Positions 1-64,000 of a stretch of DNA of 64,000 nt are shown here, piece after piece. The notes beneath the pieces were generated by a model that made no database searches, was not told the origin of the DNA, and saw nothing but the letters and a program-made list of their open reading frames with translations. Both the position numbers and the translations under genes were made by a program. Origin of the DNA: Chloranthus sessilifolius (Eukaryota > Streptophyta > Magnoliopsida > Chloranthales > Chloranthaceae). The stretch is from NCBI GenBank assembly GCA_021018995.1, contig CM037597.1, positions 33,234,936 through 33,298,935 of the forward strand. Direction: 5' to 3'. The stretch's first letter is position 1. Each line of letters starts with the position of its first letter.

Positions 1-1098
1 CTTGAGCTGTCTAGAATCGTACGCGATAGCTTTCTTATGCTGGTTGAGGACACAACCCAAACCACTGTAAGATGCATCACTGTATATAGCAAAACCTCCT
101 CTGCCAGAAGGTATAGCTAGCACTGGTGCTGTAGTCAAATGCGTCTTGAGTTCTTGGAAACTCTTCTCACACTGATCAGTCCAATCAAACTTAGCATTTT
201 TATTTGTAAGCTGAGTAAGCGGACTTGATAGTTTGGAGAACCATTCTACAAATCGTCTGTAGTATCGTGCCAAGCCAAGGAAGCTACGAACCTCAGTTAC
301 CGTTCTTGGTTATTCCCAGTTCACTACTGCTTCAATTTTCATCGGATCAACTGCTATACCCTTAGCAGAGACAATATGACCCAAGAAACTGACTTGGTCA
401 AGCCAAAACTCACACTTACTGAGCATTGCATATAGTTTGTGATCTCTGAGGGTTTGTAGAGCCACGTGCAGATGTCCTTCATGTTCCTCCTTTGTCTTGG
501 AATAGACAAGAATGTCATCTACAAAAACGACCACAAACTTATCCAAGTGTGGTTTAAACACTCGGTTCATTAGATCCATAAAAGACGCAGGTGCGTTCGT
601 CAATCCAAATGGCATAAGTAAAAACTCATAGTGCCCATATCTGGTTCTTAACACTGTCTTCTTGATATCCTCTGCTTTGACTCTCAACTGGTGATAACCA
701 GATTGCAAGTCAATCTTCGAAAAGAACCTCACTCGTTGTAACTGATCAAAGAGATCATCAATCCTTGGAAGCGGGTAAAGATTCTTAATCGTCAACTTGT
801 TCAACTGTCGGTAGTCGATGCACAGGTGCATCGAACCATCCTTCTTCTTAAAAAATAGTACTGGTGCTCCCTAAGGAGACACACTAGGTCGAATGAACCC
901 TTTGTCAAGCAGTTCTTGCAGTTGCTCATTTAATTCTTTCAATTCTGCAGGAGACATCCAATACGAAGTTTTAGACACTGACTCAGTACCCGAAACTAAA
1001 TTTATCGCAAATTCAATCTCCCTAGTAGGTGGTAGTCCTGGTAAATCCTCGGGAAACACTTCAGGGTACTCACACACAACATGAATATCTGATATCAC
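1..1098 (-). pseudogene. E1 reverse transcriptase and start of RNase H
   Basis: Fossil pol segment. In sense order it shows the protease-RT linker ([13 protein letters not shown] near 1060), the RT palm motifs [11 protein letters not shown] (near 800), MPFGLTNAP (near 600) and the catalytic FVDDILVYS block (near 510), and then the start of RNase H with ASYSGLG near 90. This is the enzyme that copies the element RNA and degrades the template strand. The level of similarity to the RT of E5 (61077-61700) is obvious by eye, which places both in the same chromovirus lineage. The remainder lies beyond the window edge. Confidence 0.9.
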
Positions 1099-1110
1099 AT
1101 TTGTCTCTTC

Positions 1111-1584
1111 TCACTGCTCTTGTAGGAAAGCCATATAGCCACTGCATCCACTCTTCATCACCTTTTCAGCTAGAATAGCTGATATCAATGGGGCTACCTT
1201 AGACTTCACCCCGAAGAATCTGAATGACCTTTCCTTTGGAGGATGAAAAACTACTACTACTTTCTGACGACAATCGACGCTAGCATGGTAAGCGGATATC
1301 CAGTCCATTCCAAGAATAATGTCAAATCCTTGCATGTCTAACAATATTAAATCTGCCATCGTCTCGTGATCTTCTACCAACGCAGTCACTGATTTACACA
1401 CTGTGCCTACATTTACTGAACTCCCCGTAGGAATAGACACAGTCAATATGAAGTATAAGTGTTCAAGAATGACGCTCAATTCTTTCGTAAATTGAGGCCT
1501 GATAAATGAGTGTGTAGAACCTGGGTCTACCAAAACTCGTGCTCTATGAAAGCAAATATCACAACACTGATATACCTTCAACAA
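1111..1584 (-). pseudogene. E1 aspartic protease region
   Basis: Fossil retropepsin-like protease. The active-site block [10 protein letters not shown] and the downstream DIILGMDWISAYHA block are the standard pair in plant Ty3/gypsy proteases, which cleave the gag-pol polyprotein. It sits between gag and the RT linker as expected. The same DPGSTHSF block appears in E2 (17380) and E5 (62180). Confidence 0.88.
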
Positions 1585-1759
1585 ACCTATAATTTAGTCA
1601 CACAATTCAATCGAGTGTTTACAATGTGTATGTGTAATGTGCATCTTTGTCATAAATATATAATCACAATAATTTTACATTACTAATTTCCAATCCATTC
1701 TACTAAAGAAATAATCCCACTTTGAAATTTAATCATACCTTGTATGACATCATTCGATG

Positions 1760-2940
1760 TCAGAGCATCAGTCGTGATAACAGCATATGCTCGACCTTGA
1801 ACAACAGGTCTAGATGACCTTTGTGTAGACACTGATCCGAACCGCTCCTTGCTCTCTTAACTTTCCTTTGGGCAGTTCCTAACCAAGTGGCCCATCTTGC
1901 CACATCTAAAGCATGCCCCTGTCTCCCTCTTATATTCCTCGGTCTTGTGTGGCTTCCCACACTTTGCACATGATAGGGTCAGAGTGAATGACGATACCCT
2001 CAAAGATCCCTGCGCTACAGAGGTCCCGCTACCAGAAGAACCAGACGGTCAGAATGGTCTGGAAGATGCAGGTACTGCTGGCCTCTGATATGAACTAGGC
2101 TCAGTAGATATCGCCGGTCTGAAGTGTGTAGGGTATCTCGGAGGTCTAGAGAATCTAGCCCTCTTGTTTTGTTCAGGGTCCTGAGATTGCCCCTGAAATG
2201 ACCTTTCTCTGCTTTGCTTGTCTCTCCAAGCAAACTGCTTCTGGTTTTCCTCTTCCACGATGAGAGCTTTAGACATCGCACTCTCGTACGTCTCCATCTC
2301 CCACATGGCTACATACTTTTATTGGTTCTGTTTCAAGTTAAGCTGGAACTTACGAGCTCTCATCAGCTCAGTGGCTACGTGCTGTGGGGCGAATCTAGCT
2401 AATTGATCAAACTCAGCACCATACTCTCTTACTGACATAGCCCCCTGCTTTAATTCAATAAATTTTACCTCCCACTGATGCCTCACTATCTTTGGGAAGT
2501 ACCTATTATAAAAGACTTCAGTAAATTCTTCCCAAGTCGAAGGAGCACTGGGGAACTCTCTCTCTCAGTTCCGTGATACCGACTTCCACCATGGTCTGGC
2601 ATCACCATCTAGTTTGAATGTTGCCCAATGCACTTTCTCTACATCTGTGCACTGGAGCACTTCAAACAATTTCTCCATCTCTTCAATCCAACCCTCGGCC
2701 TCTATGGGATCCGTCTGACCAAAGAAGTTAGGAGGCCTAATTCTCCTAAACTCCGCAAAACCGTCGGGTTCGTGAGGTGGTCTAGCTGCTTGCTGATTCA
2801 AAGCAGTAGTCTGCTGGGTGACGTTGGTAGCCAAAGCTTCCAACACCTGCTCCATTCTACCCTCGTTGCCTCTTCTTCCTCCTCTCGGTCCTACCGAAAC
2901 AACATTTTCGCCCGATAGGAATCCCAATCCCCTAGATGTT
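1760..2940 (-). pseudogene. E1 gag: capsid and zinc-knuckle nucleocapsid
   Basis: Fossil gag. The sense start lies near 2930, with a Gly/Arg-rich N-terminus (VGPRGGRRGNEGR). A Retrotrans_gag-type capsid segment follows, with RPPNFFGQTDPIEAEGWI and DGDARPWWKS at about 2600-2760, then a basic, Ser/Pro-rich stretch. A CCHC-type nucleocapsid knuckle lies near 1880-1960, where the sense strand encodes GRQGHALDV-like and CGKxH-like words in neighbouring frames. Gag proteins package the element RNA into virus-like particles. Confidence 0.82.
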
Positions 2941-3120
2941 CCAGCAATATCGGGAATTTCTTACAAAGGGACCTCTCTCTGTCCTTCTCTGCCTCCACTG
3001 TACCCACCTATAAACTTTGGGCCCATAGTACCGGTCTGTCATTGTAAAAGCAATAACATTAATCAGCACATAGATTGTGAAAACAATCTGTCCTGAACCC
3101 GCAGTTCAACCTCAAGCCTA

Positions 3121-3133
3121 GGCTCTGATACCA
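3121..3133 (-). other. E1 primer binding site (initiator tRNA-Met)
   Basis: The sense strand reads TGGTATCAGAGCC, complementary to the 3' end of plant initiator tRNA-Met (GGCTCTGATACCA). It lies 2 nt inside the LTR boundary, the usual position for priming minus-strand DNA. Confidence 0.92.
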
Positions 3134-4471
3134 ACTGTGACAGCCCTTATTTCCATGCCTAGAAATCTGTGCCATCAAGATCATACTTAGGATGATCCCA
3201 AAGACAAATCACAGAGTGTCTGCTCGTATAGCGAAAATCAGAGCAGACACCGTCCATCAGTGGCAAATTGAGTCATCATATATGGCTTTAAAAGAAAGAA
3301 AAATCAACAATGCGTATCTATAAAAACAAAAGAATATACATCCTCAAAAAAGAACCAAGAAGAACCACTGGTGATGGACATCAATCACCCAAAATAATGG
3401 TTCCTAATAGTGGTTCTTATAGAATGTATAATAATATAAGTAGTACAACATCTATAATAATAAGTACAGACGGTGGCCACCAGGCACACAATAATCCAGA
3501 GTATAGTAAACAAAAACTCAAAATACAAGACTAATATACCTAGGCTAAGGGTAAAACTCGTCCACCTGGATATCAGTCTCCTCGTCCTCGGCCTCAACCT
3601 CTATCTCTGGTTGGTAGTCCGGGTCGCTCTCGATACCAGGAGCCCTAGCCTCCGAACCTATAATTGTTATAGAAAATAGGGTGAGCTACATCTAAGCTCA
3701 GTAGAAGACTCTCAACTAAAATTGTACTGAAAATGTAAGACATAATTTGCAGGTAGTATCTCAAAATAAAAAATGCTGACAAGACAATTCAGATGACATG
3801 TACTGAGTTTTCAAAGCACAGAATAGATGTTATTAGTATATAATTTGTTACTTAAATCATGCATAGTTCTAACTTAAGAAACTCCCGTGAATATATAGTA
3901 CGTGGTAATCAGGCGTATGCCGATAGGAAACATCAACGAATCGTCGTTCATATGAATAATTTTCAGAGTGCAATAATGCCTCATCTATGGAGTGCAATTA
4001 TGCCGAGGGATTATCAAAGCAGATGCACGATTGTGCCAGGGCACGGATATACCGCCGAGTCGTTGGAGATCATTTGGATTAAATACTTAAAATCAAATAC
4101 AAACATATGACCTCAAGATTCAGACATCAAAACAGATAGCAAAAATTAGAAATAGGCATTAGAAGACAGAATTCAGAATGAAGGAAATCAGAAATGACAA
4201 AGGTTTATTGATATGCAACATGCTTTTAAAATAGAAATCAGGGTACATATGTGAAAAAACCATGAAATCATATTCAGATACATTTTTGAGTTGGATTTCC
4301 CCTACCTTAGATCAGACCTCTTTCTATGCAAATTCACAGCTTTTCAAAGCATCATGGTCTAATCCTAAACCACAGACATAGTACACTAAGTGTCAGACAT
4401 GTCAAGATACTAACTGGCACAGTGCCCAGTAGTGTTTTATCCACAAAACTAAAATAGCAGAAAAATAGGGG

Positions 4472-5023
4472 TGATTGATCGATCAATGTCCTTGCTTGAT
4501 CGATCAATCCCACTCCTTGTTCGATCAATGACCTCATTGATCGATCAACCTCTCAAATAACTCACAGGTGACAAAGGAAAATTGATCGATCAATATCCTT
4601 GATTGATCGATTAATCTTCAACCTTGATCGATCAATGCTTCATTTGATCGATCAATAGCCTCATGTTCTTCATATTTAATAGAGGAAAATTGATCGATCA
4701 ACACCTTAGTTTGATTGATCAATCCATCCCATTGATCAATCAATCTTCCCATTGATCGATCAATCAATTAATACTCAAATTTCCCTCTTCCTGTTCTCAC
4801 ACTATTCTTATACAATTTGATTGATCAATGTCCTCATTGATCGATCATTTTAGTCTTTGATCGATCACCTCACTGTGATCGATTAATGCCCATCGGGCAT
4901 TGAACTTCTAGAAAACTACTCTACTGTTCCCATTAACTCTTTATACGAATTGATTGATCAATTCCTAACCTTGATTGATCAATCCCGATATTGATCAATC
5001 AATTCCCTGCCTTGATCGATCAA
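4472..5023. repeat. E1 LTR array of TTGATCGATCAA palindromes
   Basis: About twenty exact or near copies of (A)TTGATCGATCAA(T) are scattered over 550 bp, separated by unrelated spacers of roughly 10-60 bp, so this is not a simple tandem repeat. It lies about 470 nt downstream of the LTR TATA box in sense direction, inside what should be the transcribed leader. Other families in this window have different palindromes at the same relative place. Confidence 0.88.
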
Positions 5024-5490
5024 GAATGACAGTTCTCTGTCATAAATGGCGGTCACTTGTTTTGACCCATTTTCACCATTGATATTTAATGGTTTCCAAC
5101 AACCATTCGCACCCCTCCTTCTTACACATTTATGAGGCTTTAACCTCCACACTTTTAATCTTAAAGCTTACCTCTTTGAAGCCTCTTTCGAGTTCTCGGC
5201 AAACGCGATCCGAAGAGGGTTTCGGATCTAAAATTTTATATTCGTCAGCGTCGTAACCCGGAATAGCAGGTGCTTGGCTTTATTTCAACACGTAGTGATA
5301 GCACGCGTTCTCGCAAGACAACTTGAAGTAACGACGTCGATTCCGCCCTCTCAATCAATCAACCATTAACCTAGGTTCTCCTAGAGCTGTGGTTCCTCAA
5401 GGAAATGGCTTCAAACCCTAACCTCTAGCCATGGATTTCCAAAAACAAGAAGGTGGAGATGGAGATAGGTATCCCAAACCTTCTTCCTTC

Positions 5491-5527
5491 CCTTATAAGC
5501 TAAGAAAATGAAATATCTTTGATATTT
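5491..5527 (-). promoter_or_regulatory. E1 LTR core promoter: dyad plus TATA
   Basis: A perfect dyad AAATATC-TTT-GATATTT (5511-5527) lies just upstream, in sense, of a GCTTATAAGG TATA box (5491-5500). The same pair occurs in the E2, E3 and E4 LTRs. AAATATCT is also the core of the plant evening element. Any clock link is inference. Confidence 0.6.
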
Positions 5528-5776
5528 CCATTTTCTTTCCAAGCTAGGCTCCGGTGTGAAGCGTACACATGACCTCTTCGGCGTACCATGCCTCATCAAG
5601 GGTCTACTAGACTTGGACTCACACGAGAAGTCACACATGACTTCACCTTACCAAGGATTAATATTATTTCCGATAATATTAATTTAAAATTTTTAAATTT
5701 ATCTCGATTTCTGTGTCGGGCATGCATATCGAAGCAGTCGGATTCTTGTTCGAAATTTTAGGGTCGTTACACACAT

Positions 5777-7370
5777 AAAGTAAATGCCTAAGGAGGTATA
5801 AGCATCTCCCTATCCCTAACAATCTCCTCCATCAAGGATACCGAGCATTTGGGTTAAGCCAAGCACCACCACAAGAGGTCTTCGAACACCGAGTTGATCG
5901 CCCGCAATACAAGTGCCAAATTTCCTATCAAGACTCTCCTATTCCATTCTTTCCAAATTTACCAAAAATTGCCTCCGGAAGCACCTTCTACAATATGGCT
6001 ATATTATCCGCAAATAAGAAATCATTCCATTTCGTAAGTATATTTGCGACCGATTCACCAAGACTCCTAACCTTGCTCTCTTAAACCATGAAGCACCATG
6101 GTGGTGCTTAACTTCTAGAGAACAGAACTTTGCACTCCTATTCAATTTACCCAAATTGCGATATGAAGCAACTTCAAAAAATGGCTATATTATCCGCAAA
6201 GAAATCAATCCATTCTGTAAGTATATTTGTGGGTGATTCACCAAGACTTCTAACCTCTCTTACACCATGAAGCAGTAGTGTGTTGCATAACTGCCGGAGA
6301 ACATAACTTTGCACTCGTGTCCAATTTACACAATTCTAACACCTACAACCAGTGGTGTCCTAAGATCTATATGTTCTTGGGTGTATCTAGACGATTCAAG
6401 GTTTAACTAATATGGAAGTCATGCAGAATATATCTCAAACTAGAGAATTGTCCAACATCATTTAGTATCATGCAAAGTTTAGCTATAGAAGCTTTAAGCT
6501 CTCACAAACATGCTCGTAAAAAACTACCTCCAGTTTGCGTGGACATTATAGAAGTTGGGCGCAAGGTGACAAAACTTTTAGATGCAGATATGTATCAAAA
6601 TTTGGCTAGGCTGATACTAATACCGATACCTAAGGTGTATGATGTATCAGTTAATACCTAGTGGAGAGTATAACTTTGCACTCTGTGTTCAATTTACATG
6701 ATACAACCATCTACTCTCCAATACCTAGATGTCATTCGGTGTTTCCTCTTTTAAACTCATCCAAAAGAGATCCAGAACTCTAGATTCTCCTACAACATTT
6801 GGTATCATCACATGATTAGGTATATAGGTTATAAGCTTTTGTAGACATGTGAAGATCTATCTTAGGTTTTCCAGGAGGATGCAATAGAAGTCGAATACAA
6901 TGTCTCAAAACTTGGCCAATCCAGATATGTATCAGTATGCATAATGGCTATGTGATAATGCCGCAATATTGATACCTATATATGATCCATCAACATTCTC
7001 TCGGTGTTTGTCAATGCTTACTGCTATAGGCATGCTCACAGAGAACTATTTTGGTTTGCGGGAAGGACACAATAAAACTCGAATGATGCAAATGTATACC
7101 AGTATTTGGTTGTTGCATCAATACCAACACTAGGGTGTATTAGGAATCCCCTTGGTATCAGTCAATATCTACTGTCACAGGCAGGTATCAGTCAATACGA
7201 GCATGCATCAGTGAAATTCCATAATATTGTGGTACATATCATCTAGAGTATCCCTTGAATTTGGTATATGCATGCTATTGTTCAATATAGACTTTGTACC
7301 TGATCCGATATTATTAACATATATGGCAACTATTCAATATAAACAACCATAGAGAAATTCATATCCAACA
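5777..7370. other. Non-coding stretch with diverged local duplication
   Basis: No gene is recognised. Two diverged copies of a segment starting ATGGCTATATTATCCGC begin at 5995 and 6181 (spacing 186 bp) and run for about 150 bp, each ending in an AACTTTGCACTC...CAATTTAC phrase. A third echo of that phrase lies near 6670. From 6600 to 7230 variants of TATCAGTCAATAC recur. Short open frames here, such as 6470-6661, show no domain or coding bias and are not called. Confidence 0.5.
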
Positions 7371-7380
7371 TATGCAGTAA

Positions 7381-7590
7381 TTTAAGGGTTGTAGGAGAAT
7401 CTCCAAGAATGATTTTGCTCTTAAGGGTTGTAGGAGAATAATTCAAAACTTGATTACCCACTTGTGAAGCACCTTGAGTATTGGTAATTGATGCACCTTC
7501 AAAACTTGATTCCCACTTGTGAAGCACCTTGAGTAATGGTGATAAATAAAAACCATTGAGTATTGGTAATTGATGCACCTTCAAAGTCAA
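7381..7590. repeat. Local tandem repeats
   Basis: TTAAGGGTTGTAGGAGAAT occurs at about 7381 and 7421. A 56-bp unit beginning CAAAACTTGATT at 7444 recurs at 7500, and a TTGAGTATTGGTAATTGATG segment occurs at about 7474 and 7557. The arrangement suggests stepwise replication slippage. No coding meaning is evident. Confidence 0.75.
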
Positions 7591-8951
7591 TTATAGTCAT
7601 TATTTAGTCTTGTGTGCAACAGGAATGTGAGTTAGGGTTGAAGTATATCGTGAGTTAGGGTTGAAGCAGAAAACTAGGTTTCTTGAATAATTGCAATTAA
7701 CCATGGCCACAACTATACAATTTCCAGCACCTATATTATAGGGAATAGGAGCTGATGATAAAGCTGCCTTTCTAATGAAGGATCTACTATATAGAATCTT
7801 GTTCGCAATATCAAAGTCTTCGATAGGAAAAGGGATTTATGTTTGAGCAGGGTGTTGGATTTTAGCTCCTGAGAATGATTCAAGAGGAAGTTCTTTTGAG
7901 AACCATTTGGCATTATGGATATCATAACTAACCATTTGGCGAAACTCTGACAGCTTTATTTTGAAAGTTATGCCTTTGGAGAGACTAAACAAACTGCTGG
8001 TTTCGTAGCTCAGAATTTAAGCATGCCAAAATCTGTTCAATTATGCTTCAGATTCTTAGGTCAAAATCTGAGGTCCGAATTTATTTAGATTTGATTGTTT
8101 GAGCAGTTCTGATCTAGTAAGGTAACTCCTCGAAACACGCACTCAAAATTTGAGCTAACTCGAGAAACAAATCTTGTATTGAAAGTCAAAAAAGGATAAA
8201 ACTTACAAAGGCCTATTATAGGAGGCAAATTTGTAAATCCAACATACTGCTAATTTTAGATGGTGTTTGATTGATCGCATTGAATCAGAAGATGGAGATC
8301 ACTTTCATTACATTCTTCTACAAAATAAATATTGAGATAATGGGCGTCAAATTACATAAAACACAGGTAATCCACATAGCATAAATCCCAAAATGTGACT
8401 CGTGTACTAAGAACGTAAGCGGTTAGGTAACATACCCAATAATAGCTCAAGACTAAAGGGGGGCAACCATCTAGGGGGTTGGCAGAAGATGTACTTAATC
8501 CCCACTTTCTTGAGTATTGCATACTCTAGCTAGATAGAGAGAACACTTAAGGTTATTATTTAACATTTACATTGCAACTCATTGTATCAGTAGTGTCTCT
8601 TGAAGCAATTAGTGGAGCTAGGAAGCTGCTGGTTAAGATAGTATTGCAAGGTAATTATTTAGTTGATTTTGCATTAGCAGACAAAGTTAAGATAGGCGCC
8701 ATTGTGTTCCTTGTTAGTCTCAATAGAAAGAAGATAAATTCAGTAATGTTTCATGCTCTGATCAGATTAGCTATATCAATACATCATGATAGTTTAAAAT
8801 ATTCATACCTCATGACATTAATGTGTCTTATAGACAGTTTAGCCCCAAACAGAAATGAGTGGAGAAATTAGACTCGCCCAACCAACCCAAATAAATGAGA
8901 TAGTGATGATGATGCTTGTATCCTGATGTAAGTAAGCATAAATATACCTAC

Positions 8952-8988
<37 letters not shown>

Positions 8989-9770
8989 TATTTCTATCGT
9001 CAACCTCTGGAATCAGCATGTATATCTGCAGATGAATGTTAGACTTTGTGAATGTGTCATGTGTGTGAGTTGGGAGAGTTGTACATGAGTGTTACTAATC
9101 TATATTTGTCATAGGTTCTCATTTGTTCATGAATGCTTTTCTTTTTTCAAAATTGAATTGTATTGTCCATGAGTACTTGCAGGCTCTAGAGGAATCAGAT
9201 CACTGCTCCATTCAATGATCAATTTCATTCCTAATGATGCCATAGATACAAATGCATGCTTTTAAATTGGCATATCAACAGGGAAGGCAAAGGAATTAAA
9301 CAGTACAAATAAATTGGCATCTATGTTAGTCTTATTGTCAGCACTATACATCCACTAAATGGCACATGATGGTCATGCTTTATCCTACTAAAAAAATAAA
9401 CAAATAAAAGGTCACAAGGGAAAGAGATGGTGAAAACCTATGGATCAAATGGCACATGATCAATCTTTTGGCTTATCTCCGGATATGTGATCCTCCTTCA
9501 TTGAATTGGAGAAACTGAATAAGAACCATTACAAACAAAGATGTGAGTAGGCTAGATGGAAGTATAAAAATACTTATGAAAATAAAATCACTCATTAAGA
9601 TTTGATCGACCATTAAGATTTCATCGACCACTTCCATAAGCATAACATTAGATGACTAAAATAAAGTTCCCCTAGCTGAATGCTATAAAAAAACTGGAAA
9701 CTCATGTCATGAGCATGATCACAAATCTCATCCACTATAGATGGACTCCAAAGTCCACTACTAAGACTGT
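7591..9770. other. Non-coding stretch, nothing recognised apart from a microsatellite
   Basis: AT-rich sequence without convincing coding capacity. The longest open frame (8572-8871, 99 codons) has no recognisable domain, an unremarkable composition and no neighbouring exon-like sequence, so it is not called. Confidence 0.5.
8951..8988. repeat. (TA)n-(GA)n compound microsatellite
   Basis: About twelve AT dinucleotides are followed directly by six or so GA dinucleotides. Confidence 0.95.
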
Positions 9771-9960
9771 AATGGGTGCGGTCCAGTTGGGTTGGGATTA
9801 CCCAGACCTGACCTGCCACCCTAAAAGCTCAACCTGAAACCAACCCAACCTGCCACACCTTGGCATTCAACCCAAACTCAACCCAACCATTGATGCTCAA
9901 CTCAAACTCAAACCAAATAAATAATTGGGTCAGGTTTAACTGAAACAAATGGGTAAGCAC
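9771..9960. other. CCAACCC-rich low-complexity tract, possible hAT-like end
   Basis: Repeated CAACCCAACC and CTCAACCCAA words. The reverse strand reads TAGGGTGGCAGGTCAGG at about 9808-9824, which resembles the TAGGG(T/A)GGCA termini and degenerate GGGTTGGGTT subterminal sequence of many plant hAT elements. No transposase or partner terminus was found. Confidence 0.3.
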
Positions 9961-10890
9961 ACTTTAGTTTGCCATTTTGGTTAAGATAGAAGGCCTGCTA
10001 GTTAGTTCTATTTGGTTAGGACTTTTTTATTGGAATAGTTAGACTCGGTAATAATATGAAACTAAAAGGAATATTTTAGTAGAGACATATAGTGTTGGGT
10101 ATTTACAATCAACTCCCCTTCCCCTAAACATTAAGCAGGCGATGGGGGGACTAGAAACCATATCGCATATACGACCCACGTCACTTGTTCACCGTAAATG
10201 CAAGAGAAGGTTTGGATATCACCCCTATATTATTCAAAATATAGTAAAGTATTATATACTTGAACAAAATATGTTTTATATAACCCCAAGCCCCAGATTT
10301 AATTCCCCTTTGGCAACATGGTGGGCCTATTTAAGACCTTCAACCATTTCAAATGGTACATTGGAGTATCCTGCAGGGTTGTGCATTGAAATAAATTGCA
10401 GACGTCACTACCAAATTATCACCATTCTTGGAGATAAACAGATCATCTATTGGAACTGAAACAGAAATAGATCTGTTACTTCCAAATACACATTGGAGTC
10501 GGTATACAACTCCAATGAACTGCTTCATATACATAGAAATTGGCCTAAATAATCACCTGATGAATAATAACTTGATGAATAGATTCATCACAGTAAATTG
10601 CACAATGAAATTATTATTTCGAGCTCTTATAGAAACGTTATTGATTCCTAATCAAAGAGAAGAGGGCAAAGACTTGTTATCAATCATTGAGAGACCATAC
10701 TATCAGAGATCTATAATAGAGAATATCAATTACAGCTCTTAATAATAGACATATACATTATACCCAATGTGCTCCGACCATACTAAATGAGAGTTTTGGA
10801 CCATAGGCCGTTCTGTATGTCACTGTGAATTGGACGGCCCAGATAGGTAAACAAGCATGCCTGATTTCGATTTTAGCGAGGAAAGTATTT
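9961..10890. other. Unassigned stretch with two overlapping open frames
   Basis: Open frames on the plus strand at 10142-10459 and 10428-10742 (about 100 codons each) overlap in different frames and show no known motif. They might be remnants of a degraded gene or chance. No function is proposed. Confidence 0.3.
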
Positions 10891-11230
10891 CCTCATAAAC
10901 TGAACTAATTCAAAACCAAACCGATTCAAAATTTAACTGAACCAAACCAATATCGCTTCAGTTTCAATTTTGGATGGCACAAATTGAAATCCGATTAGCT
11001 AGCATTATAAAACAGAAGCAAATTGGAAAACATAAAAAAAAAATGAGACTGAGATTTAACAGAATCAGTATTTTTCGATTTGAATTTGGGAAATTGAAAA
11101 AAGAAAAGAACAAAAGAAGGAACAGAAGTCGAACTGATTCGTTTCAATTTCGGTTCGGGCTAAACCGAACAAAAAACTGAAATTTTCGGTTTCAGCTGTG
11201 TCGGTAAGGCAATTAGCATCCCTAGTCGTA
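10891..11230 (-). mobile_element. Possible hAT-like terminus with AACCGAA-type low complexity
   Basis: The reverse strand from 11227 reads CTAGGGATGCTAATTGCC followed by repeated CCGAAA and GGTTTAGCCCGAACCG words. This matches the general look of plant hAT termini (C/TAGGGATGGCAAT plus CGGTTCGG subterminal repeats). A second matching terminus and an 8-bp duplication were not found, so this may be a lone end or host low-complexity DNA. Confidence 0.3.
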
Positions 11231-11389
11231 CCCTAGAAGGGGATCACCACAAAGGTCATGGAAACCTCCCAAATACCAAAAAATGCCCTTAAAAAAAACA
11301 CAAATCGTACAATCCAAGTGATCCAATCAAAAACACAAATCTAAATATCGAACCCTATATTTAGAAAAAAAAAAAATAGAACGAAATTA

Positions 11390-12026
11390 GAAATGGACAG
11401 ATCTGAAAGATGTTAGAGCAACAGATCATAGATTCAACATCAAATAGTTAGGGCTTCATAGACCTTACCTTTGAAATTGAAGAATCCTTCGGGGATCAAT
11501 GAGGAGAGGGTTTGAATCGGAGAACAAATTTTATGATGGATCGATCACTTGGAGGTTGGTTAGGTTTCCGATTGTCGCATGGATTTCTCCGGTGAGCAGA
11601 TTGTGAGACAGAAATATCCGCTACAAGTTGTTCAGATCCGTGATCCCTATCGAAACTTCGCCAGAGAATCGATTGTGAGAGAGATCTAGAAGAACTAGTC
11701 CCAATTTGGCATCAATCGTGCTCGAGAGAGAACTGGAGAGATCGTCAAGAGAGAGGAAGAGGAGAGGAAGGCTAGCGTTTCGGACAGAAAATGAAAGGGT
11801 TGAGAGAGAGGTGTTTTGTTAGGATATAAAAAGAGAAAAGGGAGGCCCGATCGATTTCAAAGGAGGCCCGATGGTTTTGCACGTGACGATTGCATCACAT
11901 AAACATGATGACTGATTTAACTTAACAAACCACTATTTTAGGTAGAGGTATGTTGCACCACTATGTTAAGTAGTGGTTTATTTTATGCTGCTATAGTGGT
12001 TTTTTCCTCATTTTGATGTAGTGCAA
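11390..12026 (-). mobile_element. Probable terminus of a CACTA (En/Spm-type) element
   Basis: The reverse strand from 12026 reads CACTACATCAAAATGAGG, a CACTA-type terminus. It is followed inward by at least four copies of an (A)ACCACTA subterminal repeat between 11926 and 12003, then purine-rich sequence full of GAGAGAG between 11740 and 11820. Subterminal repeats of the terminal word are a CACTA hallmark. The partner terminus was not located, so extent and size are unknown. Confidence 0.45.
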
Positions 12027-12129
12027 GTGGCATTCAACCCTGGATGAAGAGAATCAAACGTCTCATTTTTCCAAAAATCAAAAGTCGACGTGATGAAATA
12101 GAGAGCTACAAGAAAAATGAGTTGTAAGT

Positions 12130-12946
12130 ATGCCAAAAGCAACTCCAAAACATAGCTCATCATCTTCTTCTCCTTCTTCAATGGCTATTGGTGCTTACAC
12201 CCTCCTTTTCTTCGGAAATAACTTTGCCCTTAATCCATTCCTCTTGGATTTAGCTATCAAGGCAGGCCTCCTATGGACAAAGGATTCCACAAGCCTCGAA
12301 CACGCCGAACTTCTGGTTGGAATCAAAAAAGATTTTAAGTTTCTCACAACCGATGAAGTGCTCTTCTCAGCTATATTTCTCATCGGTCTATTCTTGACCC
12401 TTCGATCGAAGAGTTATACACCACTAATCACATGATGCTTCATTACAATGTGTATGGTAGTGTACACTATAAGTGGTTTGGCTATTATAAGTGGCTTTAC
12501 GTGGATTTCAAGTTCTTCTATCTTCTTAGCCACCTTGGGTGTTCTTGTGGCTCTATGTTATCTTTACTTTTATCTTTGTAGCGACGATTTGGATGGTGGG
12601 TCTAGCGATTTTTGCGAATGAGAATTGCTACGGAGCGAGTGCAATGGATCTAGTGGGGGAGATTATGAGAGGGAAATCAGTAGATGGTCTTTCTCTAACC
12701 TTTTCATTTACAATGGCTGCCAGTGGCATTTCTTTGGTTCTTGATTTTGTTATGGAAGATTTTGATCTGAGTTTAGCACCCCGATTAACCATTGGATTAA
12801 TTTTGGTAAGTGCAACTTATCTATTAAGTACCTCTAGCTCGAAGGCTTTCAAAGGGTTATACTTCATCTGCAAGATGAGTGATGGAGAGGCGGTTCATGT
12901 GGAAGGTGAGGCAGATCTTCAAGTGCATGAAGTCAAGGATCAGTGA
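12130..12946 (+). pseudogene. Multi-pass membrane protein of unknown family, broken host-type gene
   Basis: I do not recognise the family. The start at 12130 gives a Ser-rich N-terminus and then hydrophobic segments AYTLLFFGNNFALNPFLLDL (residues about 22-41) and EVLFSAIFLIGLFLTL. An in-frame TGA at 12433-12435 follows. The same frame then continues with a third segment (YTISGLAIISGFTWI), after which membrane-like coding moves to another frame near 12537-12590 and runs to 12946. That part has three more segments (WLYVIFTFIFVATIWMVGLA, SFTMAASGISLVLDFVM, TIGLILVSATYLL) and an acidic hydrophilic tail. Six hydrophobic segments fit an integral membrane protein of about 270 residues. One stop and one frame change suggest a pseudogene. 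Sequencing error is the alternative, and a plant intron does not fit well. It lies between a CACTA-like end and a CACTA MITE. Confidence 0.6.
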
Positions 12947-13114
12947 TTAAAAAGGAATTTTTTAATTTCAAATGTCTAATTTTTTATCTAGAAATTGATG
13001 CAATCTTTGGAGGGTATGCCCTTTGTCAACTTGTAGTGATTTTTACTTAATTATTAGTTTTTCCCGAAAAAAAAGGGAAATTCATTATCTTAGAATCTGT
13101 AATAATCCTTTGAC

Positions 13115-13272
13115 CACTACAAAAATAAGGTATTTCAGCGGCACTTGCTGTTATGGCAATTTTGGGTAGCGGCAGGACTAATAGCGGCAGTTTTAATTTT
13201 GGTAGTGACAGGACTAATAGCAACAGTTTTTTGTTAAAAGCATTGCCGCTAATAGTCATATTTTTTGTAGTG
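13115..13272. mobile_element. CACTA-type MITE with GAC target duplication
   Basis: Terminal inverted repeats CACTACAAAAATA (13115-13127) and TATTTTTTGTAGTG (13259-13272) bound a 158-bp non-coding core with GCGGCA/TGCCGC inverted words. Flanking bases 13112-13114 and 13273-13275 are both GAC, a 3-bp target duplication as expected for CACTA transposition. No coding capacity, so it depends on a transposase elsewhere. The preserved ends and duplication suggest modest age. Confidence 0.88.
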
Positions 13273-13522
13273 GACTTGACCTCTAATTTGCAATAACAAC
13301 TACCTTTGACTTTTAAGGCCGTTGAAATGATATGCATAATGAGAACTCAAGTTCTATAGCCTTATGTCCCATGGCTCGAATTAGCAAATTATTTCCCTTT
13401 GTATATTTATTTTAGTTTTTATTGAACTCTAAGCAAAAGAATTTTCACATCCATATGAAACTTGAAAGAAGAAGGGAGTTAGTATTCGGTACCTCATTTT
13501 CGAGTGCCCATGCTCTTGGTAC
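13273..13522. other. Flank between MITE and E2, nothing recognised
   Basis: AT-rich sequence without motif or open frame of note. Bases 13518-13522 (GGTAC) are the expected left target duplication of E2, and the right copy is not in view. Confidence 0.5.
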
Positions 13523-13753
13523 TGTAATATCTCGAAAATTACGAAATTGAGCACGATCACCTTGGTGTGCGTGCCCGAGCAAGTCGCATAATGAGACCTT
13601 GAATTTTGGAATAATTAAATTGAAAGAGGTTTATTTGTGAAAATATAAATTAAATGTCTTTTTGACTAATAATTTGAAACCCATACACCGACTCTTGTAT
13701 GCGAGCCCAACACCGAATCTAAGTTTAATTTCAAGTGGATAGAACTTTAAAGT

Positions 13754-13792
13754 AAATATCATAGATATTTGTGGCTTGTTTTCCTTTATAAG
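13754..13792 (+). promoter_or_regulatory. E2 5' LTR core promoter: dyad plus TATA
   Basis: AAATATCATAGATATTT (13754-13770) is followed 14 bp later by TTTATAAG (13785-13792). The same layout is kept in the 3' LTR (dyad at 23827-23843). Confidence 0.6.
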
Positions 13793-14287
13793 GGGAGACG
13801 GGTGAAGAGCAAAACTCTAACTATTTTCTCCTGTATGAACCAAAATTTGGGATTTTGTTATTTTTGTTTTCATCGTAAGAATCGCTACAATTTACGATTG
13901 TTCTCATGATCTTGACCGTAGAAAAGCTTTGGAATCTGTCTTTGTTTTGCTTGAAGATAGTGAATGAGAGTAATGTAGTTTGTATGTGAGCCGAACATAT
14001 GGGATGCATTATTTGCATGATTAAGAGGTGAGGTGAAATCTGTGCTACGTGGAGCTTATTCGGGGATCTGCCGGCTTGAGGCTTCGCAAGATCCAATCCG
14101 ACACCTTGTGTGAGAATCATCGGAAGCCGCGGAGAATCAATCGTGTGAGGTACGCTCTCAATGCCGTCTTGTTATTAAATATTACCTAAATTAGGTTTGT
14201 TAGGATGTTAAAATAGGAAGATTTTAGTTTGGGCATGGAGAAAAACAATTCAAGAAAGAAAGAGCTCGAAGGCTATAGAAACTATCC

Positions 14288-14431
14288 AAATCGAACGTTC
14301 GAATTTGAAATCGAACGATCCATTTGAGAATCGATTGATTGATTCTGGCACAACAGAGGTGCATCGATTATGGAATTGACAGTTCGATTTTAAAATCGAA
14401 CGATCGATTTGGGAAATCGATCGATCGAATT
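14288..14431. repeat. E2 5' LTR palindrome array (TCGAACGTTCGA / TCGAACGATCGA type)
   Basis: A run of ATCGAACGTTCGAAT, ATCGAACGATC and ATCGATCGATCGAAT words, each a near-perfect palindrome built on TCGA, separated by short unrelated spacers. It is repeated in the 3' LTR (24279-24426) and, in related form, in the spacer upstream of the extra coding region (21073-21257). Confidence 0.85.
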
Positions 14432-15784
14432 CCCCTATTTCTAGCTTTTTGTGTTTTTCTTTGGAAAAACACCGGAGAACTTTAATCTGTCTATTTTCAA
14501 TGCTTTTAACACATAGTATGGTGTTATTTAAATCTAGGGTACGGGTGGGAAACCTTTGTGAGGACATTTGCATAGCTTGGATCGGATCCGAGCCTAGGTA
14601 GGGGAACCTTGATATTAATTGCATTTTTTTGTCTAAATTAATATGAAGAACTTGCTGCAATCTTTATGAAATAAGATATTATGAAATTATTTTGATCATG
14701 AACTCCGAATTTGATTTGAATCGGCCATGATTTTTATTAGCATGAACTCTAAACTATGAATTCTAAATAACTCTTGAATTTGCATATGAATCCTGGAACT
14801 CTAAAATCCTAAATCTGAAACTCTGAATCCTGAATCTAAAAATGTATTAAAATACAAAGAATTATATGATTAACATCTGCACTTGATTTAAGGTTCATTA
14901 AAACGAAACCCTAAATTCCATGAACCGTGTTGACGGTAAATCCGCCTGGCTCAAGTTTTCCTCATAACGTAGCGGCATGTTGCATCTCTTAAAAAAGGGT
15001 TCATTGAATGATGATGGTTAGTAGGGTTTTCCATCAGTATTATTCTTGCTCTCATGATATAGTAACTTGAGAGAAAACTTTAAGTTATGATTTATGTCAT
15101 TTAATAAAGGAGCATGCATGAATCCGAATCCGAAACTATATTAACTCTGGGCTTGTTTGATTTCTGTTCATAACACATCACCTGATTTTAAAATTTGAAT
15201 TTAGTAAATGAATCTGTTTGGAATACCTGCTTTGAAAACATATATGCTTTGATTTCTGTCTTTGAAACCACATTGTTCTGATAAAAATGTAATAGAATTT
15301 GAGTTTCTTCCACTGAGCTTAGAGTGTTAGTTCACCCTGACTATACATCATAGGTGTAGATAATCAGGTTCAGGTTATGAGAGTGATCTAGATTACGAGC
15401 CGGAAGAAGAGTCAGAGATCCCTCCTTACGAGTTCTTTCCATAGGCTTAAAATTTAGGAACTTGGTATAGTTCTTTTTTTTTTATGTTGAGTTGGATCTT
15501 TTTGGAATTGTTCGCTTGAGGCCTTGTTTTGTTTCATTTATTGGTTGGCATTTTGGGGAACCAATATCGGGAACCATTGTTTAGGTGTTGGATTGGCCAT
15601 CATCGGTGGTTCTTTTTGGTTCCTTTTTGAGTCATGTGTAGATTGAGAGATCTCTTTTGTTTATCATGTTTAGATATTGGTTGTTCTTGCTTTATGTTCT
15701 TTTCTGCTTTTATATGGATGTACCAATACCTTGGCGATACGACCATTCCAACATCTAGGATTGGAAAAGTCGGGTCTTCACAGT

Positions 15785-15795
15785 TGGTACCAGAG
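15785..15795 (+). other. E2 primer binding site
   Basis: TGGTACCAGAG lies 2 nt after the LTR end, a variant of the initiator tRNA-Met site TGGTATCAGAG seen in E1 and E5. Confidence 0.8.
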
Positions 15796-15893
15796 ATATA
15801 GCTCTAGATTCGGATTTCATAGGACTGTGGGCATGATTGTTTTTACAATCGATACTGATCAAATGTTTTTGGGTTTAACAATGATAGATCAGC

Positions 15894-17200
15894 ATGGCCC
15901 CAAGGTTTCGAGGTAGAGGAAGGGATAGAGATGGACCAAGGACAGTTCGGTTCGTAGACATTCCCTAGGGTACGGGTACATCTAGGGGTATCGGGATCAC
16001 TACCGGTCCTAATACTGATCCTATCAGGAGAGGAGGTCATGATAGATGCATTGAGCAAGTATTGGAGGCCTTGGCCACCAACATGACTCAATAGACAACT
16101 TCCATGGCTCAGCAAACTGCTACAATAGCTAAGTAAGTAGAGGTGATCGCAGCTAGACACCAACCCTCCGGGTTTGCAAAATTTAGGAGGATGTGTCTTC
16201 CTAATTTTTTGGGTCAGACTAATCCGATTGAGGCACAAGGTTGGCTGAACAAGATGGAGAAGATCTTCGATGTGCTACAATGCATCGAAGTCGAGAAGGT
16301 TTAGATGGGCAGCCTTCAAGTTGGACAGAGAGGCTGACCCATAGTGGAAGTCAGTGTCTAGAATTAGAAAGCAGGAAATTCCCAATACTTCAAGGACCTG
16401 GGCAAAATTTGTAGAGACGTTTAATGATCAATACTTTCCCAGGATCATATATCATCAGTGGGAGGTCTAGTTCTTAAAACTGGAGCAGAATAAGATGACA
16501 ATGCGTGAGTACGGAGCTGAGTTTGATAGACTCTCGAGATTTGCACCTCAGCACGTGGCCACCGAGTTGATGAAGGCCAGGAAATTTCAACTTATCCTAA
16601 GGCCAAACATTCAGGAGAGGATCTCAGTCCTTGAACTAGAGACCTATGCAGGGGTAATGACTAAAGCCCTGATAGCTGAGGAGGACATCAAGAGGATTTC
16701 CAAGAGGAGAGACCAGCTGAGAGCTGGACAAGGGCAGTCAGGTGCCTTTCATCAGGTATACAAGAGGTCGAAGTTTGCGATACCTCCAAGATATCCAATT
16801 CAACCGGCTTACTCGAGACTGGCAGCTTCTTCTTGGCCGATATCCTATCAGAGGCCATCAATGTCTTCACCTACACGACCCTTCTAACCTCAGGCACCAC
16901 TGCGAGTGAGGCCTTAGTCTCACAAGGATCCTCATGAGTCTCATCTTTCGCTCCGGTCTCATTCTATGTAAGGTGTCAGAAATCACACAAGACTGAGGAC
17001 TGCAGGAGGAACACTGGAGCATGATTCTGGTGTGGTAAGATAGGACATATGGTCAAAGATTGTCCTGATGAGGACAAGGGAAGGACCACATCGACTTCTA
17101 GAAAGAGATCTTCTCGACCTATTATTTAAGGTCGAGCTTATGCTGTGACTGCGCAGGATGCCCAAACGTCGAATGACGTGATTCAAGGTATCATATAATT
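15894..17200 (+). pseudogene. E2 gag: capsid and nucleocapsid
   Basis: Fossil gag. The first ATG gives a basic Arg/Gly-rich N-terminus (APRFRGRGRDRDG), as in E1 and E5. The capsid segment has PIEAQGW and the MREYGAEFDRLSRFAP block at about 16500, and the zinc-knuckle region lies near 16960-17070 (KSHKTEDCR-type words, then GHMVKDCPDE). Gag coats the element RNA in the virus-like particle. Confidence 0.85.
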
Positions 17201-17332
17201 TTAGATGTTAATTTTATTTTAGTATCTATTGACTAGTGTTTGCTATAAATTCTTTTATTCTGTTATGCATAAAAACCAAACACCTTATGTACAATTAATT
17301 AAGTCTCATGTATCGATTAAGGTACAACTATC

Positions 17333-17810
17333 ATGCATCGTGACAACGACGCATGTGAAACTGAGGCTCGAGTGTTGATAGACCCCGGGTCTACTCACTC
17401 CTTTGTTACGCCTCTATTCTCAACAAAATTGGGCATCATTCCCAAGTCTTTGGACTTCATTTTAGCGGTATATGTTCCTATGGGAAGCTCAATGAGTACT
17501 GATATAGTGTGTCGATTAGTGATCATAATGGTTGAAGACCACAAGATGATAGTCGATCTGATTATATTGAGTATGGAAGGATTTGACGTAATACTGGGAA
17601 TGGATTGGCTATCTGCTCACCATGCAAGCATAGATTGCCTTCGAAAAGTTGTAACTTTCCATCCTCCAAAGAGAAATTCATTCCGATTTTGTGGAGTCAA
17701 ATTCAGCATAGCACAATTCATTTCAGCTATCCTAGTAGAGTGTATGATGAGGAATGGGTGCAGTGGATACGTAGCGTACCTATAAGATCAAAAGGAGGAG
17801 AAGCATAACA
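17333..17810 (+). pseudogene. E2 aspartic protease region
   Basis: Fossil retropepsin with [12 protein letters not shown] near 17380 and VILGMDWLSAHHAS near 17590. These are the paired active-site and flap-distal motifs of Ty3/gypsy proteases. Located between nucleocapsid and the RT linker. Confidence 0.88.
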
Positions 17811-17819
17811 TCATAGACA

Positions 17820-18700
17820 TTTCAGTTGCATGTGAGTATCTGGATGTTTTTCCTGAGGATCTACCTGGATTGCCACCTGATCAAGAGATCGAGTTTGCTA
17901 TTGAGCTAGCACCAGGTACTGAATCATTGTCGAAGGCTCCATATCACATGGTGCCAGCAGAGTTGAAAGAGTTGAAGGAATAGCTTCAGGAGCTGCTGGA
18001 TAAAGGGTTTATCAGGCCGAGTGTGTCTCCTTGTGGAGCACCGATTTTATTTTTGAAAAAGAAGGATGGGTCGATGCGGCTTTGCATCAATTACCGCCAG
18101 CTAAACAAGTTGACAATTATGAATCGTTACCCACTTCGCATATAGATGACCTCTTTGATCTGCTGTAAGGTGTAAAGTTCTTTTCAAAGATCATTTTGAG
18201 GTCAGGCTACCATCAGTTAAAGATTAAGGTGGATGACATTTCAAAGACTGCTTTCCGCATGAGGTATGGTCACTTGGAATTTCCGGTGATGCCATTTAGG
18301 CTAACGAACACTCCAACATTATTTATGGACTTGATGAATAGGGTATTCAAGCCACACCTCGTCAAATTAGTGGTTATTTTCGTAGATGACATTCTCATCT
18401 ATTCGAGAATAAGAGAGGAGAATGAACAACACTTACGAGTGGCTCTTCAAACACTTAAAGACCATCAGTTATATGTAAAACTTCGCAAGTGTGAGTTTTG
18501 GCTTAAACAGGTCAGCTTCTTGGGACATGTCGTCTCTAAGACTGGCATATCAGTTGATCCAACCAAGATTGAAGTTGTTGTGAAATGGGAACAACCCAAA
18601 ACGGTGACAGAGGTTCGGAGTTTCCTTGGTTTGGCTAGATACTACAGGATTCTCCAAGCTTTCAGGTCCCCTCACGCAACTTACGAAGAAGAATGCTAAG
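17820..18700 (+). pseudogene. E2 reverse transcriptase
   Basis: Fossil RT. The linker [21 protein letters not shown] is followed by [27 protein letters not shown], the [13 protein letters not shown] catalytic block near 18390, and VSFLGHVVS, the order found in Del/Tekay pol. RT copies the genomic RNA into DNA in the particle. Confidence 0.9.
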
Positions 18701-19100
18701 TTTAAGTGAACTGAGCAGTGTGAGCAGAGTTTTAAGGAGCTCAAGATGAGTCTAACCACTGCACCAGTACTTCCCATACCATAAGGAGGTGGAGGTTTCA
18801 TAGTATACAGTGACGCAACATACAGTGGGTTGGGCTGTGTGCTTAATCAGAATGAGAGTTATTGCTTATGGCTCTCGACAGCTCAAAGACCACGAGAAGA
18901 ACTATCCAACTCATGATCTGGAGTTGGTAGCTATAATCTTTGCACTAATGATTTGGCGACATTACCTCTACGGTGAGATGCTCGATATATTTACCGATCA
19001 CAAGAGCCTTAACTACCTTTTCACCCAGAAGGACTTAACTATGAGGCAACTACGATGGATGGAGTTCTTGAAGGACTATGATTGTTCCATCTAGTATCAC
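18701..19100 (+). pseudogene. E2 RNase H
   Basis: Fossil RNase H directly after RT, with [11 protein letters not shown] near 18800, [15 protein letters not shown] near 18900 and [11 protein letters not shown] near 18990. It removes the RNA strand during reverse transcription. A single RNase H, in contrast with the Tat-like element downstream. Confidence 0.87.
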
Positions 19101-20400
19101 CCGAAAATGCAAATGTCGTAGCAAATGAACTGAACCAAAAGTCTTCTGCTCTTTTGTCACACCTCATCACTAGAGTTCATAGATGGCAGTTACTTGAAGA
19201 TATGGCATTATGCAGCACTAGGTTTGACGTTAAAGGTTCGGGGGCACTGATGGCTACTACTGTGATTCGTCTATACTATTAGAGAACATCCGAAATCTAT
19301 AGATGAATGATGATGATCTCATGGCTATCAGACAAGATGTGATTAGTGGAAGTAGGATGAATTTCTCCATCAGAGAAGACGATACATTGTTGTTTCGAGA
19401 TTGAGTATGCGTACCAACCAATTCTGAGCTTCAGGACACCATTTTAGAATAGACACACAAATCTATGTACGCCATTCATCCTGGAAGTACTAAGATGTAT
19501 CAGGATCTAAAAAAGAGTTTCTAGTGGAGTGGTTTGAAGAGAGACGTGGTTGAGTACGTGTCGAGATGTTTGGTATGTCAGTAGTTCAAGATTGATCACT
19601 GAAACCCATCTGGGTTATTACACCCATTACCTGTTCTAGAGTGGAAATGTGAAGCCATTTCCATGGACTTCATTCTGAGGTTGCGGAGGACATTAAGGAA
19701 ACACAATGCCATCTGGGTCATTTATGATAGGCTAACTAAATTTGCTCATTTCCTCCTATACAACACGACGTATGTGTCCAGTAAACTCGCAGAGTTGTAC
19801 CTCAAGGAGATAGTCAGGTTGCGTGGTATACCGATCAATATTGTATCCAATAGATACACACTGTACACATCTCAGTTTTGACAATAATTTCAGGAAGGAA
19901 TGGATTCTAGGCTTGATTTCAGCTCAACATTTCACCCTCAGACTGATGGACAAACTAAGCAGGTGAACCAAATCATTGAGGACATGATATTTTATATTGG
20001 ATTTCCAAGGGTCATGGGACCAACACTTACCTCTGATTGAGTTCGCCTACTATAATAGCTACCAGGCTAGCATCGACATGGCTCCCTAGGAAGCCTTATA
20101 TAGTAGGAGATGCAGGTCTCCTCTTAATTAGGAGGAGGTTGGCAAGAAACTTATTTTAGGCCCTAAGATCGTGGAAAGTATGACCGAAATAGTTCGGTTC
20201 ATCCGTGAGTGGTTGCGAGTTGCTCAAAGTTGTCAAAAGAGATACGCCGATCTTAAAAGGAAACATGTTGAGTTTAAGCTTGGAGACAATGTATTTATCA
20301 GAATCTCACCTACAAAAGACATGATGTGTTTCAACAAGCGTCAGAAGCTGAGTCCACATTATGTTGGGCCTTTTGAGATATTGGGTCGAGTCGGTTAAGT
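19101..20400 (+). pseudogene. E2 integrase
   Basis: Fossil integrase. An H/C-type zinc-binding N-terminus lies near 19470-19600, the catalytic core near 19660-20140 (MDFILRL, then the SKLAELYLKEIVRLRG block at 19780), and a C-terminal segment with a GPY/F-like HYVGPFEILGRVG motif near 20360. Integrase inserts the DNA copy into chromosomal DNA. Confidence 0.85.
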
Positions 20401-20697
20401 CACCTACCGAGTAGCTTTATCTCCGTCACTATCTAGCATGCACAATATATTTCACATATCAATGTTGTGGAGGTATATTAAAGACCCGAATCATGTATTA
20501 GACTATCAGACCATTGAACTTCAGGAAGGTCTAACATTGGTCGAGGAGCCAGTACATATATTGGACCGCAAAGAACAGATCTTACGGAGCAAGCGAATTC
20601 CTTTAGTTCTTGTGAAGTGGTGAAATTACTTTTTCGAGGAAGCCACTTGGGAATGTGAGGTCGAAATCTGCAAGCAATTTCCACATCTCTTTGAGTG
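20401..20697 (+). pseudogene. E2 integrase tail with chromodomain
   Basis: HNIFHISMLWRYIKDPNHVL is the conserved segment ahead of plant chromovirus chromodomains. It is followed by PVHILDRKEQILRSKRIPLV and an EEATWECE-like end, the usual chromodomain pattern of aromatic and acidic residues. Chromodomains of this lineage are thought to direct insertion to modified chromatin. The near-identical layout in E5 (58754-59140) supports the call. Confidence 0.88.
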
Positions 20698-21072
20698 AAT
20701 TTCTAAAATTTTTGCAAAGGATTGTAATATAGGGAATGTAATTGTACCTTGATTTTGCAATCACAGTTGGTGTAACTTGATAATTTTATGCTGATCTCTT
20801 GCATTATATGTGGGGTAACTTTTTATCTCATTTCGGTTTTAAATGTCTTGTTCTGAGGACTGCTCCAAATTAAGTAAACAAGTAAGCAACTAAATATACC
20901 TGGTACTAATTACATTGGGATATAAAAATAAGAAATCTAAGAACCGAGAGGTCAGTTAGGTAAATTGCATGATGCCTAGGTATGTACCGTATTTGGAGCG
21001 GAAGCATGGAACACAAATGAGGCCCCAAAGTACTTAAAACCAAAAAATTTCAAATTTGATAGTTTCTGTCAA

Positions 21073-21257
21073 AATCAAACGTTCGAATTCAAAGTCGAAC
21101 ATTCAAACTCTAAAATCAAATGATCGATATTGAAATCGATCGATTGACTTATTGGGCTTTTGAGTATAAATATGAAGAAAATCGAACATTCAATTATAGA
21201 AATCGAACGCTCAAATCTTAAATTGAATGTTCGATATCATAAATCGAATGATCGACT
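21073..21257. repeat. E2 second palindrome array, upstream of the extra coding region
   Basis: Copies of AAACGTTCGAATT, GTCGAACATTC, ATCGATCGATT, AATCGAACATTC, ATCGAACGCTC and ATCGAATGATCGA, the same motif family as in the E2 LTR arrays, about 240-420 bp before the extra coding region. Confidence 0.82.
21165..21172 (+). promoter_or_regulatory. Candidate TATA box upstream of the E2 extra coding region
   Basis: TATAAATA lies within the second palindrome array, about 330 bp before the likely start of the extra coding region. Position and sequence suit a promoter. There is no other evidence. Confidence 0.35.
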
Positions 21258-21494
21258 TTGACGGGTTAACTTAAAATCAATGGTTTATTTCCCTCATTTT
21301 CTCAATCCACTTCTCTATTTTTGGGGGTTTTTCTTGTTCTGCCTCTCATACAAAGTCGCCAATACCCATTCGAGATTCAACCATGCTCGATTTGCCACAA
21401 GAATTGGATTCTAACTCTTCGAAAATGGTAAACCCTAACATTCCTTGAGTCGTTTCTGCCATTTTAAAGCTTCTTTGTTTCATTTCAAATTTTT

Positions 21495-22752
21495 AATGGG
21501 ATCGAAGAAGCAACCTGCAATTTACTTCGAAGCGGCCCGCGTTGAAGGTCAGTTCTTCTAAACAACCAACACCGCCACCACCTCCATGTGAACAACCATA
21601 CGAATGGTGAACTGCAAAGGATTATGAGACTGAGTGGTTTTTTGATCCTGAACTTTTTTACCAACAAGCGACCACCGCATGGGCGCTTGATTATTTAGAA
21701 AAAATAGGGTTGGGAACCTTACTTCGACCTTTCAATGAATATTTTTACCCTCGGTTGGCACCGTTGTTTTATCAACATATGTGCCGAGGTGACGAAAAGA
21801 AAATTTATACAAAATCGATGATTTAGATTATGAGTTTGACATGGACGACATCACCGAGGAGATGTTATGCCCTTTGAAATGCTCACCGAACATGGGTTTG
21901 TTGGAACCAAACCCTAAACCAATTGAATTTCAAGATGTCATCACTGAGATGGCCCAAGGACGACATGGTTCAAGGCAATCCATAACTAGAACTCAATTGC
22001 CGGAAACCATGTGGATTTTAGATGCTATTTTTAAAAGTAACCTATATCCAGTGGGACACAAATCGGAAAGGAGGGGCACCATTCAGCAGACTCAATTTTC
22101 TGCGTTCAAAGAAAAATGGTTTAATGCTCCATAATTGGTACTTAAGGGCATCATATCAGCTCGTAAAGATATGTCGAAAGGGAGGAAGGCCCCAACAAAA
22201 GAAATGCCCTATGCTTGCCTGATTTCCCTTATGATTGAGAATTACGATGGCGGTGATGACTATGAGATTGACGATAATGAACCAAAGTCCACCACCAATG
22301 TAAAGAATTATAAGTTGAAAGATTGGAAAAGAACTATAAACAGTTATTGAAAGCTCCCCAAGAATCAGCTGGTCAAGAAGCTGCTAAATAAGTCGCTACG
22401 GAGCCAGAACCAATCACACCAGCAGACCAGCCACAGCAGCCTGCCCCTGTTCAGATGCCACCACCTACGTAGCCACATGAGCCACAGGGTGATGTACTCA
22501 CCTTATCAGACACCAGGCAAATGATGACGATGAGCCAGCAGATTCATATGTTTACTCAGCATACGACTACGATGAGTAACAAGTTGGAGGTTCATGAGGG
22601 CATGTTGACATATCTGATGCAGCACACATACCCTACAGATTATGCTACCTACATGGCGGATATGCATGCCGCCACGACCCGTGCTTCTACTTCTAGAGTA
22701 GGGGATGCAGTAGATCAGGATGCTGGACCAGCTGAAGATTGGGAGGATTAGG
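21495..22752 (+). pseudogene. E2 extra coding region, putative plant transposon protein-like
   Basis: A sense-strand coding region lying after the chromodomain and before the 3' LTR, where standard chromoviruses have none. It begins with a Lys-rich ATG segment (GSKKQPA). It then shows FYPRLAPLFYQHM near 21755, PIEFQDVITEMAQGR near 21920, ETMWILDAIFKSNLYPVGH near 22010, a KWFNAP end, a MPYACLISLMIENY segment near 22210, and a Gln/Met-rich C-terminus that may form a coiled coil (22520-22640). The same ordered blocks appear in E5 (56453-57802). The pattern FYxxL, then WxxxxxxxNLxPxxH, then LISxM resembles the Pfam 'putative plant transposon protein' family (PF20167, from memory). Function unknown. 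It is broken in a few places. Confidence 0.7.
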
Positions 22753-23583
22753 GAGACGATGGTTATTAAAAGTTTCTTTTTGAAAATTTAAAATTTTGTG
22801 AATGTAAATATCGATTGGTTGTGTGAACTATTGGAACCTGGCGGTTCTACTTACCTAGTTTAATTTATATTAATAACCAGTAAAGTTAATATAGTTATAA
22901 CTGCTTTTATTAAATTAATGTGGATATTCAATGTTTTGTTGGTTACTCGTGTTGGATAAATGTGCTTCTTGATCAAGATAGTTTTTCTTTGAATTCTACA
23001 TATGTGCGGTGCTTTAGAACGGTCAATTATAAATTGCATGCTTATGGAAAATCTTGTTTGTTAGTTCTTGTGGGTGGATATGGATCAAGATATATGAGTG
23101 CTTGCAATTTAGAATTTCTGTAGGTATGTATTTTGGATCATAGATAACTATAGGTTATCATGATATAGAGACTGTTATGAATGCCTGCTAGATTTGATCA
23201 TGTTAAGAATGTCTTTGAACAATTGTGGGTGTTTGTTCGGTTTTTCTGAATTTATGTAGTTTTGAACAAAACAGTAAGACACGACTTTTAAGCTTGAGTC
23301 ACGGTGTCCCAAGCACGTGGAACTTTGAATGTAGGCATCCATATATGGATGCAACTCCTCTATGGTAGTATGAGATATCACATGAAGTACATTCAGGTTA
23401 CTACAGACCCCATCCCTTGAAAAGCTTGATTGGTGAAGCCTATAACACTGTGACCCACCCTTTAAAAAAAAAATAAAAAAATTGAAATTATTGAATGCGA
23501 ATATATTAAGAACCTTTGATTAGGATGAGGGTTAATCGTAGACCTGACCTGCACATATTGAATTTTAAAGGACGAAAATTTCT
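22753..23583 (+). other. E2 3' untranslated region
   Basis: No coding region. Bases 23262-23460 are conserved with the E4 internal region (46910-47105): TGTAGGCATCCA, CTCCTCTATGGTAGTATGAG and GAAGCCTAT words in the same order. The tract ends in GGACGAAAATTTC, the phrase that usually precedes the polypurine tract in this lineage. Confidence 0.65.
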
Positions 23584-23597
23584 AAAGAAGGGGAGAA
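23584..23597 (+). other. E2 polypurine tract
   Basis: AAAGAAGGGGAGAA immediately before the 3' LTR start, the plus-strand primer in reverse transcription. Confidence 0.85.
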
Positions 23598-25332
23598 TGT
23601 AATATCCCAAAAATTATGAAACCGAATACGGCCACCTCGGTGTGCGTGTTCAGGCGAGTCGCATAATGAGACCTTAAATTTTGGAATAATTAAATTCAAA
23701 GAAGTTTATTTGTGAAAATATAAATTATGTCTTTTTGACCAATAATTTGAAACCCATACACCGACTCTTGTATGCGTGTCCAACACCGAATCTAAGCTTA
23801 ATTTCAAGTGGATAGTACTTTAAAGTAAATATCATAGATATTTGTGGCGTATTTTTCTTTAAAAGGAGAGGAGGGTGAAGAGCAAAACTCTCACTATTTT
23901 CTCTTGTATGAACCAAAATTTGGAGTTTTGTTAATTGTTTTGCTTGAAGATATTGAGTGAGAGTAGTGTAGTTTGTATGTGAGTCAAACATATTGAATGC
24001 ATTATTTGCATGATCAAGAGGTGAGGTGAAATCTATGCTACGTGGAGCTTATTCGGGGATCTGCAGGCTTGAGGCTTCGCAAGATCCAATCCGACACCTT
24101 GTGTGAGAATCATTGGAAGCCGCCGAGAATCTACTGTGAGAGGTAGGCTCTCAATGCCGTCTTGTTATTGAATTTTACGTAAATTAGATTTGTTAGGATG
24201 TTAAAATAGCAAGATTTTAGTATGGGCTAGGAGAAAGACAACTCAAGAAAGAAAATCTCGAAGGCTACAGAAACTGTCAAAATCGAACTTTCAAATTCAA
24301 AATCGAACGTTTGAATATGAAATTGAACAATCGATTTCAGAATCGATCGATCGAATCTGGCACAACAGAGGTGCATCGATTATGGAATTGACTGTTCGAT
24401 TTTGAAATCGAACGATCGATCGATTTCCCCTGTTTCTGGCTTTTTGTGTTTTTCTATAGAGAGCCTCTGGAGAAGTTTAATCTGTCAATTTTCAATGCTA
24501 TTAACACATAATATGGTGTTATCTAAATCTAGGGTACGTGTGGTGGGAAACCTTTGGTGAGGACATTTGGATAGCTTGGATTGGATCCCAATCTAGGTAG
24601 GGGAACCTTGATATTAATTGCATTTTTGTCTAAATTAATGTGAACAACTTGCTGCAATCATTATGAAATAAGATAATATGAAATTGTTTTGATCATAAAC
24701 TCTGAATTTGTTTTGAATCTGCCATGATTTTTATTAGCATGAACTCTGAGCTATGAATTTTTAATAACTCTTGAATTTGCATATGAATCCTGAAACTCTG
24801 AATCCTGAATCTGAAACTGTATTAAAATACAAAGAATTATATAATTAACATCTGCACTTGATTTAAGGTTCATTAAAATGAAACCCTAAATTCCATGAAC
24901 TGTATTGACGGTAAATCCGCCTAGCTCAAGTTTCCCTCATAACGTAGGGGCTTCTTGCTTCTCCTGAAAAAGGGTTCATTGAACGACGATGGTTAGTAGG
25001 GTTCCCCGTTGGTATTATTCTTGCACTCATGATATAGTAACTTGAGAGAAAACTTTAAGTTATGATTTAAGGCATTTAATATAGGAGTATGCATGAATCA
25101 AAATTCGAAACTATATGAACTCTGGACTTGTTTGATTTCCATTCATAACACATCATCTGATTTTAGAATTTGAATTTAGTAAATGAATCTGTTTGGAATA
25201 CCTGTTTTGAAAACATATATGCTTTGATTTCAGTCTTTGTAACCATATTGTTCTGATAAAAATGTAATAGAATTTGAATTTCTTCCACTGAGATTAGACT
25301 GTTAGCTCACCCCGACTATACGTCACAGGTGT
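23598..25332 (+). repeat. E2 3' LTR, interrupted
   Basis: Begins TGTAATATCCC and follows the 5' LTR closely, through its own promoter region, palindrome array (24279-24426), GGTAGGGGAACC block (24596) and GACTATACGTCACAGGTG, at which point LTR E3 begins. Bases 25328-25332 (GGTGT) should be the left target duplication for E3. The remaining LTR tail is not seen in this window. Confidence 0.9.
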
Positions 25333-25565
25333 TGTAATACCCTAAAAAATTTATGAAACTAAATCCGGTCATCTCGATATACATGCTGAAAACTCATACG
25401 TTGACCTCATAGGTGTTAGGGATAATTAATTAAAAAGATTTATTTTGTGAAAAAGTTTACTTAGAATGTCTTTCGGGCCATTGGATAGAAATTCATATGC
25501 CAAGTTATGTGTGTGTGCTCAACACCCTAGTGGGACTTAAAACAAGTGGATAGAATCTGTAAAGT

Positions 25566-25605
25566 AAATATCTTGATATTTTGGTTGCTTAATTTGGTTA
25601 TAAAG
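25566..25605 (+). promoter_or_regulatory. E3 LTR core promoter: dyad plus TATA
   Basis: AAATATC-TT-GATATTT (25566-25581) followed by GGTTATAAAG (25597-25606), matching E1, E2 and E4. Confidence 0.55.
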
Positions 25606-26090
25606 AGAGAAGAGTGAAAGGGAAGTTTTCACTTCTCTTCCTCTCGTGAGATCCAAACCATAAGCTTTTGCTAACTTCAATTCCTTCCCCGCATTGATTG
25701 TTTAAAATTTCGATCACCTCACAACCATTATCGTAGAGAAGCCTAAATTGATTAGATGAAAGAAGAGTTGTCTAATTTAGTATGAACCATTCTTGAGGGA
25801 TCCGTGATCTATGAATCAATGTGCTTGAGAAGGGAGGATCTGTACGTGCTAATGTGCAGCATAGTTGGAGATCTATCGGCTTGAGGCTTCATAAGATTCT
25901 ATCCGGTGCTAAGAAATTGGATCATCCAAAACCGCGGGAGGGAACCTTAAGAGGTAGGCTTTTAAATTCATCTTGTTGGTTTTATTTACCTAAATTAGGT
26001 AAGTTTATTTGTGCATTTGAAATAGATGTCAGTTTAGTTTTGGAGGAATTCAAGTTGTGAATGAAAACTGAGAAACAACAAATTTCTGAA

Positions 26091-26278
26091 GAATTCGAAC
26101 ATTCGAATCCAAATTCGAAGTTCGAAATCAAATTCGAACAATCAAAAAATGGAATCGAAGTTCAATTTTGGCTCTATTCTGTCAAGTTCGATTTCTGAGG
26201 AAATCGAACAGTCGATTTGAAAATCGAAGTTCGAATTCAAAAATTGACTGTTTAATTTGAAAATTGAAGTTCGATTTG
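26091..26278. repeat. E3 LTR palindrome array (TTCGAA type)
   Basis: About eleven copies of ATTCGAAC, TTCGAAGTTCGAA, AATCGAAGTTCGA and AATCGAACAGTCGA words, spaced by a few to 20 bases. Same relative place as the arrays in E1, E2, E4 and E5. Confidence 0.82.
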
Positions 26279-27366
26279 GCTTTGTTCTGGCTTTCTAAAT
26301 TTTTTTTTGGAAAAATTGTGAGGAACTCTCGTGTGGTAGTTTAGGCACTATTAACACTATTTATGGTGTTAATACAATATTGGTTGAGTGTGGGAAATCA
26401 TTTAGTGAGGACTTTCGGGTTAAGCTTTGACCGAATCCAAGTCTAAGGTAGGGGAAACTTGTAATTATTGCATTCTTGTCTAAAAATATGAATCTGTTTT
26501 CTTTGATGTGATTTCTGAATTTGATTTGCATTTGCTATGAATCTGATAAATATAAACTCTGAAACAAGAATCCTGATTATATCTTGGAAATATATATGAA
26601 TCCTGAAACCATGATTCTTGAATCTGAAAATGTATTAAAATACATTAGAAATATGTCTTAGAACCTGTATTTGATTTATGGTTCTCGTGAATGAATCCCA
26701 ACTAACACAATGGGATATCCGTGATTGGCACGACGGGATATCCATGAGTTTGACTTTGAACCTATTTGATTGAGTATCTGTATGGCACAAGTTACCCTCA
26801 TAACGCAGGGGCTTGTTGCATTTTTTCCTGAAAAAGGGTTCATTGAACAACGATGGTTAGTTATTAGTTCTCATCAGTTTTATTCTTGCTCTCATGATAT
26901 AGTAATGTGAGAAAAATTTTAAGTTAAGGTTTTAGTCAAGTAATAAAGAGCATGCATGAATCAAACTCTGAAACCTTATGAACATGAGATCTATTTGATT
27001 TCTCATTCATCACTTTGCATTTGATCATTTAGAATTGGAACTTAGTAAATGTGAACATGTTTTGAAAACCATATCTAATCTGATTTTAGTCTTTAAAAAC
27101 CCTTAATTATGATAAAATGTGAATAAATTAATTTCTTCTACTGAGCTTCGATGATAGCTCACTCCTGACTATACGTCACAAGTATAGAGACTCAGGCTCA
27201 GGGTTACGAGAGTGATTCGGATTACGATCCGGAGGAGGAGTCAGACATCCCTCCTGATGAGTTCTTTCCCTTGGTTTAGACTTGTTTTCTGGGTATATTC
27301 TTTTTGTGATTTTGAGTTAGATACTATTTGAATTATGGGCCTGAGGCCATGTTTTGTAATTCCTTA

Positions 27367-28840
27367 TGTAGACACCAAAATTTGGCCCAAGGCTAGATTG
27401 AAACACACTTTGAGAGACGCGCACTTTCGAGCTTCTGATGGCATGTATAATACCCTTATGAATCCTCCTAAACCTTAGGAGTCATCCCAAAATTATTAGG
27501 AATCACCCTAGATCCCTTAGAACTCACCCCAAACCTTTAGAAACCAACCCCGACCTTTAAAACCCCTTCCGAACCCATACCTGACTTTCCTAGGAAATGG
27601 ATAAAGAGTGGTGCATTGAGAGTAGCTGAGATCTTTTGCTATAATCAAATCATATAACATTGAAAAGTAAAAGTCTTTAGCTTTCCAACAAGCTAAGAAT
27701 CACCCCAATCGGAGCTGTGCATCAAAATATATGACGCTCTGAAGTTCTAGGCAAATCGCAACTAATAGTTGCGCTAAGCACAAGTGAGTCCCACCTTGGG
27801 CAGTCAACTTCCCAAAACATTGTTTGACAATGTTTTACTGTTCCTAAGCTTGGTGCATCTATTAGTTGTGCCAAGCTTAGCTATAGTAACCCTGGTTTTT
27901 TGCCTCAAATTTTGAAATTGGGGTTTGACTTGTTGACCATCTTGATCTCTTAAGTGTGTTTTGCTTGTTTTGTTACACCCTTTCCTATTCTATATGCAAC
28001 CCTTGAGTGATTTGAAACACTAACCTATCATCCACCATTGGAAGTAGTTTTCACACTTTTCAAGGCTTTACAAACCCTAGAAAACCTTAGATGGCTAGAT
28101 TACCTAATTTCAAATCTAATTTGCTATTAATAGTGAGGCACCCCTCCCTTAGACAGGGCTTGAAAAAATTTGCTAAGAGAGAAAAGTTAAAAGAGGCTAT
28201 TCTCCCCTTTGGTGCTCCATTCTCCACACAAATTTCAGAACTTCAAAGTTTCCTTTAGACCCCCCACTTTCATCAAAATCCCTTAGTTTAGGTGAGAGCT
28301 ACCCTCTAGCCTCCTTCCTCTACCCCTTAGCTAGTAAGCCTTAGGAGTTAGAACCCTTCATTCTACCATCCAAGCTATCGGAAGCTCACCAAAACAAGCA
28401 TACGCAAGGTTTCACGAAGGTGCAACACTGGCCCGAGAGCTCCAACTCTCCCCTCTATTCCTCTACCTTCTCAATTCTTCCTCTATCCTCGCGTTTGTGC
28501 TGTTATGCCGCCGAATTGTCGGTAGGAACTGAGGGGCACAAATAGGATTTTAGTGCCCTAAGGGCAAGAGGGAGGGATTTTTGCTCTTTTATTTCATTTT
28601 TTATTTTGGTCATACGTAAAGACCACATTAAGCGGGTTGATCGGGTGCCTAACACCTTCCTGATCGATAACCAAAGCCCCTACCTAAGAGCCTTTGGCAT
28701 GAATCACATATTTGTCACTTCGGTACATTTAATATTGATTTAGGTTTCCCGGGACACCAAAAGCTCCGGGTGGCGACTATAAAAATTTTAGGAAAGTGCG
28801 CATCATCGCGACAAGTTTGAAAAAAATCCACAGTTGCACA
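27367..28840 (+). repeat. Tat-like 5' LTR (1,474 bp)
   Basis: Starts TGTAGACACC, a typical Tat-lineage LTR start, and ends GTTGCACA two bases before the primer-site sequence. It contains two inverted-repeat words (27757-27773 and 27846-27878) that recur in related form in the leader. No second LTR is available for dating. Confidence 0.8.
27757..27878. repeat. Tat-like LTR inverted-repeat pair
   Basis: CGCAACT-AAT-AGTTGCG (27757-27773) is a perfect 7-bp-arm dyad. 27846-27878 pairs AAGCTTGG with CCAAGCTT around TCTATTAGT. Both are followed by a CTAAG or CCAAG word. Related dyads lie after the primer site at 29645-29716. Confidence 0.75.
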
Positions 28841-28842
28841 GA

Positions 28843-28860
28843 TGACGACTCTACTGAGGA
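28843..28860 (+). other. Tat-like primer-site region
   Basis: TGACGACTCTACTGAGGA, 2 nt after the LTR, resembles the TGGCGACTCTGCTGGGGA-type sequence found at this place in Tat/Ogre elements. The tRNA is not assigned. Confidence 0.65.
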
Positions 28861-28971
28861 CTAGCTAGTAGAGCTTTCCCTTGAATTTGGCCTTTTATTT
28901 TTTATTTTACTAACCTTTTTGCTATTTTTATTTTTATTTTTACTCACCCCTACTTTTACGTCATTTTTGAG

Positions 28972-29135
28972 CCTTAGCCGATTGGCGGGCCTACTTGTGC
29001 AACGCATTTAAATTCCTTTACTTTTCAGTCATTTTGGTCCCTTAGCCGATTGGCGGGCCTACTTGCGCTGGGTCATTTAATTTCTTTACATTTCTGTCAT
29101 TTAAAGCGCCTTAGCCGATTGACGGACCTACGTGC
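28972..29135 (+). repeat. Tat-like leader tandem repeat, three units of about 68 bp
   Basis: Units beginning CCTTAGCCGATTGGCGGGCC start at 28972, 29040 and 29109. The third is more diverged. They lie in the leader between primer site and gag. Confidence 0.85.
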
Positions 29136-29644
29136 AGATTTACGTTTCCACAAGGATATTCTAACAGTGGACGTCGGCCCATGGAAGCGGCAAGGGATCA
29201 TCACCCCGGTCTTTGAACTTAAGAAAGCTCCCATAAAATCAAAAATTAAAATTGAACCAACAAGGGGGACTTAATCAATTTTTGCGGGGTAGATTTTTTC
29301 GGGTTGGGTTTTTCTAGGCACATATACAACCTCCCAGTTTTTAGTACGGCGGCAACCCCTAGTGGTGATGATCGGGAAAAGTTTCAGCCCACCTATTACC
29401 TGAGAAAGTGCTTGCGCTTGAGGTATATCGGGTGGGTAACCTATCCTATTATAAAGCTTAAAACCCATGGGAGAGCATGCTAGTAGAGTTATACCAGACT
29501 CGTATCCCTAGGTTTGGTGAGGAGAAACTTGATACAACTAAAGAATCAGTCCTCGGAAGCATTGCTTCCCAAATAACCAAAAATATAGACTAAAATTCAG
29601 GCAACTGTTCTGCTGTCAACATATTTGACCCCACTGTTTTGCCT

Positions 29645-29716
29645 GGCGCAACTAATACATGCGCCAAGATAAAAAATCCTCGGGTTTGTATTGGCACATC
29701 TATTACATGCGGCAAG
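29645..29716. repeat. Tat-like leader inverted-repeat pair, echo of the LTR pair
   Basis: GGCGCA-ACTAATACA-TGCGCC (29645-29665) followed by AAG, then a diverged second copy starting TTGGCACATCTATTACATGC (29691). Both match the two LTR dyads in core (CTAATA or CTATTA) and in the CAAG that follows. Confidence 0.7.
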
Positions 29717-30189
29717 CATAAACAATCCCCATTTGTGCAGGGCAACCCGAAGTTTGAGGCCTTTTCATGTCCCAGAGTCCACGATTAGTGATTTTTGCCC
29801 TTCTGTTTAGGCCCCGCAATTTTTGACACCCAATATGCCCTCGCTAGCCAAGAGAATGTGACTTCTTTTTGACCCATTCCGAGGGATCGAATTATTTTAC
29901 ATTGATTTTCGTGCTTTCAATAGATCAAAGGGTTTCCCTTTGCATCGATTGCTGCAGGACCTATTTAGGATACAAAAGCCACCCGAGACGGGAATTCAAA
30001 TGCCTCGAAACCCTTTTAATCATTTAATTTTCAAAAAATCCAAAAAAATTAAATAAATCAAACACCCAAAATATAGAGGTTTGTGGTGCTAGCACAATGG
30101 CGTTATCTTGTCCTCCAACTTCCCGTAGGAAAAGAAGAAGGAAGCTTTACGGGCCCCATCTGAGGCACCCGTACCCTACCCGATACCGA

Positions 30190-31860
30190 GCCATGTCATA
30201 AGTAGTGGATCCGGCATACGCCGTTCTTGACACATCCCTGCCACATTCTCCAACTCACTCCCATGCGGAGATGTTCATAACCATTTGCCTCACTCAATCC
30301 GCCTTCACCTTTATCGGCCCATTTGGCGCCCCCATTTTCGCATCTACCACCTCCCAAAATGCCCAAAATCCAGCCCCCCATTCCCCATGATTTTCTCAAA
30401 CCATGCCCATTTCCCCGTCCATGGCTGTTCCCAATCCATCTCACCTTCGATCAAAACCATTCAATACCCGCCCCAATCCTCCACCTTCACCAATATACCC
30501 TAGTTTTCATCCGCCCGACGCATACCCAATCCACCAGCATCTACCCATACCACATCCAATTTTTCAAATCCCCCATGCTTCCCTCCATCTACCTAGGTCA
30601 TGCCCATTTTTACCGGGGCCATGACCAGTTTCTATCACACATCTCCCACATCCCTACCTCATTTTTTATTATCCCATTTCTTAACCACTCCACCCACATT
30701 CACCAATGCCCCACCTAATTTCTCTAACCCACCCCATACCTCACCACTTACCCAGGTCATGCCCGATTTTACTGGGCCATGCCCAATTTTCCCACCACAT
30801 CCACCCCATCTATATCCCACCATCCCTTAAATACACCATCTCCATCTGATCCCTCTCCAATGGCCATGATGGAGGAGATGGTTCAAGCCTACATTAGATG
30901 GAAAGCCTCTCAAGACATCTCCTCTCACCCACCCCCCACATCCATGAGCCCCTCCCATACACTATCAAGCCTCCATGCTTCATTCCCCCATGATCCCCAT
31001 CAACCCCCCATCATCCATACTATCCAAACCTCCATTACCCAAAACCTCCAAGGTCCAATTGTCCAAACCCCCATTAGCCAAAACCTCCAAGGCCCAACGG
31101 CCCAAACCCCCATCACCAACAGGGGCCCATGATCCATATATCCCAAGGCCCCATGGGCCAGACCCATCAAGGCCCACTGGGCTAGACCCTTCAAGGCATA
31201 TTGGGCAAGACCCATCAAGGCCCAATAGGCCAGACCCACCAAGGCCCAATGGGTCAGGCCAAATCTTCCCAATGCTTTATGGCCCAACCTTCCCATGGCT
31301 TCATGGCCCAAACCCATCAAAGCTCTTTTCCCTACCCCCAAGCCCAACAAGGCCCAAACCTTGAAGCCTTACACCCCAACCTTTCACAAATCCTCCAAAA
31401 TTTTAATTACCCACAACCCTTATACTCAGCTTAAACCCATGCCCTGCGTCAAGCCCAATTTACCCATGTCCCTACACCCCAAAGCCATCCTCAAGCTTTT
31501 CCCCATACCCAATGACCCTCTCAAGCCCCACCCCAAAATCTAACTTCCACTCACCCCATCACTCCTCAAAATTTCCCTCACATTCAATGGTCTCATCCAA
31601 CCCCCATTCAGTCCATCTCCATTCAGTCCATGCAACAACAATAGGAGAATCCCGCCCTCACTGCACAATATATGGACTAGCAGTTTGAAGAGGACGAGAT
31701 TAGGAATAGTGGGGCTTATGCTAGGGCATTGGCCAACAATAATCCTCTACCCATGATCACTAACCCCCCTGGTAGCACAAAGTGAAGAAAGACCTATTGC
31801 CGAAAGGGTAACCCCCATGTCTAAGGAATCAGAGCAGTTGAAAGAGCAGCTAGACAAAAT
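30190..31860 (+). pseudogene. Tat-like gag N-terminal, proline-rich region
   Basis: Fossil coding sequence of strongly biased composition (Pro, His, Ser, Thr). The plus-strand frames give words such as PPSPIYPSFHPP and a short helical segment (MMEEMVQAYIRWKASQD) near 30880. Gly-rich open frames on the opposite strand are shadows of the CCCAA-rich sequence. The region ends near 31860 in a Glu/Lys/Gln-rich segment leading into capsid. Confidence 0.6.
31144..31263 (+). repeat. 24-bp minisatellite within Tat-like gag, five units
   Basis: Units starting CAAGGCCC at 31144, 31168, 31192, 31216 and 31240, each exactly 24 bp, coding for an eight-residue GQTHQGP-like repeat. A looser repeat of ACCTCCAAGG phrases precedes it at about 31024-31105. 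Confidence 0.9.
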
Positions 31861-32760
31861 TTAGAAGCAGCTATTGAAAATGGGTGGAGCTGAAATCCAT
31901 GCTACTGATTTTTCAGGCTTGTTTTTATTTGCTGAAGTCCCCCTACCCCTGAAATTCAAGATGTCAGTTTTTGATAAATACAATGACATTGGCAATCCCA
32001 TTGCACACCTCAAGTCTTATTGTGGGGACATGTGCCAGTATGGGGGGGATGAAAGACTACTAATAAAGGTCTTTCAGAAAAGTTTAACTGGTCCTGTTTT
32101 GAGATGGTTCACATCCCTAGAACCATCTATGATAAGGATGTGGAAAGATTTGACTCATTTATTTCAAGAACAGTATGTCTATAATATATACATTGAACCA
32201 TGCAAGTCAAACTTGGCCCGACTGAAGCAGAACCCCAGTGAAACTTTCAGCGATTACTTAGGACGCTAAAGAGCACTGGCAGCTCAGGTGAGAAACATGA
32301 TACCTGATGACGAACAAATTGAGATGATTTCAAAGAATACCCTGCCAGTGATCTCAAACTTTCTTGTTTACCAATAGCAATCCTGTTTCACTGACTTGGT
32401 TAGGAACGCCAACTGTTGCGAGGATGCAATCAGGGAAGGTCGTCTAAGCAAGAATGTACCCGATGGAACTAGCGGGGTCAGGAGGTTCTCGGAGTAGAGA
32501 TATGAGAAAAGATCAGGGGTTGATGTACCGAATATTGCCAACACCCGATCCAACAGTAATATAACTCCATTCCAATTCAAGGCTACCGAACCAACTCCAG
32601 TCAGAACTAAGCCGATGTAAAGGGTCGGGAATGGGTAGGGACCGCAGATGACTCCAGAGCAGAGAAGGGCCGCTATGATCGAGTTTTTATGCCCTTGGGA
32701 AAATCTTTGAATGTACTTTTGCCTTTATTAATATAAAAGGGATTAGTCATAGCCCTCCAA
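31861..32760 (+). pseudogene. Tat-like gag capsid region
   Basis: Fossil capsid of Retrotrans_gag type. VPLPLKFKMSVFDKYNDIGN, HLKSYCGDM, FQKSLTGPVLRWFTSL and FQEQYVYN occur in the order usual for Tat-lineage gag (about 31930-32190). A more degraded C-terminal part follows. Confidence 0.82.
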
Positions 32761-33002
32761 CCATGACCACCTCCAAATCCCATCCCTAGGAATTATGACC
32801 CCAACACTGACTACAATTTTCATCAGGGTCCGAGCCACCCAACCGATCGCTGCTTCCATTGAAGCATGCAATAAAAAGTTTGATTAATGCCGGAAAGATC
32901 ATTCCACCTGCACCTTCTCAAGTGAACCAGCACGTGAATATTCATCAGGTTCCGTGACACCGATACCCTATCGACGGAGCAAGTCCGAGGCCCACCGTTG
33001 GG

Positions 33003-33757
33003 ATGATAGAGGAAGAAGACGATGGAGAATTTGAATTTGACCCACCAAATTACATCAGTGACTGGGAAAATTTTGTGATGCCTTTGCAGAGAAACTATCA
33101 AGAGAGAAGTATTGGGGTAATTGAACCCTTAAATTTATCAGATTATTTTCCTAACCTTGCACCCCAAGCTGAACCCTTAGATCTTAGGGTCTACTTCCCA
33201 TTACCCACTCCCATCAACTATGTACAAATTAATGCTTACCAACCATATTCCACCACCCCCACCAATTACCCAATAGCCCATCATGTCCCTCAGATCCCAC
33301 CACCACCTATCAATTATCAGCAGTCCACCCTTACCCCATCACCCCTGGTGCAACAACCCATAAACCTCATCACCCCCAGTTGGCCCACTTTTGCCACTCG
33401 CCCCTCCATCACCGAGGTCAACACTGTTTTACCCACCCTTCCTAAGCCATCTGTACAAGTGCATTAGATACCGGCAGCCACTCCATTCTAGATTTCGGAA
33501 CTAACTTATAATCCTCATCAGTACCCGCCCAGCTATGAACAGACAAACATCAACATCGACAACAACAGAGAAGAGGCAGTGAACTTTGTTACCAGATCTG
33601 GGAGGATCTTTAAGTAGCTAGAGGCACTAGAGCAGTACAAGCCCAATAAGAGGAGAAGAAAGATAGTGCAGTGAACCCATTCGAGAAAATGAGCAGAGAA
33701 CATATACTGGAAACCCAGTTGAAAAGGATGCCAGCTCATATCACGGTCTAAGACTTA
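33003..33757 (+). pseudogene. Tat-like gag-protease linker, proline-rich
   Basis: Acidic start (EEEDDGEFEFDPPNYISDWE) and then a long Pro/Thr/Ser-rich tract to about 33470. This is a linker between nucleocapsid and protease. No catalytic motif is seen. Confidence 0.55.
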
Positions 33758-34618
33758 TTGATGATGTCCCCACTTCATTTTCAAGCCCTAATGGGGGCGT
33801 TAAAGAATGCGCATGTGTCTCTTCAAGTGAGCTCGGATGAAGTTGGGCAGATAATTGGACAAGTGATGGCTCCCACTACCATTTCATTTTTTTATGCTGA
33901 TTTTTTGGAGGGAAATAGTCACTCTAAATCCCTCAATCTCACTATGGAATCCGAAAATATGATAATCCCCTTCGTATTAATTAATAACGGGTCTGCACTG
34001 AATGTATGCCCCCTGAGAATAGTTATAAAGACTGGAGTAGATCCTTGCATGTTGAGACCTTCAAGAACGAGTGCTAGAGATTTCGATAACACAAGAAGGG
34101 AGATAATGGGAGAAGTTGACCTTGAGCTGGTGATTGGGCCAATGACCTTCTCCATATTATTTCAAGTAGTGGATATCAAGTCCTCGTTCAATTTTTTACT
34201 GGGGCGCCTATGGTTACATGAAGTTGGAGCGATACCTTCGACGTTGCATCAGAAACTCAAGTTCATGTCAGGAAAAAAGGTGATCACCATCATAGGTGAG
34301 GAACACGATGAGAAAGAGAAGGCCACGCAATACATCAAAACCTCAAAAATACTCGATGTGCCATATACGACGGAAGATAGTGACCTCCACAGCTTTGAGT
34401 ACGAGGTATCAACGGTGGTCCCGGAGCCCCCGAAAAGCATCATTCAAAGAACCGAAGGTGGAATGGAAGCAGCAGTGGCCATGCTTCAAAAATGGGGCTA
34501 TAAAAAAGGAAGAGGACTAGGGCCCAGACTACAGGGCAAGAGAGAGCCAGTCACGACTAAGGGTGGACAAAAGGTCAGATTGGGGCTAGGTTACAAGCCA
34601 ACAGAAGAAGAGGTTTGA
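33758..34618 (+). pseudogene. Tat-like protease region with G-patch
   Basis: The protease-like part has SALNVCPLR and FNFLLGRLWLHEVGAIPSTL. Near the end comes a G-patch: MLQKWGYKKGRGLGPRLQGK, then LGLGY (residues about 240-285). G-patches bind nucleic acid, and in Tat-lineage elements one commonly follows protease. This is one of the longest open stretches in the window (286 codons). Confidence 0.8.
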
Positions 34619-35548
34619 GAGGCCAAAGAGAAAGCCCGAGCCGCAGCTGCTGCTAGAGCCCGGGGAATCAACTTAGGGGAGAAGCCCTCTCCCAGGCCTC
34701 ACATAAGAGATTCATTTGTGAGCGCCGGGGTTGTGAAGATCGATCGAAATGGGGTGACCCACTTAACCCCATGTAAACCCATGACACCTGTTCACCTAAC
34801 CAACCCCTAGACTATCCCTCCCAGCCTAGAAATAGACCTGGTTGCATTATCTCTCTTTGAGGAGCGACGTTCCATACCTGCACAATCTCCCCCTGTCGTA
34901 AACCACCACAGAACTTTGCTAACGTTTGAGGATAATATCTCAGACGAATCCATGATCGGCATGATAGAGGCTGACTCCAAAGAGCCATATCAGGTAGCAC
35001 CCTCCATCCAAACCCAAACAGGTAAAGGAGTAGCATCTCAAGTACATAATTGGGCATCTATGCCCTAGACTCTGGAAGCGGTAGGTGGTCTAAAATTTAG
35101 CACCGATTTCTCAAAAAAAAAACAACCTATAAAAAGTGAGATTAGCCCTTGGCAGGCAATACCGTGTATATATAGGGACCTGTGCTTCCAAGAGCTCATT
35201 TTCAAAGAAAATAAAAAGCCCAAAAACATAGAAAAAATACAAAACCCAAAAATATTATCCTTTAAAATTTCGAATAAAATCAAAGAAAAAGATGCCTTAT
35301 TCGAGAAGTTCGTCCCACGTGAAGTCGACCCCTTTCCTGTAGAAATACAAGAAGAGGTAGGAATCATGAGTCTGGACGGGGAAATCCCTTTTGAGGAGCT
35401 CCCCAATGTTCTCCTTGAATGATTTGTTGACTTTGAGTATGGTCCTACCCCTATTGTTGAGGAAACCAAGGATGTCAATCTAGGTACTGAGGAGGTTCCA
35501 AGAATTACCAAGATCGAAACATCGTTATCTCTCGAGAAAAGGAAAAGC
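34619..35548 (+). pseudogene. Tat-like protease-RT linker
   Basis: Residual coding between protease and RT, with ARAAAAARA-like and HLTPCKPMTPVHLT words and acidic stretches. No domain recognised. Confidence 0.5.
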
Positions 35549-36405
35549 ATGATCAATTTCCTTCGGTCATATCAAGACGTCTTTGCATGGTCGAATGAGG
35601 GCATGCCTGGTTTAGACTCCGATTTGGTCGAGCATGAGTCACCCTTCTATCCTGATATCAAGCCAGTAAACCAGAAGTTAAGACGACTCCGACCTGAGTG
35701 GATGGTGAAGGTCAAGGATGAGGTCATCAAGCAGTATGACGTGGGGTTTCTCATGGTATCTAATTACCCCAAGTGGTTGGACAATATCATTCTGGTACCG
35801 AAGAAGGATGGAAAGGTTCGTATGTACATTGATTTCAGAAACTTGAACAGGGCGAGCCAGAAGGACGATTTCCCGTTACCGCACATTAACATCTTGGTTG
35901 GTAACACTTCTAGGCACGAGATGCTATCATTCATGGATGGATTCTTCGGATAGTGTTCATCACTCCTTGAGGAACCTTCTAGTATTGGGTTATGCCATTC
36001 AGGTTGAAGAATGCCAGTGCGACATACCAAAGGGCCATGATGGAGCTGTTTCACGATATGATGCATCGAGAAATCAAGGTATACGTCGACGACATGTTCG
36101 TCAAGTCATCGGAGAGATGTGATCATTTGATAAACCTTCAAAAGCTGTTTGAGAGGCTGAGAAAATATAGGCTGCGGCTAAATCCTCATAAATGCGCATT
36201 CGACGCTATGTTAGGGAAACTATTGGGCTTCATTGTCAGCAGAAGAGGTATCGAGGTCGACCCAGTCAAAGAGAAAGCTATCACAGAAATGCCACCACCA
36301 TCTACAGAAAAAGAGTTTAGAGGATTCTTGGGCAGGATACAGTATATCAGTCGGTTCATCGCACAACTCACTCCAATCTGTATGTTGATCTTTAGGCTAC
36401 TATGA
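35549..36405 (+). pseudogene. Tat-like reverse transcriptase
   Basis: Fossil RT: FAWSNEGMPGLDSDLVEH (Tat-type linker), RPEWMVKVKDEV, LVPKKDGKVRMYIDFRNLN, MPFRLKNASATYQRAM and the catalytic VYVDDMFVKS block near 36090, then LGFIVSRRGIEVDP. The sequence differs clearly from the chromovirus RTs in this window, which supports the Tat-lineage call. Confidence 0.88.
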
Positions 36406-37410
36406 AAGGACTCTCCCGCTGAAGGGAATGATGATTGTCAGACCGCTTTCAATAAGATCAAGGGCTACCTCCTCAACCCGCCAGTGTCGGTACCGTCTGA
36501 GCTGGGGAGACCACTCTTAATGTATCTCTCCATGATGGAGGTCTCGATGGGATGTGTCATAGGGCAGTATGATGAGACAGGAAGAAGGGAACTGGCCATC
36601 TATTTGAGCAAGAAATTTATTAACTACGAGACACGCTATTCTCATCTGGAGAAGGCATGCCTTGCTCTCTATGGGCTACACAGAGGTTTAGGCTTTGCCA
36701 CTACTTGTAATCCCAGGTCGTTCTACTTTTAGCACGCATGGATCCGTTGATGTATTTGTTTGGAAAGTTGGCTCTTACTGGGTGAGCTGCACGCTGGCAG
36801 CTCCTGGTATCCGAGTATGACATCACCTATGTCACCCATAAGTCGATCAAAGGGCAAGCACTCGCCGATCATCTTGTCGACAATCCATTGCTAGACTATG
36901 AGCCTTTGAGAACCGAATTCCCTAATGAGGACATCTTATTCATGATGGAGGATGATACAGAAGATGAAGAGGAATCCTGGGTAATGAATTTTGAAGCGGC
37001 AGCGAATGCTGATGGCCAGGGAGTTGGTGCTATTCTAATTTCACCGAAAGGGTCGCATGTACCAGTTTCTTTCAAGCTCAACTTCCCATGCATAAATAAT
37101 ATAGCCGAGTATGAAGCCTGTGCAGCAGGACTATAAGCAGCAATTGATTTGAAGGTAACTAACCTTAGGGTGTTTGGCGATTCCTAGTTGATCATATGCC
37201 AGACGAATGGAGATTGGAAGACGAAGGATGAGAAACTCATCCCTTACCATGAGCACCTGGAAGATCTGATAGCATGCTTCGAGGATGTTGCGTTCTACTA
37301 TGTCCCACGGATAAGGAATCACTTCGTCGACACATTAGTGACTTTGGCATCAATTGTAGAGATCCCCTATGGTGTTGAGACAAAACCCATCATAATTGAG
37401 TAGAGGAATG
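36406..37410 (+). pseudogene. Tat-like dual RNase H region
   Basis: Two RNase H-like parts follow RT. The first (about 36480-36760) has GCVIGQYDETGRRELAIYLS and YSHLEKACLALYG. The second (about 36960-37360) has ANADGQGVGAILISPKG, CINNIAEYEACAAGL and VPRIRNHFVDTLVTLAS. An additional RNase H downstream of the first is the defining trait of Tat/Ogre elements. Confidence 0.85.
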
Positions 37411-38612
37411 AGCCGGCCTTCTGCCTCCATATTGAGGAACCCCTAAAGCCTGATGATGAGCCACCATGGTTTTCAGATATCAAGAATTTCCTCGAAACTC
37501 GTACTTTCCTTGAGGATACATCCAAGACAGACCGACGGACCATTCAACGTCTGGTGGCAGGCTACGTCATCTACGGTGACTGCCTTTACAAACGATCTTT
37601 CAATAGCATTTTGCTCAGATACCTTACAGAGGATAAAGCAATCAACATCATGAAGGAGATCCATGAGGGGGTATGCGGTACCCACTTCAATGGTCATATG
37701 CTCACTAAGAAAATCCTATGACAAGGATACTACTGGACAGCTATGGAATCTGACTATTGCAGACATGTTCAGAAATGCTACAAGTGCCATGAACACTCCA
37801 GTCTAATACACTCACCTGCCATCGATCTATATTACATGACCACTCCTTGGCCATTTGCCACTTGGGGCCTTGATGTCGTCAGAATGATTAATCAGAAGGC
37901 CTCAAAAGGACATCAGTTCATCCTCGTCGCCATTGAATATTTCACCAAATGGATAGAGGCAACATCATATACAAGCATCACAGCTTGGCACGTCGAGAAA
38001 TTCATCAAGAGCAACATTGTGTATTGATTTGATGTACCCAAAGATATCATCACCGATAATGGCATGAACTTCGCGAATAGGTGCATCGGGGCCTTCTGCG
38101 AGCAGTACAAAATTAAGCACCATCGCTCGTCGCCTTATCGGCCACAAACCAATGGGGCCATGGAAGCTGCCAAAAAAATTATCGTCCGCATCCTCGAGAA
38201 AATGGTCATCACCTATCGAGATTGGAGCGAGATGTTGTCATTTCCATTATGGGCCTATAGAACGTCGGTCCATACTGCTACAGGGGCAACACCATTCTCC
38301 CTTGTATATGGAACTGAGGCCGTCTTGTCAGTAGAAGTGGAAGTACCCTCACTCTGCATACTCCTTATGTCAGGCCTATCTAAAGCTTCAGTAGAGATAT
38401 CTCGCTTTGAGCAATTGAGCCTGTTGGATGAGAAACGGCTCCTAGCCTTGTGTCATACCCAAGTCTACCAAAGGCGAATCGCACGCACTTACAATAAACG
38501 TGTTTGCGGTCGAGATCTGAAGGTAGGAGACACGATACTCAAGAGGATCTTCCCATCCCTCCACACAGATCCGAGAGGAATGTTCAAGCCTAACTGGGAA
38601 GGACCTATTGTT
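37411..38612 (+). pseudogene. Tat-like integrase
   Basis: Fossil integrase with zinc-binding CYKCHEHSSLIH near 37780, core words PFATWGLDVV (37855), FTKWIEATSY (37940), ITDNGMNFANR (38050) and YRPQTNGAMEAAKK (38130), and a C-terminal TPFSLVYGTEAVL to NWEGPIV segment where recognisable sequence ends. Confidence 0.88.
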
Positions 38613-40640
38613 GATTCTTTCAAGTGTTGATTATTGTGTGGTGAAAACAAATTAAAATCAAAGTAAAATAAAAGAATGGATTCAGCATAACTAAAGTAAT
38701 CCTAAACCTGCAAGATACAGGGTTTATTGTATCAAGCTTTGATAAGTAAAAATTTGTCCCATAGATCTAGAACCCAAAATGGGCTATAATAGTAGAACTC
38801 CAGATCCGGCTACAGATCTGGCAATCTTAAAGAAAGGGAGTTGGGTGTCACGACTACACTAAATTAACCCTAACAAAATAGAAATAAAATATAGCCCTAT
38901 CCTAAAAAAGGGATTAAGAAGAAGATGGTGATGGTGTGTGCCAAAATAAAATATAAAAAATGGTGAGAAGTAAGAAGGTTAAGTTTAGAGTTAAAGCAGT
39001 AATGTAACTCAGATTTAGTCTGTCCCTGTAGTGCTCCTTGCTGAGACGCTATCAGAAGCCTCAACATGGTAGAGGTCTCCAACTTAGCCCATGCCATTTG
39101 GGGTGCTCTTAAGTCTATAGGTTGTCCACTCAAATGGTCACAACCTATCCTATAGAGTCTATCAAATCCCATTGATCAAGCCAGAAATTTCTAATCTAAT
39201 TCAGAGGAGTGGACTGATCATTTCCCCAACCACTAGACCAGATCAGGCCATGAATACTATTGCAGTACTATATAATGCCAGCGTTACAAGCTCCCTAAAT
39301 CTGCGCATAGATCTGGCTGACATCCATAGGTATTCCAACCCATAAAATCCTAAGTGCTTTGCGAAGGCCAACGGCTCACTGTGCCTACAAAAAGGACCAT
39401 ATTACAAGTTGAATAAGGCTCTAGATTCAGTTGGTCATTACTATAAAAGGCCTGTAATGACTCAGCCTCAAGCTGCAAGTACTATAGAGCAATAAGATCT
39501 AACATCTAATATCGGTTAGGTACAAAAGAGGGGAGCCAATTCCTGTACAAAACCTCCTCACAAGGCTCTAGAAGCTCATGTGCAGGGGAGAAGAATCATT
39601 CTCAAATATATGGCTGGACACCACCTTAGGGCTATACTCTATCCACTCAAATGGACACAGGGTATCCCATTGGTCTGTCAATAACACAGAGGCTTGAGAA
39701 AGAATATATAAACTGCTGCAACCACCATGGTCCACAGGCCTCCGAGCTCTCCAGATCTCACTACAGATCCAACATTGCTTTCCATGGGGCTATCAAACCA
39801 AGGAAAATCAGATGGTAAATAATAGATCTACTGAAAATTGAACGGGCTCGTCTCAAATACATAGATCCTATAGACATCTAAGAGAACCATAAAATCTTTA
39901 GATTCAATTAGTCATTAAAACAACAATCCATTAATAAAAGCAAACCTTACAATGAACTGTCTCCAGGCTACAGCCTGTACACAACTGCTCATCAAAAATC
40001 CTAATGTATACAAAACTTATTACAAAACTAAAATAAAACTAAGCCTAACTACTTACAAGAGGATTAGCCAGCAGATGCTTGGCTAAGAGAGAAGAAAAAT
40101 GGGAAAAAGGGATGATCAAACCCTAACCCTAACCCTAGCCTGCTGGAGCACTCAGCCGATAAAGGATGAAGGAAGGATTGATGATTAAAACTAAACTCTA
40201 AGTGTAGTTTATATACTCTGTCCATACGGCCTTGGCTCTGAAGAGATTAACCCGAATTTTTCTAGCAGACGTGGCACTGTTACGACCCTTGAGTGCCTTG
40301 AGATGTGCACCTCGAGATCTGCTCCTCCAGAAGTGTGCCCTAGCATTAAGAAATTCCCAAAAGTTCCTTGTGTTAAAACTGAGAAGTGGGGAGGCCCATG
40401 CTTCGCGGGGCTGGCATATGCATTAATTGATTCGCGTAGTTGCAAAGCCTTCGCGGAGTATCCTTTGGCTGGTGGGAAGTTCTCACTCGCGTAGTAAATC
40501 TTCAGTTAATCGTGCAGTTCCTTTGTGCTGTAATGCTATCACAGAGATTATCTGAAGTGCCTAGATTTCTTGTGTAGTAGAGCTTTAGGAGCTCTCTCTC
40601 ACTAAGTACTCACGCAGGTATGCTCCGACGCTCGCATAGT
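38613..40640. other. Unassigned 2-kb block
   Basis: Separates the lost end of the Tat-like integrase from the E4 array. No coding region is supported. It contains AAACCCTAACCCTAACCC (40113-40130), a telo-box-like word common in plant leaders. Between 40405 and 40640 a TCGCG(T/G)AGT-like word recurs five or six times. It could be the remnant of another LTR, but no TG...CA boundaries or primer site were found. Confidence 0.5.
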
Positions 40641-42011
40641 AGCGTGGTTTTTGAAGCCTATCACGCTGTGATCCATTCTAGTTTAGATTACGAAAAGATT
40701 GAATATGAATATGCTAAGCTACGTGATATTAAGAAAGTTGGAACCTAAGCAATGAACAGAATAAGGATATAATATGTTAAAACACGCTGTGAAGGCCAAC
40801 TGAACATTAATTAAGTTTCTACACGTGTCATACCTTTCCAGCCACCTTAAGGGTACAAAGATGAGTCTTAAGGACAATCTGATACGACAGTGTCTCGACA
40901 TAAGGGGACACTAAAATTTTTATGATGCGCACAACCTCATTGAGCTGAATATTAGTTTATGATATGATATGACGATTTTGTGGTTATCTATACATGGATC
41001 TCGCTTGTTAGGCTCAAGCAACGGCCTTAGCATAGGTCGAATATGAAAATTAATAGGATACGGAGTACATTGTGTCGGCGTATGGAGTAGTAATAAGACT
41101 TCTGATATGCCAAGTTAGTTTAGATGACAAGACCAGTAGAAAAATGATAAACAATGACGTAAGATTTGACGGTTCCATTAAGGCCTTAATGATTTGTCTA
41201 ACAGACCTTAATTCGGCTTCAATTGTATGAATCGGTGTTCAATCATGGATTTTAACTACGTAATATAGATTTTCATGAAATCTTTTTTGGACGTGAATTC
41301 TTTTTGGATAAATTTGTTGCTAGCTGCTTGTGGTCAGATGGTTGATGTGGATAATGAGGACTACCGCAGGAGTGTGTTTGCCACGATAAATCACCAGAGG
41401 TTATCTTGGTGTGTAGACATACATGTCCTGTTTTATGTCTCACCGACAATACATTGTGGTGATGGTATACGGAAGGTAATGGTTAACGTTGACAGTTAAT
41501 GGCAGTTGGGGGTTTGCGTTCCTCTTTGCTAAAATTGGCATAGTTTGGATCAATGGATAGGATTGTAAGCTCGTGGGTTAATTTGTTGTGATGGTAATAG
41601 ATTCTACTTGTAGCCAATTTTCCTCATTATTGGGTTTGGTTAAGGCCTTGAGAATGTCAGAGATTATGGGACAATAGGTTGTGTGGTTGTGGGTATATTT
41701 CACCACTCGTTGTGGATGGTTCTTATGATGATCTCAATGGTTAAGAATTTTGAGCATAAGTGAAATCGATACCTTCTTTTCAAGGCATCCCGATATGCTA
41801 TTACAATTCCCTTCGAAATGTTTGCTTGTGACAACAGCCACTTACGATGTTTGACACACTTTCAGTCACAAAGTGAATTTTCGAGGCCAAAAATTCTTTA
41901 AGGTGGGAAGTGTAATGACCCTGATTGAGCATTGAAGATTACAGTGTATCGGGCCTCCTCGAATAGTGTATGTGCATTTTTTAGGAAGAAACTTTTTTAA
42001 GGTGGGAAGAA
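40641..42011 (+). other. E4 first internal region, 3' part only
   Basis: Matches 47068-48433 of the second internal region. Non-coding. It ends in two successive polypurine-tract-like junctions (see the entry at 41880-42025). Confidence 0.75.
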
Positions 42012-42025
42012 TGTAATAACCAGAA
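41880..42025 (+). other. E4 stacked polypurine tract / LTR-start modules
   Basis: A TTTTCGAGGCC phrase, AAGGTGGGAAG and TGTAATGACCC (LTR-like start at 41911) are followed only 101 bp later by a second AAGGTGGGAAGAA and TGTAATAACC (start at 42012). A third start, TGTAACGTCCC, lies at 42691. The second copy has the same three at 48328, 48434 (TGAAATAACC) and 49112. Confidence 0.8.
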
Positions 42026-45000
42026 ATTTTTGAAAACGTTGAGTCGTTGACCTTTGATGAGAATGCAACCTATTGACAGTTTTGACCCAAGTCAAACATT
42101 TGACCTATGTAACATGGTCTCGAAAACCCACGGGTTTTGATTGGAGTACATGCTGAACACACTGAATCCCAACTCATACCATATGTGGAGCGCATACGTG
42201 TTTGTACATATTGCGCACGAACCGAACCCAATGCTTGAACTTACGCCCTACCTCAAATTTTAACTCGAATCGAGAGTGGACCCAAGCACAATAACCCAAC
42301 CTATCACGTGGCACCAAACTTAGATGAAGAACCGTACACCAACCGGCAGCGTACGTGCTCAACTTCAATGAGTAGACATAAGTTGAGCGGATAAGGTGTG
42401 AGAACTAAATATCACTTGGTTTGATAATTACTTTGCCTCGTTATGCATATAGGAAGGGTGTTACCGCTTAACACTGCAACCAAGACCAAATATAAATGGT
42501 GTATAGCTTCTCACGTAAGCTGTGATGGGCTCTGTACCATGTGATCAAAAATCACAAACTAATCATCTGATGGTAAGGCGATGGTCTCGAGATCCGATGT
42601 ATTTGGAACTCATGTAAGTCGAGGCAGTGTGTAGAACTTTAGTTTTTCACCAGTAATTGGGTTGGCGCAAATAATGGGACCCAAGGTATTTGTAACGTCC
42701 CGAATATTTTTAAACCCGAATGCGCCCGACCATGTGTACGTGTTTGGTATGACAACGATGCCGCCTTAGACTTGTAAGAATATAATAGGTGTAGAGAAGT
42801 GAGTTTAGGATATTATTTGATCTAAATGAAGACCCATGCACTGACTTGTGGTGTGCTGGCTTAACACCAAATTGTACCCCAAAATCCGTGCGTAGAATTT
42901 GAGCCATTACACACAAGCCAAGTGCGCAAGCCTGGTGCAACATGTTGTGCATGTGTGTAAAATTAGAGACAATTTTCTAAATGAAACGTTGATATGGTAT
43001 TATAAGGATTAAGGCCAATTCGACCGATTGATTAGGGTCGATTAATTAGGCTAACTAGTTTAGTTGACTAATTGAGCCAACTCTTGGCCTCAAATAAAAC
43101 CCTTGAAGATGTAGCAAATACCCAAATTATGTGTACTAGAGTTACACTAAATCAAACATATTTAGTTGGGTTCGTTTGGTTATAAGAGGGGGGTGATAGC
43201 TTAAAGGCTAAGATATCTTGCAAATTTGAGAGAAGAGAGAGAACTGAGCTGAACGTGAGCTTGCATCCACTGGAACCCTTTTTGAGATTTCGATCGTGCC
43301 ATCACGATCACATCGGAGTAGCCGCACTCTTGGCAAATCACGAGACGCTGACATCGCTAGAGTTCCACCGTTTATAAATTCTAATCCATTCAAACCCTCT
43401 TTCTTTAAAAACCCCATTTTCAAGAAACGTTCCGTCTCACGATCGTTTCCGCGCTTGGAAGAGGTTAAGATTGATGCGTAAGGATGAATGACGTCATCTT
43501 GAGTTCATTATGATCTATCATTGTGGAATCACCATAGAAATCCGAAAGTTTCACTTCGAAACTCTCGTTCGGCAACACTTCAAATAAACCATAGATTCAA
43601 TCGGAGAAAGGTACGATTGAATTAAGTTTTAAATGATTCTAAATGTCCTAACATGTATTTATATGTGTGTGTGTGATTTATTGAAAATCATTAAAGATTT
43701 AGGTGAAATTTGGGGGAAAATAGACCAAGGAAGATGCCCAAAGGGTTCTGAACCCGTCGAAATTCGAACTATCAAATTTGGTATTCGATCGATCATGTTT
43801 GGTGCTCGATCGATCAAATTGGAATTCGATGAATCAAACTGTCAGATTTGATTGATCAAATTGGAATTTAGTTTGATTGATCAAATTTAATAAATGATCG
43901 ATCAAATTGAATAATACACCTATAGAATAGAAGGCCGGATGAAATTCGATCGATCAAATTTGGAATTTGATAGATAAAATTTGACTGAATGTGTTGACAC
44001 AGCTTCGGTATTTTGGCCGTAATATTTAACTCCAAATTCTGATTGATGCTATTCTTATGGTGTTGGAAAGTGGACAACGAGCTCTATAACTATTATGAAT
44101 TAACCAACTCATGAATCAAATTTTTTGAGGGTTAAAATGAAGAGAGAATATGGGTCAAATTTTGAGTTAGCATAAACTTGCCCATTTCCGCCTCGTTTTT
44201 GAGAGAACACTTAAAAATGTTAAAGTTATTGTAATTAGAATCACTCCTTAATATGTCAACGTATATGGGATGTAGTTTGGGAATGTGAGGACATCGATAA
44301 GGACTTAGCTATTGCTTTGAGCGGCTACGAAGTTAAGGTAGGGGAAATTCAATCTAAATTGCATTTATTTTGATTTTTCTATTAAGACTTGTATTCTGAC
44401 ACATGGATTCTGATTACTATTTTAAAGTATCCCTTGCATATAAATGAAAGATCTGTCAAGCCCAATTTTTCCTAACACTTGATTCCTGATATTATGTACT
44501 ATGCATATGATTAAAAGTTCATGTGACGAACCCCACCGACATGGCAGGATATCTGTGACCGGCACAGAGGGATAGGCATGTATTTGTTGTGTACTTGCCT
44601 GACACAAGTTGCTCTCATAACGCAGAGGCATTTTGCAATTCCTACAAATTATTCATTGAACGATGATGATCAGGGATACCCATCGGTCAACATCTGGCTA
44701 CCATGTGCTATATACACGGGAGTTGTTTAAGTTAGATTTAAGTCATTTAAAACCAATGAAAATGCATATGATTCCTGATATTCTTCATCTGATTCCGGTT
44801 AGTGATACGAGCATCTGTTTTATGATTTGCCTGTTCTAAATATCTACTCTAGAATCATTTTTTTTGATATACTTTCTGAAAACCATACTCTACAGTAAAA
44901 ATGCAATATAAATTGAGATTCTTCTATTGAGCTTAGACTGTTAGCTCACCCCGAGTATTCGTCTTAGGTACAGGTCGTGACCAGAACCTTAGGCTTGGAG

Positions 45001-45411
45001 AAAACCCTGAGTCTGTGTCGAAGAGGGAAGAGGATCTTCCGCAGTGGGGATTTTATCCTTAGTTCATTGGTAATGGGAGTGGGTGTATAATAAATTTTGT
45101 TACACTATAAATTTGGTATATTTTGAGATAGTTCTTTTGTGTGAGACTAGTACCATCATTGTTTAGGCGAAGGTCGGCCGTCGTAGGTGGTTGGTTGTTT
45201 TGATATTCTCATTTTATCCTCAGTATAAATAGGAACTACGTTTTGTTGAATGTTATATCTACTTAATCTCTACAAATTGTGGTGGTACCAAGTATTATGT
45301 ATTCAGATTGTGTTTTATGATCTGGCGGTTCAGATTTTCCTATTTTTTTTTAAAGTCGAAAAACATGTATATATCTCTCAAAATTATGTTGGGAAAATCT
45401 GGGCTATCACA
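42012..45411 (+). repeat. E4 LTR copy A (3,400 bp, or 2,721 bp from the inner start)
   Basis: Begins TGTAATAACC after a polypurine tract and ends GCTATCACA before a primer-site-like sequence (45414). An inner start TGTAACGTCCC at 42691 is followed by the full ladder of LTR blocks, with TATA at 43180, AGGTACGATTGA at 43609, palindrome array 43757-43980, AAGGTAGGGGAAAT at 44335, CATAACGCAGAGGC at 44615 and TTCTATTGAGCTTAGA at 44923. So either the LTR is a fusion of two LTR starts or the inner part is the true LTR. Confidence 0.8.
43757..43980. repeat. E4 LTR A palindrome array (TCGATCGATCAAA type)
   Basis: About ten copies of ATTCGATCGATCAAA-like words (several diverged), about 570 nt after the TATA box. 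The equivalent in copy B is 50302-50525. Confidence 0.85.
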
Positions 45412-45749
45412 GTTAGTATAAGAGCTTAGGCTTTAGGTCTTATGGGAGTCTCATATCCATAACTCTAAGTGTAGGAATATGGCATTAGGTTTTGTCTAAA
45501 CATTGACGATGAGTGTTAGAGTTCAGTCAGACCATTGGGACCATCCATTAATTGAAACCTTTGTTTCATTTTAACAAATCGATATCGCACCTCGCAAAGG
45601 AAAAAAAACCGTACGCACTGGAGATAATGATCACGAGCAAACTGGGCAGCTGCTGGAAACTATGGTCAATACGATGGCCTAGCAGACGACATTGCTTGCA
45701 GCTATATTATTATGAGACACTGCACACCCCTCTCCACCTGCACCGATTG

Positions 45750-46260
45750 AGTTATGCTCACGGTGTGGGAAGCATCACAAGACAGAGATGTGTAGATGGA
45801 CTACAGGTGCATGTTTTAGGGTTGGACAAATTGGACATCTGATAAGAGACTGCCCCTAATTAGGGAGAGAGGCGACAACATTGGCAACAACTTAAGATCC
45901 CTCTCTATCCATGGTTTAGGATCGTGTCCTTGTCATCTCTGCATGGCATGCTCAGGCAGCCAGAGGAGTTGTCCAAGTATCCTCTCACTCTTTAGTTTCA
46001 GCAACAGTTAGAGCATCAACAACATGGCAAGCCTCCTTACGTATCTCCTCATTGACACGGATTGATATGTGCACAATATGAGGAAAGAAGCATAGGACTA
46101 AGGAGTGTAGGCATGCCTAAGGCACATGCTTCAGATGTGGTTAGGTGGGACATTTGGTGAAGGAGTGCCCAAAGCCGGATCAAAGGAATATGGCATCAAC
46201 ATCTCTTCCGGGACCATCATCACCACACGACGCCCAACCTCTGAATGAAGTCATCCAAGG
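45750..46260 (+). pseudogene. E4 gag nucleocapsid remnants, two zinc-knuckle modules
   Basis: Two modules of the chromovirus nucleocapsid type lie about 300 bp apart. The first (about 45755-45860) has the C-x2-C-GK-x-H-K-T-x-x-CR pattern. The second (about 46065-46180) has the KKHRT and HLVKECP words. The second array copy has both as well (about 52440-52520 and 52720-52830). E1, E2 and E5 show a single module. This is all that remains of coding sequence in E4. Confidence 0.7.
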
Positions 46261-46909
46261 TATAATCCATTATTGATTGTCAAGTCTTTACCTTATTCTC
46301 AATTGATGAATGTCCTTGGAAGTTTTATGCTGTTGTGATAATTTAACGTCATCATATATACCCTAGTTGAAACATAGACATGAAACCTGGATACCTTACA
46401 CCTCTATCAGAGTGAAGGCATATGTTGAAACAAGCCCACGTTATAGTGGATCGAGTTCAACAGGACATACAAGTGAGAGTTAGGATAAAGAAAATTTAAG
46501 AATTTAAGGAATAATGATGATTAGTAAAGTACGGTTGAGAGATTAGAGTAGGGAAATAAGGATTTATTAAGGAAGAACCTATGTCAGCTCGAGAAATTTG
46601 AGATGATTTGAACTCATGACATGTTAGAGGAGTTAGAACTCATGCACCTTCATCATAGGTCACCTTCTTCTCTCTCTTAAATAAGAACGAGACACCCTTA
46701 GTTATTCTTAGACTACACTGTCATCTTATAAGGTCTTGGAGTTCAATGCAATATCTAAGAATTAAAGTCTAACTCACTCTTATAAATACTGAATTGATAT
46801 CAGTACTTTTCATGTGTTCCTATGATTGATTTGTTTGTTTGTTTGAATTATTGTTTGAAATATTACTAGTAATTAGTTATATATGATAAGAAAAAAGAAT
46901 AAGATACAC

Positions 46910-47105
46910 CACATGACTTTTAAGCCTTCTTCTTGGTGGGGTCTATTTTACGGTCACCTGGAACTTGGATTGTAGGCATCCAGGTATGGCTGCAAATCCT
47001 CTATGGTAGTATGAGATGCCATACGAATTATATTCAAGTTACTACGGAACCCGCCCTTTAGAAAGCGTGGTTTGGGAAGCCTATCGCATCGTGACCCATT
47101 CTAGT
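46910..47105 (+). other. 3' untranslated block conserved between E4 and E2
   Basis: GACTTTTAAGC, GGAACTTGGATTGTAGGCAT, CTCCTCTATGGTAGTATGAG, TTCAAGTTACTACGGA and GAAGCCTATCGCA occur in the same order and spacing as in E2 (23262-23460), although the LTRs of the two families differ strongly. Such retention in a non-coding tract suggests function or recombination. Confidence 0.7.
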
Positions 47106-49555
47106 TAAGATTACGAAAAGATTGAATGTTAATATGCTAAGCTACGAGATATTAAGAAAGTGGTAACCTAAGCCATGAACCGAATAAGGATATAATATGT
47201 TAAGGCATGCTGTGAAGAGCAGCTGAATATTAATTAAGTTTCTACATGTGCCATACCTTACCAGCCACCATAAGGGTACAAAGACGGGTCTTAAGGACAA
47301 TCTGAAGCGACAATGTCTCGACATAAGGGGACACTAAAATTTTTATGATGCGCACAACCTCATTGGGCTAAATGTTGGTTTATGATATGATATGATGGTT
47401 AGGTGGTGATCTATATATTGATCTCGCGTGTTAGGCTAGAGAAGCGTCCTTGGCATAGGTCGTATACGAAAATTAATAGGATACAAAGTATATTGTGTAG
47501 GTGTATGGAGCAATAATAAGACTTTCGATATACCAAGTTAGTTTAGATGATAAGACCAATAGAAAAATGATAAACAATGACGTAAGTTTGACGGTTCCAT
47601 TAAGGCCTTAATGATTTGTTGAATAGATCCTTAATTCGGCTTTAATTGTATGAATCAGTGTTCAATCATGGATTTAACTACGTAATATAGATTTTCGTGA
47701 AATCTTTTTAGACGTGAATTCTTTTTTGATAACTTTGTTGCTAACTGCTTGTAGTTAGATGGTTGATGTGGATATTGAGGACTGCCGCAGGAATGTGTTT
47801 TCAATGATAAATCACCAGAAGTTATCTTGGTGAGTAGACATACATTTCCTGTTTTAAGTCTCACCGACAATACATTGTGGTGATAGTATACGGACAGTAA
47901 TGGTTAACGTTGACAGTTAATGGCAGTTGTGCGCTCCTCTTTGGTAAAATTCGCGTTGTTTGGATCAATGGATAGGATTGTTAGCTCATGGGTTGAATTT
48001 GTTGTGATGGTAATAGATTCTATTGTTTAGCCAATTGCCCTCGTTATTGGGTTTGGTTTAGGCCTTCAGAATTTCAAAGATTATGAGACAGTAGGTTGGT
48101 TGGTTGTGGGTATATTTCACCACTCGCTGTGGATGGTTCTTCTTATGATCTCAATGGTTAGGAATTTTGAGCATAAGTGAAATCGATACCTTTTTTTCAA
48201 GGCATCCCGATATGTTATTACGATTCCCTTCGACATGTTTGCTTGTGACAACGGCCACTTACGATGTTCGACATACCTTCAGTCACGTAGTGAATTTTCG
48301 AGGCGAAAAATTTTTTAAGGTGGAAAGTGTAATGACCCGGATCTTTTGAGCATTGAAGATTACAATGTATTCGTGCCTCCTTGAATAGTGTATGTGCATT
48401 TTCGAGGACGAAATTTTTTTAAGGTGGGAAGAATGAAATAACCAGAAATTTTTGAAAACGTTGAATCGTTGACCTTTGAAGAGAATGCAACCTATTGATT
48501 GTTTTGATCCAAGTCAAACATTTGACCTATGTAACGTGGTCTCGAAACCCCACGAGTTGTGATTGGAGTACACGCCGAACACACTAAATCCCAACTCATA
48601 CCGTATGTGGAGCGTATATGTATTTGTACATATTGCACATGAACCGAACCCAATGCTTGAACTCGGGCCCTACCTCAAATTTTAACTCGAATCAAGAGTG
48701 GACCCAAGCACAATATCCCAACCTGTCATAAGACTTAGATGAAGAACCATACACCAACCCGCAGTGTGCGTGCTCAACTTCAACGAGTAGACTTAAGTTG
48801 AGTGGATAAGGTTTGACAAATGAATATCACTTGGTTTGATAATTATTTTGCCTCGTTTTGCTTATAGGAACGGTGTTACTGCTTAACACCGTGACCAAGA
48901 TAAAATATAAATGGTGTGTAGCTTCTCACATAAGCTGTGATGGGCTCTATACCATGTGATCGAAAATCACAAACAAACTGTCCGATGGTAAGGCGATGGT
49001 CTCGAGATCCGATGTACAAAAGATGGGAACTCATGTGAGTCGAGGCAGTGTCTAGAACTTGAGTTTTTCACCGATAATTTGCTTGGCGCAAATAATGGGA
49101 CCCAAGCTATTTGTAACGTTCTGAATATTTTCAAACTTGAATGCATCCGACCATGTTTATGTGTTCGGTATGACAACGCCGCCGCCTTAGATTTGTAAGA
49201 ATATATTAGGTGTGGAGAAGTGAGTTTAGGATCTTATTGGATCTTAATTTTTGCCCTAAATGAAGATCCATACATTGACTTGTGGTGTGCCGGCTTAACA
49301 CCAAATTGAACCCCAAAATTTGTGCATAGAATTTGAGCCATTACCCACAGGCCAATTGCGCAAGCCTAGTGCAACACGATGTGCACGTGTGCAAAATTAG
49401 AAATAATTTTCTAAATGAAACGTTGACATGGTATTATAAGGATTAAGGTTAGTTGGACGGATTGAATAGGGTCAATTAATTAGGGTGACTAGTTTGATTG
49501 ACTAATTAGGCTGACTCTTGGCCTCAAATAAAACCCTTGATGATGTCGCAAATAC

Positions 49556-49697
49556 CCAAATTTTGTGTACTAAAGTTACACTAAAACCAAACCCAAATGA
49601 TGTGGATAGAATTTGAAACTAAATATCCAAATTTTGTGTACTAAAGTTACATTGAAACCAAACCCAAATGATGTGGATAGAATTTGAAACTAAATAT
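49556..49697 (+). repeat. 71-bp tandem duplication in E4 LTR B
   Basis: Two adjacent units start at 49556 and 49627 (CCAAATTTTGTGTACTAAAG), with few differences. They lie directly upstream of the dyad-TATA promoter. Copy A has a single, shorter version. Confidence 0.88.
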
Positions 49698-50301
49698 CAA
49701 AGATATTTAGTTGGGTTCATTTGGTTATAAGATGGGGGAGATAGCTTAAAGGCTAACCTATCTTGCAAATTTGAGAGAAGAGAGAGAACATGAGCTAAAT
49801 GTGAGCTTACATCCACTAGAACCCTTCTTGAGATTTCGATCGTGAGATCACAATCACATCGCAGTAGCGGCACTCTTCGCAATGCATGTGGCACTGGCAT
49901 CGCTAGAGTTTCACTGTTTATAAATTCTAAGCCATTCAAACCCTCTTTCTTTAAAAACCTCATTTTCAAGAAACGTTCCGTCCCACGATCGATTCCGCAC
50001 TTGGAAGAGGTTAAGATAAAAGCGTAAGGATGAACGACGTCATCTTGAGTTCATTGTGATCAATCGCTGTAGAATCGCCGTAGAAATTTGAAGGTTTTGC
50101 TTCGAAACCCTCGTTCGGTAACACTTCAAATAAACCTCGGATTCGATCGGTGACAGGTACAATCGAATTGATTTTTAAATGATTCTAAATGTTCTAACAT
50201 GTATGTGTATGTGTGTGTATGATTTGTTAAGAATCATTAAAGATTTGGGTGAAATTTGAGGGAAAATAGACCAAGGAAGACGCCCGAAGGCTTCTGAACT
50301 C

Positions 50302-50525
50302 GTCAAAATTTGAACCATCAAATTTGGTATTCAATCGATCAAATTTGGTGTTCAATCGATCAAATTGGAATTCGATCGATCAAACTGTCATATTCGATCG
50401 ATCAAATTGGAATTCAATTGATCAAACTATTATTCGATCGATCAAATTTAAGAAATGATCGATCGAATTGATTAATACACCTATAGAACAAAAGGCCCAA
50501 TGAAATTCGATCGATCAAATTTGAT
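50302..50525. repeat. E4 LTR B palindrome array
   Basis: About ten ATTCGATCGATCAAA-type words, better preserved than in copy A in the middle of the array. Confidence 0.85.
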
Positions 50526-51959
50526 TGAATGTGCCGACATAGCTTTGGGATTAGGGCCAAAAATCTTTATTCCAAACTCTGATTGGCTCGATTCTTATGG
50601 TGTTGGAAAGAGAACAAGGAGCTCTATAACTTTTATGAATTAACTAACTAAAAAATCAAATGTTTTGAGGGTTAAAATGAAGTGGGATGTTAGGTCAAAT
50701 TCTGGGTTAGCACAAACTTGCCCATTTCCGCCTCGATTTTGAGAGAACACTTAAAATTATCAAAGTTATTGAAATTAGAATTAGTCCATAATATGTCAAC
50801 GTATATGTGATGTAGTTTGGAAATGGAAGTCGTCGATAAGGACTTAGGTATTGCTTTGAGCAGCTACGAACTTAAAGTAGGGGAAATTTAATCTAAATTG
50901 CATTTATTCTGATTTCATGGACTATTAAGACTTGTATTCTGACACATGGATTCTGATTACTATTTTAAAGTATCCCTTGCATATAAATGAAAGATCTGTC
51001 ATTCCCGATTTGTTCTAACACTTGATTCTTTATATTATGTACCATGCAGATGATTTAAAGTTCATGTGACGAACCCCACCGGCGCAGCGAGGTATCCGTG
51101 ACCGGCACGGAGGGATAGCAGTGTATTTGTTGTGTAGTTGCCTGACACAAGTTGGACTCATAACACAAAGGCCTGTTGCAATTCCTGCATATTATTCATT
51201 GAACGACTATGGTCGGGGTTTCCCATCGGTCAACATCTGGCTACCACGTGCTATATACACAGGAGTTATTTAAGTTAAATTTAAGTCATTTAAAACAAAT
51301 GAAAATGCATCTGCTTCCTGATATTCTTCATCTGATTTCGGTTAGTGATACTAGCATCTATTTTATGATTTGTCTATTCTAAATATCTACTCTAGAATCA
51401 GCTATTTTGATATATGTTATAAAAACCATACTCTACAGTAAAAATGTAATATAAATTGAGATTCTTCTATTGAGCTTAGACTGCTAGCTCACCCCGACTA
51501 TACGTCACAGGTACAAGTCCTGACCAGAACCTTAGGCTTAGAGAAAACCCTGAGTCTGTGCCGAAGAGGGAAGCAGATCTTGCACAGTGGGGTTTCTATC
51601 CTTAGTTCATTGGTAATGGGACTGGGTGTATAATAAATTTTGCTACACTTTAAATTTGGTATATTTTGAGATATTTCTTTTGTGTGAGACTAGTATCATC
51701 ACTATTTAGGCGACAGTCGGCCGTCACCGGTGGTTGGTTGTTTTTATATTCTCCTTTTGTCCTAAGTATAAATAGGAACTATGTGTTGTTGAGTGTTATA
51801 TCTGCTTAATCTCTGCAAATTGTGGTGGTACCAAGTAAGTATTCTGTATTCAGATTGTGTTCTACGATCTGGCGGTTCAGATTTTCCCATTTTGGTTTGA
51901 AGTTGAAAAAGAAAAATTATATCTCTAAAAATTATGTTGGGAAAATCCGAGTTGTCACA

Positions 51960-53232
51960 GTTGGTATCCGAGCATAGGCTTTAGGTCTTATGGGAGACTC
52001 AAGGCCATAACTCTAAGTGTAGGAATATGACATTAAGTTTTGTCTGAACATTAACGATGAGTGTTAGAGTTCTATCAGACCATCAGTCTGCTGGGCCATC
52101 GTATTGACCATTATTTCCAGTAGCTGCCTAGTTTACTCACGATCATTATCTCCAGTACATACGGCTTTCGCTCTTTTGCGAGGTGCATGTTACAATTAAC
52201 TGATGGTCCCGATGGTCTGCTAGAACTCTAACACTCATCGTTAATGTTCAGACATAACCTTTTGCGAGGTGTTAGAGTTCTATTAGACCATCGGGACCAT
52301 CAGTTATGGGAGATAATGATCGTGAGTAAACTATGCAGCCATTGGAAATAATGGTCAACACGATGGCCCAGCAGACCGCATTGCTTACGGCTATATTATT
52401 ACGAGAAATTGAACACACCTCTCCATATGCACCGATTGAGTCATGCTCACGCTGTGGGAAGCAGCACAAGACAGAGATGTGTAGATGGACTATAGGTGCG
52501 TGTTTTAGGTGTGGACAAATTGGAGAGAGGCGACAACATCGGCAACAACTCAAGATCCCTCTCAGTCCATTGTTCAGGATCGTGTCCTTGCCATCTCTAC
52601 ATGACATGCACAGGCGGCCAGAGGAGTTGTGCAAGTATCCGCTCACTCTTTAGCTTCTGCAGTAGCTAGAGCATCAGCAGTACGGAAATCCTTACGTATC
52701 TCGTCATTAACACCGATTAATATATGCGGAAGATGCAGAAAGAAGCATAGGACTGAGGAGTGTAGGCACGCCTTGGGCCCATGCTTCAGATTTGGTTAGG
52801 TGGGACATCTGGTGAAGGAGTGCCTAGAGCCGGATCAAAGGAATATGGTATCAACATCTATTCCGGGACCATCCTCACCACTCGACGCCCAACAACCGAA
52901 TGAAGTCATCCAAGGTATAAAATTGCCAAGAATTTACCATATTCTCAATTGATGAATGTCCTTGGAAGTTTTATGTTATTATGAAATTTAACGTCATCAT
53001 ATATACCCTAGTTGAAACGTAGACATGAAACCTGGATACCTTACACCTGTATCAGAGTCATGGCATATGTTGAAACAAGGCCACACTATAGTGGATCGAG
53101 TTCAACTGGACATACAAGCAAGAGTTAGGATTGAGAACTTTGAAGAATTTAAGGAATAATGATGATTAGTAAAGTACGATTGAGAGATTAGAATAGGGAC
53201 ATTAGGATTTATTGAGGAAGAACCTATGTCAG
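51960..53232 (+). other. E4 last internal region, cut by E5
   Basis: Begins with a primer-site sequence (TGGTATCCGAGC, 51962) and repeats the zinc-knuckle region of the second internal copy. It stops at ACCTATGTCAG, the point matched by 46580-46590 in the previous copy, where the E5 LTR starts. Bases 53228-53232 (GTCAG) are the expected left target duplication of E5. Confidence 0.8.
52041..52376. repeat. Local inverted duplication in E4 last internal region
   Basis: 52041-52084 pairs with 52211-52254 (43 of 44 bases), and 52086-52153 pairs with 52309-52376 (64 of 68). TAACTGATGGTCCC (52197-52210) pairs with GGGACCATCAGTTA (52293-52306), and TTTTGCGAGGTG is repeated directly at 52174 and 52260. 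Copy A (about 45500-45690) has the simple, uninverted order. It looks like a fold-back or strand-switch event. Confidence 0.88.
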
Positions 53233-53950
53233 TGTGACAGCTCGATGTTTCTCCGTCTCTAAACTGGGAAAGGTCGCGCCATCAGATCACCTGATATGAT
53301 CCTTTCATCAAGGTGTTATTTCTTTTATTAAAAGTGATGCAATTGCAGAAGCAATGAATTTTAACTCTGACAGATATATAATATGGCAAAAACAACTGAT
53401 AATTAGACTAGCAACACTAAGTACAAAATAACAGTAAGATCTGATGTATAGCTTTTCACCGATGATGGCCACCCGTCATCTAAACAGTGAAAAGAAAACC
53501 TGTACATCCAAGCATATGTCTAAAACCATCATATATCATTTATACATGTCATAAAATGTATTTCTCTCATTCCTCTCCTTCTCAAGCCCATATCCACTCA
53601 GATCTCAAGCTACAAACCTATTTCGGGAAGAATTCTTCCACGAAATCGTCCTCCTCCTCCTCATCTTCTTCTTCTCCCTCTTCCTCATCAGGCACGTAAG
53701 TAGGATCGACTATGTGCTCTGGGTCAGGGTCTGCAGCTAAGACATTTAAGTCGTGGAATGAGTTATCATCCAAAACTCAGTAGAGAATATTGCATTATTA
53801 TTTTATATTGACAGTTTATCACTTTTTCATAGAGAATCATAAAATAACATATGAATAACATGCTCAATGCTGTATTTATGCATGATATAACAAGTGTGAG
53901 AGACAAAATGAAACTAAATACATGCTGGCAAAAACAGGGAATTAATAAAG

Positions 53951-54089
53951 TCAAGCGCCCGAGTTAGCGGGATCACTTGGACTAGAATATTTCAAGCTCC
54001 CGAGTTAGCGGGATCACTTGTCAAGCTCCAGAGTTAGCGGGATCACTTGCATCGAGAATCTCAAGCTCCCGAGTTAGCGGGATCACTTG
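53951..54089. repeat. Four 29-bp hairpin-forming repeats in the E5 LTR
   Basis: Units at 53951, 53992, 54021 and 54061, separated by 12, 0 and 11 bases. Each can fold as CAAG-CTCCCG-AGTTAG-CGGGAT-CACTTG, with stems CAAG/CTTG and CCCG/CGGG around a fixed AGTTAG loop. Changes in the first and third units fall in the left arm (CGCCCG, CTCCAG). They lie where other families carry GGATATCCGTGACCGGCAC-type sequence. Confidence 0.85.
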
Positions 54090-54797
54090 ATTTAACTAGA
54101 GCAATAACATATCAAGAACATTGAGATTGATAAAATTCTGAGTACTGAATTACGTAGAATCATCAAGGATATGCATTTGCATGTATGCTTTATGATGTAA
54201 CATACTTAAACTGCTATCAATATATCATATCATTATTTTATAAAACTGATTTATGTTCATAGTCATACTCATAGACTAGTAAAAGAATTCCTTTCTGATT
54301 TATGCAATGTGTACTAGATACTGTTGATGCTCATATTAACATCAGTTTAATGGCTAATCAAGTCCATTTATTTCCTATCAAATCAAGCTTATCAGTTCAA
54401 ATATTAAAAAATCAGATTTTTCTTCTATTATGCTTATCAGTGCATACATGCATACTTATCAAAGCTTCTATGAAAGTTAAGTGACATACTTATATCATTC
54501 TAAAATATCAACATAGATTCCCTACCTGTGTACGTTGAATCTTACACGTGTTGTCGTCGATGCACTTTTAGTCATTCGATAACATCATGCGAATCCATCT
54601 CTTTAAAATTCTTCAAAAGTGTTTACATGTTCCATGTGGCACCATATCTAAGAAAATGGATTTATTAAAAAAAAAAACTAATAGTCTATAGGTGATACTC
54701 AGTGCACCAAGACCTCATAAGGTATTTACCTGAATTCATGTGGACCTAAGGTCCGAATGCACAAGAGGCACATCTCAAAATTTTGTGCTGGGGGAGG

Positions 54798-54966
54798 TTG
54801 CCTCGGCAATGCTCAAGTAATTGCCGTGGCAAGTCCTTCAGCTGGCTTTGTTGCCGCGACAACCCTATAAGTGTTGCCACGGCAAGCCCTTCAGCTGGCT
54901 TTGTTGCCGCGGCAACCCTTTAAAGTTACCGCGGCAAGCCTGTAGATTTTTGGCTTGCCGAGGTGC
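54798..54966. repeat. E5 LTR array of TTGCCGCGGCAA palindromes
   Basis: Copies at 54798 (TTGCCTCGGCAA), 54821 (TTGCCGTGGCAA), 54851 (TTGCCGCGACAA), 54874 (TTGCCACGGCAA), 54904 (perfect) and 54926 (TTACCGCGGCAA), plus a partial one at 54955. Spacers include a repeated CCTTCAGCTGGCTTTG. The array lies about 630 nt after the TATA box in sense, the same place as the arrays of other families but with an unrelated palindrome. Confidence 0.92.
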
Positions 54967-55016
54967 AAATGGGGTTCCTTCTGTATGTTTTTGATCTGTT
55001 GTTCTTCCCTTTTGCT

Positions 55017-55032
55017 TATATATATATTCTTT

Positions 55033-55089
<57 letters not shown>

Positions 55090-55102
55090 GTATATATATA
55101 TA
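55017..55102. repeat. (TA)n microsatellite in the E5 LTR
   Basis: Interrupted TA tracts over some 85 bp with a CACACATG interruption. Open frames across it coding for Tyr/Ile runs are artefacts. Confidence 0.95.
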
Positions 55103-55596
55103 TCTCTATTATCTTCAATGTAGATCCAGAGTGCAAAGATCTGCTCTCAACTTGAGCTGCAATTCTTAACATAAAATCTTCTGTACAAGAATACAAGAAC
55201 TAACAAGTAACTAACCTTTTTGGTGATTATTATATGATCACATGAAAGAATAACGATGCTATGCCTGCTGATCTCAACGATGGATCTCAACGACGGATCA
55301 GAACTATGAGATGTTGATTAATAATTCAACCTATTTGTTGTCCTTCACCGAATTTGTTCTGGTCTGGTTTATTAACAAAAACCTAAAGAATGAAAGGAAG
55401 CTTTGCCTTATAACAGATGACCTTGCGTGCATGCTCTCCCGTAAAGTGACTCATTGGAGTCGTGTTCTGTTTTTTCCATGCAAGTAAGCAGCAAGTAGCT
55501 TACAAGCTACTTGAGTTAAGGTTGCCTGTAAACTAACACTACTTTGGTAGTGTATTGCATAAGAGAAAAAACACTTAAAAATAAAACCAGAGTCTT

Positions 55597-55606
55597 CTTA
55601 TATATC
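55597..55606 (-). promoter_or_regulatory. E5 LTR TATA box
   Basis: Sense GATATATAAG, about 295 bases from the LTR start, at a similar distance to the other families. The AAATATC dyad is not present here. Confidence 0.5.
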
Positions 55607-55901
55607 GAATTCAAACCAGGTTATATGTTGTGTTAAGCTGGTACACCTAGTCTCTCATAAGGGACAAGGTATATAATGACTTGTATGTAAGTCATGTTTA
55701 CTTTAAGCATTGTATAAATTTATATATATACATATATATTTGTGTATTTATTAAATTTCTATGATTCCAATTGATAATTGCTGCCAATTATGCTTAGTCT
55801 TTATCCTAATGGCTAGGCTGGACTAACTTAGGAGCCATGGTCATAGACCTATGCCTGACCGGACCCTCATCCCTACTATGTGAAATTTGGGGATTGTTAC
55901 A

Positions 55902-55918
55902 TTCTCCCCTATTTTAGG
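55902..55918 (-). other. E5 polypurine tract
   Basis: Sense strand CCTAAAATAGGGGAGAA abutting the 3' LTR start, preceded by GGATGAAAATT as in E2. Confidence 0.85.
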
Positions 55919-56452
55919 AATTTTCATCCTTGAAAATAAATCGGGACTATCAGGGTAGCAAATGAATGCCATACTCATGAACATAAATGTTGTAAAGCTT
56001 ACACGACATATGATGCTTACGAACAAACTTTTTAATACAAGAACAAGATTAAAATCAACCAGATGGAACCAAAATCCAAAAGTCTATATTGAATAGGTAG
56101 AATTTCAATATTAGTACTAACAACACTCATCATTGATTTTATTCTCACATGTGGCATCTAATAAAAGAAAAGTATATAGGCGTTTCTCTATTATTAAAAC
56201 AAAGTTCAAACGAATCCAAGAGAATCGTACTTAAAGTTATATATATACCAACTAGACCTACTTGTTACTTATTACTCATTAATCATTCTTCAAGATATAT
56301 GTAAATGAAATCAAATAAAATCACATTACCATATCAGGAATAACATCACTCCTTACTCCTTAATCCTTGACATGATGTATCAAATTTTCAATTTGTCATA
56401 AATAAGCAATTTAGGTTGAAATAAATGCAATTTAAACAACGAGCTTGTGAGG
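55919..56452 (-). other. E5 3' untranslated region
   Basis: AT-rich, non-coding. The block shared by E2 and E4 was not found here. Confidence 0.6.
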
Positions 56453-57802
56453 TTAGAAGTTACCAGGCTGGGGGTTTGGCTGTTGTTGGCCTGCAGAGGA
56501 AGGTCCAACTTCTTGTTGTTGGAAGTCTTGCTGGAACTCCGGGACGAATAATGTTGCATTTCGAGTGTATTGGGTGGCGTAGTTGCGCGCCCGCCCAATG
56601 TAAGGGTTTGCAGCAGTTTGGAATGTATGTTCCATCATGATATTAGTTGCTTCTTCAATATAATTGATGCGTTGATGGAGCATGTAATGGTTTCGATATA
56701 AATTATCGAATTGGAGGAGGGTTTGCTCATGGTTTTCATGCATGAGCTGGACAAGATCCGCATTTGTAAAAGTCCCTTGTGTCAAAGGGATCGATTCAGT
56801 TTGGGATTGTGGTTGAGGATGAATGGAGGTATCTTGGGTTGGAACAGAAGGGATTTCTTGTTGGGCTTGTGGGGGATGACGAATTCGTTTAGCTTGGTGG
56901 TTAATTACCGCTTGAAAGGAGCGTTGATACACATTTCTCCAAATGGCAAGGCTAAAGACCCTCATATTGTTAGTGCGGACCTCTTCACCCACAGGGATTT
57001 GATAGGGAACTAAATTGACACTATCGAAGTGTCCTTCTAACATGCGAGAGATCAATCGGGGGTAGGGGCAGGAGGGCATAGAACTTGAAACGTTGCTTTG
57101 TAAGTGTTCATTGGCGTACTTAATACCCTCCTAGACTACCACAGGGGCATTTACCCATCGTCCTTCATGGACGGCATAGAGATCATGTAAGAGAGAATCT
57201 CGGCGCTCTCTTTCATGCTGCATGGGATATAGATTACACCGAAATGCATAGTCCAAGAACCACATTTTCTGTCGTAATTGGCTGCGACGAATTGCAAAGC
57301 TGCGATCGAAAGCGGTCTGTCCATCAGTCATCTTAGTGATGATATGATGGAATTTCACATCCCGCTACCTGGGCATTTGTAGTCCTGTGGTCACGTCAAA
57401 ATTAGGACTATAGTCCATAGCTTGAGCTATGTGACGTATATTGAAGAAAAATTTTCTATCATCAATTTTAGTCTCTAATTGACCAACAGTTGGGGAGACT
57501 ATCAAGTTTTGGTAGAACAACCGGACTAAACGAGGATAAAATTGATTGTGAAATGGCCGATACAAGGCGCCTAACTACGCCTGTTCCATGTATCGAATAG
57601 ACCATGCGGTCTGGTCATTTGGGGTTAAGAGTCGATCATCAATGATCCACTCAGGTTCCATGGCTTTCGCAGCCCACCATGGGATGGGCTGTTCGTGCTC
57701 AATGGGTGGATTGATTGGTTTGTGGAAAGGAGCTGGGCCTTTGCCCTTAGCTTTAGCTGAGGCCTTTGAAGGTTTAGAGGCTCCAACCTTTTTAGGAGGC
57801 AT
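56453..57802 (-). pseudogene. E5 extra coding region, putative plant transposon protein-like
   Basis: A sense-strand coding region between chromodomain and 3' LTR, homologous to that of E2. In sense order: Lys/Ala/Pro-rich start PPKKVGASKPSKASAKAKGK (57800), WIIDDRLL, then FYPRLVRLFYQNL (57530), RKFFFNIRHIAQAMDY (57450), KFHHIITKMTDGQ (57350), KMWFLDYAFRCNLYPMQHER (57260), a RWVNAP end, PYPRLISRMLEGHF (57060), and a His/Gln-rich C-terminus with a possible coiled coil (NLYRNHYMLHQRINYIEEA, near 56660). The N-terminal Lys-rich part could bind nucleic acid. The blocks resemble PF20167 as I remember it. Not a known part of Tekay elements. Broken in a few places. An env-like role cannot be supported: no signal peptide or membrane segment is seen. 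Confidence 0.75.
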
Positions 57803-58753
57803 TTTACTATCAAAAAGACAAGGAAGAACAATGGAGTTAGAGATTTGGTTGTTACCTCACAAAGGACCAAAAATCTGCCCGAAATCATAACAAAATCAGG
57901 AAATAGAGAGGTTCTTGGAGTAGATCAGTGACATGCAGCGGCTGTGGACGTGATTTGGAGGTGTGTATGCATGGACATTTGCTTGGAAGGTTGAAGAAAA
58001 CCGAAATATGCACCTTTTTTAACAGATAAAACAAATGAGAATACTTGGATGTGCGTTTCGGACCCAGCAAATCTTAACAGAGTTGCCGCGGCAACACTTA
58101 AGGCTTGCCGTGGAAACTGACTTGCCACGGCCAGCACTAGTCCTTGCCGCGGCAAGGTAGTTCAGGTGTTGGCTGGCCTGGATTTCTGGGCTCCTGATAT
58201 GTGGTGTCAGATTTTTTTGGTACTAGATGTTCTCAACAGATACAAGATCTATATAAAAATATAGTTTAATCTTTTTGATGTATTTTTCTCTATTAAAAAT
58301 TTTTATTTTCATGAAATTTTGACCCATTTTACAATATAGCTTATAAAAATATTATAAATATATTATATTTGGCCATCAATGGACCCGAAATAATCACTTG
58401 TGATATGTGGCAGTAATTTGGGATACACCTGTGCTTATGTGTCGCTGCTTCAAACTTTTAAAATATTTTATTATTTAGTAAAATTATGGTGAATAGTTTT
58501 ATAATTTGATTTGTATAATAATTTTAATGCCAAATCAAATTCTAATGCTAATTCAAATTTTGTTATTTCAATTTATTTGTATCAAGATCCATAAGGTCCA
58601 TAAAATTTACTTAATATATTATATCGGATATAATTTCTTGTTTACTGGTGCAGGGTGCCTTTACAAACTATTTACAATAACATTATAATCTAAGCAATTA
58701 AAATTTATTTGACTAAGTGTAACTATAGTGTACGTGGATTTTAAATACGGACC
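57803..58753 (-). other. E5 spacer between chromodomain and extra coding region
   Basis: Non-coding. From the sense side: AT-rich sequence (58753-58230), the second TTGCCGCGGCAA array (58155-58083), then about 280 bp of pyrimidine-richer leader-like sequence up to the ATG at 57802. Layout parallels the spacer of E2. Confidence 0.7.
58083..58155. repeat. E5 second TTGCCGCGGCAA array, upstream of the extra coding region
   Basis: Copies at 58083 (perfect), 58105 (TTGCCGTGGAAA), 58122 (TTGCCACGGCCA) and 58144 (perfect), spacing 17-22 bp. The same palindrome as in the E5 LTR (54798-54966), found nowhere else in the window. Confidence 0.92.
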
Positions 58754-59140
58754 TTATGTAAATAATGGAGGGTACTGAGCACGAATATCAGCTTCGTGCT
58801 CCCAGGTAGCTTCATGCGATTCATGATTCTTCCATTGAATCAAAACGAGTGGAATTCGTTTTGTTCTCAGAATTTGATCTCTGCGGTCGAAAATCTGACC
58901 TGGTTCTTCGGTCACCGTTAGATCTTCCTGGATGTCCAACGGTTGATAATCCAACACATGCGGCGGATCGCTGACGTACTTTCTCAGCATCGATACGTGA
59001 ACTACGTCATGAATGCCTGCCAGGTGCGGACATAACGCGAGTCGATACACTACTTCTACTCTACCTAGTATAGGGAATGGTCCAATGTAACGAGGATTCA
59101 ACTTGCCTCGTTTCCCAAACCGCATCACGCCTTTTGTCAA
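58754..59140 (-). pseudogene. E5 integrase C-terminus and chromodomain
   Basis: A continuous 128-codon stretch: GPY/F-type NPRYIGPFPILGRVE, then HDVVHVSMLRKYVSDPPHVL, then the chromodomain with EEPGQIFDRRDQILRTKRIP, VLIQWKNHESHEATWEHE and a short tail. The aromatic and acidic pattern is that of plant chromovirus chromodomains, which are thought to bind modified histones and bias insertion. Confidence 0.92.
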
Positions 59141-60370
59141 AGAGATTTTGATAAAGACGTGTTCGCCAATCTGAAAATCATTTCATTAGACTGATAATGA
59201 GCTTTTGGTCAATTTATAGAAGACTTATCAATGTTAATCATTACCAGAAAATCAACACTGGTTCTTTTGAGATCAGCGTAACACTTTTGTCGACTCTGAG
59301 CACTCTTCAATCGTTCCCGAATAACATGAACAACTGCATTGGTGCTTTCTATCAGATCAGGGCCTAAAATCAACAGCTCTCCAGCTTCTTCCCAGTTAAT
59401 CTGAGATTTACATCGGCGTCCATACAGTGCTTCGAACGATGCCATACCGATGCTTGACTGGAAACTGTTATTGTATGCGAATTCGATTAGGGGTAAGTGT
59501 TTATCCCATGATCCTTGAAAATCGAGCATACAGGCCCTTAACATATCCTCAATCACTTGGTTCACCCTTTTTGTCTGCCCGTCAATCTGATGATGAAATG
59601 TTGTACTGAAGTCTAACTTGGAACCCATACCTTCTTGGAAACTTTGCCAAAATCGCGAAGTGTATAAAGGATCGCGATCTGACACGATGCTTACAGGTAT
59701 CCCATGTAATCGTACAATCTCCCTCAGATAAACTTCATCTAATTTGGATATTGTATATCGTGTACTATAGGGTAAAAAATACGCCGATTTGGTGAGACAA
59801 TCGACAATCACCCAAATGGCATTGTAACCCTTCTGAGTACGGGGCAAACCGAGAATGAAATCCATGGAAATATTTTCCCATTTCCATTCTGGAATAGGTA
59901 ATGGCTATAGTAGACCAGCAGGATGTTTGTGCTCGACCTTGACTTGCTGACAAGTCAAACACTTTGAAACATATTCTGCTACATCACGTTTTAGACCATT
60001 CCACCAGAACATCTGTTTAAGATCCTGGTACATCTTCGTACTACCAGAGTGAATAACATATGCTGACTTGTGAGCTTCTTCGAGGATTTCTTGACATAAG
60101 GCATGATCATCAGGTACACATACTCGTCCTCGAAATAATAACGACCCATCGTCCTTTATTGTGAATTCTGGCTGTAGCCCACTTTGTACCCCTTGTTGGA
60201 TGGAAATAAGCTTTGCATCTTGCATCTGGAGCTTTCTGATCCTATTAAATAGTGGAGCTCGGATCATTACTGTAGCAAGTAAACCTCCAATTGACGTTGC
60301 TTGCAGAGTAGCACTCGATGACACAATGTCATTGAGTAGTTTCCATCTTTGTAATCGTGTCACAAGATGA
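59141..60370 (-). pseudogene. E5 integrase: zinc-binding and catalytic core
   Basis: Sense order: zinc-binding region about 60080-59930 (HKSAYVIHSGSTKMYQDLKQ, CLTCQQVKVEHKHPAG), then the core from 59865 with DFILGLPRTQKGYNAIW, VDCLTKSAYFL, VSDRDPLYTSRFWQSF, WDKHLPLIEFAYNNSF and EALYGRRCKSQINW. It inserts the DNA copy into the chromosome. Confidence 0.9.
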
Positions 60371-60980
60371 GATAACTGAGCGTAGGATTTTCGGCTAAGC
60401 TCATCAGCTACAACATTGGCTTTACCGGGATGGTACTAAATAGAACAGTCGTAGTCTTTCAAAATTTCCATCCACCTTCTCTGTCTTAAATTTAACTCTT
60501 TCTGAGTGAAGAGGTATTTAAGACTCTTGTGATCGGTGAAGATCTCGAAGGTTTCACCGTACAGATAGTGTCTCCAGATTTTTAATGCGAAAATAACTGC
60601 TGCTAGTTCTAGGTCATGAGTGGGATAATTCTTCTCATGGTCTTTCAGCTGACGAGAACCATATGCAATTTCCCGTTCCCATTGGTTTAATACACACCCT
60701 AGCCCACTGTATGAGGCATCACTGAAGACGACAAAACCACCACTACTGGATGGTAATGCTAGAACAGGTGCAGAAGTAAGTCTCCTTTTCAATTCTTGGA
60801 AACCTTGTTCGCATGCCTCGGTCCACTCGAATTTAACATTCTTTCGAGTGAGCTGCGTGAGTGTTCCAGCAAGTCGTGAAAAACCTTCAACGAAGCGTTG
60901 ATAATAACTTGCAAGACCTAAAAACTTTTGATCTCGGTTACTGTCTGTGGCTGCTTCTACTATACTACAACTTTATTCTT
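60371..60980 (-). pseudogene. E5 RNase H
   Basis: [48 protein letters not shown] and [20 protein letters not shown] in order, the standard chromovirus RNase H with a single domain. Confidence 0.9.
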
Positions 60981-61720
60981 TACAGGATCAACCGTGATAC
61001 CTACTTCAGAGATAATATGCCCTAGAAAACTGACTTGATTCAACTAGAAGTCGCATTTACTAAATTTAGCATATAACTATGAATCTCTCAGTGTTTGTAA
61101 TGTCAAACGTAGATGATCTTCATGCTCTATCTTTGTCTTGGAATAAATGAGTATATCGTCTATGAATACTACGATACACAGATCAAGGTAAGGTTTGAAG
61201 ACTCTATTCATCAAGTCCATAAAAGCAGCTGGTGCGTTGGTCAACCCAAAGGGCATGACAAGAAACTCGTAATGACCATAACGTGTTCGGAAAGCTGTCT
61301 TCGAAATATCTTCAGCTTTCACCTTCATCTGGTGATAACCTGATCGTAGGTCAATTTTTGAAAAGAACCATGCTCCTTGTAACTGAAAAAAGAGATCGTC
61401 GATTCGAGGAAGCGGATATCTATTCTTGATCGTCAGTTTATTGAGTTGACGATAATCAATGCAGAGGCGCATTGAACCGTCCTTCTTTTTCATAAATAAC
61501 ACCGGTGCACCCCATGGAGACACACTCGGTCTGATAAAGCCTTTGTCAAGAAGCTCTTGTAATTGCTCCTTAAGCTCTTTCAACTCTGCCGACGCCATTC
61601 TGCATGGTGCGTTCGATACTGGATCGGTACCTGGAGCTAATTCAATAGCAAATTCTACTTCCCTATCAGGTGGTAGTCTTGGCAGCTCATCAGGAAACAC
61701 ATCTAAAAATTCATAAATGA
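60981..61720 (-). pseudogene. E5 reverse transcriptase
   Basis: Sense order: [19 protein letters not shown] linker, [71 protein letters not shown] and the catalytic [13 protein letters not shown] block near 61150. Close to the E1 RT in sequence. Confidence 0.92.
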
Positions 61721-62240
61721 TTGGTACTTCAGAAAGTGACATTTTATTCACTTTCTGTTCATCACTTTGTATGAAAGCAATATACCCTTGAGCACCTTCA
61801 TCAAGTAATTGTCGTGCTCGAATTGCGGATATCAGCGAAAGATTAGTTGACGATATGCCATAAAATTTAGCTGATCTCTTCTTTTGCGAACGAAAAGAGA
61901 CAATCTTCTTGCGATAGTCAACGTTCGCATGGTGAGTGAACAACCAATCCATGCCATGGATCACATCATATCCTTGCATCGGTAACAAGATCAAATCAGC
62001 TACTGCTTCATATCCCCAGTCATCCTTGATTGAAACCATAATCGACTGGTAAACTTTATCAGTCGTGAGGGATTGTCCAGTCGGAAGGGTAACGTCAAGA
62101 ATAAAGTAGAGAGGTTCTAGAGTACCTCCTATCTTCTTTAATTTTTCAGCAAATTGGGGTGTGACAAACGAGTGTGTAGATCCAGGATCTATCAAGACTC
62201 GTGCGTTATAACACAGATAATCATCTTTTGGATATAATTG
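61721..62240 (-). pseudogene. E5 aspartic protease region
   Basis: [18 protein letters not shown] near 62180 and [20 protein letters not shown] near 61950, the chromovirus retropepsin pattern, in one open stretch with RT. It processes the polyprotein. Confidence 0.9.
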
Positions 62241-62383
62241 TAATATACCTAAAGCATATAGACTAATGTTAGTTATATTACCTATTTATCTCAAATATTT
62301 AAAATAATAAATATGTCAATCTAGGAATTTAGCATGTAATGTTCATAGTTAACTATATGCACCTTCTCTATCTAAAATAATAA

Positions 62384-62960
62384 TTAATTGCAAACTTTAA
62401 TATAAAAGTAATGGACAGCCATACCTTGAATGATGTCATGGCTAGTTCTCGCATCTGTTGCAGTGACAGCATAAGCTCGGCCTTGTACCATGGGCCATGC
62501 CGATCGTAAAACTGGTCTTGCCTTTGTCGCTATTCCAACCATTTCTGGACATTCTCGGATCTGATGTCCCATTTTGCCATATCGAAAACATGCACCAGAA
62601 GCTTTACGACACTCATCGGTCTTGTGTGCCTTCCCACATTTCCCACAAATTTCTTTGGAGGCAACTGATGACGCTGTATAAGATCCCATGCGAGAACTTG
62701 TCGGCCGTACTTGAGAAAACCCAGATGTACTTTGAGCCACTGGTGAATAAGACTGATTCGGTACACGTGGAATCCTTGATGGTGCTGAGAATACCGATGG
62801 ATTGTAAGCCCGTGCATATGCTCCCGCAGCCTGTTGAAATGTTGTCTATCCTTGGAATCGTGGTCGCTTATTAATTTGGCCCGCACTATAGGATTGTGGA
62901 GCTTTTCTGGCCTTCTACTTTTCGTCTCTCCTTTTGAACATGGTGTCCACATCGGTTTCC
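62384..62960 (-). pseudogene. E5 gag nucleocapsid region
   Basis: A zinc-knuckle module ICGKCGKAHKTDECR ... GACFRYGKMGHQIRECP at about 62560-62660, preceded by a Ser/Gln-rich linker. It binds the element RNA. Confidence 0.88.
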
Positions 62961-63766
62961 GTGACCAATGCCAATTTCATCACATGGGCATAAGTCGTTG
63001 CCTGAAATAATGAAATGCGCTCTTTGATCAGAGGTTTCAAACCCCTCTCAAACTTTTGGGTTTTCATCAGCTCGGTGGCTACTAACAGCGGTGCAAAGCG
63101 AGAGAGACGAGTAAATTCTGATTCATATTCTCTAACTATCATCTGCCCTTGTACCAATGTTGCAAACTGTACCTCGAGCTTATACCTCTCAAGCGCTGGA
63201 AAATATTTTTCATTAAAGGTCTCAATAAATTCTGCCCATGTTGATGGTACTCCAGGCATCCGTGTTCTTTCGACAGACTGCCACCATGGCTCTGCCTCAC
63301 TCTCTAATTTGTACGCTGCCCAACTCACTTTTTCTTCCTCGGTACAAGTGACTCGATGCAGTACTTTCTCAATCTGTGTTAACCACTTCTCAGCCTCCAT
63401 TGGGTCATGCTGACTATAGAAACTTCGTGGTCGAAGTCGAATAAAGTCCGTAAAGCCCTCGGGACGTCGAACAGCAAGCATGGCCATAGTGTTGACCATG
63501 GTCTCCATCAACTGCGGATGGTGTCCCGCATTTTGTTCCATACCATGAACACTTCCCATCAGTGGAGTATGTATCACTGGCGAAGTTTGCTCTGGCGGAG
63601 GATGCTCTGCAACATTCTCCATTGTCGTTCGACATTCAACCAGATGGGCATTCTCACCACTCCTCGAAGCAATGTCATGCTCGTGCCCAGCTACTGGAAT
63701 AGTATTCGGTCCAGTGCGATGAGGTAACAGTGGTCTACCCCTGCCTCTTCCACGATGCAGAGGCAT
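62915..63766 (-). pseudogene. E5 gag capsid region
   Basis: A 283-codon open stretch starting at the first ATG (63766) with PLHRGRGRGRPLLPHR. It continues with the capsid words RPRSFYSQHDPMEAEKWLTQ, EEKVSWAAYKLESEAEPWW, WAEFIETFNEKYFPALE, REYESEFTRLSRFAPLL and RGLKPLIKERISL, the Retrotrans_gag pattern. Confidence 0.92.
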
Positions 63767-63894
63767 CTTAACCTAATCAGATAAAAACTTGATCAGACAT
63801 ACAACTCAATCTAACTCCTACCACTATTCTATTAACAGATATTTTACCATATTTGTATATGTTAGAGTTCGGTCTCCAATGACTTAACGCCGGA

Positions 63895-63906
63895 GCTCTG
63901 ATACCA
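63895..63906 (-). other. E5 primer binding site (initiator tRNA-Met)
   Basis: Sense TGGTATCAGAGC, 2 nt from the LTR boundary, complementary to the 3' end of initiator tRNA-Met. Confidence 0.92.
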
Positions 63907-63908
63907 CC

Positions 63909-64000
63909 TATGACAGCCCGACGTTTTCCCGTCTCTAAACTGGGAAAGGTCGCGCCATCAGATCACCTGATATGATCCTTTCATCAAGGTGTTATTTCTT
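63909..64000 (-). repeat. E5 5' LTR, first 92 bases in view
   Basis: Matches 53233-53324 with 87 of 92 identical bases. The five differences are transitions confined to the outer 21 bases. The rest of the LTR lies outside. Confidence 0.92.

Follow-up and report, generated by a model that had tools for sequence, protein, structure and literature searches.

What maintains one palindrome at two separate places of the same retrotransposon is the question raised by this locus. The window, that is the whole 64-kb stretch of Chloranthus sessilifolius DNA analysed here, contains at its right end an LTR retrotransposon, E5, with a palindrome array in its LTR and another upstream of an extra coding region. 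The initial annotation had noticed this layout, with an unrelated palindrome, also in a second element, E2, and had offered two explanations: the array is the cognate site of the extra protein, or it is a unit duplicated from the LTR to drive a second transcript. We prefer the first. The arrays are putative operator sites at which the element's own extra protein would act, both at the LTR and at its own gene; we give this reading, which is built on sequence comparison, a probability of about 0.48. The repeated units, their two positions, the use of one motif per family, the preferred spacing, the conservation of the units and the homology of the extra proteins are supported directly.

Palindrome arrays in three elements of the window

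With up to two mismatches allowed, TTGCCGCGGCAA has 10 sites in the 64-kb window, six in the E5 LTR and four in the E5 spacer, compared with a mean of 1.0 and a maximum of 2 in 10 first-order Markov windows. The LTR array (54798..54966, minus strand) is composed of six such units, starting at 54798, 54821, 54851, 54874, 54904 and 54926, and a partial one. The spacer array (58083..58155, minus strand) has four units (58083, 58105, 58122 and 58144) and ends 281 bp before the ATG of the extra frame at 57802, so the placement first described for E5, in the LTR and again about 280 bp 5' of the extra region, is upheld. The extra coding region (56453..57802, minus strand) is in sense orientation in the interval between pol and the 3' LTR and contains three in-frame stops. 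One piece of it weakly matches PF20167 (14.5 bits, cut-off 45), and the region is 52% identical over 336 aa to an open-frame relative, L044. By profile scores, the end of pol (58757..59182, minus strand) encodes a Tf2-1-like SH3 domain (SH3_Tf2-1, 69.3 bits) and a chromodomain (Chromo, 22.1 bits, under its cut-off of 25.1). Protease (RVP_2) and reverse transcriptase (RVT_1) of the Ty3/gypsy type are at 61080..62285 (minus strand), and an open frame of 283 aa at 62915..63766 (minus strand) is presumably gag-like.

E2 occupies 13.6-25 kb of the window on the plus strand. Arrays are located in its 5' LTR (14291..14428, TCGAACGTTCGA / TCGATCGATCGA type), its spacer (21075..21255) and its 3' LTR (24283..24425), all on the plus strand. 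Fourteen of the 16 TCGAACGTTCGA sites in the window fall in these three places (4, 6 and 4, respectively), against a Markov mean of 1.3 and a maximum of 3, in agreement with the earlier report of arrays in both LTRs and 5' of the extra region. The other two sites belong to an LTR-like fragment at about 26.1-26.2 kb. The extra coding region of E2 (21497..22748, plus strand) is broken, and its pieces align to the extra protein of the E5 family; a stretch at 20270..20692 (plus strand) shows 57% identity over 141 aa to the SH3/chromodomain piece of E5. On the basis of RVT_1 and the SH3/chromodomain stretch, E5 and E2 are classified as Ty3/gypsy chromoviruses, for which we take Tekay to be the lineage label. 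The fragment at 26095-26644, which bears a palindrome array at 26095..26278 (no strand assigned), is 76% like the E2 LTR over 131 bases and has palindrome variants of its own.

E1, which was not named in the initial annotation, has the same layout with the motif TTGATCGATCAA. It is located on the minus strand at the left end of the window and runs on into the locus L089. Its LTR array (4475..5023, minus strand) has 20 TTGATCGATCAA units within two mismatches, and its reverse transcriptase (RVT_1) is at 313..870 (minus strand). The spacer array, the 3' LTR array and the extra gene are all left of the window in L089, where 14 TTGATCGATCAA sites are found in the spacer before the extra gene and six in the 3' LTR stretch. 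The protease-reverse transcriptase frames of E1 and E5 are 62% identical over 391 aa.

Palindromy alone was rejected as evidence. An untargeted cluster scan finds palindrome clusters in Markov sequence too, and the evidence therefore lies in the recurrence of one and the same word.

Recurrence of the layout in the host genome

In the host genome (2.17 Gb), the layout was found again in further copia and gypsy families with other palindromes, namely ACGGACGTCCGT, TCGATTAATCGA and GTGGTTAACCAC-like ones. Family members with the extra gene and no spacer array had been named at the outset as the observation that would count against the proposal. A search of the genome with PF20167 gave 13,855 candidates, of which 150 were scored and 30 loci fetched, and ACGGACGTCCGT (ACGGACG) arrays were present in 29 of the 30. 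The exception, L006, has a deletion that fuses a copia reverse transcriptase (RVT_2, 207 bits) to the extra gene, and the copia assignment of the ACGGACG family rests on this one fused copy. The deletion in L006 also removes the spacer array. L006 was left out of the 29 ACGGACG loci in the motif table, and L001-L005 were skipped in the unbiased scan. A second search started from an open-frame relative of E5 and yielded 46,084 candidates (139 scored, 30 loci fetched). At least two TTGCCGCGGCAA units were found 5' of the extra gene in 27 of these 30 E5-family loci, and in all but one of the 29 loci that had a match, the last unit precedes the aligned start by 281-334 bp. The best palindrome in the unbiased scan was TTGCCGCGGCAA in 21 loci and another one in nine; the same scan showed CCTATCGATAGG-like repeats farther upstream and no clear TTGCCGCGGCAA array in L045 and L046.

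Seventeen further upstream stretches of PF20167 relatives were scanned for arrays. ACGGACG sites were found in eight of them (L068 has only two), TCGATTAATCGA / TCGATGCATCGA in two (L079 and L082), GCCTCGCGAGGC-like sites near or above shuffle level in three (L074, L075 and L077) and GTGGTTAACCAC in one (L072), and no clear array was found in L070, L076 and L078. Among three E2 relatives, L084 has TCGAACGTTCGA, and no clear array was found in L083 and L085. Three relatives of the E2 protein (L095-L097) have AATCGA-NNN-TCGATT-like units, mostly 19-20 bp apart; in E2-related proteins with 56-59% identity, the TCGA half-site is kept and the centre differs.

The LTR and spacer motifs of an element agree wherever both places were read, and they differ between families; agreement is poorest in the GTGGTTAACCAC-like family, that of L070. 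In a table of motifs by region, the own-family motif is predominant or exclusive in 23 of 24 stretches from seven families; the stretches are hand-chosen representatives, and fam74 has no LTR stretch. The one stretch without its own motif is the L070 spacer, from which GTGGTTAACCAC within two mismatches is absent and which has GGTTGACC-like sites by eye; the downstream stretch of L070, L087, has GTGGTTAACCAC. Cross-matches between families are few and confined to TCGA-containing motifs. Second arrays 3' of the extra gene were also found in the ACGGACG family (one site in L010, four in L028) and in the TCGATTAATCGA family (four and three sites at two places of L086), and they were called LTR from that position. 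In the TCGATTAATCGA family, a 39-aa pol piece of L093 matches RT_RNaseH_2 with 38.9 bits and an 85-aa piece has no match; this family may belong to the Athila lineage.

Spacing and conservation of the units

The units have a preferred spacing. Among neighbour distances of 12-60 bp in seven families, 75 of 101 are 20-22 bp. Because members of one family are not independent observations, families are the appropriate unit to count, and 20-22 bp is the commonest distance in six of the seven; fam74 has no clear period. Relatives of E2 have a spacing of 19-20 bp, and the E5 motif is also spaced by about 30 bp and by 17 bp. Genome-wide, pairs of ACGGACGTCCGT with 3-30 bp between them number 1921 and pairs of TTGCCGCGGCAA 895, against 0 for the reversed control in each case. 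Fifty places of each were counted by hand; they are the first ones on contig C1 and include copies of the same family. The 50 plus-strand places listed for ACGGACGTCCGT have distances of 20 bp (18 times), 21 (11), 22 (4), 23 (4), 40 (12) and 33 (once). Of the 50 pairs listed for TTGCCGCGGCAA, 33 are short, with distances of 21 (2), 22 (27), 23 (3) and 24 bp (1), and 17 are long, with 29 (2), 30 (14) and 31 bp (1). A distance of 21 bp corresponds to two helical turns; 30 bp is about three turns and no multiple of 21.

This periodicity also bears on a role in RNA. Retroviral dimerisation sites are palindromic, and the arrays could in principle be dimerisation or packaging signals. Since a spacing of about two helical turns would be a feature of DNA, and the second array, being remote from the 5' leader, would have no obvious role in packaging, we consider an RNA function very improbable.

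In comparisons between copies, exact palindromes are conserved beyond matched control words, with 0.866 kept against 0.664 in the ACGGACG family (11 chosen spacers) and 0.926 against 0.784 in the E5 family (21 sequences, from 20 of the 30 loci and the window copy). The units inside arrays are 76-93% alike, a figure inflated by the fact that units were picked by similarity, whereas the sequences between units are 30-62% alike, compared with 26-45% in shuffles. Most of the likeness inside arrays thus sits in the palindromes. The inter-unit likeness is above shuffles in five of nine arrays (p 0.025 or less), which indicates some trace of tandem copying, and CpG is present in most of the palindromes. 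Both of these would be in line with passively expanded tandem repeats or CpG-rich silencing targets that have no specific binding protein. The gap between unit and inter-unit likeness and the conservation of exact units argue against such an origin, and we hold it to be quite improbable.

The identical motif at both places might also mean that a piece of the LTR promoter was copied once into the spacer, where it drives a second transcript with no role of the extra protein. When the palindromes were masked, however, spacer and LTR showed no significant similarity in E1, E2 and E5 (p 0.17, 0.09 and 0.81), although the flanks of an ancient copy could have decayed. This second explanation of the initial annotation accordingly found no support in the masked flanks, and a single copying event appears improbable; its other part, a promoter function, is plausible from TATA-like sequences, as follows.

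Promoter-like features

A TATA-like sequence is found close 3' of the array in nine of the 15 ACGGACG spacers shown, and also after the arrays of L074, L079, L072 and L087, all by eye and with no null; in E1, E2 and E5, by eye, no clear one was seen. A promoter role of the arrays is plausible. The arrays might then be promoter elements for host transcription factors, recruited family by family, that make up an internal promoter of the LTR-like kind for the extra gene. Some of the palindromes resemble sites of plant factors, and the TATA-like sequences fit such a role. For Sireviruses, regulatory boxes have been proposed together with an internal promoter for env (PMC2829016). Against host factors, unrelated palindromes have the spacing of about 21 bp and the two positions in common, which would need repeated independent recruitment, and their common partner is a homologous extra gene. 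We therefore regard recruitment of host factors as unlikely.

The extra proteins

PF20167 (Transposase_32) is matched by the extra proteins of five families, three of them above the curated threshold of 45 bits (L010, 66.8; L031, 63.1; L090, 53.8; L092, 54.5) and two, the E5 family and L091, under it (L044, 31.3; L043, 29.7; L061, 21.2; L091, 29.2). The E1 piece, two E2 pieces and three other E5 pieces gave no match in the Pfam search; the pieces of E1 and E2 do align with the extra protein of the E5 family. Between the E1 and E2 proteins the identity is 43% over 134 aa, and it is 33% and 34%, respectively, to E5. In 88 common columns the identity is 36 for E1 and E2, 28-33 for E1 and the E5 family and 28-34 for E2 and the E5 family. 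In a tree of the extra proteins, E1 and E2 group together with 82% bootstrap support; the reverse transcriptase tree has no resolved branching. The motifs of E1 and E2 also have TCGATCGA-type cores in common, and motif and extra protein may change together, but the difference in the common columns is small and the trees were set aside as evidence.

The mean hydropathy over 19 residues never exceeds 1.53 in six open-frame proteins from four families, two of them partial, which mildly argues against an envelope protein. A C-terminal stretch of E1 reaches 2.20; coding probably ends before it because a splice-like GT, seen by eye, precedes the stretch. The Sire and E5-family proteins have basic N-termini, with +5 to +7 in 45 residues. 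A comparison of the ACGGACG-family protein with other genomes yielded 2908 candidates, of which none reached E 0.001, and no relative of it was found in viral contigs. DUF1985 gave no match among the extra proteins that were profile-searched with hmmscan, a program whose filters discard the majority of matches above roughly 0.1.

By eye, splice-like signals were seen in L036, L089 and L095, either in the 5' leader or close to the 3' end of the extra gene. The extra gene may have its own spliced transcript. In L072, a PF20167-like gene directly follows an LTR-like stretch and a tRNA-primer-like site, by eye, and this is possibly a reduced element.

Proposed mechanism and known systems

Homologous extra genes occur in copia and gypsy elements together with private palindromes at the same two positions and with a similar spacing, and the simplest explanation is recognition of these palindromes by the family of extra proteins. 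The paired private palindromes suggest that each extra protein would read its own DNA address. The cognate-site proposal withstood the checks in the sampled families, namely the presence of the array beside the extra gene and the agreement of motifs, and binding itself is what we infer from them. In the proposed mechanism, the extra gene, a sense frame in the interval between pol and the 3' LTR that is related to PF20167, would encode a DNA-binding protein, and each palindrome would probably be bound by a dimer of it. Because the units are about two helical turns apart, neighbouring dimers would sit on one face of the helix. The LTR sites would control the genomic RNA, and the spacer sites would control the extra gene itself in a feedback loop. 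The likeliest effect would be activation or protection from silencing, as with VANC for VANDAL, a direction taken by analogy.

The initial annotation knew of no such description. A closely similar arrangement was, in fact, described in 2010 for Sireviruses, which carry element-specific palindromes in many copies in the LTR and 5' of the extra gene (PMC2829016). Of 13 Sireviruses with these boxes, linker copies are present in 9/9 with an env-like gene and in 0/4 without it, and regulation and an internal promoter were suggested (PMC2829016). The four env-less Sireviruses keep the LTR boxes, so the link between box and gene is not a strict one (PMC2829016). Palindromes in the LTR and before a sense extra gene are what E1, E2, E5 and the ACGGACG and TCGATTAATCGA families share with them, the LTR of the last two being assigned by position. 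Within Ty1/copia, the boxes were described as specific to Sireviruses, all but one of which have a CGG-CCG core (PMC2829016). This core is in ACGGACGTCCGT, and the ACGGACG family is probably of the Sirevirus kind. In contrast, E1, E2 and E5 are of the Ty3/gypsy type by RVT_1, and their motifs, like that of the TCGATTAATCGA family, have no CGG-CCG core. Neither helical spacing nor recognition by the element's own protein is described for Sireviruses in the available part of PMC2829016. We found no report of paired arrays in Ty3/gypsy elements in the literature searched, which covered few subscription journals.

The VANC proteins of Arabidopsis VANDAL elements are a parallel in function, in that a transposon accessory protein recognises arrayed motifs in the non-coding DNA of its own element and evolves together with its target (PMC5735166); further VANC-target co-evolution, unpublished, is mentioned from a lecture (PMC12859917). 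However, VANDALs are DNA transposons, VANC proteins have DUF1985 and DUF287, and the motif of VANC21, YAGTATTAY, forms arrays with a single orientation (PMC5735166), whereas the extra proteins here match PF20167 and gave no DUF1985 match. The sense extra frame of sunflower Athila elements matches PF20167 like the extra genes here and has a predicted nuclear signal, whereas that of sunflower Tekay has a 5' position and resembles no known domain (PMC11728184); the word "palindrome" does not occur in that text on Athila and Tekay. The extra frame of Retand TRP28 likewise lies between pol and the 3' LTR, DNA binding has been suggested for it, and about half have tandem repeats in this region, but its gene is antisense, with another domain and in another lineage (PMC11963269). 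Sense extra frames have been treated as env-like (PMC7264820), and a possible influence of element-encoded factors on the methylation of LTR elements themselves has been suggested (PMC12844716).

We tentatively extend the operator reading, at rather less than even odds, to the env-like sense gene of many copia and gypsy elements: it would be a fast-diversifying, sequence-specific DNA-binding regulator with private operators in the LTR and before its own gene, a counterpart of VANC from a different protein family. If the extra genes do encode such self-recognising regulators, this would explain their persistence and the large differences in LTR motifs from family to family, and it would show how abundant elements might selectively oppose silencing. 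The sequence of each family would then predict its own binding site.

Other repeats of the window were also seen. Another element has long open frames that overlap tandem repeats with units of 39 and 24 bp (31023-31311). At 40641-53232, a stretch of about 6.4 kb is present twice side by side; the two copies, compared piece by piece, are 83-92% identical, and each has a TCGATCGATCAA-type array (43762-43983 and 50317-50525).
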